NCBI RefSeq assembly: GCF_036997485.1
Contig: NZ_JAWLPU010000005.1
Span: 1-43,969 of the forward strand
Length of the DNA stretch: 43,969 bases
Source of the DNA: Brachyspira pilosicoli
GTDB taxonomy: Bacteria > Spirochaetota > Brachyspiria > Brachyspirales > Brachyspiraceae
Direction of reading: 5' to 3'
In this document: positions 1 through 43,969 of the stretch, piece after piece
Layout: every line of letters starts with the position of its first letter
How positions within the stretch are numbered: position 1 is the stretch's first letter
The notes under the pieces: generated by a model
Database searches by the model: none
What the model was told of the DNA's origin: nothing
The model's input: only the letters and a program-made list of their open reading frames with translations
Program-made: the position numbers and the translations under genes

Positions 1-1
1 T

Positions 2-3000
2 GTAGATAATTACAGAGAAGGCGATATAAATAGATTATTGTCAGAATTGGAAGAAGCTAAAAACAGCATAGAAAACTACATAAAAGATACAGACAGTAAG
101 AAAGAAGAGTTATTGTCTTCTATGATGAATGAGTTAGAGTCAAAAGAAAAAGCTCTATATGATAGATTGGAAGAGTCAAAAGCTGCTATAGAAAGCTATA
201 TAAAAGATACAGACAGTAAGAAAGAAGAGTTATTATCTTCTATGATGAATGAGTTAGAAAGAAAAGAGAAAGCTATATACGATAGGTTAGAAGAGAGAGT
301 TGGCAGTGTAGAGAGTAAGATATCATCATTAGATGAAAAAATAAGCAATGGTATAAGTAAAGACTTAGAAGGTTTCTATAACAGCCTAAATGAAGCTGTA
401 AATAACTATAAATCAGAGATAAGCAGTTTAGAAGCTAATAGTGCCGAGTTAAGCACTGATACTCTAAACAAAATTAGTGAAGAAGTTAAAAATAGCTATG
501 AGAATTATGTAAAAGATTTAGAAGAAGTTTACAATAATTCAGTATCCTTGTTAGAAGAGTATTCAAATAATTTGAAAGATGAGTTAGAGGCTCTTAGAGA
601 AGAAAATACAGAAGCAGATAAAAATTACATTAATGAGTATTTAGAAGAGTATTCAAGTAGTTTAAAAGATGAATTGAATACTTTAAGAGAAGAGAGCAGA
701 GAATCTGATAAGAATTATGTAAACGAATATTTAGAAGAGTATTCAAATAGCTTAAGAGAAGAGATAGAGCGTATTAGAGAGGAGAATGCAGATAAGAATT
801 ATATTGATGAATATTTACAAGAATATTTAAACAATATAGATTCAAAAATAGAAGATAAGTTTAATGTATTAAACAAAGCAAAAGAAGAATTAGACAATAT
901 AATAAAAAATAGCTTTGATGAACTAAACAGCAATTTAAATGATACTATAAGCAAAATAAATGAAAATACTCTTAATCAAAATGAAAGAATATCTTTGGTA
1001 GAGAGCAGACTAAATGATTATGCTGAACAAATGTCTAAAGTAGATGAAAAAGAAAGATTGTTGTATGAATATTTAGATTCAAAAATATCAGAACTTAAAA
1101 CAGAATATGAGTCTGTAGGCAAATCTTATGAAGATAAATTCTCAAATATAGAAAGCTCTATATTAAATGATGAGCAAGTAGCTTTATTGAGAGATGAGTT
1201 TGCTAATTTCAAAAATTCTATTTTAGAATCTGAAAAAACAGATATTCCAAATATTTTTGAAGAGCTAAAAAATCAATTTGAAGAATCATTTGATTTATTT
1301 ACAAAAGAAATATTAGAGAGAGTATCTGATTCAGAAACTATGATTTCTAATATGCAAGATACAATAGAAGATGAAAAAAATAACATATTAGATAAAATAG
1401 AGAATTTTAAATTTGAATTAGAAGCTTTGAAAAACAATGATGCTTTAAATGAATTGGAACAGGAGAGAATAAAATTACAAGATACATTTAATTCTCTAAA
1501 AGCAGATTTTAATAAGCTTGATGAATTAGAAAATGAAGTTTACTTATTAAAAAATAATTTAGAAGGTGTTGATGGTAATTTAAGAATTGATGTAGACAGA
1601 TTATTTGAAGAGATATCTGAGTTTAAATATTCATTGGAATATAAAATAGATACATTAGAAGATAATAGTGTTTCTAAAGAATATTTTGATGAAGAGAAAG
1701 AGAAGCTTTATTCTTTATATGATGAAGTAAATTCTCTTAATGATGAGTTTAAAGAAAATATCAATAATAGAGTTTCTTATTTCGAGGATAATTTATCAGA
1801 TCCAAGCAGAATATTAAAACTTTATGAAGATGCTATTACTCCAGAAGTAAATAATTTGAAAAATGAGATAATATCAAGTTTAAAAGAACAAATTGATGAA
1901 GTAGAAAATGGCATATCTATTTGGAAAGATGATAGCTTATATAATTTGCTTGAACAATTAAAAGAAGCAAAAAATAATATCGAATCATTTATAGATAGCA
2001 CAAATGATAGAAAAGAATCTATTGTAGAAGATATAGTAAATGCTGTTAGAGAACAAATAGAAGATAGAGAAAATGAGTTAAACAAATCATTAGAATCTAG
2101 AATAGGCTCTATTAATGATAAAGTTAATGATTTAGAAAACAAATTAACTTCTGACATTAACAGATTTAATAATATGATAACTGATGCTATAGACAAATAT
2201 GAAGATGAACTCAAAAATATAGAAAGCTATAGATTAGAAGAATCATCTTCTGTAATGAAAGATATAGATGATATAGGTAAAAATATTATATCTAACTATG
2301 AAAGCTATAGAGAGTTATTGAATAGTGCTTATGAAAATAATTATAAGTCTTTAGAAGAGCTTTGCAATAACTTGAAAATGGAAATAGAAAATGCTAAGTT
2401 AGATACTAATAAAGGCTATATTGATGTATATTTAAATGATTATACTTCTAAAATAGACTCCAAATTAAAAGAGCAGATGGATAGTATTGAAAAAAGCAAA
2501 GAGACTTTAGATAATATTATTACAGATTCATTAAATGATTTGAATGAAAATATAAATAATGCTATGTCTAAAGTAATGGAGAGTTCAGAGGATAAGATTA
2601 ATGATTTTATAAATAGCAGAGAATTAGAATTAGTAAATAAAATTTCTTCTTATGAGAATAATACAATCAGTAAAGATGAATTATCTGAAGAGTTAAGAAA
2701 AATAGAGGAGAGTTTTGAACTATTTAAGTCTAATAATAATGATATATTCAATACTCTTGAAGAATACAAATCAAAGATATCTAATATAGCTCTTGGTTTA
2801 TCTGATATTGAAGATAATAATTTGAATTTTACAAGCAGATTAGAGAAACGCATAGAGTTCTTTGAAGATTCTTGGGGTAATGGAGAGAAAATAAAAGAAT
2901 TATATTCAGATTTTATAAATGAAAAAGCAGATAATTTTAAATCTGATTTAGAGTTTAAATTTAGAGATTCATTTAAAGAGTTTAATTCTAAGATAGATAA

Positions 3001-6000
3001 TATTGAAAAGAGCTTTAATGAAAATATAAATTCAATAATAGAAAACTTAGATAAAGAAAATCTTACTTCAAATGAAAAGATAGAAAATATATCAAAAGCT
3101 CTAAATAATTTAAAATCTGATATAGAAGACAAGATAATTTCTTTTGAAGAGTCTAATAATAAATCAAAAGAGTTATTTAATAACAAGCTTTCTACTTTTG
3201 AAAATAAGATGGAAGCCTTTGAAGATAGAATAAAAGATGTAGAAGATAGTCAGCATTATTTGAATAATGATATATCTCAATATGTAAATAGGTTAGATAA
3301 AGTATTGAATGATTATGAAGAAGCTATTGATACTAAAATAAATAATCTAAAAAATAGTTTGTCAAATGATAGCGGACATATAGAACATAATTTAATTTCT
3401 TCTTTAGAGCTTTCTAATGAACTTGCTAAAGACAAGAAAGAATTATTAGATTCAATATATGAGCTTAAGAAAGATGTTTATGATACTATAGAGAAAAAAG
3501 ATGCTCAGATGAATGAAGAGTTCTCTAAGTTTAAAACAGAAATTATTGCTTCAATACCTAGCATGCAGGAGCTTAGCGATTTATTTGTTTCAGAAAAAGA
3601 GGAGAGAGCTAATGAGTTTGAAGAGTTTAGAAAAGAGATGTTAGATTCTTATTCAGAAAACAAAAACTTTGCTGAGATGTTTGAAGAGGAGAAAAATAAA
3701 TTTATAGAAGAATTAGATAATTTTAAATCTGCTGTTAGAGTAGAATATATGTCTAATGCTGATAAGATAGAAGCTTTCAAAGATGAATATTTGAAAAACT
3801 TTAACGATATGCTTGATAAGGAAAAAGCTAATTTACATTATGCTTTAACTGAAATAAGAAAAGAGATTGAGGGATTAAAAGATAATTCTGTTTCTTTAGA
3901 TAAATTTGAAGAGCTTATGTCTGAATATAAAGGTAATATTGCTTCTTCTATAGATGATACAAAAGAAAAATTATCTTCAAATATTTCAGATAAAGATTAT
4001 GTGTCAAAATTATTTGATGAAGAGATAGCTAATATTAATAAAACTATAGAAGAATTTAGAAAAGACTTAGAAGAAAATTATTCTCCTACAGATGTTATAG
4101 CTGAGATTTTATCAAAAGAACAAGTTAATTTTGAAAATAAATTATCTGATTTAAAAGAGTCTATGCTTAAAGATATTCCAAGTTTAGAAGATATAAGTAA
4201 TATATTTGTTGAAGAGAAGATGTCTTTGAGAGAAGAGTTTGCTTCATTAAAAGATGATATAGAATCTAAACTTCAAGATAATAACTATTTTGAAGATATT
4301 GCTGAAAAGCAAAAGGCTGATATAAAAAATAATTTTGCTATGCTTCAAGAAGAAGTAGTTGGCAATATTAATAATTATAGAGATAACATGATAAATGATA
4401 TTTCTAACTTTAGAGATGAGTTTGCTAATAAACTTTCTTTTATAGAGGAATTAGCTAATAGTTTATTACAAGAGAGAGAGAGAATTGCTTTAGAGGTAGA
4501 GGATATTAGATTAAAGTATGAAACAGGTACTTTATATTCTGATGATGCTATAAATAGTATGGAAAGCGATAGAAATAGACTAATTAATGAGTTTATTAAT
4601 TTTAGAAAATCTATATTAGAGCTTATAAGAGAACAAGATGAGGCTATGAAAGTTTTAAATGATGAGAAAATGAGCATTATTGATAATATAGATGAGCTAA
4701 ACAAAAAAGTTTCTTTAGATTTAATAAGCAAAGATGATGCTATTTCTTTAATAGATGAACAGAAAAAAGAGATATTAGATGTACTTGAAAACTTTAAAGG
4801 TGATTCTATAGAAGCTGATTTCAAATATATGACAGAAGAGTTGAGAGATGATATTATCAAAGTATTTGAAGAGTCTAATGAAGCTTTCAGAAAACGTATA
4901 GAAGCAAGAATAGAACATTTTGAAGATGCTTATTCAGAGCCAGAAAAAATCAAAGAGTTTTACAGAGATGCTATAGAGGCTGAAGTTGATAATATTAAAG
5001 AGAGTGCTTCTCATATATTATTAGATATTACTGGCAATGTTGAAAAAGTTAAGAAACATATAGATGATATAGAAAATGAAAAAGTAAAATCTATAATAGA
5101 GAGAATAGATAATGCTCAAAATGAAATAGATGCTATAGTTGATACTATTAAAGTTAATTTGAAAGAGCAGGAAAATGAGATAAGATTATTAAGTCAATCT
5201 CAAAAATTAATATCTCAAGACATAGAAAATGTACGCAAAGAGAGAGAAGCTTTAATAGAGATGGTAAAAAATAGCGATGTTAATATAAACAATAAGATTG
5301 ACAGCTTAACATCTGCTGTTATTGAGGCTTCAGATAATGCTTCTCAAAGAATAGCTGAGAAAGAATTAGAATTTAATATAAAGATAAGAGAAGTTGAAGA
5401 ATATATATCTTCTATGGAAGAGAAAATTATTAATGAAAATAATGAGCATTTAGATAAATCTAAAGAGGCTGTTAATAATTTACTTGCTTCATTTAATGAG
5501 AGTATATTAAAAGAAACTAATGATTTAACTCCTCATATAATGAAAATTGTAAATGAGTTTGTTAATAATGAGATGAAGAAGTTTGAGAGATTCAATGATG
5601 TTAAACAGGCTATAGATGAGGTAGAGTTAACTATTGGTGAAAAGATAGATGAAACTTTCAAATTGATGAATGCTAAGTTAGATGATACTACTAAAGAGTT
5701 AAGAGATAATATGTCTTCTTATCAAGATGAGCTTTTAAGTGAATTAAGAAACAAGTTTAATAATGAAACTAACAGAAGCATAGAAGAAGTAAAAGCTATG
5801 CATGAGGAAGAAGTTACAAAATTAAAAGATATGTATCTTGAAACAGAAAAGTATTATACTGACAGACAGGAAAGAAGCAAAGAAGATATTGTAGCTTTAT
5901 TTGAAAATACTTATAAAGAATGGCAGGATAAGATTAATTCACTTTATAGTGAGTTAGAGTCAACAAAAGAGAGTATGCATTCTTCTATTGACACTCTTTT

Positions 6001-7885
6001 AGAAGATTTACAAAATGCTGTTAGTGCTAAAGAAGAGTTTAATAAATCTTTAGAAGATAATAAAGATAAGTTAAGAGATGTAGAAGAGAAGATGAATAAC
6101 TTACAAAATGAGTTCTCTCCTTCTATAGAAAAACTTCAAACTATAGTTGAAGAGAAGGCATTGGAGTTGCAAAGTAAAATTGAGTTGTATTCTAAAGATA
6201 TAGAAGAAGAGGGCAATAAGTTTAAAGACAGACTTGAAGAGCTTTCTTCTAATGCTAAAACTTCTTTAGACAATAAAGTTGAGGAATTCGATTCTATAAT
6301 AGAGAATGTTACTAATAGAATAAATGAGCTTTTAGAAGACAAGAATACTCAATTTGATGAATTGAGAACTCAGTATGAAGATATTTCTATTTCATTGTTA
6401 GAATTGAGAGAGTCTATATCTGATGCTGTAAATGAGAGAATAAATGAGGCTAATAGCATTATTGAAGAGGGAGTTGCTAATATAGAACAATCTGCTAATG
6501 ATAAATATGATAAATATATAGCTAGACTTAACTCTAATATGGAGCAGACTTTATCACTGCTTATGAATGATGCTAAAGAGTATGTACAGAATGCTAAAGA
6601 AGAGATATTAAAAGTTCAGTCTTCAAATTTAGATGTTTATGATGAGAGACTTGCAGGTATGAAAAATATTATGTCTGCTTTAGAGGAGGATATAGCTAAG
6701 TATTCTAGTGAGATAGATGCGAGATTGGAAGATATCAATTTGAAGTATGAAGATAAAACTAATGTTATACTCAAAGATTTAGATTCAAGAACTGATAACT
6801 TAACTGAGAAATTAAATGATGTGGTTAATTCTATAGATAAGATGCTTGATGATAAAACTTATGATATAAACAGTGAGTATGAAACATTAAAGATACAGAT
6901 AGAAAATATAGCTAAAGACATAAATAAATATATGGATACTGTAAAAGTATTTGATAAAGCAGAAGAGATGGCACATTTTATTAAAGATGATGTTGCTAAA
7001 TTGGACGTTTTAGTTAATGATACTAAAAATACAGTTTATGATATGAATAAAACTATGTCTGAGTTTGGCGAGCTAAAAAATATGCATGATACTATATTAG
7101 AATATGCTGATATTATTAGAAAAGAAAAAGAGAGCTTGAAGGACACAAAAGAGAAAGTAGATATGCTTGTAGAGATGTCTGAAGAGGTGCAAAATAAGTT
7201 CATGCAAATAGCAGAAAGTAACTCTATGATAGAAAATACTCAAGAGGGTATAAAAGTTGTTATTGATATAGCTTCTCAGATAGAAAATAAACTTTCTATT
7301 ATTAATGATAAAGAAGAGCAGGCTAATACTATATTAGAAAAAGTTAATATAGCTGATAATGAATCTGATGATATATTACAAAAAATTGATACTATAAAAT
7401 CAGCTATGCTTGATATAGAAGATACTAGAAGAGAGTTTTCTGATAAGATGTTTGCTTTAGAGAGAGATATAGCTAAGATAGATAAGAATGACGAAAAAGT
7501 TCAGAAGTTCTTTAGCAAGTTGGAAGAGCTTAATGTTATTATAGAAGAGATACAGAATCAGAGAGAGAATTTAAAATATATGAAGAAGCAGTATGAGGAT
7601 TATGATAACAATATAGTAAAAAATCTTGAGAGAGCTGAATATTTTGTTCGTTATTTAGAGACTCTATTGGATAACGCTGAGAAGTATGTTAATGATGCGG
7701 GTAAGAGTTTAACTAAGAGAGCTAAAACTACTACTAAGATTAATGATAAGAAAGAAAACATTATTATTAATATGTATAAGCAGGGTTGGAAATATGATGA
7801 GATAGTAAAGAATACTTCTTATGACAGAGATGAGGTTGAGAGAGTGATAAAAAAATGGAAAGATGAATCAGCAAGGGGATATTAA
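2..7885 (+). CDS. Giant repetitive coiled-coil protein, 5' end outside window (SpiroCoCo-like)
   Basis: Over 2,600 residues are visible and the frame stays open to the left edge, so the gene starts upstream; the TTG at 38 is only an internal codon. The product is almost entirely charged, Glu/Lys/Asp/Asn/Ser-rich heptad-like helix with no signal peptide or clear membrane span, which suggests a cytoplasmic filament or scaffold. The N-terminal part has two near-identical 40-residue repeats (47-286) and three 30-residue repeats (551-814). A breaker motif of the form FED...Y.D..I recurs near 1769, 2849 and 4907. The last ~45 residues (about 7740-7870) form a compact helix-turn-helix-like unit with the sequence GWKYDEIVKNTSYDRDEVER. 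Long spirochaete coiled-coil proteins of the SpiroCoCo type are the closest family I know, but this assignment is from memory of architecture. Function is unknown; a structural role in cell shape or the cytoplasmic cytoskeleton is inference. Confidence 0.8.
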   Translation, partial: VDNYREGDINRLLSELEEAKNSIENYIKDTDSKKEELLSSMMNELESKEKALYDRLEESKAAIESYIKDTDSKKEELLSSMMNELERKEKAIYDRLEERVGSVESKISSLDEKISNGISKDLEGFYNSLNEAVNNYKSEISSLEANSAELSTDTLNKISEEVKNSYENYVKDLEEVYNNSVSLLEEYSNNLKDELEALREENTEADKNYINEYLEEYSSSLKDELNTLREESRESDKNYVNEYLEEYSNSLREEIERIREENADKNYIDEYLQEYLNNIDSKIEDKFNVLNKAKEELDNIIKNSFDELNSNLNDTISKINENTLNQNERISLVESRLNDYAEQMSKVDEKERLLYEYLDSKISELKTEYESVGKSYEDKFSNIESSILNDEQVALLRDEFANFKNSILESEKTDIPNIFEELKNQFEESFDLFTKEILERVSDSETMISNMQDTIEDEKNNILDKIENFKFELEALKNNDALNELEQERIKLQDTFNSLKADFNKLDELENEVYLLKNNLEGVDGNLRIDVDRLFEEISEFKYSLEYKIDTLEDNSVSKEYFDEEKEKLYSLYDEVNSLNDEFKENINNRVSYFEDNLSDPSRILKLYEDAITPEVNNLKNEIISSLKEQIDEVENGISIWKDDSLYNLLEQLKEAKNNIESFIDSTNDRKESIVEDIVNAVREQIEDRENELNKSLESRIGSINDKVNDLENKLTSDINRFNNMITDAIDKYEDELKNIESYRLEESSSVMKDIDDIGKNIISNYESYRELLNSAYENNYKSLEELCNNLKMEIENAKLDTNKGYIDVYLNDYTSKIDSKLKEQMDSIEKSKETLDNIITDSLNDLNENINNAMSKVMESSEDKINDFINSRELELVNKISSYENNTISKDELSEELRKIEESFELFKSNNNDIFNTLEEYKSKISNIALGLSDIEDNNLNFTSRLEKRIEFFEDSWGNGEKIKELYSDFINEKADNFKSDLEFKFRDSFKEFNSKIDNIEKSFNENINSIIENLDKENLTSNEKIENISKALNNLKSDIEDKIISFEESNNKSKELFNNKLSTFENKMEAFEDRIKDVEDSQHYLNNDISQYVNRLDKVLNDYEEAIDTKINNLKNSLSNDSGHIEHNLISSLELSNELAKDKKELLDSIYELKKDVYDTIEKKDAQMNEEFSKFKTEIIASIPSMQELSDLFVSEKEERANEFEEFRKEMLDSYSENKNFAEMFEEEKNKFIEELDNFKSAVRVEYMSNADKIEAFKDEYLKNFNDMLDKEKANLHYALTEIRKEIEGLKDNSVSLDKFEELMSEYKGNIASSIDDTKEKLSSNISDKDYVSKLFDEEIANINKTIEEFRKDLEENYSPTDVIAEILSKEQVNFENKLSDLKESMLKDIPSLEDISNIFVEEKMSLREEFASLKDDIESKLQDNNYFEDIAEKQKADIKNNFAMLQEEVVGNINNYRDNMINDISNFRDEFANKLSFIEELANSLLQERERIALEVEDIRLKYETGTLYSDDAINSMESDRNRLINEFINFRKSILELIREQDEAMKVLNDEKMSIIDNIDELNKKVSLDLISKDDAISLIDEQKKEILDVLENFKGDSIEADFKYMTEELRDDIIKVFEESNEAFRKRIEARIEHFEDAYSEPEKIKEFYRDAIEAEVDNIKESASHILLDITGNVEKVKKHIDDIENEKVKSIIERIDNAQNEIDAIVDTIKVNLKEQENEIRLLSQSQKLISQDIENVRKEREALIEMVKNSDVNINNKIDSLTSAVIEASDNASQRIAEKELEFNIKIREVEEYISSMEEKIINENNEHLDKSKEAVNNLLASFNESILKETNDLTPHIMKIVNEFVNNEMKKFERFNDVKQAIDEVELTIGEKIDETFKLMNAKLDDTTKELRDNMSSYQDELLSELRNKFNNETNRSIEEVKAMHEEEVTKLKDMYLETEKYYTDRQERSKEDIVALFENTYKEWQDKINSLYSELESTKESMHSSIDTLLEDLQNAVSAKEEFNKSLEDNKDKLRDVEEKMNNLQNEFSPSIEKLQTIVEEKALELQSKIELYSKDIEEEGNKFKDRLEELSSNAKTSLDNKVEEFDSIIENVTNRINELLEDKNTQFDELRTQYEDISISLLELRESISDAVNERINEANSIIEEGVANIEQSANDKYDKYIARLNSNMEQTLSLLMNDAKEYVQNAKEEILKVQSSNLDVYDERLAGMKNIMSALEEDIAKYSSEIDARLEDINLKYEDKTNVILKDLDSRTDNLTEKLNDVVNSIDKMLDDKTYDINSEYETLKIQIENIAKDINKYMDTVKVFDKAEEMAHFIKDDVAKLDVLVNDTKNTVYDMNKTMSEFGELKNMHDTILEYADIIRKEKESLKDTKEKVDMLVEMSEEVQNKFMQIAESNSMIENTQEGIKVVIDIASQIENKLSIINDKEEQANTILEKVNIADNESDDILQKIDTIKSAMLDIEDTRREFSDKMFALERDIAKIDKNDEKVQKFFSKLEELNVIIEEIQNQRENLKYMKKQYEDYDNNIVKNLERAEYFVRYLETLLDNAEKYVNDAGKSLTKRAKTTTKINDKKENIIINMYKQGWKYDEIVKNTSYDRDEVERVIKKWKDESARGY
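47..286 (+). repeat. Tandem 120-base repeat (2 copies) inside the coiled-coil gene
   Basis: Two consecutive 120-base units (47-166 and 167-286) encode near-identical 40-residue blocks that share the core YIKDTDSKKEELLSSMMNEL. They are also very similar at the DNA level. A third unit begins with RLEE at about 287 but diverges. The residues before 47 (ending DINRLLSE) resemble the end of a preceding unit, so more copies may lie to the left of the window. Confidence 0.85.
551..814 (+). repeat. Tandem 90-base repeat (3 copies) inside the coiled-coil gene
   Basis: Units at 551-640, 641-730 and 731-814 encode 30, 30 and 28 residues of the pattern LEEYSxxLKDELxxLREE...DKNYxNEY. The third is shortened by two codons. 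A partial fourth begins with LQEYL at 815. Period and phase match whole coiled-coil turns plus a short linker. Confidence 0.8.
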
Positions 7886-8349
7886 TTAAATAAGAGATCT
7901 GGTAAAATATAGTATATAAATAATAAGTCTATAGCTAAAGCAATTTAGTTATAGACTTATTAGTTTATTGGGTATTGTTATTAATGAGTTTTGAATTTAT
8001 TTTAATACCCACCCCATTAAATTTGTTGTATCATATAAAATTTTTTATTTATATTTTTTATAATGCCTTAATTAAAAAAGCACGCCCGCCCAAGTTCTAA
8101 TTAGGTTAAAAACTTATTTTCCGCACGTTAAATAAATTTTATAGTATTATTAAAAATTGTATCTAAAATTAATTTATGTTTTTTATTTTGTTCAGCGTGC
8201 GGTGAATCAGATTTTAAAATTTAAAAAAATTAGCTTTATATAAGAGATATTAAAAAACTATTTGAAATAATAGTAAATTTGTTTATAATCCAAGTATTGA
8301 TTTTAATATAAAAGTTAAAAAATTAGTAAATTAAAATTAAGGAAATAAA
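7886..8349. other. 464-base intergenic region with GC-rich islands
   Basis: No open frame of convincing length or composition is present. Apart from the hairpin at 7921-7962, the region holds a GC-rich island CACGCCCGCCCAAG at 8081-8094 and an inverted pair CCGCACG (8121-8127) / CGTGCGG (8196-8202). These stand out in surrounding sequence that is nearly all A and T. They could belong to a small RNA, a degenerate repeat or a protein-binding region; none of these can be decided here. The final 130 bases are plain AT-rich leader to the gene at 8350, which has an AAGGA ribosome site at 8340-8344. Confidence 0.5.
7921..7962 (+). terminator. Long hairpin after the coiled-coil gene
   Basis: A 19-base-pair stem (7921-7939 with 7944-7962, one G-T pair) closes on a GCAA tetraloop 35 bases after the stop codon. 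The T-run after it is poor (TAGTTTATTG), so it may stabilise the 3' end as much as terminate transcription. Confidence 0.6.
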
Positions 8350-9399
8350 ATGAAAATACTCATAGTGTCTGGATTTTTGGGAGCTGGTAAAACTACTCTT
8401 ATTAAAGAGATGGCTAAAAAGACTAAAAGAGATTTTGTGATAATGGAAAATGAATATGGTGATGTTGACATTGATTCTAATGTGCTTAAAGATGAGGGGA
8501 TGAATATATGGGAACTTACCGAGGGCTGTGTATGCTGTACTATGAAAAAAGATTTTGCTTCTTCAATACTTACTATTGCTAATTCTTTGGACCCTGAATA
8601 TTTAATAGTTGAGCCTACTGGTGTTGCAAAGCTTAGTAACATAATAAAAAATATAAAACAAATTGAATATGATAGGATTACATTATTAAAGCCAATCACT
8701 ATAATAGACGGAAATGCTTTTGATTCTTTTATTTCTTCTTATGATGATATTTATATTGATCAGCTTATAAACACTTCAAAGATTATCGTATCAAAAATGG
8801 AGAGTAAGGATAAAGAGGACAATGAAGAGCTTGTAGAGAAAATTAAAAATATATTGAAAAAAAATGATAGGGATATTGATATAATTTCTGAGCATTATTC
8901 TAATAAGGATAAAGATTTTTGGGAGGCTATATTAAAAAACTTTTTAGATGAGAAATATGCTTTAAAAGAATCTTTAAATAAAAATACAGAAGAATATATG
9001 CCTGATTCTATAAGTATGAAAGGCTGCAGTGTGGGAAGTGAGGGTGAGTTTATGCTGCTCATTGAAGACATTATACATGGAAGGTTTGGATATGTGGCTC
9101 GTTCTAAGGGTTTTATAAAATGCGGGGAAGCTGTTTTAAGATATGATGTTGTGGGGGATAGATATGCTGTTACAGGTGCTAGCGAAGATGATGAACTTGA
9201 AATAGTGTTTATAGGAAAAGATTTAAATAGAAGTTTGCTTAGAGAAATATTTCAGCCTGTTTATAGAGATAACATAAAAAGAAAAGAAGATAATCATCAT
9301 GAAGAACATCATCACCATGACGGAGAGTGCTGTCATAGTGAAGAGCGTTGTCATGACGAAAAATGCTATCATTATGATGAAGAGCACCATCATCATTAA
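8350..9399 (+). CDS. COG0523/CobW-family GTP-dependent metallochaperone with His/Cys-rich tail
   Basis: This is a G3E-class P-loop GTPase of 349 residues. Walker A GFLGAGKTT lies at residues 8-16, the metal-binding GCVCC motif at about 59-63 (Cys60, 62, 63), and VEPTG is the switch region near residue 90. The CobW C-terminal domain follows at about 230-315. The last ~35 residues hold many His and several Cys residues (for example HHEEHHHHDGECCHS), a likely metal reservoir or sensor. Family members load or supply zinc, cobalt or nickel; a tail of this kind favours zinc or nickel, but the metal cannot be read from sequence. No clear Zur-type palindrome was seen upstream. A lipoprotein gene follows after a short hairpin. 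Family assignment is firm; client protein and metal are unknown. Confidence 0.9.
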   Translation: MKILIVSGFLGAGKTTLIKEMAKKTKRDFVIMENEYGDVDIDSNVLKDEGMNIWELTEGCVCCTMKKDFASSILTIANSLDPEYLIVEPTGVAKLSNIIKNIKQIEYDRITLLKPITIIDGNAFDSFISSYDDIYIDQLINTSKIIVSKMESKDKEDNEELVEKIKNILKKNDRDIDIISEHYSNKDKDFWEAILKNFLDEKYALKESLNKNTEEYMPDSISMKGCSVGSEGEFMLLIEDIIHGRFGYVARSKGFIKCGEAVLRYDVVGDRYAVTGASEDDELEIVFIGKDLNRSLLREIFQPVYRDNIKRKEDNHHEEHHHHDGECCHSEERCHDEKCYHYDEEHHHH

Positions 9400-9421
9400 A
9401 GCGTAAAAATAATGCTTTTTA
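9398..9421 (+). terminator. Short rho-independent-type terminator after the metallochaperone
   Basis: A 7-base-pair stem (9398-9404 with 9412-9418, one G-T pair) with a 7-base loop runs into a T-tract at 9416-9421. It overlaps the stop codon of the upstream gene. Confidence 0.5.
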
Positions 9422-9429
9422 TAAATAAT

Positions 9430-9458
9430 TTGTAATAAAAAAATATTTATGTTAGAAT
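9430..9458 (+). promoter_or_regulatory. Predicted sigma-70-type promoter for the lipoprotein gene
   Basis: TTGTAA at 9430-9435 and TAGAAT at 9453-9458 are separated by 17 bases, about 30 bases before the start at 9488. Confidence 0.45.
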
Positions 9459-9487
9459 TAATACAATTATATAAAAAGGATAAAAAA

Positions 9488-9886
9488 ATGAAAAGAATAT
9501 TTTTGTTGTTTATAGTATTTATTGCTGCTATTTCTTGTTCTAACAAAACAGAAAATAATGAAAATGCTGCTATGCCAAATGAAACTCAATTAACTTCAAA
9601 TACTACTGCTTTTGAAGGAGATTTTGTTTATTATGCTGACTCTGCTATATTTAGCAACTATGCAGAGATGAAAAATTATCCTGTAGCTATGGAAGGAGAG
9701 TATATTAATTTAGAGAGAGAATATACTGCTTTTAATTTTACTGAGCCTACTAAAGTTAATCTTAAAGTAGAAGGTTATTTGGAAGATAGACCTGGTATGG
9801 AAGAAGGTACTACTAATAAATATTTAATAGTTACAAAGATTATAGGTTTTGATACTAATAAAACAGCACCTTTATTTACTGAATGA
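9488..9886 (+). CDS. Small lipoprotein, possibly NlpE/CutF C-domain-like
   Basis: The product is 132 residues. The start at 9488 is preferred over an upstream in-frame ATG at 9449 because it is preceded by AAAGGA (9475-9480) and opens directly into a lipoprotein signal peptide, MKRIFLLFIVFIAAISC, with Cys at position 17. The mature part begins with a low-complexity Asn/Thr linker. It then has a predicted beta-rich region with YPVAMEGEY and VEGYLEDRPGMEEGTTNKYL. The latter resembles, from memory, the OB-fold C-terminal domain of the envelope-stress and copper lipoprotein NlpE/CutF, but the NlpE CXXC motif is absent. Its position beside a metallochaperone gene would fit metal homeostasis; this is inference. 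It is expected to be anchored in the cell envelope. Confidence 0.75.
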   Translation: MKRIFLLFIVFIAAISCSNKTENNENAAMPNETQLTSNTTAFEGDFVYYADSAIFSNYAEMKNYPVAMEGEYINLEREYTAFNFTEPTKVNLKVEGYLEDRPGMEEGTTNKYLIVTKIIGFDTNKTAPLFTE

Positions 9887-9922
9887 TTTTGATGCTAATT
9901 TTTTTGTTTATGTAGAAGAATT

Positions 9923-9961
9923 AATGCTAACTTATGAATTACACATAAGTTAGCATTTTTT
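9923..9961 (+). terminator. Rho-independent terminator after the lipoprotein gene
   Basis: A perfect 14-base-pair stem (9923-9936 with 9944-9957) and 7-base loop are followed by a T-run. Confidence 0.85.
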
Positions 9962-9970
9962 ATATGTATA

Positions 9971-9999
9971 TTTAAATTTATTACTCTTTTTGTTATAAT
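9971..9999 (+). promoter_or_regulatory. Predicted promoter for murD
   Basis: TTTAAA (9971-9976), a 17-base spacer and a perfect TATAAT (9994-9999) lie directly after the preceding terminator. The predicted leader is only about 15 bases. Confidence 0.55.
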
Positions 10000-10020
10000 A
10001 TAAAGAAAATATTTTATGGA

Positions 10021-11418
10021 ATGAAAATGCTTAATAGAGAATATATAAACTATTTAGAAAAACAAAATATATTAATACTTGGAGCTACATTGAGAAGCGG
10101 TGTGAGTATTGCTAATGTTTTATATGATATAAATTGTAATAATGATATTAATATTGAGTATGCTTTAAGTGATAGTAAAACAAAGGAAGAATTAAAGCTA
10201 AGTATAGAGGCATTAAAAGATAAAAATGCAAAATTATACTTTGGAAAACAGGATATTAATGTTTTAAAAGATATTACATTGATAATAATTTCACCAGGAG
10301 TTCCTCAAAGTATAGATATAGTAAAAGAAGCTAAAAAAAGAAATATAAAGGTTATAGGGGAGATAGAGTTTGCTTATAATTTAATTCCAGATAGAAATTA
10401 CATATCAGTAACAGGCACAGATGGTAAAACTACTACAGTTAATTTAATTTATAGTATTATAAGTTCCTATAAAAAGGCAAGATTATTAGGTAATGTTGGA
10501 AATACTTTTTCTAAAGAGGTTGAAAGTATAGAAAAAGATGAAGATATAGTATTAGAGCTTTCAAGTTTTCAGTTGGAAACAATTCATAATTTTCACTCTC
10601 ATATTTCTGTTATACTTAATATAGCTGAAGACCATTTAGATAGGTATGACAGTATAGAAGATTATTTTAATGCTAAAAAAAATATTACTAAAAATCAAAA
10701 TAGCAACGATTTTTTAATTTTAAATTATGATAATTATTACACTAATAGATATTATAATGAGCTTATAAAAACAAAAGATACGCATTTTAATGTATTAACT
10801 TTTTCTACTAAATTAAAAAAAGCTAATTTATATTATAATAGTGAAGATGAATGTTTATATTATAATGGTGAAAAATTATTTTCTATAGCTAAAAGAAGAC
10901 TTCTTGGAATGCATAATATAGAAAATATTTTAGCTTCTGTTTTGGCATGTATAAAAGATAATATACCTATAGAATATATAGATAGAGCTGTTAATAATTT
11001 CAAAAGTATAGAGCATAGATTAGAGTTTGTAAAAGAGATTGATGGGGTAAGATATATCAATGATTCTAAGGCAACATCTATGAGTGCTGTTATGAGTGCT
11101 TTAAAAGCGTTTGATAAAAATATTATACTTATTATGGGGGGAAGAAATAAGGGTATAGATTTTAAGCCTTTAAAGTCGATTATAGAAGAGAGAGTCAAAA
11201 AGCTTATTCTTACTGGGGAGGCATCTGAGGATTTAAACAAAATGATAGAAGTCTCTAATAAAGTTATTATAAAAGATTTTACAGAAGCGTTTAATTATGC
11301 AAAGAAAATAGCTGTAAATGGAGATACTGTTCTGCTTTCTCCAGGTTGTGCAAGTTTTGATAGTTTTAAAAATTATGAAGAACGCGGAGAATATTTTAAA
11401 AGTTTGGTTAATAGATAG
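10021..11418 (+). CDS. murD: UDP-N-acetylmuramoyl-L-alanine--D-glutamate ligase
   Basis: MurD adds D-glutamate to UDP-MurNAc-L-Ala in the cytoplasmic stage of peptidoglycan synthesis, using ATP. The 465-residue product has the usual three domains. An N-terminal UDP-binding Rossmann-like region with LGATLRSGVS opens the protein. The ATP-binding loop VTGTDGKTTT lies near residue 130. ELSSFQLE and the central-domain NIAEDHLDRYD follow. The C-terminal ligase domain carries NDSKATS, GGRNKGID and LLSPGCASFDSFKNYEERG, all diagnostic of MurD among Mur ligases. An ATG at 10027 is an alternative start two codons in; the GGA at 10018-10020 is better spaced for that one. It stands alone with its own promoter, not in a dcw cluster, as far as the window shows. 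Confidence 0.95.
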   Translation: MKMLNREYINYLEKQNILILGATLRSGVSIANVLYDINCNNDINIEYALSDSKTKEELKLSIEALKDKNAKLYFGKQDINVLKDITLIIISPGVPQSIDIVKEAKKRNIKVIGEIEFAYNLIPDRNYISVTGTDGKTTTVNLIYSIISSYKKARLLGNVGNTFSKEVESIEKDEDIVLELSSFQLETIHNFHSHISVILNIAEDHLDRYDSIEDYFNAKKNITKNQNSNDFLILNYDNYYTNRYYNELIKTKDTHFNVLTFSTKLKKANLYYNSEDECLYYNGEKLFSIAKRRLLGMHNIENILASVLACIKDNIPIEYIDRAVNNFKSIEHRLEFVKEIDGVRYINDSKATSMSAVMSALKAFDKNIILIMGGRNKGIDFKPLKSIIEERVKKLILTGEASEDLNKMIEVSNKVIIKDFTEAFNYAKKIAVNGDTVLLSPGCASFDSFKNYEERGEYFKSLVNR

Positions 11419-11493
11419 AATACTTTTTGATAATTTTTATTAAATTTAAAAAAACATGATTTTAAAAAAATAATTTTTTAGAGGTAATAATAG

Positions 11494-13749
11494 ATGAATG
11501 TACATAAACTAATTTTTAAGATACCTTTTATAGTTACAGTTTCTGTTATAATTGCTACTATATCTAGTATTATCGTGGTTTCTATTATATCGTCAAAGGC
11601 GATGGATGTTATAGTTAGAAATGGGCTTGAATCAAATGTTTTGTCTTATAATAAGCTTGTTGATTTATGGTTTGAAGATAATAATAATTCTATGATGAAT
11701 TTTTCTAAAAATAATGATGTTATTAATTTTCTTCAAAATACAAATGATACTGTTTTAAGATTAAATGCTGAAGAGGCTTTAAAATCTTTTGCAGACAGCA
11801 AAAATTCTTTTTTGAATTTTATTATTGTAGATACAGCAGGTAATGCAATTTTAGATTCTTCTGGCGGAAGTTTATTAGGAGTATCAATTAATAAAGGAAA
11901 TGATGATTGGAAGATGTTTGAAGCTTCTGGATATAATTCAGGAGGAGAAAGCAGTATAGAAAAATCTATAATGACAGGACTTCCAACTTATAGATTATGG
12001 CATGGTATAAAAGATAATAATGGCAATTTAATAGGTGTATTAGTGGGTAATGTAAATTGGGGAGATTTTGTTGATAGATTTATTAGTAATTTTAGCATAG
12101 GTAATTCTGGTCAAATCGTTATTATAGATAAAAATAAAAAGATATTAGCTCATAAAGACAAAAACAAAATATTAACTACAGATAATTATCCTCCTTATGA
12201 AACAGTGATAAAAGATAAAAACGGAATTATTACTTATAAGGATTCTGAAGAAGTATATTATATGTCATTTCATAATATAAAAAATACTAATTGGTATATT
12301 ATAGTTTCTATGTCTAAAAGTGAGTTGTATGCTCCTTCTAAAAATATGATTTGGTATGTTATAATAACTGCTATTATTGTTATAGGCGTTTTGGTTGCTT
12401 TTGCTATTTTATTTACTAAGAGACTTATTTCTTATGTTAATGAGGCATTGAGGGTTGCAAGTATTATATCTGATGGAGATTTAACTTTTAATATAGCTGA
12501 TAAATATTTAAATAGAAAAGATGAGATAGGTTATTTAATAAGAAGTTTTGATAATATAAGAAATTCTATGAAAAGAATAATCCAAACTGCCAATTCAAAT
12601 ATAGACTTAACTAAAAAAACAGCCTACTCGCTTTCTTATGCCAACAAAGATTTATACAATAGAAATAATGAACAGATAGACTCTTTAAGCAAAACAGCAG
12701 AAGCTACAGAAGAGATATCAAGCACTATAGAAAAATCTGTAGAGAATGCTAATTTAATTAATAAGATGATGATAGAATCTAAAGATGCTATAGAGAAAGC
12801 TGGAAATATCATATCAGAAACTGCTAAAAATACGGAGGAGGCTTTTGAATATAGTAATAAGATTAGCGGCTTAGTAAAGTTTATAGAGGATATTGCCTTT
12901 CAAACTAATATACTTGCTTTGAATGCTTCTGTAGAGGCAGCACGTGCTGGAGAGCAGGGACGCGGATTTGCAGTTGTAGCTTCTGAGGTAAGGAATTTGG
13001 CACAAACTACACAAAGCTCTGTTAATAATATCACTTCTTTTATTAACGGCAGCAATGAAAAAGTAAAAAATGCAACTAATTCTGCTAATACTTCGAGAGA
13101 ATTATTTTCTGATATAGAAAATAAAATAAATGAAACAACAAAAGTAATAGAAGATATGGTTAATACTACAAATGAACAGATGGTTGGTATTAATAATATA
13201 AATAATGCTGTTATGAATATAGATTCTAAGACACAAGAAAATACTAGTTTAGTGTATTCTATGCAGGAATCTTCTCAGGAACTTGAAAAACAAATGGAAG
13301 AGCTATTTAATGCCATGAGCTTTTTTAAAGTTGGTCCTCGTAAATTAGAATGGACTAATGAATATTACACATATAATAAAGTAATAGATGAGCAGCACAA
13401 ACAGATTATAGATTACGCTAATAAAGTACATCATGCTTTATACAATAATGATAAAAATGAGGTTGATGAAGCATTTAGAGGTGCTATAGATTATACTAAA
13501 TATCACTTCTCTGAAGAGCAAAAAATACAAATGCAAAATAAAGAGAATTATCCAAAAATAAAAGAACATTTTGAGGAACATAAAAAGTTTATTAAAGCTA
13601 TTAATGAAGAATATGAAGCATTCAAAACTAGTTCTAATTGGAGAAAGATTGCAGAAAATTTTTCTGGTCTTTTAGGAAAAATTTTAATAGAGCATATTGG
13701 CGTTTGGGATAAGGAATTTGTAAAAACTGCTAATATTAAAGATTATTAA
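11494..13749 (+). CDS. Methyl-accepting chemotaxis protein with C-terminal bacteriohemerythrin domain
   Basis: The 751-residue receptor has a first membrane helix at about 7-32, a periplasmic sensor of probable dCache type at 35-285, a second helix at about 286-308, and a HAMP region to about 360. The signalling coiled coil has its conserved tip near 465-505 ([20 protein letters not shown]). The C-terminal 130 residues are a hemerythrin-like bundle with a full di-iron ligand set in family spacing: His635 (DEQH), His671 and Glu675 (HFSEE), His692 and His696 (HFEEH), and His734 with Asp739 (HIGVWD). Hemerythrin domains bind O2 reversibly. Fusion to a chemoreceptor is known from Desulfovibrio DcrH, so an aerotaxis or oxygen-avoidance role is likely. 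Because the hemerythrin lies beyond the signalling tip it is cytoplasmic, and the periplasmic domain may sense a second ligand. GAGGT at 11480-11484 is the ribosome site. The stop overlaps the convergent gene by 4 bases. Confidence 0.93.
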
Positions 13750-14306
13750 TTATTCCAGTTTGAACCGAATGGAGAGCTTTCTATTAATTTATTATAGAAT
13801 AGCTCTCTTATTTTTTTTAAAAAGCTTTTTGTTTCATCGCTTGAATAGTCAGCATAAGTCCAAGGAAGTTCAGTATAGCCTTTTTTCTTTTTGTATATTA
13901 GAGTTAAATCTGCAAATACGCCATCTTTTAAATATATTCTATGAGTGAAGTTTTTGTTTGTTACTAATACAAAGTTTTCTAAAGTAAGTATTGCGGGGTC
14001 TATATTTATTTTTCTGTTATTATTAATGTCTAAATATTTTTTTTCTATTTCATCAGTTGTTTTTTTTACTTCTACTATATAATCTCTCTCTATCATATTT
14101 TCAAATACTATAAATCTTTTTTTTAAATCTTCCCCCATCTCATCAGCATAATAATGAGAATGAGAAAATAAATATTCTTCTCCAATTATCTTAGTATTTC
14201 CAAAATTATTTATTAATTCAATTAAAGTATTATTATATATTTCAGATTCACTATACATTAAAGCAATAATTAGAACCGCTTTTGATTGTTTAATAGATTT
14301 ACTCAT
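13746..14306 (-). CDS. DUF4416 family protein
   Basis: The 186-residue protein is predicted cytoplasmic, with no signal peptide. It opens with [14 protein letters not shown] and later has [59 protein letters not shown] and AEY-like ADYSSDE. This series of conserved blocks matches my recollection of the DUF4416 family of thermotogae, spirochaetes and deltaproteobacteria, sometimes labelled GTP-binding without proof. The function is unknown. Its 3' end overlaps the stop codon of the convergent chemoreceptor by 4 bases, with no terminator between them. Confidence 0.75.
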
Positions 14307-14553
14307 TACAATATAATATATTAATTTAATTTTATATTCAATAGCTTATGAATGTAATTTAGTAAATATATAAAGTGCGTTGTTTTATATTTTAAATAAG
14401 ATACAACTTAATATAATTACATATTTTATTGTATTATGATAAATATTTTTATGCTTGACAAAAAAATAATTATAAAGTATATTTAAGCATTATAATTTAA
14501 ATTGCTATTAACTTAATAAATTAATATAAATATAATGTTTTGAAGGAGACAAA
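14307..14553. other. Intergenic region upstream of rpmH
   Basis: These 247 bases separate the divergent DUF4416 and rpmH genes. Apart from the rpmH promoter I see only AT-rich sequence, and no match to a DnaA box (TTATNCACA), so this does not look like oriC. Confidence 0.6.
14455..14483 (+). promoter_or_regulatory. Near-consensus promoter of the rpmH cluster
   Basis: A perfect TTGACA (14455-14460), a 17-base spacer and TATATT (14478-14483) give the strongest-looking promoter in the window. This fits high expression of a ribosomal protein gene. The leader to rpmH is about 65 bases. Confidence 0.8.
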
Positions 14554-14697
14554 ATGAAACGTACTTATCAGCCAAGTAAGTTGCGTCGTGCTAGGAAATT
14601 TGGTTTTTTTAAACGTATGGCAACAAAACACGGTAGAGATGTGTTAAAACGTAGAAGAAGAAAAGGTAGATATCGTTTAACTTCTGCCGATGAGTAA
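14554..14697 (+). CDS. rpmH: 50S ribosomal protein L34
   Basis: The 47-residue, Arg/Lys-rich protein begins [20 protein letters not shown] and ends [16 protein letters not shown] with a short acidic-tipped tail. That is the complete L34 pattern and length. A GGAG ribosome site (14545-14548) precedes the ATG. L34 is a late-assembly protein of the large ribosomal subunit. Its last 8 bases overlap the start of rnpA in another frame. Confidence 0.97.
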
Positions 14698-15100
14698 TCA
14701 ATCATTAAATGATAATTCTAATCTAATTAATGATCGGGAAAAAATTGATAGAGTATCATTTAAATTATATCGTAAAGAAAAACTTAAAAGTAAAAAAGAT
14801 ATAATTTGCTTTTTTAAAAAAAATGATAATTCTAATTTGCTTAAGTATAGTAATTATTTTTTTACTATACTTGCTATGCAAAATAATCGTTCTTATTCTA
14901 GGTTTGTTGTAACAATAAAAAAAAATAAAGCTAATGCTGTAAAAAGAAATAGAGCGAAAAGAATTGTTAAAGAAATCTACAGAATAGAAAAAAATAATAT
15001 ACCTGTAGGCTATGATTATTTTATTATTATCAATAGATATATTTCCCGTTCATTTTTGGATTATAAAAAAGAGTTAATGAAGTTGTTTTATAGGATTTAG
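14690..15100 (+). CDS. rnpA: Ribonuclease P protein component
   Basis: RnpA is the protein cofactor of RNase P, which removes 5' leaders from pre-tRNA. The 136-residue product has the RnpA core: [15 protein letters not shown], then [21 protein letters not shown] (the RNR-type RNA-binding motif near residue 85) and the C-terminal YDYFIIINR. The only usable start I see is ATG 14690, inside the last codons of rpmH, without its own ribosome site. This suggests translational coupling and gives an extra ~20 Asn/Ser-rich N-terminal residues not typical of the family. The protein is poorly conserved outside the RNA-binding motif, as usual for this family. Confidence 0.9.
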
Positions 15101-15115
15101 TGGATTTAGTTTTTT

Positions 15116-15328
15116 ATGCTTAAGAAAATATTATTGTTTTTAATTTTTATATATCAAAAAGCAATATCACCATATCTTAGGCCTTCTTGCAGGTATATCC
15201 CTTCTTGTTCTGAATATGCCAAAGAGGCTGTTATTAAATATGGTGCTTTTAAAGGCAGTTTTCTCGCTATAGCAAGAGTACTTAGATGTAATCCGCTTGC
15301 TAAAAAAATATATGATCCTGTTCCATAA
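15116..15328 (+). CDS. yidD: Membrane protein insertion efficiency factor YidD
   Basis: The 70-residue protein has an N-terminal hydrophobic helix (LLFLIFIYQKAISPYL), the signature CRYIPSCSEYA near residues 25-35, and RVLRCNPLAKKIYDPVP at the C-terminus. These are the defining conserved Cys and Arg positions of YidD. YidD is a small membrane-associated factor that aids YidC-dependent insertion. Its place between rnpA and yidC is the canonical order, 15 bases after rnpA and 26 before yidC. Confidence 0.95.
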   Translation: MLKKILLFLIFIYQKAISPYLRPSCRYIPSCSEYAKEAVIKYGAFKGSFLAIARVLRCNPLAKKIYDPVP

Positions 15329-15354
15329 TTATTTTTAAGGAGCTTTTTTGTTTT

Positions 15355-17202
15355 ATGAGTAACAACAAGAGAATGGTTTTAGCCGTTGCGCTTTCAGGAG
15401 TAATCTTGTTTGCATATATGTTCTATCAGGCTAAAACAATGAAACCTATACCAAATCAAAATATACAAACTAATGCTGCAAATCAAAATAATATTGAAAA
15501 CCAAAATGTATTATTAAATACTTCAGAAATACAAAAAATTGATTATACAACTAATGTATTAGCTACTAATGATACTACTCAAACATTAGAGAATGATTAT
15601 GTTATAGCTACATTCAAAAATGGTTCTTTATTTTCCTATAAGCTTAAAAATTATTATAAACAAGATTCTGAAATAACAAATGAGATAGTTGATATGGTAG
15701 AACAAGTTTATGAGGGTATATATCCTTTTACTTTAACTTTTCAAAACCTATCAAACTCTATAGCTTTACCTAATATTTTTAATTATTATTCTGTAAAAGA
15801 AAATAATACTATTAGTTATATAGCAGATGCAGCAATAGAGGGTAATCCTATAAGAATAAAAAAGACTTTTGCTTTTGGAGAAGACCCTTATCAATTAACA
15901 AATACTGTAACTATAGAAAATCTTAGTGATAAAGATTTATCTATGTATTACTCTTATTTCTTGGGTACTGGTATTGGACCTTATAGGACTGATAAAAATT
16001 CCGTGAGAGAAGATGCTACAAAGGCGCAATATTTAATAAAGGGAAATGGTAAATCTAAGGTTCTTCTTACTGGTGATATAGTTAAAGAAAATATATTCTC
16101 AAAACTATTTGGTTTTGGGGGAGGCTCTAAAACTAATAATCTCAGATATAATATTTATGAGGGACAGGATAAGTGGGTTGCTTTGAATAACAGATATTTT
16201 GCTATTATTTCTAGCCCTGCGCAGTCTAATGCTAAATTTGAGACTATGACTTTTTCTAAGCCTGTTACTAATGAATATAGAAATGATTTTCATGTTGCTA
16301 ATTTAATATCTGAACATAGTATAAAGTCTGGTTCTTCTGTTATGGATTCTTATTCTGTTTATATAGGGCCAAAAGTGAGGAGAATATTCTCTAAGTATTA
16401 TCTTGATGAATCTTATGAGTCTATATTTCAAGAATCTTTCTTAGGACTTAATTTAAGGCCTTTAACATATATATTAGATATTATTTTGAATGCTTTGTAT
16501 GGTTTTACTAAAAGCTATGCTTGGGCAATAATCTTATTTACTTTGCTATTTAAAATTGTTACTTATCCGCTTAACCATGCTTCATATAAATCTATGAGAA
16601 AAATGCAGCTGGTTAATCCTAAAATAGAGCGTATCAGAGAACAGTATAAAGATAATCCTGAAAAGCTTAATGCTGAAATAATGAATATTTATAAAAAAGA
16701 GAAAATTAATCCTTTAGGCGGATGTTTGCCTATGCTTTTACCTTTCCCGCTTCTTATAGCATTTTTCTATTTGATGCAGTCTATGGTAGAGCTTAGAAAC
16801 ACTCCATTCTTATGGATTACAGATTTGTCTTCTCCAGATAAATTATTTGTATTTCCAGCAGCTATACCTATTTTAGGCGGTTTTAATTTTAATTTATTCC
16901 CTATACTTATGGCCATTACAAGTTATGTTAGTATGAAGATACAGCCTTCTTCTTCTGCGGGTGCTTCTGGTCAGGCTGCTATGCAGATGAAGATGATGAC
17001 AACTATATTCCCACTTATGATGCTTCTTATGTTTTACAACTTTGCGAGTGGTTTGGCTTTATATTGGACAGCACAAAATATTTTTGGAGTTATCCAGCAG
17101 TTTATAACTTCAAAACTTTTAAATAAAAATGATTCTAATAATGAAACGGTTATTGAAGATAAATATACTAAAAAAAGAAATGCAAAAAAGAAAAGAAAAT
17201 AG
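15355..17202 (+). CDS. yidC: Membrane protein insertase YidC
   Basis: The 615-residue protein has the Gram-negative-type layout: an N-terminal membrane helix (residues 5-24), an Asn/Gln-rich linker, a large periplasmic beta-domain (about 60-360) and the conserved five-helix insertase core. Core hallmarks are WAIILFTLLFKIVTYPLN, the cytoplasmic helical hairpin with RKMQLVNPKIERIREQYKDN, NPLGGCLPMLLPFPLL, and a C-terminal basic tail (KKRNAKKKRK) that may contact the ribosome. It inserts inner-membrane proteins alone or with SecYEG. An AAGGAGC site precedes it by about 10 bases. Confidence 0.97.
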   Translation: MSNNKRMVLAVALSGVILFAYMFYQAKTMKPIPNQNIQTNAANQNNIENQNVLLNTSEIQKIDYTTNVLATNDTTQTLENDYVIATFKNGSLFSYKLKNYYKQDSEITNEIVDMVEQVYEGIYPFTLTFQNLSNSIALPNIFNYYSVKENNTISYIADAAIEGNPIRIKKTFAFGEDPYQLTNTVTIENLSDKDLSMYYSYFLGTGIGPYRTDKNSVREDATKAQYLIKGNGKSKVLLTGDIVKENIFSKLFGFGGGSKTNNLRYNIYEGQDKWVALNNRYFAIISSPAQSNAKFETMTFSKPVTNEYRNDFHVANLISEHSIKSGSSVMDSYSVYIGPKVRRIFSKYYLDESYESIFQESFLGLNLRPLTYILDIILNALYGFTKSYAWAIILFTLLFKIVTYPLNHASYKSMRKMQLVNPKIERIREQYKDNPEKLNAEIMNIYKKEKINPLGGCLPMLLPFPLLIAFFYLMQSMVELRNTPFLWITDLSSPDKLFVFPAAIPILGGFNFNLFPILMAITSYVSMKIQPSSSAGASGQAAMQMKMMTTIFPLMMLLMFYNFASGLALYWTAQNIFGVIQQFITSKLLNKNDSNNETVIEDKYTKKRNAKKKRK

Positions 17203-17229
17203 ATTTATTCTTTTTTTAAGGAGGAAATT

Positions 17230-17934
17230 ATGTTAGTAAAAGAGTTTAGTGGTAAATCTGAGAGGGACGCTATTAATAATGCTCTTGCTGAACTTAATCT
17301 TACAGAGGATCAAGTTAGAGTAGAAGTAATAGACAAAGGTAAAAGAAGTATTCTTGGATTGGGAGAAGATTTACCTACTATTATAAGAGTTTATTATGAA
17401 GAATTGGCTAATGATTTGAACGAGTTTCAAGAAATCATGTCTACTGTGTTAAAATATATGGGTATTAATGCAGAAGTAACTGTAAAAGAGGAAACAGAAA
17501 AAAGAATATATATAGATATTTCTACGGAAGATTCTGGAGTTTTAATTGGCAAGAAAGGAAATACTTTAGAAGCTTTGCAGTTTATAATATCATTAATAGC
17601 TTCTAAAAAATTTGGTGATGATAATGAAAGACATATTATATTAGATGTTGATGGATATAGAGACAGACGTGAAGAGACTTTAAAACACATGGCTCGTCAA
17701 GCTGCACAACAGGCTAAAAGAACTAGAAGAACAGTTGCCCTTGAACCTATGTCTCCTTATGAAAGAAGAATCATACACTTAGAATTACAAAATGATCAAG
17801 ATGTGGAAACTAAAAGCGATGGAGAGCCGCCATATAGAAGTGTGAGGGTTTATTCTAAAAAGAAAGGCGGATATAATAATAAAAGATATAATGATAAAGG
17901 CGGATACAATAAACCTTATTATAGAAATAGATAA
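17230..17934 (+). CDS. jag: RNA-binding protein Jag/KhpB
   Basis: The 234-residue protein has an N-terminal Jag_N domain (1-50, with KGKRSILGLGEDLP), a type II KH domain whose loop GKKGNTLEALQ lies near residue 110, and an R3H domain (about 150-210, ALEPMSPYERRIIHLELQ). A Gly/Tyr/Arg/Asn-rich tail of ~25 residues follows and may add nonspecific RNA contacts. KhpB-type proteins bind RNA, partner KhpA and influence division and envelope growth in Gram-positives; the role in spirochaetes is unproven. A perfect AAGGAGG site precedes the ATG. It closes the rpmH cluster; mnmE, a frequent next gene, is absent. Confidence 0.93.
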   Translation: MLVKEFSGKSERDAINNALAELNLTEDQVRVEVIDKGKRSILGLGEDLPTIIRVYYEELANDLNEFQEIMSTVLKYMGINAEVTVKEETEKRIYIDISTEDSGVLIGKKGNTLEALQFIISLIASKKFGDDNERHIILDVDGYRDRREETLKHMARQAAQQAKRTRRTVALEPMSPYERRIIHLELQNDQDVETKSDGEPPYRSVRVYSKKKGGYNNKRYNDKGGYNKPYYRNR

Positions 17935-17967
17935 TTAAGATAAGTTTTTATATAATAATAAAAATTT

Positions 17968-17998
17968 AGGCTGCATAAATAAAATGCGGCCTTTTTAT
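17968..17998 (+). terminator. Rho-independent terminator of the rpmH cluster
   Basis: A 9-base-pair GC-containing stem (17968-17976 with 17984-17992, one G-T pair) and 7-base loop are followed by TTTTATTT. Confidence 0.85.
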
Positions 17999-18003
17999 TT
18001 ATG

Positions 18004-18032
18004 TTGTAAAAAATATTAAAAATTGTTATATT
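18004..18032 (+). promoter_or_regulatory. Predicted promoter for the lipoprotein at 18064
   Basis: TTGTAA (18004-18009), a 17-base spacer and TATATT (18027-18032) lie just after the preceding terminator. Confidence 0.5.
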
Positions 18033-18063
18033 ATTAGTAAACTATTTATTAGAGTGTCATAAA

Positions 18064-18510
18064 ATGATAAAAAAATTATTATACTTTATTTTTGTTATTT
18101 TATTGATTGGCTGCTCCAACAAAGATAAGACTGGTAATGATGTATTTAGTGTTGATTATTCAAAAGGCTTAGAGCAATTTAATAAAAGAAGTTATGTTTC
18201 TATTGATAGTTTTGATGCTTCAAGTGTTGATGCTAATTTAAAAAATGCATATTTATGGGTATCTATAAAATATAATAAATTATCAACTTCTATTAGTAGT
18301 GATAATGCATTAGAGCCAGATTACTTATTATATTCAGATGTTGAAGGAAAGGGATTAGAGTATACTTTTTCTATACCTAAATCAAATCAAAAATTTATAG
18401 AAGGTTCTTTAAGTTTTTCTGAAGACGCTTCATCTCTTACAATTAAGTTTACAAAGAATATATTATATCCCACTCTTGTTGGAAAAACTTTTGTATGTAA
18501 TAAAAAGTAA
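18064..18510 (+). CDS. Hypothetical lipoprotein
   Basis: The 148-residue product starts with a lipoprotein signal peptide ending in LLIGC (Cys17). The mature part is predicted beta-rich, with alternating hydrophobic and Ser/Asp/Lys residues and no motif I recognise. It should be anchored to the cell envelope. The stop codon lies only 2 bases from the stop of the convergent GerMN gene, with no terminator in between. Confidence 0.75.
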   Translation: MIKKLLYFIFVILLIGCSNKDKTGNDVFSVDYSKGLEQFNKRSYVSIDSFDASSVDANLKNAYLWVSIKYNKLSTSISSDNALEPDYLLYSDVEGKGLEYTFSIPKSNQKFIEGSLSFSEDASSLTIKFTKNILYPTLVGKTFVCNKK

Positions 18511-18512
18511 TA

Positions 18513-20369
<1,857 letters not shown>

Positions 20370-20519
20370 TTTTAAACTCCAATTTTTAGTATCGTTATCA
20401 TTATCGAAAAAATAGAAAATTGTGTTAGAAGTTTATTATATATATTGTTTTAGTTTATTAAATTAATAATAACCATTTAACAATAAAAAACTAAAATAAT
20501 ATTTTTACTTAATATTGGC

Positions 20520-20547
20520 TTTACATTTTTAGCTCTTTTTATATAAT
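20520..20547 (+). promoter_or_regulatory. Predicted promoter for ispA-DUF115
   Basis: TTTACA (20520-20525), a 16-base spacer and a perfect TATAAT (20542-20547). It is followed by AAGGAA (20567-20572) just before the ATG at 20581. Confidence 0.65.
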
Positions 20548-20580
20548 GATTTTATTATAAAGCAATAAGGAATAAATAAA

Positions 20581-21468
20581 ATGAATCTTAAAGAATATAT
20601 GAATATAAGATTAAAAGATATTGATAGTGAGATAAACAATATTTTTAAAAGCAGCAGTATTTCATTAGAAAATAATTTTTTAGATATGCTTAAATATCCG
20701 CTTGATGCAGGCGGAAAGAGATTAAGACCAATTTTAACTTGCCTTGCCTGTGAATTATTTAACGGAGATTATAAAAAAGCAATTATACCAGCAGTATCAT
20801 TAGAGCTTATTCATACATATTCTTTGGTTCATGATGATTTGCCTGCTATGGATAATGATGATTTAAGAAGAGGAAAGCCAACAACACATGTTAAATATGG
20901 AGAGGCTAATGCTATACTTGTTGGGGACGGACTTCTCACTCATTCATTTGAAATTTTATCTAATGCTAATGTTAATGATAAAACTTTGAGAAAACTTCTT
21001 TATGAGATAAGTTATGCTGCGGGAGTTTCTGGAATGGTTATGGGGCAGTTTATAGATTTGTATTATGAAGAGAGAGATATTGATTTTGAGATGCTTAAAA
21101 TACTTCACTCAAAGAAAACAGGTGCTATGATTAGGGGAGCTGTGAGAGTGGGGGCTATTGCTTCAGAGAAAGAGAATATCAATTTAAACAACATTACAAA
21201 ATATGGAGAAGCTATTGGTTTAGCTTTTCAGATACAAGATGATATACTTGATGTGATTTCTGATAATGAAACTCTTGGTAAAACTGTGGGTAAAGATGAA
21301 AAAGAGGGTAAACTTACTTATGTTAAGCAGTTTGGGCTTGAGGGAGCAAAAGAAAAAGCAATAGAAACTTCAAAAGAGGCTATAGATTATTTAAATGTAT
21401 ACGATGATAACGAAGCAAAAAATATATTAATTGAGCTTGCAAATTATATAGTAGAGAGAAAATCGTGA
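20581..21468 (+). CDS. ispA: Polyprenyl (farnesyl/geranylgeranyl) diphosphate synthase
   Basis: The 295-residue trans-prenyltransferase has GGKRLRP near residue 44-50, the first Asp-rich motif DDLPAMDNDDLRRG at 85-98 and the second motif QDDILD near residue 220. The two extra residues within the first Asp motif (DDxxxxD) are typical of bacterial type IspA enzymes. It condenses isopentenyl diphosphate with allylic diphosphates in the cytoplasm to make C15 or C20 chains for undecaprenyl or quinone precursors; exact chain length cannot be set from motifs. The stop overlaps the GTG start of the next gene, so the two are probably translated together. Confidence 0.93.
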   Translation: MNLKEYMNIRLKDIDSEINNIFKSSSISLENNFLDMLKYPLDAGGKRLRPILTCLACELFNGDYKKAIIPAVSLELIHTYSLVHDDLPAMDNDDLRRGKPTTHVKYGEANAILVGDGLLTHSFEILSNANVNDKTLRKLLYEISYAAGVSGMVMGQFIDLYYEERDIDFEMLKILHSKKTGAMIRGAVRVGAIASEKENINLNNITKYGEAIGLAFQIQDDILDVISDNETLGKTVGKDEKEGKLTYVKQFGLEGAKEKAIETSKEAIDYLNVYDDNEAKNILIELANYIVERKS

Positions 21469-23324
21469 ATGAGATTAGAGGGCATAATTTAAATGCTATT
21501 AAAAAAAATATAAAAGCATATCCTATTAATTTTTTAGATTTACTTAATAGTGCTAAAAGAGAAGATGATATTTCTTTAGAGATTATTGAAACTAAATCTA
21601 AAAATCTTTCAGCAAAAGTTCTAAAGAATGGAAAGAGCGTTTTGCTTCATAGTGCCTATGACCCTATAAAAGAGGCTAATACTTTAATTAAAGAGATAGA
21701 AGATGATATTGATATGGTATTTATATTTGGCATTGGGGGCGGTTATTTAATTAATGCTATAAAGAAACTTAATATCAATATAGTTGTAATTGAGCCTTCT
21801 ATTAGCTTTTTTAATTTGCTTATTGATAATTTTAAGTTAGATAAAATATTAGAAGATAGCAATATTACATTTTTTATTGGCGGAAATGACATTGAAGATA
21901 TAGAGAAGTTTATATCTTTAAAAACTACTAAAAAAGTAAAATTTTTTATTACAAGGTCTTACAGTAATTTATTTACAGATGATGCTTTATTTTATCAAAC
22001 AAAAGTATTATCTATAATAGATAAAAAAACTATTAATATAAACACTATTTTAAGATTCGATAAATTATGGGCTTATAATATAGCATCAAATGCAGTAGAG
22101 ATAGCAACTCATTATGGAGTAAATAAGTTTTTTGATAAATATAAAAATATTCCAGCGGTAGTTGTTTCAGCTGGTCCTTCATTAGAGAAAAATATTAGAA
22201 AATTAAAAGAGTTAAAAGATAAAGCAATAATAATCGCTGTAGATACTGCAATGAAGCCGTTATCCAGTCATAATATATCGCCTCATTTTGTTATCACTAT
22301 TGACCCGCAAAAAAAGAACTCTAAATATTTTAGGAACATCAATTTTAAAGATACTGTTTTAATAGCAGAGTCTTCTGTTGATAATGAGGCAATATCATCT
22401 TTTAAAGGGGCCATATATTTTTTAGATTCTATATTTCCTCTTGCTAAATATTTTATGAAGCCTTTAGGGAAGAGGGGAGATATTACTATGGGGGGAAGTG
22501 TTTCTACTGCTGCTTATGATTTTGCAATTAGAATTGGAGCTAATCCTATAATAATGCTTGGGCTTGATTTGTCTTTTCCTAATCATCAAACTCATATAAA
22601 AGGAAGCTATCATGAAGAGAACTTTTTTACAGAGATAGGTAAGCTTGATTCTTATGACAGCAGAATATATAAAGTGCTTGTTTCTGGTAATTTGAGAGAA
22701 GAGAAAAATGTTTATGGTGAGAGCGTATTTACAGATTCTCGTTTTGATATGTATAGAAATTGGTATGAAGAGCAATGTAAATTAAACAGCAGTACAAAAT
22801 TCTATAATGCCACAGAAGGCGGAGTAATAATTGATGGAATGGAAAACATTACAGTTGATGAGCTTCTTAAGAAACTTGACAATATTAACATAGAAATAGA
22901 TAAAAACTCTGAAGAATTAAATAAAAAAAATGAAATATTATCAAGCATAAAAATAGGTTTAGAAAAAATAGATGCTGAAATAATAGAGCTTAAACCTTAT
23001 GTATTAAATGCTATTAAATTATGCGATGAAATTAATAGTGAATTAAAAAGGCACAGGAAAGTAGATAAACTTTTAGAGAAGTTAAGTGAATCCGACATAA
23101 AAATACTTAATATAAGCAAAATTAATGAGTTTTTGGGTGTTACTATGCAGAGGGTTATAAAATCCATTACAGAGGGTTTTGAGTTTGAAGACAGCGATTA
23201 TGATAAATCTATAGTAGGCTCTTTTAAGCTTTATGAGGCTATGAGAGACAGTATTGATTATAATCATTATATAATAAGCAGGGCTTTGATAAAGATAAAT
23301 AAAGAACTATCAAATTTATTCTAA
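21465..23324 (+). CDS. DUF115 / motility-associated factor (MAF) family glycosyltransferase-like protein
   Basis: The 619-residue protein starts at a GTG that overlaps the ispA stop by 4 bases; no in-frame ATG lies nearby. An N-terminal region has FIFGIGGGYLINAIKK near residue 87. The MptE-like domain follows with AVVVSAGPSLEKNIRKL (about 231-247), IIAVDTAMKPL and SPHFVITIDPQ. TMGGSVSTAAYDFAIRIGANPIIMLGLDLSF is also typical. The C-terminal ~170 residues are helical and coiled-coil-like. MAF proteins in Campylobacter, Aeromonas and Clostridium attach nonulosonic-acid-type sugars to flagellin. In a spirochaete the possible target is the periplasmic flagellar filament, but this is inference and no sugar-synthesis gene is adjacent. 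Confidence 0.88.
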   Translation: MNEIRGHNLNAIKKNIKAYPINFLDLLNSAKREDDISLEIIETKSKNLSAKVLKNGKSVLLHSAYDPIKEANTLIKEIEDDIDMVFIFGIGGGYLINAIKKLNINIVVIEPSISFFNLLIDNFKLDKILEDSNITFFIGGNDIEDIEKFISLKTTKKVKFFITRSYSNLFTDDALFYQTKVLSIIDKKTININTILRFDKLWAYNIASNAVEIATHYGVNKFFDKYKNIPAVVVSAGPSLEKNIRKLKELKDKAIIIAVDTAMKPLSSHNISPHFVITIDPQKKNSKYFRNINFKDTVLIAESSVDNEAISSFKGAIYFLDSIFPLAKYFMKPLGKRGDITMGGSVSTAAYDFAIRIGANPIIMLGLDLSFPNHQTHIKGSYHEENFFTEIGKLDSYDSRIYKVLVSGNLREEKNVYGESVFTDSRFDMYRNWYEEQCKLNSSTKFYNATEGGVIIDGMENITVDELLKKLDNINIEIDKNSEELNKKNEILSSIKIGLEKIDAEIIELKPYVLNAIKLCDEINSELKRHRKVDKLLEKLSESDIKILNISKINEFLGVTMQRVIKSITEGFEFEDSDYDKSIVGSFKLYEAMRDSIDYNHYIISRALIKINKELSNLF

Positions 23325-23425
23325 ATAAAACTTTATAATATTTCTAATAGATATATAATTTTTCTTATGTTATTTCGGCTTTTGTCGATAAACTATTATA
23401 GTAGTATTTTTTAAGGTAATGTTGT

Positions 23426-24805
23426 ATGAAATATATAATACTTTTTATATTTAGTTTTTCTATACTTTTTGCTCAGGATAATTTTTTAGATGAGATAGTA
23501 TTAAATGAAGTTGAGAGAATATATCCTAATGATGAAATAGTAGCTCCTAATTCTTTTAATATTAGTATGAACTTTGATTTAAATAGATATAGATTAAATG
23601 AACCTATAACTATGGAAATAAGAATATATGCTCAAAAAGGAGAAATAAGTTTTACTAATTCTATTAATCCTTTTAATAATTATAAATTTACGGTTTATGA
23701 TAATTATAACAACAAAGTTGTTTCATCAGATAATTATACTTTATGGAAATATCAAAATGAAAGGACTATAGATAATTCAAAAGATAGGGTGATTACATTA
23801 AGAGAAGGTGAGAGTTATTCATTTTTTATAGATTTGAATAATTGGTTTTATTTTACAAAGTCTGGAAGATATAGAATAGAAGCTACTTTCAATCCTATGC
23901 CGGATTTAACTGAAAAATATGTTATTAGGGCAGATGATGCATATTTCTTTATTGATGAACCTCTAAAAGCAGCAAGCAGTCAATCTACAAATAATATTGT
24001 TGTTGCTAGAACTTCTACTAATAGTGCTTCTACTTTGCCTGTATATTATCCCGATGAGGTTGTTACATATACTTTAGATGCTATGAAGAGAAAAGAGTGG
24101 AGTAACTATTTTAATTATATGCATATGCCTTCTATTATTAGCATAAGTCAAAGATATAGTGAGGCTTATAGAAAAAATTATAGCAATACCTATCTTGAAG
24201 ATTTTACTGATACTGGTATATATCAAAAAGCTTCTAGGTTAAGTTTTCAAAACTTCTTAAAAGAACAATTTTCTGATACTGTTAGTGTTAATATGATAAG
24301 AACTAATTTTGGAAATAATTTCTTAAATGATTTAGAGAATGCTTATAAGTCAGAAAATATTAGAGAGCTTGCTATAAGATTTGATATTCTTTATAGAACT
24401 TCTTTGCCTGAAGAGAAGAAAGCTTTATTTGATGAGTTTAAAAAATATTTAGCTTCTGCTTATGATAGAAATCTTAGAAATCAGTTTATGACAGAATTAA
24501 GAAGAAATATAGTTTCAACAAAGGATACTGCATTAAAAAATCATTATACTATGGTTTTGGATATGATGACTAAAGAATATGATGCAGGCACAATATATAC
24601 TTTATTAAATTATAATATAGATAAAGTTACTATCACAGAAGAGTATGGTCTTAAAAGAGCACAAGTTGAAGTTACTATGTATAATAGATTCTTTAATATA
24701 AATACTGGTGATGTTTATGATCCTACTGTAAAAAGAATATTTATATTAAGGCAGATGGGTGAATATTGGTACATAGTTAACTACTATGATACTATAATGA
24801 GATAA
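23426..24805 (+). CDS. Exported protein of unknown function
   Basis: The 459-residue protein has a signal peptide ending around FSILFAQ, with no lipobox Cys, so it should be released to the periplasm or outer envelope. Residues ~40-165 look like an all-beta, immunoglobulin-like domain (MNFDLNRYRLNEPITMEIRIY to YRIEATFNP). A Ser/Thr linker near 180-200 leads to a helical middle region, and the last ~70 residues form a beta-rich domain (KRAQVEVTMYNRFFNI ... GEYWYIVNYY) reminiscent of NTF2/SnoaL-like folds. I do not recognise a named family. A ribosome site AAGG precedes the ATG, and a strong terminator follows, so it is a single-gene unit. Confidence 0.8.
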   Translation: MKYIILFIFSFSILFAQDNFLDEIVLNEVERIYPNDEIVAPNSFNISMNFDLNRYRLNEPITMEIRIYAQKGEISFTNSINPFNNYKFTVYDNYNNKVVSSDNYTLWKYQNERTIDNSKDRVITLREGESYSFFIDLNNWFYFTKSGRYRIEATFNPMPDLTEKYVIRADDAYFFIDEPLKAASSQSTNNIVVARTSTNSASTLPVYYPDEVVTYTLDAMKRKEWSNYFNYMHMPSIISISQRYSEAYRKNYSNTYLEDFTDTGIYQKASRLSFQNFLKEQFSDTVSVNMIRTNFGNNFLNDLENAYKSENIRELAIRFDILYRTSLPEEKKALFDEFKKYLASAYDRNLRNQFMTELRRNIVSTKDTALKNHYTMVLDMMTKEYDAGTIYTLLNYNIDKVTITEEYGLKRAQVEVTMYNRFFNINTGDVYDPTVKRIFILRQMGEYWYIVNYYDTIMR

Positions 24806-24814
24806 TAAAAAATC

Positions 24815-24848
24815 AAAAGCTGTTCTAAATATTTAGAGCAGCTTTTTT
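24815..24848 (+). terminator. Rho-independent terminator
   Basis: A long, nearly perfect inverted repeat (24815-24830 with 24831-24846, one G-T pair) centred on AAATATTT ends in a T6 run. Confidence 0.85.
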
Positions 24849-24991
24849 ATATATACTTTTATTGTGATTTCATTGTCTTTTTTGAACTGCAAAAATATCT
24901 ATAATACTAAAGAATTATATTTCTGTATACATATTGATAAAAGAAGTTTTTTAGTATAAAATTGTATTTATAAAATCATGTTAAATGAATT

Positions 24992-26587
24992 ATGCAGATA
25001 AACTATTATATTATAATATTAATTATTGCAATATCAAATCTACTCTATTCCTTTGGAGGCAGACCTATTACGGTTGAGGAAGTGCGCCCATATTATACTG
25101 CCTCAGATAGAGCAAAGATAGAAATATTTATATATACCAATTTAAGCGATAATACTAATTACAATTATTTAACTTTCGCAATAGCAGACGCAATAGCAAA
25201 TCAATTAGAATATAATAAAACTATCAGGCTTCAATCATCAACTAATGTAAAATTAACACCAATAGATTTTGAAAGAGCATACGAGAGAAAAATATTCCAA
25301 TTTACAAATATAACTTATAGCGCAATAGAGTCATCTACGAATACAGTAATTAACACAAATTATGAATATTACTACTATACTAATTGGGGCGGATTAAGAA
25401 GCAATGTTACACTTATAACTCCAGAAACAAAATATTTTCAATTGAATGAGAAAGAGGAAGTTATTATTAATTATAACGGAACTAATGTTATAGTAAAAAA
25501 TACTAATGATTTTATACAAAATATAGAATTAGGCGGATATTTTTATGAATATACTGGAAATAATATAAAAGAAGATGTGTTTAAAAGAGATGCAGATATT
25601 GTTATATTTGGAAGTATTGAATATAAAAGACCAAATATTAGTGTAATCACTTCTATAGCTTATGTTAAAGAGAGGAAAATAGACAGTTATAGTATAGAAA
25701 TATCTGAAGCAAAAATAGATGAACAGATTCCTATTTATGCTTTGGATATAGCAAATAAAATTAGCTACGTAGATAAGACAGGAACTATAGCAATTGATGT
25801 AGAGCCTGATGGTGCATTCGTTTATGTAGATAATGCATTGATTGGAATTAGCGGAGAAACTTTATATTTGCCTACTTTAACTACAAATGCTCATAGATTT
25901 ACAATTAAAAAAGATTTGTATGAGCCAATAGATACAATGCTTGCTTTTGAGAGAACAGACGAAGATATAATGCTTAATTTTACTATGATTGAAATGACTA
26001 ATACAGCAAAAGTAAAAATTAATATACCGGGAGGCGAGGATAGTTCTGTTGTTATTAATGGTATAAAAAGAAAGCCTAGTAATTTTATATACGAAGATTT
26101 TGGGTTTGGTACTTATTCTATAAAGATTACAAATACTAATTATATGGACTATTATGGTACTTTTACGGTAGAAAGTACAAATTATTTAGATTTAACTCCA
26201 AACATGAAACCTTTTTATAAACCTACTTGGGTAGATATAGTATTTAAAAACTATGAGAGAAATACAAAAATATTTTTAGGACTCACTATAGCAAGTACTA
26301 TTTTTTCTGTTGGTGCTTATATATATGCTAATGAAATACTTGATTATACTATGATTAATTATTATGATAAATATCAAAATGCTCAAAACAGACCGCCTGT
26401 AGATTTAACTAAATACAATACTGCTTTTAATGTGTATATAGGCGGTTTAGTAGCTACAGGAGTTTTTGCTTTAACTGCTGGTATATATTATATGCTTTGG
26501 GTTAATGAAAGTAATTTTGCTGTAGAAGAGCTTACTTTTTCCGGAGGATATGGAGGAGCTAACATCGCATATACTTATCGGTGGTAA
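24992..26587 (+). CDS. Exported PEGA-domain protein with C-terminal membrane helices
   Basis: The 531-residue protein has an N-terminal signal or anchor helix (MQINYYIIILIIAISNLLYSF). A region of ~200 residues resembles an envelope-associated alpha/beta domain (TNLSDNTNYNYLTFAIADAIANQL). A clear PEGA domain at about 265-330 has IAIDVEPDGAFVYVDNALIG and TLTTNAHRFTIKKDLYEPID. A second PEGA-like unit follows at about 338-405. Two hydrophobic helices near 425-450 and 480-505 place the C-terminus at a membrane. PEGA domains are surface or wall-associated beta modules of unsettled function. The start has no good ribosome site; TTGATA (24934-24939) and TAAAAT (24957-24962) are a possible promoter. 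Confidence 0.8.
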   Translation: MQINYYIIILIIAISNLLYSFGGRPITVEEVRPYYTASDRAKIEIFIYTNLSDNTNYNYLTFAIADAIANQLEYNKTIRLQSSTNVKLTPIDFERAYERKIFQFTNITYSAIESSTNTVINTNYEYYYYTNWGGLRSNVTLITPETKYFQLNEKEEVIINYNGTNVIVKNTNDFIQNIELGGYFYEYTGNNIKEDVFKRDADIVIFGSIEYKRPNISVITSIAYVKERKIDSYSIEISEAKIDEQIPIYALDIANKISYVDKTGTIAIDVEPDGAFVYVDNALIGISGETLYLPTLTTNAHRFTIKKDLYEPIDTMLAFERTDEDIMLNFTMIEMTNTAKVKINIPGGEDSSVVINGIKRKPSNFIYEDFGFGTYSIKITNTNYMDYYGTFTVESTNYLDLTPNMKPFYKPTWVDIVFKNYERNTKIFLGLTIASTIFSVGAYIYANEILDYTMINYYDKYQNAQNRPPVDLTKYNTAFNVYIGGLVATGVFALTAGIYYMLWVNESNFAVEELTFSGGYGGANIAYTYRW

Positions 26588-26602
26588 TTTTTTATAATTT
26601 GT

Positions 26603-26630
26603 TTGACAATGTTTTATTATTGATTATACT
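26603..26630 (+). promoter_or_regulatory. Predicted promoter for adk
   Basis: Perfect TTGACA (26603-26608), a 16-base spacer and TATACT (26625-26630), 33 bases before the start codon. Confidence 0.7.
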
Positions 26631-26663
26631 ATTTATAATAATATACAATTAGGAGATAAAACT

Positions 26664-27233
26664 ATGATTAATATTATTTTTATAGGGGCACCGGGTTCTG
26701 GTAAAGGTACTCAATCTGAGTTAATAGAAAAAGAATATTCTATATCCCATATTTCTACTGGTGATATGTTTAGAGAGAATATTGCTAATGGTACTGAGCT
26801 TGGTAAGACAGCTAAAATGTATATGGATAAGGGAGAATTAGTACCTGATAGTTTGGTTATAGATATGCTTTTTGATAGGCTTAAAAAAGATGATTGTAAA
26901 AATGGCTTTATGCTTGATGGATATCCAAGAACTATGGAACAGGCTAAGGCATTGGATAAATTATTGGAGAAATTAAATTATAAGATAGATGCTATTATTA
27001 ATCTTAATGTTGCTGAAGATATTATAATAAAAAGACTTTTAAATAGGGGACGTTCAGATGATAATGAAGAGACTATAAAAAATAGAATAAAAGTTTTTGA
27101 AAGTCAAAGTAAGCCCGTGTTGGAATATTATAAAGATAAAGTTTATATAATAGAAGTTGAAAGTTTTGAGAATGAAATGCCTGAAGATATCTATAAGAAG
27201 ATAAAAAGAGGTCTTGATGAAATAAAAAAATAA
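26664..27233 (+). CDS. adk: Adenylate kinase
   Basis: The 189-residue enzyme interconverts ATP + AMP and 2 ADP in the cytoplasm. The P-loop [10 protein letters not shown] is at residues 7-16, the AMP-binding [10 protein letters not shown] follows at about 30-40, then [13 protein letters not shown] at about 80-92. The LID region is the short form ([18 protein letters not shown]), lacking the ~27-residue insert and zinc-binding cysteines of long bacterial Adk. Length fits the short-lid class. It has its own promoter, an AGGAG site at 26651-26655 and its own terminator, and it is not in a ribosomal-protein operon here. Confidence 0.96.
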
Positions 27234-27257
27234 AATTTATTTATTAAGAAGCATATT

Positions 27258-27290
27258 AAACAAGGGGAACTTAACTCCCCTTGTTTTTTT
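27258..27290 (+). terminator. Rho-independent terminator of adk, between convergent genes
   Basis: An 11-base-pair stem with a GGGG/CCCC core (27258-27268 with 27276-27286), a 7-base loop and a run of seven T. It may also act on the minus-strand aminopeptidase transcript, though the T-run on that side is weak. Confidence 0.9.
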
Positions 27291-27309
27291 ATTTATTATC
27301 AAAAAATAA

Positions 27310-28434
27310 TTATATTAAATTTTCAGGATTTAAACATTTAAGTTCATCTATAACAAATATGCCGTCTTTTCTAATTAGTAGATCATCAAAGTATATCTCT
27401 CCTCCGCCATATTCTTTAGTCTGTATACAAACTAAATCCCAGTGTATAGCAGATTTATTTCCATTAGATGCTTCATCATAGCAAGCACCAGGAGTAAAAT
27501 GGAAGCTTCCCATAATTTTCTCATCAAATAAAATCTTTTTCATAGGTTTGGTGATATATGGATTAACACCAATAGCAAACTCTCCAATATATCTTGCTCC
27601 TTCATCTGTATCAAATATCTTATTAATTCTTTCATTGTCATTAGAAGAAGCATTTATTATTTTTCCATTTTTAAATTCTAATTTTACGTTTTCATACGTA
27701 AATCCATCACTGTATAATGAAGGTGTATTGTATGATAAAACTCCATTAACAGAATCTTTTACAGGTGCAGTGAATACCTCGCCGTCAGGTATGTTGATTA
27801 CCCCTGCACATTTTATAGCTGGTATATCTTTTATAGAAAAAGTTAAATTAGTATTTTCCCCTATAATTTTAACTTTATCTGTTTTATTCATAAGACTAAC
27901 TAAATTATCCATAGCCTTATCCATCTTTGAATAATCCAAATTACAAACCTTAAAATAGAAATCTTCAAACTCATCTGTACTCATAGAAGCCTGCTGTGCC
28001 ATAGAAGCGTTAGGATAGTTTAGTACAACCCATTTTGTATTTTTTATTCTTTGATCCATGTGTATAGGGTCTAAATAAAGTTTTTCATATATTTTATAAT
28101 TTTCTTCTTTTACTGATGAGTTCTCAGCACTATTATTACCGCCAGAAATTCCAATATAAGCATCCATTTTTTTCATTAACATTAAATCAGATTCAGCCCA
28201 AATCTTTATCTGCTCATCATTACATTTCTTTAATAATTCTCTCATTATTTGCGGGTCATGATTCCATACAAAAGGATTTCCCCCAGCTTTATAAACCTCT
28301 TGTATTATAGCCATCACTAAATCTCTCTCTTCTCCCTCTCCATAAACCTTTATTAAAACATTTTCTCCTTTTTTTAATCTGCATGAATAATTTACCAAAT
28401 TGTAAGCTAATTTTTCTATCCTTATATCTTTCAT
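27310..28434 (-). CDS. Aminopeptidase, peptidase family M29
   Basis: The 374-residue protein has the M29 (thermophilic metalloprotease, AmpS/PepS/aminopeptidase T) pattern. The N-terminal part has LVNYSCRLKKGENVLIKVYG and AGGNPFVW. The central part has DAYIGISGGNN and MDQRIKNTKWVVLNYPN. The metal-binding C-terminal part has NIPDGEVFTAP, YIGEFAIGVNP and SFHFTPGACYDEASNGNKSAIHWDLV, supplying the Glu, His and Asp ligands. No signal peptide is present, so it works in the cytoplasm, releasing N-terminal residues from peptides. AGGAG lies at minus-strand position 28446-28442 before the ATG. It follows the aminotransferase gene on the same strand by 50 bases, so the two probably form a unit for peptide and amino acid use. 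Confidence 0.9.
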   Translation of the reverse strand: MKDIRIEKLAYNLVNYSCRLKKGENVLIKVYGEGEERDLVMAIIQEVYKAGGNPFVWNHDPQIMRELLKKCNDEQIKIWAESDLMLMKKMDAYIGISGGNNSAENSSVKEENYKIYEKLYLDPIHMDQRIKNTKWVVLNYPNASMAQQASMSTDEFEDFYFKVCNLDYSKMDKAMDNLVSLMNKTDKVKIIGENTNLTFSIKDIPAIKCAGVINIPDGEVFTAPVKDSVNGVLSYNTPSLYSDGFTYENVKLEFKNGKIINASSNDNERINKIFDTDEGARYIGEFAIGVNPYITKPMKKILFDEKIMGSFHFTPGACYDEASNGNKSAIHWDLVCIQTKEYGGGEIYFDDLLIRKDGIFVIDELKCLNPENLI

Positions 28435-28484
28435 ATTTTTTACTCCTATGTAATTTTATTAATTATTTTTATTAAGTTTTATTA

Positions 28485-29672
28485 TTATATCATATTTTTT
28501 ATCGTATCGCCTATTATTTTCATTCCCTTATCAATATTTTCTACAGAACAGTTTGAATAACTTAATCTAAAAGTGCTGACATTTCTTTTTTTATTATAAA
28601 AAGGGTCCCCCGGAGATATTGCTACATTTCTTTTTATAGTTTCATTTGCTAATTCTACAGATTTAATTTTTTTTGGAAGTTCCACCCATATAAACATTCC
28701 GCCTTCTGGTTTTGTATATTTAACTTCCTTTGGGAAATATTTTTCTATAGCATTTATCATAGCATTACATTGTTTATGATATAGTTTTTTTATTTTTTCT
28801 ATATGTTTATCAAAGTTAGTATTGTTTATATATTGAGCAATAGCCATTTGGTCTGGCATACTTGTGTGAACATCGAGTATTTGTTTATATTCTATAGCTT
28901 TTTTCATGAACTCTTTATTTGCTGATGCCAACCAACCAACTCTTATGCCTGGTGAAATTGTTTTTGAGAAAGAACCCATTAGTATTACTTGTTCATTTAG
29001 CAGATTAAAGAATGATTCCTGATTTTCACCTTTAAATCTTAAAGCTCCATAAGGATTATCTTCTATAAGCATAGTGTTAGTTTTTTTTATCATGTCTGCT
29101 ATTATTTTTCTTGTTGCATTATTGTAAGTTAGTCCGGTTGGATTTTGGAAGTTTGGAATTGTATAAAATAATTTTGATTTATATTTTTTTAGTATGTTTT
29201 TTAATTCGTCTAAATTAATTCCTTCATCATTTATTTCAACACTATGTATTTTAGCATTATATAAATTGAATGTTTGAATTGCTGCTAAGAATGTGGGTGC
29301 TTCAACTATAACATTATCATTGTCATTTAGTGTAACAGCAGATATTATATCAAAACCTTGCTGTGCTCCGTTAATTATTAATATATCATCGGCTTCTAAA
29401 TTAATATTTTCTTTAGTTTTATATCTTTGTGCTATTATTTTTCTTAATTCAATATATCCTTGAGTGTTTGCATATTGCAATGCTGTTTTATAATGATTAT
29501 CCATTATATTAGAGTATGCTTTTTTTAATTCTTTGTATGGGAAAGAAATAGGGTTAGGCATACCGCCTGCAAAACTAATAACATTAGGAATAGAAACAGC
29601 CTTTAACATAAAATCAGAAAACTCTTTTTGAAAATCCTTTTTAGCCATCATTTTAGAAATTTTGAAATTCAT
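28485..29672 (-). CDS. PLP-dependent aminotransferase, fold type I (LysN/2-aminoadipate aminotransferase-like)
   Basis: The start is set at 29672 rather than the in-frame ATG at 29684, because GGAGAG at 29682-29677 lies between them and is the obvious ribosome site for the downstream ATG. This gives 395 residues. The protein has the class I/II aminotransferase core: SFAGGMPNPISFPY, ALQYANTQGYIELR, INGAQQGFDII, IPNFQNPTGLTY, and the PLP-lysine motif MGSFSKTISPGIRVGWLAS. These features, with no N-terminal GntR DNA-binding domain, match the LysN/MocR-like aminotransferase group that acts on 2-aminoadipate, branched-chain or aromatic amino acids. Substrate cannot be fixed from sequence. It is followed by the M29 aminopeptidase gene. 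Confidence 0.88.
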   Translation of the reverse strand: MNFKISKMMAKKDFQKEFSDFMLKAVSIPNVISFAGGMPNPISFPYKELKKAYSNIMDNHYKTALQYANTQGYIELRKIIAQRYKTKENINLEADDILIINGAQQGFDIISAVTLNDNDNVIVEAPTFLAAIQTFNLYNAKIHSVEINDEGINLDELKNILKKYKSKLFYTIPNFQNPTGLTYNNATRKIIADMIKKTNTMLIEDNPYGALRFKGENQESFFNLLNEQVILMGSFSKTISPGIRVGWLASANKEFMKKAIEYKQILDVHTSMPDQMAIAQYINNTNFDKHIEKIKKLYHKQCNAMINAIEKYFPKEVKYTKPEGGMFIWVELPKKIKSVELANETIKRNVAISPGDPFYNKKRNVSTFRLSYSNCSVENIDKGMKIIGDTIKNMI

Positions 29673-29731
29673 ATATCTCTCCATTTAATAGAACTATATA
29701 AGTTTTTTTGTAAATATTTTAAGAAAAAAAC

Positions 29732-29760
29732 TTGCTATTTTTTTAGTAATATGTTATATT
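29732..29760 (+). promoter_or_regulatory. Promoter of the tRNA-Ile/tRNA-Ala unit
   Basis: TTGCTA (29732-29737), a 17-base spacer and TATATT (29755-29760), ending 26 bases before the first tRNA. Confidence 0.65.
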
Positions 29761-29786
29761 ATACAACATATTAAAGATAAAAAAAA

Positions 29787-29860
29787 GGGCCTGTAGCTCA
29801 GATGGCTAGAGCGTTCGACTGATAATCGAAAGGTCGGTGGTTCAATTCCTCCCAGGCCCA
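29787..29860 (+). tRNA. tRNA-Ile (GAT anticodon)
   Basis: The 74-base cloverleaf has a perfect acceptor stem GGGCCTG/CAGGCCC. The D-arm contains TAGCTCAGATGGCTAGAGC. The anticodon stem TTCGA/TCGAA closes the loop CTGATAA (anticodon GAT), and the T-loop is TTCAATTC. The discriminator is A. The 3' CCA is not encoded. Confidence 0.96.
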
Positions 29861-29887
29861 CACGCTCAGGTTCTTTAAAATATACAC

Positions 29888-29961
29888 GGGGGTTTAGCTC
29901 AGTTTGGGAGAGCGACTGCCTTGCACGCAGTAGGTCGTGGGTTCGATCCCCATAACCTCCA
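29888..29961 (+). tRNA. tRNA-Ala (TGC anticodon)
   Basis: The 74-base cloverleaf has acceptor stem GGGGGTT/AACCTCC with one G-T pair, anticodon stem ACTGC/GCAGT around loop CTTGCAC (anticodon TGC), and T-loop TTCGATC. The discriminator is A and CCA is not encoded. It lies 27 bases after tRNA-Ile in the same transcript. Confidence 0.96.
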
Positions 29962-29969
29962 CATCTTTT

Positions 29970-30009
29970 AAAACGATTCTTAAAGCTATTTTTTAAGAAT
30001 CGTTTTTTT
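29970..30009 (+). terminator. Rho-independent terminator of the tRNA unit
   Basis: A perfect 15-base-pair stem (29970-29984 with 29992-30006) and 7-base loop end in a T7 run (30003-30009). Confidence 0.9.
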
Positions 30010-30023
30010 ATATAGGACTTTTT

Positions 30024-30356
30024 ATGAGAAAATATCTTTTTTTAATAATGCTTATATTCTTTTCTTTTAATTTGGCATATACACTCACTCAAGATGAAGA
30101 GACTCTTTTAGATGCTTCTATTTTTGGTGATGATGATATTGTTGAAAAATTAATAGCAAAAAAAGTTAATCTGAATGTTCAAGATGAGGCTGGAAATACT
30201 GCATTGATATTAGCTTCTATGGAAGGGCATACAAAAGTAGTGGCTTTACTTTTGAATGCTAATGTTGATAAATATATAGTAAATAACGATGGTAATGATG
30301 CTATGTTTTATGCTAAACAAAAAAATTATAAAAATATAATTAAACTTTTAGAGTAA
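30024..30356 (+). CDS. Small exported ankyrin-repeat protein
   Basis: The 110-residue protein has a signal peptide (MRKYLFLIMLIFFSFNLAYT) and then about 2.5 ankyrin repeats. These are DEETLLDASIFGDDDIVEKLI, the canonical VNLNVQDEAGNTALILASMEGHTKVVALLL, and VDKYIVNNDGNDAMFYAKQKNYKNIIKLLE. It is expected in the periplasm, where it would mediate protein binding; no enzyme motif is present. AGGAC precedes the start. It sits directly after the tRNA terminator, so its promoter is not obvious. Small ankyrin proteins appear common in Brachyspira (from memory). Confidence 0.85.
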   Translation: MRKYLFLIMLIFFSFNLAYTLTQDEETLLDASIFGDDDIVEKLIAKKVNLNVQDEAGNTALILASMEGHTKVVALLLNANVDKYIVNNDGNDAMFYAKQKNYKNIIKLLE

Positions 30357-30409
30357 TATTTTTTCTGTAATTTATTTTTGTTTAGTATGGTTAAACAATT
30401 ATTATAATA

Positions 30410-31960
30410 TCACTGCTTAATTATTTCATTAAATTTTTCATTCATAGATTTTAAATAATCATCATATTTATTTGATAAATTATAATCAGGTTCTATTACA
30501 GTGTTGTCTATTAATGAGTTTCTAACATCATCTAAAGAAATATTTTCTTCTAATAATACTATAGCACTTATTGAAGAGCCAAGAGATGCTCCTCCAGAAG
30601 GAAGAATTTTTATAGGACATTGCCAAATATTAGCTATTATTTTTAATATTTCTTTATCTTTAGTAGGTCCACCTGTAACAGATAAATCTGCTGCTTTTTT
30701 TTCTGAAGCAAACTTTTTAGAATATGCTGCAACTAATCCTAAAGAGCTTAATACAATGCCTTTATAATCATTATCAAAAGAAGAATTATCATAATACCTT
30801 TTTATATCAAAAGCTTTGCTTATAGGTACAGATTCATTTTCTTTTTGATATATCATGATTGGTAAATTGTCTATATTCTTAGATAATGATTCTGTTATAT
30901 CTTTATAATTTTTATGATACAAGTTCATTATTTCGTCCCAAACCATAGCCCCATTAGTACGGCAGAATATCATAAATGGATTTCCTACACCATCATACAT
31001 AGCATTAGATACACCAGAAAAATCTCTTGTGTTTTCATCTATATTAAGCATATATACAAAGCTTGTTCCTAAAGATAATATATCTCCTTTATATAATACT
31101 TTAGTTTGAGGATTGTCTCCGCTTCCTATGCCTACTAAACAATCTCTGCTAAAACCATATTTTTCTATAAAATATTCAGATATATTTCCAGCCAATTTTG
31201 AAGGGTTTTCTATATTTCCCAATTTTTCCTTTAGATTATTTGATACAGTGTTAAGAAGCTTATCATTCCACTCTTTTTTTGTATAGTCCATCAAACTCAT
31301 ACCAGAAGCATTTCCAAAATCTGTGCTAATATCATCTTTAGCAGTAAGAATAGAAGCTATAAATGTATTAAGCAAAAATACTTTATATGTATTATTTTCT
31401 AATTCTGAATTATTATCAAAATTATATTTTATTACAGCTCCAGTAAATCTAAGAGGGGAGTCTGAGCCTGTTATTTGAATCATATTTTCTTTTCCGCCTA
31501 CACTGTTTCTAAGCTCATCAGCTTCTTTTTTTGTGCAAGAAGTTCTCCAAATAGGTGCGGCATTATATGAATAGGAGTCTTTTAATATTTCTATTAAATT
31601 TTTATTTATATATTCTTTATTTTGCAATTTATTTAAATTCTTTTTGTATTTTTCTGACAAATAGACATGCCCATGCTGTTGAGCGGAAATTTGAATAGCC
31701 TTAATTTCTTTTACATTGCATTTTTCTTTAAGTTCATATAATGCTTTATCTAAAGCTGCTAAAAAAATATTAATATCCTGCTCTGCTTTACCTTCTATTT
31801 TTGAGCCTATAAGCAATGTATTTTTATTCATTGATGAAGTTTTCATTTCTTCCAAAGAATTAAAAGCTACAGAGATATTTAATTCATTTTTATATGTTTT
31901 ATAATTTAAAATACTTAAAGTTAAACTTTGTGTGCTTAAATCTATTCCTAAGGTATACAT
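30410..31960 (-). CDS. xylB: FGGY-family carbohydrate kinase, probable xylulokinase
   Basis: The 516-residue kinase has the N-terminal phosphate motif GIDLSTQSLTLSILN, the substrate-site ISAQQHGHVYL (xylulokinases usually have ISGQMHG), APIWRTS, and the catalytic Asp in GIGSGDNPQT. ADLSVTGGPTKDKEILKIIANIW and LPSGGASLGSSISAIVLL form the C-terminal ATP site. It would phosphorylate D-xylulose made by the isomerase encoded 1.4 kb away. Differences in the substrate motif leave room for another ketose or polyol. It is divergent from the ROK gene, with AGGAT upstream of the ATG, and its promoter is overlapped downstream by the TTAGTAAAATCA element. The functional name rests on family plus neighbourhood. 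Confidence 0.82.
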   Translation of the reverse strand: MYTLGIDLSTQSLTLSILNYKTYKNELNISVAFNSLEEMKTSSMNKNTLLIGSKIEGKAEQDINIFLAALDKALYELKEKCNVKEIKAIQISAQQHGHVYLSEKYKKNLNKLQNKEYINKNLIEILKDSYSYNAAPIWRTSCTKKEADELRNSVGGKENMIQITGSDSPLRFTGAVIKYNFDNNSELENNTYKVFLLNTFIASILTAKDDISTDFGNASGMSLMDYTKKEWNDKLLNTVSNNLKEKLGNIENPSKLAGNISEYFIEKYGFSRDCLVGIGSGDNPQTKVLYKGDILSLGTSFVYMLNIDENTRDFSGVSNAMYDGVGNPFMIFCRTNGAMVWDEIMNLYHKNYKDITESLSKNIDNLPIMIYQKENESVPISKAFDIKRYYDNSSFDNDYKGIVLSSLGLVAAYSKKFASEKKAADLSVTGGPTKDKEILKIIANIWQCPIKILPSGGASLGSSISAIVLLEENISLDDVRNSLIDNTVIEPDYNLSNKYDDYLKSMNEKFNEIIKQ

Positions 31961-31988
31961 ATATAATCCTAAAATGGTATTAATTAAT

Positions 31989-32000
31989 TGATTTTACTAA
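31989..32000 (-). promoter_or_regulatory. Candidate XylR operator half-site at xylB
   Basis: On the minus strand the bases read TTAGTAAAATCA, identical except for one S position to TTAGTAAAATGA at the xylA operator. It lies 16 bases downstream of the predicted xylB -10 box. A degenerate inverted match (TAAAATG on plus, 31970-31976) lies closer to the gene. Confidence 0.5.
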
Positions 32001-32016
32001 TTCCTGTTTATATAGT

Positions 32017-32044
32017 ATTATATAAAAATAATATTCAAAATCAA
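32017..32044 (-). promoter_or_regulatory. Predicted xylB promoter
   Basis: Read on the minus strand, TTGATT (32044-32039), a 16-base spacer and a perfect TATAAT (32022-32017). Confidence 0.6.
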
Positions 32045-32060
32045 GAGATTACGCTTAATA

Positions 32061-32081
32061 ATTTGATTTTTATTTGATTTT
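32061..32081. repeat. Two ATTTGATTTT direct repeats at 11-base spacing upstream of xylR
   Basis: ATTTGATTTT occurs at 32061-32070 and 32072-32081, with an inverted partner AAAATCAA at 32037-32044 that also forms the xylB -35 region. One-turn spacing would put both copies on the same DNA face. Confidence 0.5.
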
Positions 32082-32124
32082 AATATTAAATATCATGGAG
32101 TTAATTATTTATTGAAGTTATTTT

Positions 32125-33270
32125 ATGAAATATCAGTTATTATCAAAAGAGAAGAATTTAAAAAAGATTTTAAGAGAATGCGTAAAAAAAGAGAGATTTA
32201 CAAGTATAGATATAGTTGAAAGTTTGAATCTCACTAAACCTACTGTAAATGAATCATTAGATATTTTGTTTAAGAATGATTTTATTACAAAAGAAGATTT
32301 TACTGCAGGGACAGTAGGCAGGAAAGCTCAAATTTGGAAAACAACACTTTATAAGAAGAAGTCTCTTGCAATAGATATAGATTTTAATTTAGTAAAAATT
32401 GCTATAGTTGATATGTCTGGAAATTATTCGTATTACAAAGAATATAATAAAAGCATCAACAATGATAATTTTTTTAATGTTATAAGTTTTGTAGTTAAAG
32501 ATTATAGAGAAAATTTTAAAGAAGCTTGTGATATAAAAAGTTTAGGCATATCAATACCTGGTAATATTAGTTTTGATAGAAAGAATATATTATATGCTAC
32601 TAATTTGGGATTAAAAAATATTAACGTAAATAATTTAGAAGAAGAACTAAATTTGGAGATAATTTTAGAAAATGAGGCTAATAGTGCAGTATTATGTGAG
32701 TTTTTTTTATCTAAGGAAACAGATAAAGATAATTACATGCTTATATCAATATCGAATTTTGGAGTAGGCGGAGGGCAGATAGTTGATGGTAAATTATTAA
32801 AGGGAGCTCATAGACTTGCAGGAGAGATTGGTCATTTTACTATCATTATGGACGGAGAACTTTGTACTTGCGGCAACAGGGGGTGTTTTGAAAGGTATGC
32901 TTCTTATGACGGACTTAAAAACATAATGAAAAAACACCAGCTTGGCTTTGATGATATTAATAAACTTTTTGAAAGTTATGATAAAAATGCAGAAAATGTT
33001 ATAAGAGAATATTGTAAATTTTTAGGAAGAGGGATAAGAAGTTTGCTTGCTATATATGACTCCAATAAAATTATATTAAGCGGTAAAATAACTGATTATT
33101 GGAGTAGGATTTATCCTTATATGCAAAAAGAAATATTTGAAAATAATAACTTTTATTCAAAATTTAATATTATGATTATTAAATCGAAATTTGGCGATAA
33201 ATCATCATTGGTTGGAGTTGGGCTTATAAATTTTTTTGATTTACTATATGATAAAGATATTTTTTCTTAA
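32125..33270 (+). CDS. xylR: ROK-family transcriptional repressor, XylR-like
   Basis: The 381-residue protein has an N-terminal winged helix (about 10-70, with FTSIDIVESLNLTKPTVNES as the helix-turn-helix) and a ROK sugar-binding domain. The domain includes SLAIDIDFNLVKIAIVDMSG, SLGISIPGNIS, ENEANSAVLCE and GEIGHFTI, and the ROK zinc motif CTCGNRGCFERYAS near residue 250. ROK repressors with this architecture include XylR, which leaves its operators when xylose binds. Position between xylB (divergent) and xylA supports that role; the exact inducer is inference. The ribosome site is weak (TTGAAG). Confidence 0.85.
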   Translation: MKYQLLSKEKNLKKILRECVKKERFTSIDIVESLNLTKPTVNESLDILFKNDFITKEDFTAGTVGRKAQIWKTTLYKKKSLAIDIDFNLVKIAIVDMSGNYSYYKEYNKSINNDNFFNVISFVVKDYRENFKEACDIKSLGISIPGNISFDRKNILYATNLGLKNINVNNLEEELNLEIILENEANSAVLCEFFLSKETDKDNYMLISISNFGVGGGQIVDGKLLKGAHRLAGEIGHFTIIMDGELCTCGNRGCFERYASYDGLKNIMKKHQLGFDDINKLFESYDKNAENVIREYCKFLGRGIRSLLAIYDSNKIILSGKITDYWSRIYPYMQKEIFENNNFYSKFNIMIIKSKFGDKSSLVGVGLINFFDLLYDKDIFS

Positions 33271-33285
33271 AAAACCTTTTTTTTC

Positions 33286-33313
33286 TTGACAAATTAATAT
33301 TTTTGAATAAACT
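33286..33313 (+). promoter_or_regulatory. Predicted xylA operon promoter
   Basis: Perfect TTGACA (33286-33291), a 16-base spacer and an imperfect TAAACT (33308-33313). The -10 assignment is uncertain because several AT-rich hexamers lie here. The operator arm begins right after it. Confidence 0.5.
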
Positions 33314-33314
33314 T

Positions 33315-33381
33315 ATATTTAGTAAAATGATTTTATTATTGTGTTTTTTTGCTTTTTAAGTAAATTCATTTTACTAAATAT
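33315..33381 (+). promoter_or_regulatory. 16-base inverted repeat, candidate XylR operator at xylA
   Basis: ATATTTAGTAAAATGA (33315-33330) and its exact reverse complement (33366-33381) flank a 35-base spacer between the promoter and the ribosome site of xylA. The arms contain the TTAGTAAAATSA element also found at xylB. Two operators bound by two repressor dimers, or one hairpin in the leader RNA, are both possible. Confidence 0.7.
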
Positions 33382-33407
33382 TTTCTTAATTTGGAGTTAA
33401 TAGCAAT

Positions 33408-34721
33408 ATGGAATATTTTAAAAGTGTTGATAAAGTATCCTATAAAGGAAAAGATAGTAAAGATGCTTTTTCATTCAAACAATATAACGCTTCAGAAGTT
33501 ATAGCAGGAAAAACTATGGAAGAATGGATGCCTTTTGCAATGAGTTGGTGGCATACATTAGCAGCTGGAAGTTCAGATCCTTTTGGAGCTCCTGCAGCAA
33601 CTAGACCTTGGAATGGAAAAGAGGCTTTAGAAGCTTCTAAGATGAGAGTAGAGGCTGGATTTGAGCTTATGCAAAAATTGGGAATGAATTATTTTTGTTT
33701 CCATGATAGAGATTTAGCTCCTGAATATAAAACTCTAAAAGAGACTAATGAAAAATTAGATATGATAGTAGATTTAGTACAAGAGAGTATGTCTAAAACT
33801 GGTAAAAAACTTTTATGGGCTACTTCATCTTTATTTACAAACCCTAGATATATGCATGGTGCAGCTACAAGTCCTTATGCTGATGTGTATGCATTTGCAG
33901 CTGCTCAAACTAAAAAGACTATGGATATAGCTAAAAAATTAGATGCCAAAGGCTATGTATTTTGGGGCGGCAGAGAAGGTTATGAAACTTTACTTAATAC
34001 TAATATGAAAAGAGAATTAGATCATTTAGCTTATTTCTTGTCTATGGCAGTTGAATATAAAGAAAAAATAGGATTTAAAGGACAATTCTTTATTGAACCA
34101 AAACCAAAAGAGCCAACAAAACATCAATACGATTTTGATGCGGCTACTACATTAGAGTTTTTATATCATTATAATTTGGATAAATATTTTGAGCTTAATT
34201 TGGAAGTGAATCATGCCACTTTAGCAGGACATACTATGCAGCATGAGATGCAGGTTGCTAGAAATCATGGAAAATTGGGTTCAGTTGATATTAACTATGG
34301 AGATACTTTCTTAGGTTGGGATACAGATATGTTCCTTACAAATGTTTATGATGCAGTTTTAATGATGGTAGAGATTATAAAAAACGGAGGACTAAAAAAC
34401 GGAGGATTCAATTTTGATGCTAAAGTTAGAAGACCATCTCATACTATGGACGATTTAATGTATGCCTATATTGCTGGAATGGACACTTTAGCTTGGGGGT
34501 TAAGAATAGCAGATAAAATAGTTAAAGATGGATGTTTCGATAAATTCATTGAAGAAAGATATAGCTCATATAATAGCGGAATAGGCGCAAAAATAGAAAG
34601 CAAAGCAACTTCATTGGAAGAATTATATGATTATGCTCTTGCTTTAGAAGAAAAAGAACTTCCTAGCGGAAATCAGGAATTACTTGAAGCTAAATTAAAT
34701 CAATTTATTTATAATCTATAA
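33408..34721 (+). CDS. xylA: Xylose isomerase (class II)
   Basis: The 437-residue enzyme converts D-xylose to D-xylulose (and glucose to fructose weakly) with two divalent metals. The sequence carries SWWHTLAAGSSDPFG, the catalytic-His motif FCFHDRDLAPE (near residue 100), YVFWGGREGYETLLNTN, the metal-binding FIEPKPKEPTKHQYDFD (about 232-248), LEVNHATLAGHTMQHE and GSVDINYGDTFLGWDTD. Length and the N-terminal extension are those of class II enzymes. No signal peptide is present, so it is cytoplasmic. It is the first gene of the probable xylA-binding protein-permease-GH31 operon, behind the inverted-repeat operator. Assignment is secure. Confidence 0.97.
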   Translation: MEYFKSVDKVSYKGKDSKDAFSFKQYNASEVIAGKTMEEWMPFAMSWWHTLAAGSSDPFGAPAATRPWNGKEALEASKMRVEAGFELMQKLGMNYFCFHDRDLAPEYKTLKETNEKLDMIVDLVQESMSKTGKKLLWATSSLFTNPRYMHGAATSPYADVYAFAAAQTKKTMDIAKKLDAKGYVFWGGREGYETLLNTNMKRELDHLAYFLSMAVEYKEKIGFKGQFFIEPKPKEPTKHQYDFDAATTLEFLYHYNLDKYFELNLEVNHATLAGHTMQHEMQVARNHGKLGSVDINYGDTFLGWDTDMFLTNVYDAVLMMVEIIKNGGLKNGGFNFDAKVRRPSHTMDDLMYAYIAGMDTLAWGLRIADKIVKDGCFDKFIEERYSSYNSGIGAKIESKATSLEELYDYALALEEKELPSGNQELLEAKLNQFIYNL

Positions 34722-34743
34722 TTTATTTTTAGGAGACAATATT

Positions 34744-35955
34744 ATGAAAAGAATTATTTTGTTATTTATCTCTATATTTTTATTTGCTATAAGTTGTGCT
34801 GATTCTTCTTCTGCAGATAGTAATGGTAAGCAGACAGTTACAATTTGGCATTATTTTTCAGAACCAGATATAGGAGCTTTTTTAAAGTACATAGATGAAT
34901 ATAATAAATTACAAGATAAATATTTTGTAAAAGCTCAATATGTACCAAGAGAAGAATTATTAAAACAATATGCAATAGGTTCTGTTGCAGGAGAACTTCC
35001 AGATATAGGTATGATAGATAATCCAGATCAGGCATCTTTTTCTAAAGCAGGTTTATTTGAAGATATTACAGATAGATTTAATGCTTGGGATGATAATAAA
35101 TTTTTGGAAGGTCCTTTAAACTCAGCAATGTATGAAGGAAAAATATATGGGCTTCCTCAAGCTATAACTTGCTTAGCATTATATTATGATAAAGATGCTT
35201 TTGAAGAGAATAATTTAGAAGTTCCTACAAATTGGACACAATTAGAGGAAGCTGCTAAAGTTCTTACTACAGCTGATAGAAAAGGTATAGCTTGGAGCGG
35301 AATAAAGAATGAAGAAGGTACTTTCCAATTATTACCTTGGATAATATCAGCAGGCGGAAATATAAACAAAATAAATAGCCCTGAAGCTGTTAAGGCATTA
35401 ACATATTTAACAGACTTAGTAAAAAATGGATATGCTAGTAAAGAATTGTTAATATGGGGACAAGGAGATGTGGAAAAACAATTTAATTCTGGTAAAGCAG
35501 CTATGATGATAAATGGAAACTGGATGATACCTTCTGTAACAAAAAATGCTCCAGATAAAAATTGGGGAGTTGCAAAAATTCCTATGGATAAGAAGTATGC
35601 TTCAGTATTAGGCGGAGAGAACTTTACTATAATTAAAGGTAAAAATGTTGAGGGTGCTTGGGATTTCTTAACTTGGTTTATAAGTACAGAAATATCAGAA
35701 AGATATTGTAAAGAAATAGGCAAATTCTCACCTAAAGCAGATGTAAATATAGATACTATGTATGGTGATGACCCTATAATGAAAGTATTTGCTGAACAAG
35801 TACAATATACTGTTCCTAGAGGTCCTCATACAAAATGGCCTGAAATATCATCTGCAATTATAAATGCTGAACATGAGAGTATTACATTAAATAAAACTCC
35901 TCAGCAGGCTTTAGATGAAGCTCAAGCTAAAATAGATCAAATTAATAAAGAGTAA
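34744..35955 (+). CDS. ABC sugar transporter solute-binding lipoprotein, copy 1 (CUT1)
   Basis: The 403-residue protein has a lipoprotein signal peptide ending FLFAISC (Cys18) and the extracellular solute-binding family 1 fold: VTIWHYFSEPDIGAF, GELPDIGMIDNPDQASF, GLFEDITDRF, IYGLPQAITCLALYYDKDAFE, WTQLEEAAKVL, KAAMMINGNWMIPS and VLGGENFTI. It would capture an oligosaccharide or xyloside at the outer face of the inner membrane and pass it to the permeases encoded downstream. A strong AGGAG site (34731-34735) precedes it. It is followed 25 bases later by a close paralogue; the middle of the two genes is almost identical at DNA level. Substrate is inferred from the GH31 and xylose genes. Confidence 0.93.
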   Translation: MKRIILLFISIFLFAISCADSSSADSNGKQTVTIWHYFSEPDIGAFLKYIDEYNKLQDKYFVKAQYVPREELLKQYAIGSVAGELPDIGMIDNPDQASFSKAGLFEDITDRFNAWDDNKFLEGPLNSAMYEGKIYGLPQAITCLALYYDKDAFEENNLEVPTNWTQLEEAAKVLTTADRKGIAWSGIKNEEGTFQLLPWIISAGGNINKINSPEAVKALTYLTDLVKNGYASKELLIWGQGDVEKQFNSGKAAMMINGNWMIPSVTKNAPDKNWGVAKIPMDKKYASVLGGENFTIIKGKNVEGAWDFLTWFISTEISERYCKEIGKFSPKADVNIDTMYGDDPIMKVFAEQVQYTVPRGPHTKWPEISSAIINAEHESITLNKTPQQALDEAQAKIDQINKE

Positions 35956-35980
35956 TTAATATAAAAAAAGAGGTAATAAT

Positions 35981-37204
35981 ATGAAAAAATATTTTTATCT
36001 AATAATATTAATAGTATCATTTTTGCTTAGTTGCGGTGCACAAAAAGAAGAAGGTGCAACTGAAGGAAATAAACAAGTTATAACACTTTGGCATTATTTT
36101 TTTGAACCAGATGTTACACATTTTTTAGCATATATAGATAAATATAATGAGTCTCAAGATAAATATTTTGTAAAGCCTCAATTTATTCCAAGAGAAGAAT
36201 TATTAAAACAGTATGCTATGGGTTCTGTTGCAGGAGAACTTCCAGATATAGGCATGTTAGATAATCCAGATCAGGCATATTTTTCTAAAGCAGGTCTTTT
36301 TGAAGATATTACAGATAGATTTAATGCTTGGGATGATAATAAATTTTTAGATGGTGCTATAAACTCCGCTATATATGATGGAAAAATATATGGTTTGCCA
36401 ATATCTATAAATTGTTTAGCTTTATTTTATGATAAAGATGCTTTTGAAGAGAATAATTTAGAAGTTCCTACAAATTGGACACAATTAGAAGAAGCTGCTA
36501 AAGTTCTTACTACAGCTGATAGAAAAGGTATAGCTTGGAGCGGAATAAAGAATGAAGAAGGTACTTTCCAGTTATTACCTTGGATAATATCAGCAGGCGG
36601 AAATATAAACAAAATAAACAGCCCAGAATGTGTAAAAGCTTTAACATTTTTAACTGATTTAGTAAAAAATGGATATGCTAGTCAAGAGTTATTAGTTTTA
36701 GGTCAAAGCGATTTAGATAAATCATTTAATGTTGGAAAAACAGCTATGATGATAAACGGACCTTGGATAATGGCTTCCATAAGAAAGAATGCCCCTGATA
36801 AAAATTGGGGAGTTGCAAAAATTCCTATGGATAAACAATATGCTTCAGTGTTAGGCGGAGAGAATTTCGCTATAATTAAAGATAAAAATATTGAGGGTGC
36901 TTGGGATTTCTTAACTTGGTTCTTAAGCACAGAAGTATCTCAAAACTATTGTAAGGATATAGAAAAATTTTCTCCAAAAGTTAATGTTGATATAGATACT
37001 ATGTATGGTGATGACCCTATAATGAAGGTATTTGCAGATCAAATTAAATATGCTATGCCAAGGGGTCCGCATCCTAAATGGCCTGAAATATCATCTATTA
37101 TTATAAATGCTGAACATGAAAGTATTACATTTAATAAAACCCCTCAGCAGGCTTTAGATGAAGCTCAGGCTAAAATAGATGAGATAAATGCTTCTATTAA
37201 TTAA
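35981..37204 (+). CDS. ABC sugar transporter solute-binding lipoprotein, copy 2 (CUT1)
   Basis: The 407-residue paralogue of the preceding gene has signal peptide lipobox FLLSC (Cys18) and the same family 1 fold. Differences concentrate in the N-terminal ~50 mature residues and in predicted ligand-side loops: PISINCLALFY for PQAITCLALYY, GQSDLDKSFNVGKTAMMINGPWIMAS for GQGDVEKQFNSGKAAMMINGNWMIPS, and AIIKDK for TIIKGK. This suggests related but not identical ligands, or different affinity. A purine-rich AGAGGTAATAAT site precedes the ATG. A stable hairpin follows before the permease genes. The same role as copy 1 is expected. Confidence 0.92.
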   Translation: MKKYFYLIILIVSFLLSCGAQKEEGATEGNKQVITLWHYFFEPDVTHFLAYIDKYNESQDKYFVKPQFIPREELLKQYAMGSVAGELPDIGMLDNPDQAYFSKAGLFEDITDRFNAWDDNKFLDGAINSAIYDGKIYGLPISINCLALFYDKDAFEENNLEVPTNWTQLEEAAKVLTTADRKGIAWSGIKNEEGTFQLLPWIISAGGNINKINSPECVKALTFLTDLVKNGYASQELLVLGQSDLDKSFNVGKTAMMINGPWIMASIRKNAPDKNWGVAKIPMDKQYASVLGGENFAIIKDKNIEGAWDFLTWFLSTEVSQNYCKDIEKFSPKVNVDIDTMYGDDPIMKVFADQIKYAMPRGPHPKWPEISSIIINAEHESITFNKTPQQALDEAQAKIDEINASIN

Positions 37205-37225
37205 AAGCAGATTATAATATGTTTT

Positions 37226-37265
37226 ACTCGTTAGTTATATATGTTTTTATATATAACTAATGAGT
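37226..37265 (+). terminator. Intercistronic hairpin between binding-protein and permease genes
   Basis: A 17-base-pair stem (37226-37242 with 37249-37265, one G-T pair) with loop GTTTTT is followed by a broken T-run (TTATAATTT). It is probably a partial terminator or an mRNA stabiliser that lets the binding proteins be made in excess over the permeases. Confidence 0.6.
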
Positions 37266-37288
37266 TTATAATTTAGGAAATTTTTATT

Positions 37289-38179
37289 ATGAAAAAAAAT
37301 AAAAAAGTTAATATGTATGAGATGCTATTTGTAATACCAGCACTTGTTTATATGTTGATATTTGTTGGCTACCCAATTATATATAATGTTGTGTTAAGTT
37401 TTCAAGACACTACACTTATGAATATAGGAGCTGCTTCAAAGAAATTTATAGGCTTTGAAAATTATAAGACAATATTTTCTTCTCCTGTAATCTTTATAAC
37501 TATAAAAAACACATTGTTTTATACAATAATGTGCTTAATTATACAATTTTCTATTGGTTTTTTAATGGCATTATTTTTTAATTTAAAATTTAGAATAGCA
37601 GGATTTTTGAAAGGTATCATAATTATAAGCTGGATGATGCCAACAATAGCCACAGCATTAGTATTTAAATTTATGCTTTCAGAAACTGGGGTTATTAATA
37701 ATTATTTGTCTATTTTAGGTATAATAAAAGAACCTGTTTTATGGCTTTCTAATCAAACTACAGCTATGTGGGGATTAATATTAGCAAATTCTTGGGTAGG
37801 TATTCCTTTTAATATGCTTTTACTATCTACAGGCCTTTCTAATATTCCGGAAAGTATTATTGAAAGTGCAAAAATAGATGGTGCTGTAGCTTGGCAAAGA
37901 TTATTATTTATAGTTGTACCTATGATAAAACCTGCTATTTTATCTGTTTTAGTTCTTGGATTTGTTTATACTTTTAAAGTTTTTGACTTGGTATTTACAA
38001 TGACTGCAGGCGGTCCGGTTAATTCAACTGAAGTGTTATCTACTTACTCATATTTGCTTTCTTTTAAATATTACTATTTTAGCCAAGGAGCATCTGTTGC
38101 AAATATATTGGCTTTATTTTTAATGGTTATTAGTTTTATATATGTGAGATTGACTTCAAAAGAGGAGGTAGGAGAATGA
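37289..38179 (+). CDS. ABC sugar transporter permease 1 (MalF/UgpA-type)
   Basis: The 296-residue protein has six predicted membrane helices, the first at about 12-32 (MLFVIPALVYMLIFVGYPIIY). The cytoplasmic EAA loop near residue 190 reads ESAKIDGAVAWQRLLFIVVPMIKPA, the coupling motif that contacts the ATPase. VFDLVFTMTAGGPVNSTEVLSTY near the C-terminus is typical of CUT1 permeases. It pairs with permease 2, whose start overlaps its stop by 4 bases (ATGA). Substrate is as for the binding proteins. Confidence 0.94.
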   Translation: MKKNKKVNMYEMLFVIPALVYMLIFVGYPIIYNVVLSFQDTTLMNIGAASKKFIGFENYKTIFSSPVIFITIKNTLFYTIMCLIIQFSIGFLMALFFNLKFRIAGFLKGIIIISWMMPTIATALVFKFMLSETGVINNYLSILGIIKEPVLWLSNQTTAMWGLILANSWVGIPFNMLLLSTGLSNIPESIIESAKIDGAVAWQRLLFIVVPMIKPAILSVLVLGFVYTFKVFDLVFTMTAGGPVNSTEVLSTYSYLLSFKYYYFSQGASVANILALFLMVISFIYVRLTSKEEVGE

Positions 38180-39012
38180 AAATAAAAAAAGAACTATTAA
38201 GAGAAATTATTTTAAGTGCTATTGGTATATTAATTACATGTGTATTTTTATTTCCACTATTAATAATACTTTTTAGCTCATTAAAAACAGAAGCTGAAAT
38301 ATTTTCATCAAATATGACTCTTTTACCAAAAAAAATAGATATTTCTAGTTATATAGATCAATTTAAAAATTTTAATATTTTAAGAGCGTTTTTAAATTCA
38401 TTTATCATAGCTTTATTTTCTACAATGTTATCATTAATGTTGTCAATACCATGCTCTTATGGTTTGGCAAGATACAATATACCATTGAAAAAATCTATTC
38501 TTTTGGTATTTTTATTAACGCAATTATTGCCAACATCGTTAATTCTAACCCCGCTTTTTATAATGTTTACAAAATTAAAATTAATAAACTCTTATGTAGG
38601 ACCTATATTGGCTACGGCTACTGTTTCAATTCCTTTTACTATACTAATAATGAGAACTATATTTATAAAAGCGCCTAAAGAACTTGAGGAGGCAGGAAAA
38701 ATAGATGGATGTACTTCATTTCAAACTTTTATAAAAATATTTTTGCCAATATCAAAACCCGGATTGATAACAGCTGCATCATTTTCTTTCATAATGGCTT
38801 GGAATGATTTAATATTTTCTATGACATTTAATAACAATGCTAATTTAAGACCTATGACTGCAGGAATATATAATTTTATGTCTACTTATGGTACTCAATG
38901 GAATAGAATAATGGCTTATGCAGTTCTACTTGTATTGCCTGTGGTTGTAATTTTTGTTCTTTTACAAAAATATATAGTTGGCGGGCTTTTAGAGGGCTCT
39001 GTAAAAGGATAA
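38176..39012 (+). CDS. ABC sugar transporter permease 2 (MalG/UgpE-type)
   Basis: The 278-residue protein has about six membrane helices, SSLKTEAEIF after the first helix, and SIPCSYGLARYNIP in the second. The EAA loop is EEAGKIDGCTSFQTFIKIFLPISKPG near residue 170-195, followed by MAWNDLIFSMTFN. The C-terminus QKYIVGGLLEGSVKG is the classic MalG-family ending. The start overlaps the stop of permease 1, a common sign of coupled translation of equimolar subunits. Together they form the channel of the importer. Confidence 0.95.
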   Translation: MKIKKELLREIILSAIGILITCVFLFPLLIILFSSLKTEAEIFSSNMTLLPKKIDISSYIDQFKNFNILRAFLNSFIIALFSTMLSLMLSIPCSYGLARYNIPLKKSILLVFLLTQLLPTSLILTPLFIMFTKLKLINSYVGPILATATVSIPFTILIMRTIFIKAPKELEEAGKIDGCTSFQTFIKIFLPISKPGLITAASFSFIMAWNDLIFSMTFNNNANLRPMTAGIYNFMSTYGTQWNRIMAYAVLLVLPVVVIFVLLQKYIVGGLLEGSVKG

Positions 39013-39056
39013 TATTTGTAATAATAAATTAATTTTCTAATTAAAAGGAGATAAAA

Positions 39057-41342
39057 ATGAAATTTTTAAATGGAATGTGGGAAATAAAAAAAGGTGTAAA
39101 ACTTAATAGAGTAAGACATGTATTTGAAATTCATAATAATGGTAATTCACTTACTATTATTGCTCCAACTGTATTGGTAAAACAGAATGCTGATACATTA
39201 AATATTGCATTATTAACAATTAACATATCTTCACCTTTAGAAGATGTTATTAAATTAAAAGCTACACATCATGATGGCAAATTAGATAAAGGGCCTCATT
39301 TTGAAATTTATGAAAAAACAAATGTAAAAGTTTCAATAGAAGAAACAGAAGAGTATGTAAAGTTTACTTCAGGAAAAACTAGTGTTTTAATAAAAAAAGG
39401 CGATGCATGGTCTATGACATATTCTTATGATGGAAAATATTTGACTTCAAGCGAAGAACATGGACTTGCTTATATAATAGATGAAAATGGTAATTCTCAT
39501 ATTAGAGAGATGTTAAATATAGCTCCTACAGAATGTATTTATGGATTAGGTGAACGATTTACTGCTTATGTAAAAAATGGACAAACTGTAAATATGTGGA
39601 ATGAAGACGGAGGTACTTGTACAGAGATAGCTTATAAAAATGTACCTTTCTTTATTTCAAATAGGAAATATGGTGTTTTAGTAAATGACAGTGGCCCTGT
39701 TTCTTATGAGATTGGAACAGAAGTTGTATCAAAAACACAATTTTCTATTCAAGATGAATCATTAGAATATTATTTTATAGCTTCTAAATCAATGAAAGGA
39801 GTTATTGAAAATTATACAACTTTAACAGGAAAACCTGCACTTCCTCCTGCTTGGTCTTTTGGTTTATGGCTTAGCACATCTTTTACTACTGATTATGATG
39901 AGAAAGTAGTTAATTCTTTTATAGATGGAATGATAGATAGAAATATACCATTAAATGTATTCCATTTTGACTGTTTTTGGATGAAGCCTTTTAGATGGTG
40001 TAATATGGAGTTTGATGATAAAAATTTTAAAGATCCTGTATCTTTCCTTTCTAATATAAAATCTAAAGGAATAAAGATATGCGTATGGATAAATCCTTAT
40101 GTAGGACAGCTTTCTAGTATGTTTGAAGAAGGTAAAAAAAATGGCTATTTCATAAAAAAAACAAATGGAGATGTTTGGCAATGGGATATGTGGCAAGCGG
40201 GAATGGCTGTTGTAGATTTTACTAACCCTGAAGCTTGCAAATGGTATGCTAGTAAATTGGAAAAATTAGTAGACATGGGAGTTGATACATTCAAAACAGA
40301 TTTTGGTGAAAGAATACCTTGGGAGGATGTTGTTTATTATGGCGGAGAAGATCCTTTAAAAATGCATAATTATTATACTCATTTATATAATCAATGTGTA
40401 TTTGGCGTTTTAGAAAAGAAATTTGGAAAAGATAAGGCTTTAGTTTTTGCTCGTTCTGGTACTGCTGGCGGACAAAAATTCCCTGTACATTGGGGTGGAG
40501 ATTCTACAGCAACTTATGAATCTATGGCTGAAACTTTAAGAGGAGGGCTTTCTTTAGCTATGAGTGGTTATTCTTTTTGGAGCCATGATATAAGCGGTTT
40601 TGAAACAACTGCAACTCCTGATTTATATAAAAGATGGGTTGCTTTTGGATTATTATCTTCTCACAGCAGACTTCATGGATCTAAAAGTTATAGGGTGCCT
40701 TGGAATTTTGATGAAGAATCTGTAGATGTGCTTAGAAAATTTACTAATTTAAAATGTGAATTAATGCCTTATATTTATTCAACTTCAATTAATGCTCATA
40801 TCACAGGTATACCAGTTTTGAGAAGTATGATAATGGAATTTGAAGATGATTTGTCATGCAGATACTTAGATTTACAATATATGTTCGGGGATAATATATT
40901 GGTAGCTCCAGTATTTAACGATGAAAGCATTGCTAATTATTATTTGCCTAAGGGAAAATGGACTAATATATTAAATAATAAATTATATAATTGTGAAGAT
41001 ACTGGAAAATGGATAGAAGAAAAACATGATTATATGAGTGTTCCTATATTAGCTAAAGAAAATTCTGTAATTGCTTTTGGAAATAATAATAAATTATGTG
41101 ACTATGAATATATGGATAACATTAATTATCATATATATGAACCTTTAAATAATATTGAGACAAAAATATTTAATTCTGATACTTCATTAGCTTGTGAAGT
41201 TAATGTGAAAAGAGAAGCAAATGCAATAAAAATTACAGTTACTAATGCCCCTTATGCTTGGAAAGCTACTTTACATTTAAATGGTAAAATACAAGTTTTA
41301 GAGGCTAAAAAAGATCAAAAAGAATTAGTATTTAATATATAA
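39057..41342 (+). CDS. yicI: GH31 alpha-xylosidase, YicI type
   Basis: The 761-residue cytoplasmic enzyme (E. coli YicI is 772) has an N-terminal beta-sandwich, the GH31 TIM barrel from about residue 260, and C-terminal beta domains. The catalytic nucleophile is Asp ~415 in FKTDFGERIPW, and the acid/base Asp ~482 lies in VHWGGDSTATYESM. Both the positions and the KTDFGERIP context match YicI closely. FHFDCFWMKPFRWC and WSHDISGFE complete the active site. YicI removes alpha-1,6-linked xylose from isoprimeverose and the non-reducing ends of xyloglucan oligosaccharides. No signal peptide is present, so the substrate must be imported. AAGGAGA precedes the ATG, 44 bases after the permease gene. 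Confidence 0.93.
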   Translation: MKFLNGMWEIKKGVKLNRVRHVFEIHNNGNSLTIIAPTVLVKQNADTLNIALLTINISSPLEDVIKLKATHHDGKLDKGPHFEIYEKTNVKVSIEETEEYVKFTSGKTSVLIKKGDAWSMTYSYDGKYLTSSEEHGLAYIIDENGNSHIREMLNIAPTECIYGLGERFTAYVKNGQTVNMWNEDGGTCTEIAYKNVPFFISNRKYGVLVNDSGPVSYEIGTEVVSKTQFSIQDESLEYYFIASKSMKGVIENYTTLTGKPALPPAWSFGLWLSTSFTTDYDEKVVNSFIDGMIDRNIPLNVFHFDCFWMKPFRWCNMEFDDKNFKDPVSFLSNIKSKGIKICVWINPYVGQLSSMFEEGKKNGYFIKKTNGDVWQWDMWQAGMAVVDFTNPEACKWYASKLEKLVDMGVDTFKTDFGERIPWEDVVYYGGEDPLKMHNYYTHLYNQCVFGVLEKKFGKDKALVFARSGTAGGQKFPVHWGGDSTATYESMAETLRGGLSLAMSGYSFWSHDISGFETTATPDLYKRWVAFGLLSSHSRLHGSKSYRVPWNFDEESVDVLRKFTNLKCELMPYIYSTSINAHITGIPVLRSMIMEFEDDLSCRYLDLQYMFGDNILVAPVFNDESIANYYLPKGKWTNILNNKLYNCEDTGKWIEEKHDYMSVPILAKENSVIAFGNNNKLCDYEYMDNINYHIYEPLNNIETKIFNSDTSLACEVNVKREANAIKITVTNAPYAWKATLHLNGKIQVLEAKKDQKELVFNI

Positions 41343-41373
41343 ATAGTATTAAATATTAAAGGAGATATTAGCT

Positions 41374-43362
41374 ATGTTTGGTTTTCAAATTTTAGAAGAT
41401 CGTGTTTATTGGCGAAATAAAGGGGAAACTATTTGTTTAGAGCCATACGGTGAAAACACAATAAGGTTTAGAGGTATTAATGCTAATAATGTTATAGAAG
41501 AAAATTGGACTCTTCTTCCTAAAAAGAATAGCGATTTTAAAATTATTGATCAAAAAGATAAAGTTGTAATTAAGAATGGAAAAATATCAGTAGAGATATT
41601 AGAAAATGGAACTATAAATTACATGAATGCTAATTCTGAATATATTCTAAAAGAGTATTGGATAGATGAAAGAGAGCTTACTATAAAATTAAGAGATGCA
41701 AGAACATATAAAATGGTTACAAGTGATGTGTTTGAAGGAAGAGTATATTTTAAGCCTAATGATAAAGAACATTTTTATGGTATGGGTTCTTATCAGCATA
41801 ATATATTTGATTTAAAAGGCTCTACTATAGAATTATGTCATAAAAACACACAATCATCTATACCTTTTTTCTATTCTTCGTTGGGATATGGTTTTGTATG
41901 GAATAATCCAGCTGTTGGAAAAGCTGAATTAGTAAAAAATCATACGATGATTAAAGCAGAGCGTACAAAGCAGTTAGATTATTTAATATTTGCTGGAGAT
42001 AATCCAAATGAAATAGTAACTAATTTATCAAAACTATACGGACAAACTCCAATGTTGCCGGAATGGGCAGCTGGTTTTTGGCAATGTAAATTACGCTATG
42101 AAACACAGGAAGAGGTATTAAATATTGCTAGAGAGCATAAAAAAAGAAATATACCTTTATCTGTTATAGTTATAGATTTCTTTCACTGGACAGAACAGGG
42201 TGAATGGAAATTTGACCCTAAGGCTTTTCCAAATCCTAAAGCTATGGTAGATGAATTAAATGAAATGGGAATAAAACTAATGGTTTCTATTTGGCCAACT
42301 GTTGACCCTAAAAGTGAGAATTATCAATATATGGTAAAAAATAATTATATAGTACGCTCAGAAGTAGGCGTTCCTGTATTCTTAATGTTTTTAGGACCTG
42401 AAACATATTATGATGCTACTAATAGCGAAGCTAGGGAATATGTATGGAATATTGTAAAAAAGAATTACTATGATTTTGGAATAAAAACTTTTTGGTTAGA
42501 TGAAGCTGAACCAGAAATTAAACCTAGTGATTACTCTAATTTAAGATATTGTATTGGAAATGGATTGGAAGTAACTAATATATATCCATATTATTATGCT
42601 AAAACTTTTTATGATGGCATGAAGCAGCAGGGTGAAAGTGATGTGGTCAATTTAATTAGATGTAACTGGCTTGGTTCCCAAAAATATGGAACTGTTGTTT
42701 GGTCTGGTGATATACCATCTACATACGAGTCTATGCTTAAACAGATTAAAATAGTTATGAGTATGGCTATGTGTGGTATGTCATGGTGGACTATGGATAT
42801 AGGTGGCTTTTTTGGAGGGGATGCTAATTCTGAAGAGTTTAGAGAGTTATTTGTTAGATGGTTTCAATTTGGAGCTTTCTGTCCAATATTTAGAAATCAT
42901 GGTTTTAGATTGTCGCAAATAAATACTTCTGATTGCAATAGCGGCGGACCTAATGAATTATGGAGTTATGGTGAAGATAATTATAAAATATTATTAAAAT
43001 ACACTTTAATTAGAGAAAGATTAAAACCATATATAATGAAACTCATGAAAGAAACTCATGAATTTGGAACTCCTGTTGTTAGACCTCTATTTTATGAATA
43101 TTATAAAGATGAAGAAACTTTTTTAATAGAAGATCAATATATGTTTGGAGATTCTATTTTAGTAGCGCCTATATATAAAGAAAAAACAGAAAGCAGAGAT
43201 GTTTATTTACCTAAAAATTCTAAATGGATATATGTATGGAATAACAAAGAGTATGAGGGAGGACAATATATTAAAGTAGAAGCAGATATTAGTAAAATTC
43301 CTCTATTTGTTAAAAATACAGATGAAGGAAAAGAATTGAGAAAATTGATAGTAGAAGAATAA
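41374..43362 (+). CDS. Second GH31 family glycosidase, alpha-xylosidase-like (XylS/XylQ type)
   Basis: The 662-residue protein lacks a signal peptide. The nucleophile is Asp ~376 in TFWLDEAEPE and the acid/base Asp ~446 in VVWSGDIPSTYESM. WTMDIGGFFGG and RWFQFGAFCPIFRNHG follow. The WLDEAEP context is that of the XylS/Xyl31-type alpha-xylosidases rather than the KTDFGE group, so this is a different GH31 branch from its upstream neighbour. Lactobacillus XylQ, which acts on imported isoprimeverose, is a plausible functional relative (from memory). Alternative activities, such as alpha-glucosidase on an unusual linkage, cannot be excluded. AAAGGAG precedes the start, 31 bases after the first GH31 gene. 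It is the last gene before a terminator-like hairpin. Confidence 0.85.
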   Translation: MFGFQILEDRVYWRNKGETICLEPYGENTIRFRGINANNVIEENWTLLPKKNSDFKIIDQKDKVVIKNGKISVEILENGTINYMNANSEYILKEYWIDERELTIKLRDARTYKMVTSDVFEGRVYFKPNDKEHFYGMGSYQHNIFDLKGSTIELCHKNTQSSIPFFYSSLGYGFVWNNPAVGKAELVKNHTMIKAERTKQLDYLIFAGDNPNEIVTNLSKLYGQTPMLPEWAAGFWQCKLRYETQEEVLNIAREHKKRNIPLSVIVIDFFHWTEQGEWKFDPKAFPNPKAMVDELNEMGIKLMVSIWPTVDPKSENYQYMVKNNYIVRSEVGVPVFLMFLGPETYYDATNSEAREYVWNIVKKNYYDFGIKTFWLDEAEPEIKPSDYSNLRYCIGNGLEVTNIYPYYYAKTFYDGMKQQGESDVVNLIRCNWLGSQKYGTVVWSGDIPSTYESMLKQIKIVMSMAMCGMSWWTMDIGGFFGGDANSEEFRELFVRWFQFGAFCPIFRNHGFRLSQINTSDCNSGGPNELWSYGEDNYKILLKYTLIRERLKPYIMKLMKETHEFGTPVVRPLFYEYYKDEETFLIEDQYMFGDSILVAPIYKEKTESRDVYLPKNSKWIYVWNNKEYEGGQYIKVEADISKIPLFVKNTDEGKELRKLIVEE

Positions 43363-43439
43363 AATAATAGTATTTTTAGTTAATTTTATTTTTTAGCGAG
43401 CTGTTTACTAAAAATAGATAAATAAAAAATTTAATGTAA

Positions 43440-43474
43440 TAGAGATTACTATTAATTAATGGTAATCTCTATCT
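43440..43474 (+). terminator. Terminator-like hairpin at the end of the xylA operon
   Basis: A 14-base-pair stem (43440-43453 with 43458-43471, one G-T pair) and a 4-base loop are followed by a weak T-run (TCTTTG). Confidence 0.6.
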
Positions 43475-43502
43475 TTGATAAAATGTTAATATATGGTATG
43501 TT
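43475..43502 (+). promoter_or_regulatory. Possible promoter of the ABC ATPase gene
   Basis: TTGATA (43475-43480), a 16-base spacer and TATGTT (43497-43502), directly after the hairpin and about 40 bases before the ATG. Confidence 0.4.
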
Positions 43503-43540
43503 AATATTAAATATCTAAAATTATTTCTTGGAGATATATT

Positions 43541-43969
43541 ATGTCTAGTATAAAATTTGAGCATGTAAAAAAAGTATATGACAACAAAGTTGAGGTAGTT
43601 AAAGACTTTAGTTTGGATATAGCTGATAAAGAGTTTGTAATTCTTGTAGGTCCTTCAGGCTGCGGTAAATCTACAACTTTACGTATGATAGCTGGTCTTG
43701 AAGAGATTACAGATGGTAAACTTTATATTGGAGATAGACTCATAAATGATGTAGCTCCAAAAGACAGAGATATTGCTATGGTGTTTCAGAACTATGCCTT
43801 ATATCCGCACATGTCTGTATTTAAGAACATGGCTTTTGGGTTGGAACTTAGAAAAACTCCAAAAGATGAAATTAAGAAAAGAGTTGAATGGGCAGCACAA
43901 GTACTTGATATAGCTCATTTGCTTGACAGAAAACCTAAGGCATTATCTGGCGGTCAGCGTCAAAGGGTA
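43541..43969 (+). CDS. ABC transporter ATPase, MsmX/UgpC/MalK type, cut by right edge
   Basis: The first 143 codons are present. They contain the A-loop region [19 protein letters not shown], Walker [17 protein letters not shown] (near residue 38), the Q-loop [20 protein letters not shown], and the start of the signature LSGGQRQR at the window edge. Walker B and the regulatory C-terminal domain lie outside. This is the class that energises CUT1 importers; [18 protein letters not shown] is typical. TTGGAGA (43528-43534) is the ribosome site. It follows the permease/GH31 operon but after a hairpin and with its own possible promoter. That fits a shared ATPase serving several sugar importers as well as the neighbouring one. 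Confidence 0.92.

Follow-up and report, generated by a model that had tools for sequence, protein, structure and literature searches.

Gene content of the locus and its relatives

The window analyzed here is a whole stretch of 43,969 nucleotides from Brachyspira pilosicoli. Two genes encoding sugar ABC substrate-binding lipoproteins (SBP-A and SBP-B) lie head to tail with a gap of 25 bp, embedded in the gene order ROK–xylA–SBP-A–SBP-B–MalF–MalG–alpha-xylosidase (Table 1). By its sequence, SBP-A has a cysteine at residue 18, preceded by a lipobox-like stretch. A 2615-codon open reading frame was further observed at the contig start (window positions 38–7885).

Table 1. Positions of genes, sequence tracts, and a stem-loop in the window.
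Feature	Position	Strand	Support
Xylulokinase-like FGGY kinase, divergently transcribed	30410..31960	-	Pfam FGGY_N; NCBIfam XylB below cut-off
ROK-family regulator, probable XylR/NagC-type repressor	32125..33270	+	Pfam ROK 3.1e-48
Xylose isomerase XylA	33408..34721	+	TIGR02630 653.9 bits, cut-off 533
SBP-A, sugar ABC substrate-binding lipoprotein	34744..35955	+	SBP_bac_8 1.7e-36; 403 aa
Tract 1 (weaker), SBP-A copy	34978..35103	+	96.0% A–B identity over 126 bases; dS 0.08
Divergent island parting tract 1 from main tract	35104..35183	+	76.5% A–B identity
Main homogenized tract, SBP-A copy	35184..35385	+	A–B identity, dS, silent scan
SBP-B, tandem paralogue of SBP-A	35981..37204	+	SBP_bac_8 8.1e-34; 407 aa
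Tract 1, SBP-B copy	36221..36346	+	Alignment register, offset 1243
Main homogenized tract, SBP-B copy	36427..36628	+	A–B alignment
18-bp perfect stem-loop between SBP-B and MalF	37226..37265	+	Fold -23.6 kcal/mol, z -5.75
MalF-type permease	37289..38179	+	BPD_transp_1
MalG-type permease	38176..39012	+	BPD_transp_1
GH31 alpha-xylosidase (YicI type)	39057..41342	+	NF007940 1170.9 bits, cut-off 606
Second GH31 enzyme, alpha-glucosidase/alpha-xylosidase-like	41374..43362	+	Family matches
MsmK/UgpC-type ATPase start, cut by contig end	43541..43969	+	99% over 143 aa to the G016 ATPase

The components of a CUT1-type importer could be identified, i.e., an SBP_bac_1/8 binding protein (both copies over the Pfam cut-offs), two MalF/MalG-type permeases (BPD_transp_1), and a MalK/MsmK-type ATPase, which is partial here and complete in the genome G016, where it belongs to the UgpC subfamily and scores over the NF008653 cut-off. 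The best NCBIfam relatives of the permeases are GlcT/GlcU, UgpA/UgpE, and MalF/MalG, all below the equivalog cut-offs. An assignment of SBP-A and SBP-B as MalE was rejected, with 56.8 and 72.6 bits against NF007011 (cut-off 291). The gene order fits the original prediction that two binding proteins feed one permease pair: SBP-A and SBP-B would both deliver their cargo to a single MalF/MalG permease, with energy from a shared MsmK-type ATPase, and the substrate range might be broadened as predicted. The stem-loop between SBP-B and MalF is probably a partial terminator or an mRNA-protecting hairpin, and hairpins of such kind commonly allow the binding protein to be in excess over the permease. 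The same gap in the G016 operon holds a different, 14-bp stem with a z-score of only -1.8.

Judging from the neighboring genes, the importer would probably take up alpha-xylosyl oligosaccharides, either isoprimeverose or fragments of xyloglucan. The YicI-type enzyme would cleave the imported alpha-xylosides in the cytoplasm, and the xylose would pass to XylA and XylB. A report on xyloglucan uptake in Ruminiclostridium cellulolyticum describes a similar cluster of an ABC importer and a GH31 alpha-xylosidase with cytoplasmic xylose release; that system, however, relies on a single SBP with affinity for XXXG but not for isoprimeverose, and also includes GH3 and GH42 enzymes (PMC4780118). Paralogous sugar-binding proteins within one genome are likewise known from the Thermotoga mal1/mal2 operons, but these are whole operons that have been attributed to horizontal transfer, not to tandem duplication (PMC2246101).

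G016 carries a syntenic operon with the same gene order and a single SBP. In a phylum sample of 392 genomes, seven matched the SBP at 1e-40, including the window's own genome (G000) and G016. In three outgroup loci (L047, L048, and L049), a lone SBP precedes MalF, MalG, and a large enzyme, the last being confirmed as GH31 in L047 and L048, the two tested. Judged by ORF lengths and sequence starts, L051 comprises an SBP and two permease-like neighbors, and L050 is arranged differently. No relatives were found on viral contigs, those on plasmid records were all below 60% identity, and a contig scan returned 14 distant loci, none of them from the genus.

Several genomes share a xylB/ROK/xylA scaffold (window 33408–34721; L022 and L041–L046), and the cassette following xylA varies. 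It consists of a sugar importer plus GH31 in G000 and G016, of XylFGH-type genes in G009 (families tested) as well as G005 and G021 (by ORF pattern), and of a different importer together with a large enzyme in G004 and likewise in G017, where the permease and SBP were seen; none was seen in G012. Regarding other observations in the window's own genome, the window (43536–43968) and the end of a second contig (L057, G000:C2) both terminate within the 5′ part of an MsmK-type ATPase gene, with 98.8% identity over 433 bp, which suggests that two near-identical ATPase genes broke the assembly. At G000:C3:400438–401160, an SBP_bac_8 match is interrupted by a single in-frame TGA and possibly represents a decayed binding-protein gene.

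Identity between SBP-A and SBP-B and comparison with an orthologue

In the codon alignment, SBP-A and SBP-B are identical at 1007 of 1209 bases (83%) and 317 of 403 residues (79%), and thus form a tandem pair of common ancestry within one genome, as interlocus gene conversion demands of its partners. Positions 35188–35385 and 36431–36628 agree at 194 of 198 bases and 66 of 66 residues, with all four differences silent, and the counts given for this segment in the original prediction were exact. Identity amounts to 345/444 bases and 103/148 residues 5′ of 35188, and to 468/567 bases and 148/189 residues 3′ of 35385. The description of the ends as divergent applies to both flanks but is incomplete, since divergence is also found internally, in the island between the two tracts. 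The longest run with at most three mismatches comprises 198 bases starting at 35184 and was matched by none of 5000 codon shuffles (shuffle maximum 143); the main tract is best delimited at 35179/35184 to 35373/35385. By block, the dS between the copies was 0.76 (N part), 0.67 (island), and 0.62 (C part), but 0.08 in tract 1 and 0.11 in the main tract, revealing one background divergence and two young patches. Outside the tracts the dS was 0.66, i.e., roughly sixfold higher than in the main tract.

SBP orthologues (E < 1e-30) were present in two of 26 genus genomes, namely as two copies in the window's own genome and as a single copy in G016, so that the comparison uses G016 as its single orthologue among these 26 (A, B, and G in the following denote SBP-A, SBP-B, and the G016 orthologue). 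Base identity in the main tract was 98.0% for A–B, 85.1% for A–G, and 84.1% for B–G, and the tract is thus about as distant from the orthologue as the remainder of the gene (C part: A–G 83.8%, B–G 80.1%). On the residue level, A–B identity was 100% compared to 83.6% with G. All 11 variable residues of the main tract pair A with B, compared to 22 of 106 in the flanks (Fisher 2e-7, for a tract picked after data inspection). A middle segment grouping by orthologue would have spoken against the gene conversion originally proposed for the duplicated pair; the opposite was obtained, A and B agreeing against G at every one of these residues, and the sixfold lower silent divergence upholds the proposal as well. 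Trees of the three sequences did not reach significance for this grouping.

Identity of the middle might also be maintained by purifying selection alone, acting on a structural core or a permease contact without recombination. Silent divergence from the orthologue is indeed somewhat reduced across the tract (pS 0.37 vs. 0.54), and the region is in part more constrained. We nevertheless rejected this explanation and consider it quite unlikely, as inside the tract the G016 orthologue departs from the two copies at 11 of 67 residues and roughly 15% of bases, and selection on the protein leaves a count of only two silent differences in 61 codons unexplained. These codons were delimited by a silent-codon scan with no preset window, which selected 35179–35373 (2/61 codons differing vs. 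58/300 overall, p = 0.014); a secondary window at 34840–35103, which takes in tract 1, reached p = 0.08. The same scan of A–G and B–G yielded no low-divergence window. A GENECONV-like permutation over 319 variable sites gave p = 1e-4, the smallest value obtainable, and on silent sites alone p-values of 0.79, 0.047, and 0.15 with 0, 2, and 4 mismatches allowed, respectively. None of the 3SEQ-like silent tests fell below 0.05. The A–B contrast is strong when all sites are used and moderate when only silent ones are. The A–G dS of 0.79 is not unusual, because the orthologue dS of neighboring genes spans 0.31 to 1.09.

The mosaic very probably arose by recent interlocus gene conversion between young tandem duplicates, as far as the sequences of the pair and its orthologue allow us to judge. 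A sugar-binding lipoprotein gene in a xylose/alpha-xyloside operon would have been duplicated in tandem, and later homologous recombination would have copied roughly 190–200 bp (35179/35184 to 35373/35385) from one neighbor to the other, in either direction, presumably by RecA-type interlocus gene conversion. Tract 1 probably reflects another conversion event, either earlier or shorter. As for the position in the middle of the gene, conserved stretches most likely stay similar enough for recombination, while fast-evolving ends would escape it.

The reverse course of events, in which a very recent duplication had its ends replaced by import from another strain or species and the middle is original, would equally leave a dS of about 0.1 in the remaining patches. 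It appears very unlikely, given that at least three imports (N part, island, and C part) with near-equal dS are needed and that B-like ends are absent from all other 25 genus genomes. We also considered that the ends of SBP-B were driven to rapid change after a recent duplication, in the absence of conversion. Outside the tracts, 43 residues changed in SBP-B alone compared to 16 in SBP-A alone (p = 0.0006), as such asymmetric selection would predict, but selection on the protein does not produce the silent contrast between the tract and its surroundings, which makes this explanation extremely improbable. Silent sites unique to either copy outside the tracts were equally frequent (21 and 21); SBP-B therefore accumulates protein changes more quickly, through selection that is either relaxed or positive, and is probably specializing.

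Flank dS was 0.66 for A–B, compared to 0.96 and 0.86 to G016, and silent distances thus place A and B nearest to each other, whereas by protein distance SBP-A is nearer to G016 than to SBP-B. Protein trees of A, B, and G with five outgroups rejected no order of the duplication relative to the split between G000 and G016 (AU 0.06–0.6).

Ligand-site positions

SBP aligned to MalE with an hhalign probability of 99.4 (E 7e-22), making 12 pocket positions alignable. In this alignment, the MalE pocket residues E111, W62, and R66 are not kept in the SBPs. A and B differ at four of the 12 mapped positions (43, 44, 91, and 142), compared to 63 of the 361 remaining ones (Fisher p = 0.24). The main tract contains four further pocket positions (A residues 192–195), at which A, B, and G016 have the same residue. 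The idea that ligand-site loops were left free to diverge is therefore not supported as stated, because the pocket is not significantly more different than the remainder and the tract itself holds pocket residues. It is plausible that a single key position has changed: residue 142 of SBP-A, the equivalent of MalE E111, lies in the island and is T in A but N in B, G016, and the four outgroups shown. An AlphaFold2 model of SBP-A, built from six sequences, was poor (mean pLDDT 62.6).

Tandem binding-protein arrays elsewhere in the genus

Among the matches listed, a PF13416 search of 26 genomes showed that many of these genomes contain SBP genes in tandem arrays, and 27 array regions were chosen by eye from these matches. 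Neighboring same-strand ORFs with at least 42% identity were compared, yielding 68 pairs; these include three pairs of ~850-aa ORFs in L062, which are not SBPs, and one 99.6% identical pair was left out. On silent codons alone, 18 of the 68 pairs reached p < 0.05 and 9 of the 68 reached p < 0.01, where pairs from one array are not independent. At least one significant silent low-divergence window was present in 9 of 27 arrays. Most of these windows lie mid-gene, and three of the nine arrays (G021, G014:C17, and G022b) have theirs elsewhere in the gene. No silent tract was seen in most of the 27 arrays, among them almost every array of the second, 350-aa type.

The best sister array type comprises 21 copies from seven genomes in arrays of two to four SBPs; its best NCBIfam relative is PhnS2, below the cut-off, and one ATPase and one double-domain permease follow downstream in the three loci checked. 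Sister arrays L069, L071, L075, L084, and L088 encode binding proteins of ~340 aa with a homogenized segment at codons 120–220. Within- and between-genome identities were 0.769 and 0.771 in the N part, 0.930 and 0.894 at codons 120–212, and 0.798 and 0.793 in the C part. The middle is hence both more constrained and more concerted, and its high nucleotide conservation between genomes is a point in favor of purifying selection. Trees required 16 (N), 12 (middle), and 13 (C) changes of genome label, and shuffles were as good or better in 976, 29, and 119 of 1000 cases, respectively, counts that are somewhat favorable since the limits of the middle were taken from the same data. For G001, grouping by genome was rejected in the N part (AU 0.0013) and the C part (0.011), and grouping by array position was rejected in the middle (AU 0.0025). 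For G017, the N and C parts likewise reject grouping by genome, and the middle prefers it (AU 0.074 for position).

In the sister arrays, the ends thus group by array position, which would also suit imported ends, and the middle groups by genome. By these AU tests, a tract groups by genome unlike the remainder of the gene, as expected under conversion, and the sister arrays are independent support for mid-gene conversion in SBP arrays of the genus. Gene conversion is a known process, and its recurrence across the arrays is the added value here. The sugar SBPs and the array family aligned with an hhalign probability of only 22%, and a structural correspondence of their homogenized segments is a lead.

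Concerted evolution in prokaryotes has been surveyed for 26 whole genes over long times (PMC6053082). According to that survey, within-genome paralogues are more alike than between-species orthologues, as in our pair; in contrast to whole genes over long times, a segment alone is affected here, in a young pair. The clustered paralogous bitABC genes of Brachyspira hyodysenteriae, which encode iron-binding and not sugar-binding lipoproteins, show patchy differences in the same genus: bitA is reported as nearly identical between strains except for bases 104–392 (73%), and bitB/bitC vary at residues 4–32 and 93–120 (PMC4973917). The section describing these patches does not name recombination, and they hint at what patchwise recombination would give. 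Another spirochaete, Borrelia burgdorferi, uses several paralogous binding proteins (OppA1-5) with one main permease, though for oligopeptides, and the passages describing this make no mention of conversion among the oppA copies (PMC7822543). Among the matches listed, a literature search restricted to open-licence papers returned none that describes gene conversion among Brachyspira binding-protein genes.

Partial conversion generates mosaic binding proteins, of which one part is held in common and the rest diverges, and mosaic SBP genes mislead gene trees and strain typing based on them. Such conversion also offers a workable way to ask whether it is confined to mid-gene by sequence similarity alone or by the docking of several SBPs on one permease, a question that can be tested by comparison, because the pattern recurs in several unrelated arrays of one genus. 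More tentatively, and with doubt prevailing, tandem binding-lipoprotein arrays could form a standing diversity system in which the middle (first hinge strand into lobe 2) is recurrently homogenized inside every genome and the N and C parts are kept diverse. If so, the shared middle would keep all copies fitting one permease; the ends, perhaps shuffled between array positions and strains, would vary ligand choice or surface epitopes; and the most recent example of the system would be the xylose pair.

Regarding other array members, two tandem SBP ORFs at L063 (2087–3409 and 3582–4904, G012:C32) are 99.6% identical, with a third neighbor at 73%. This pair is either a very recent duplication or a whole-gene conversion.
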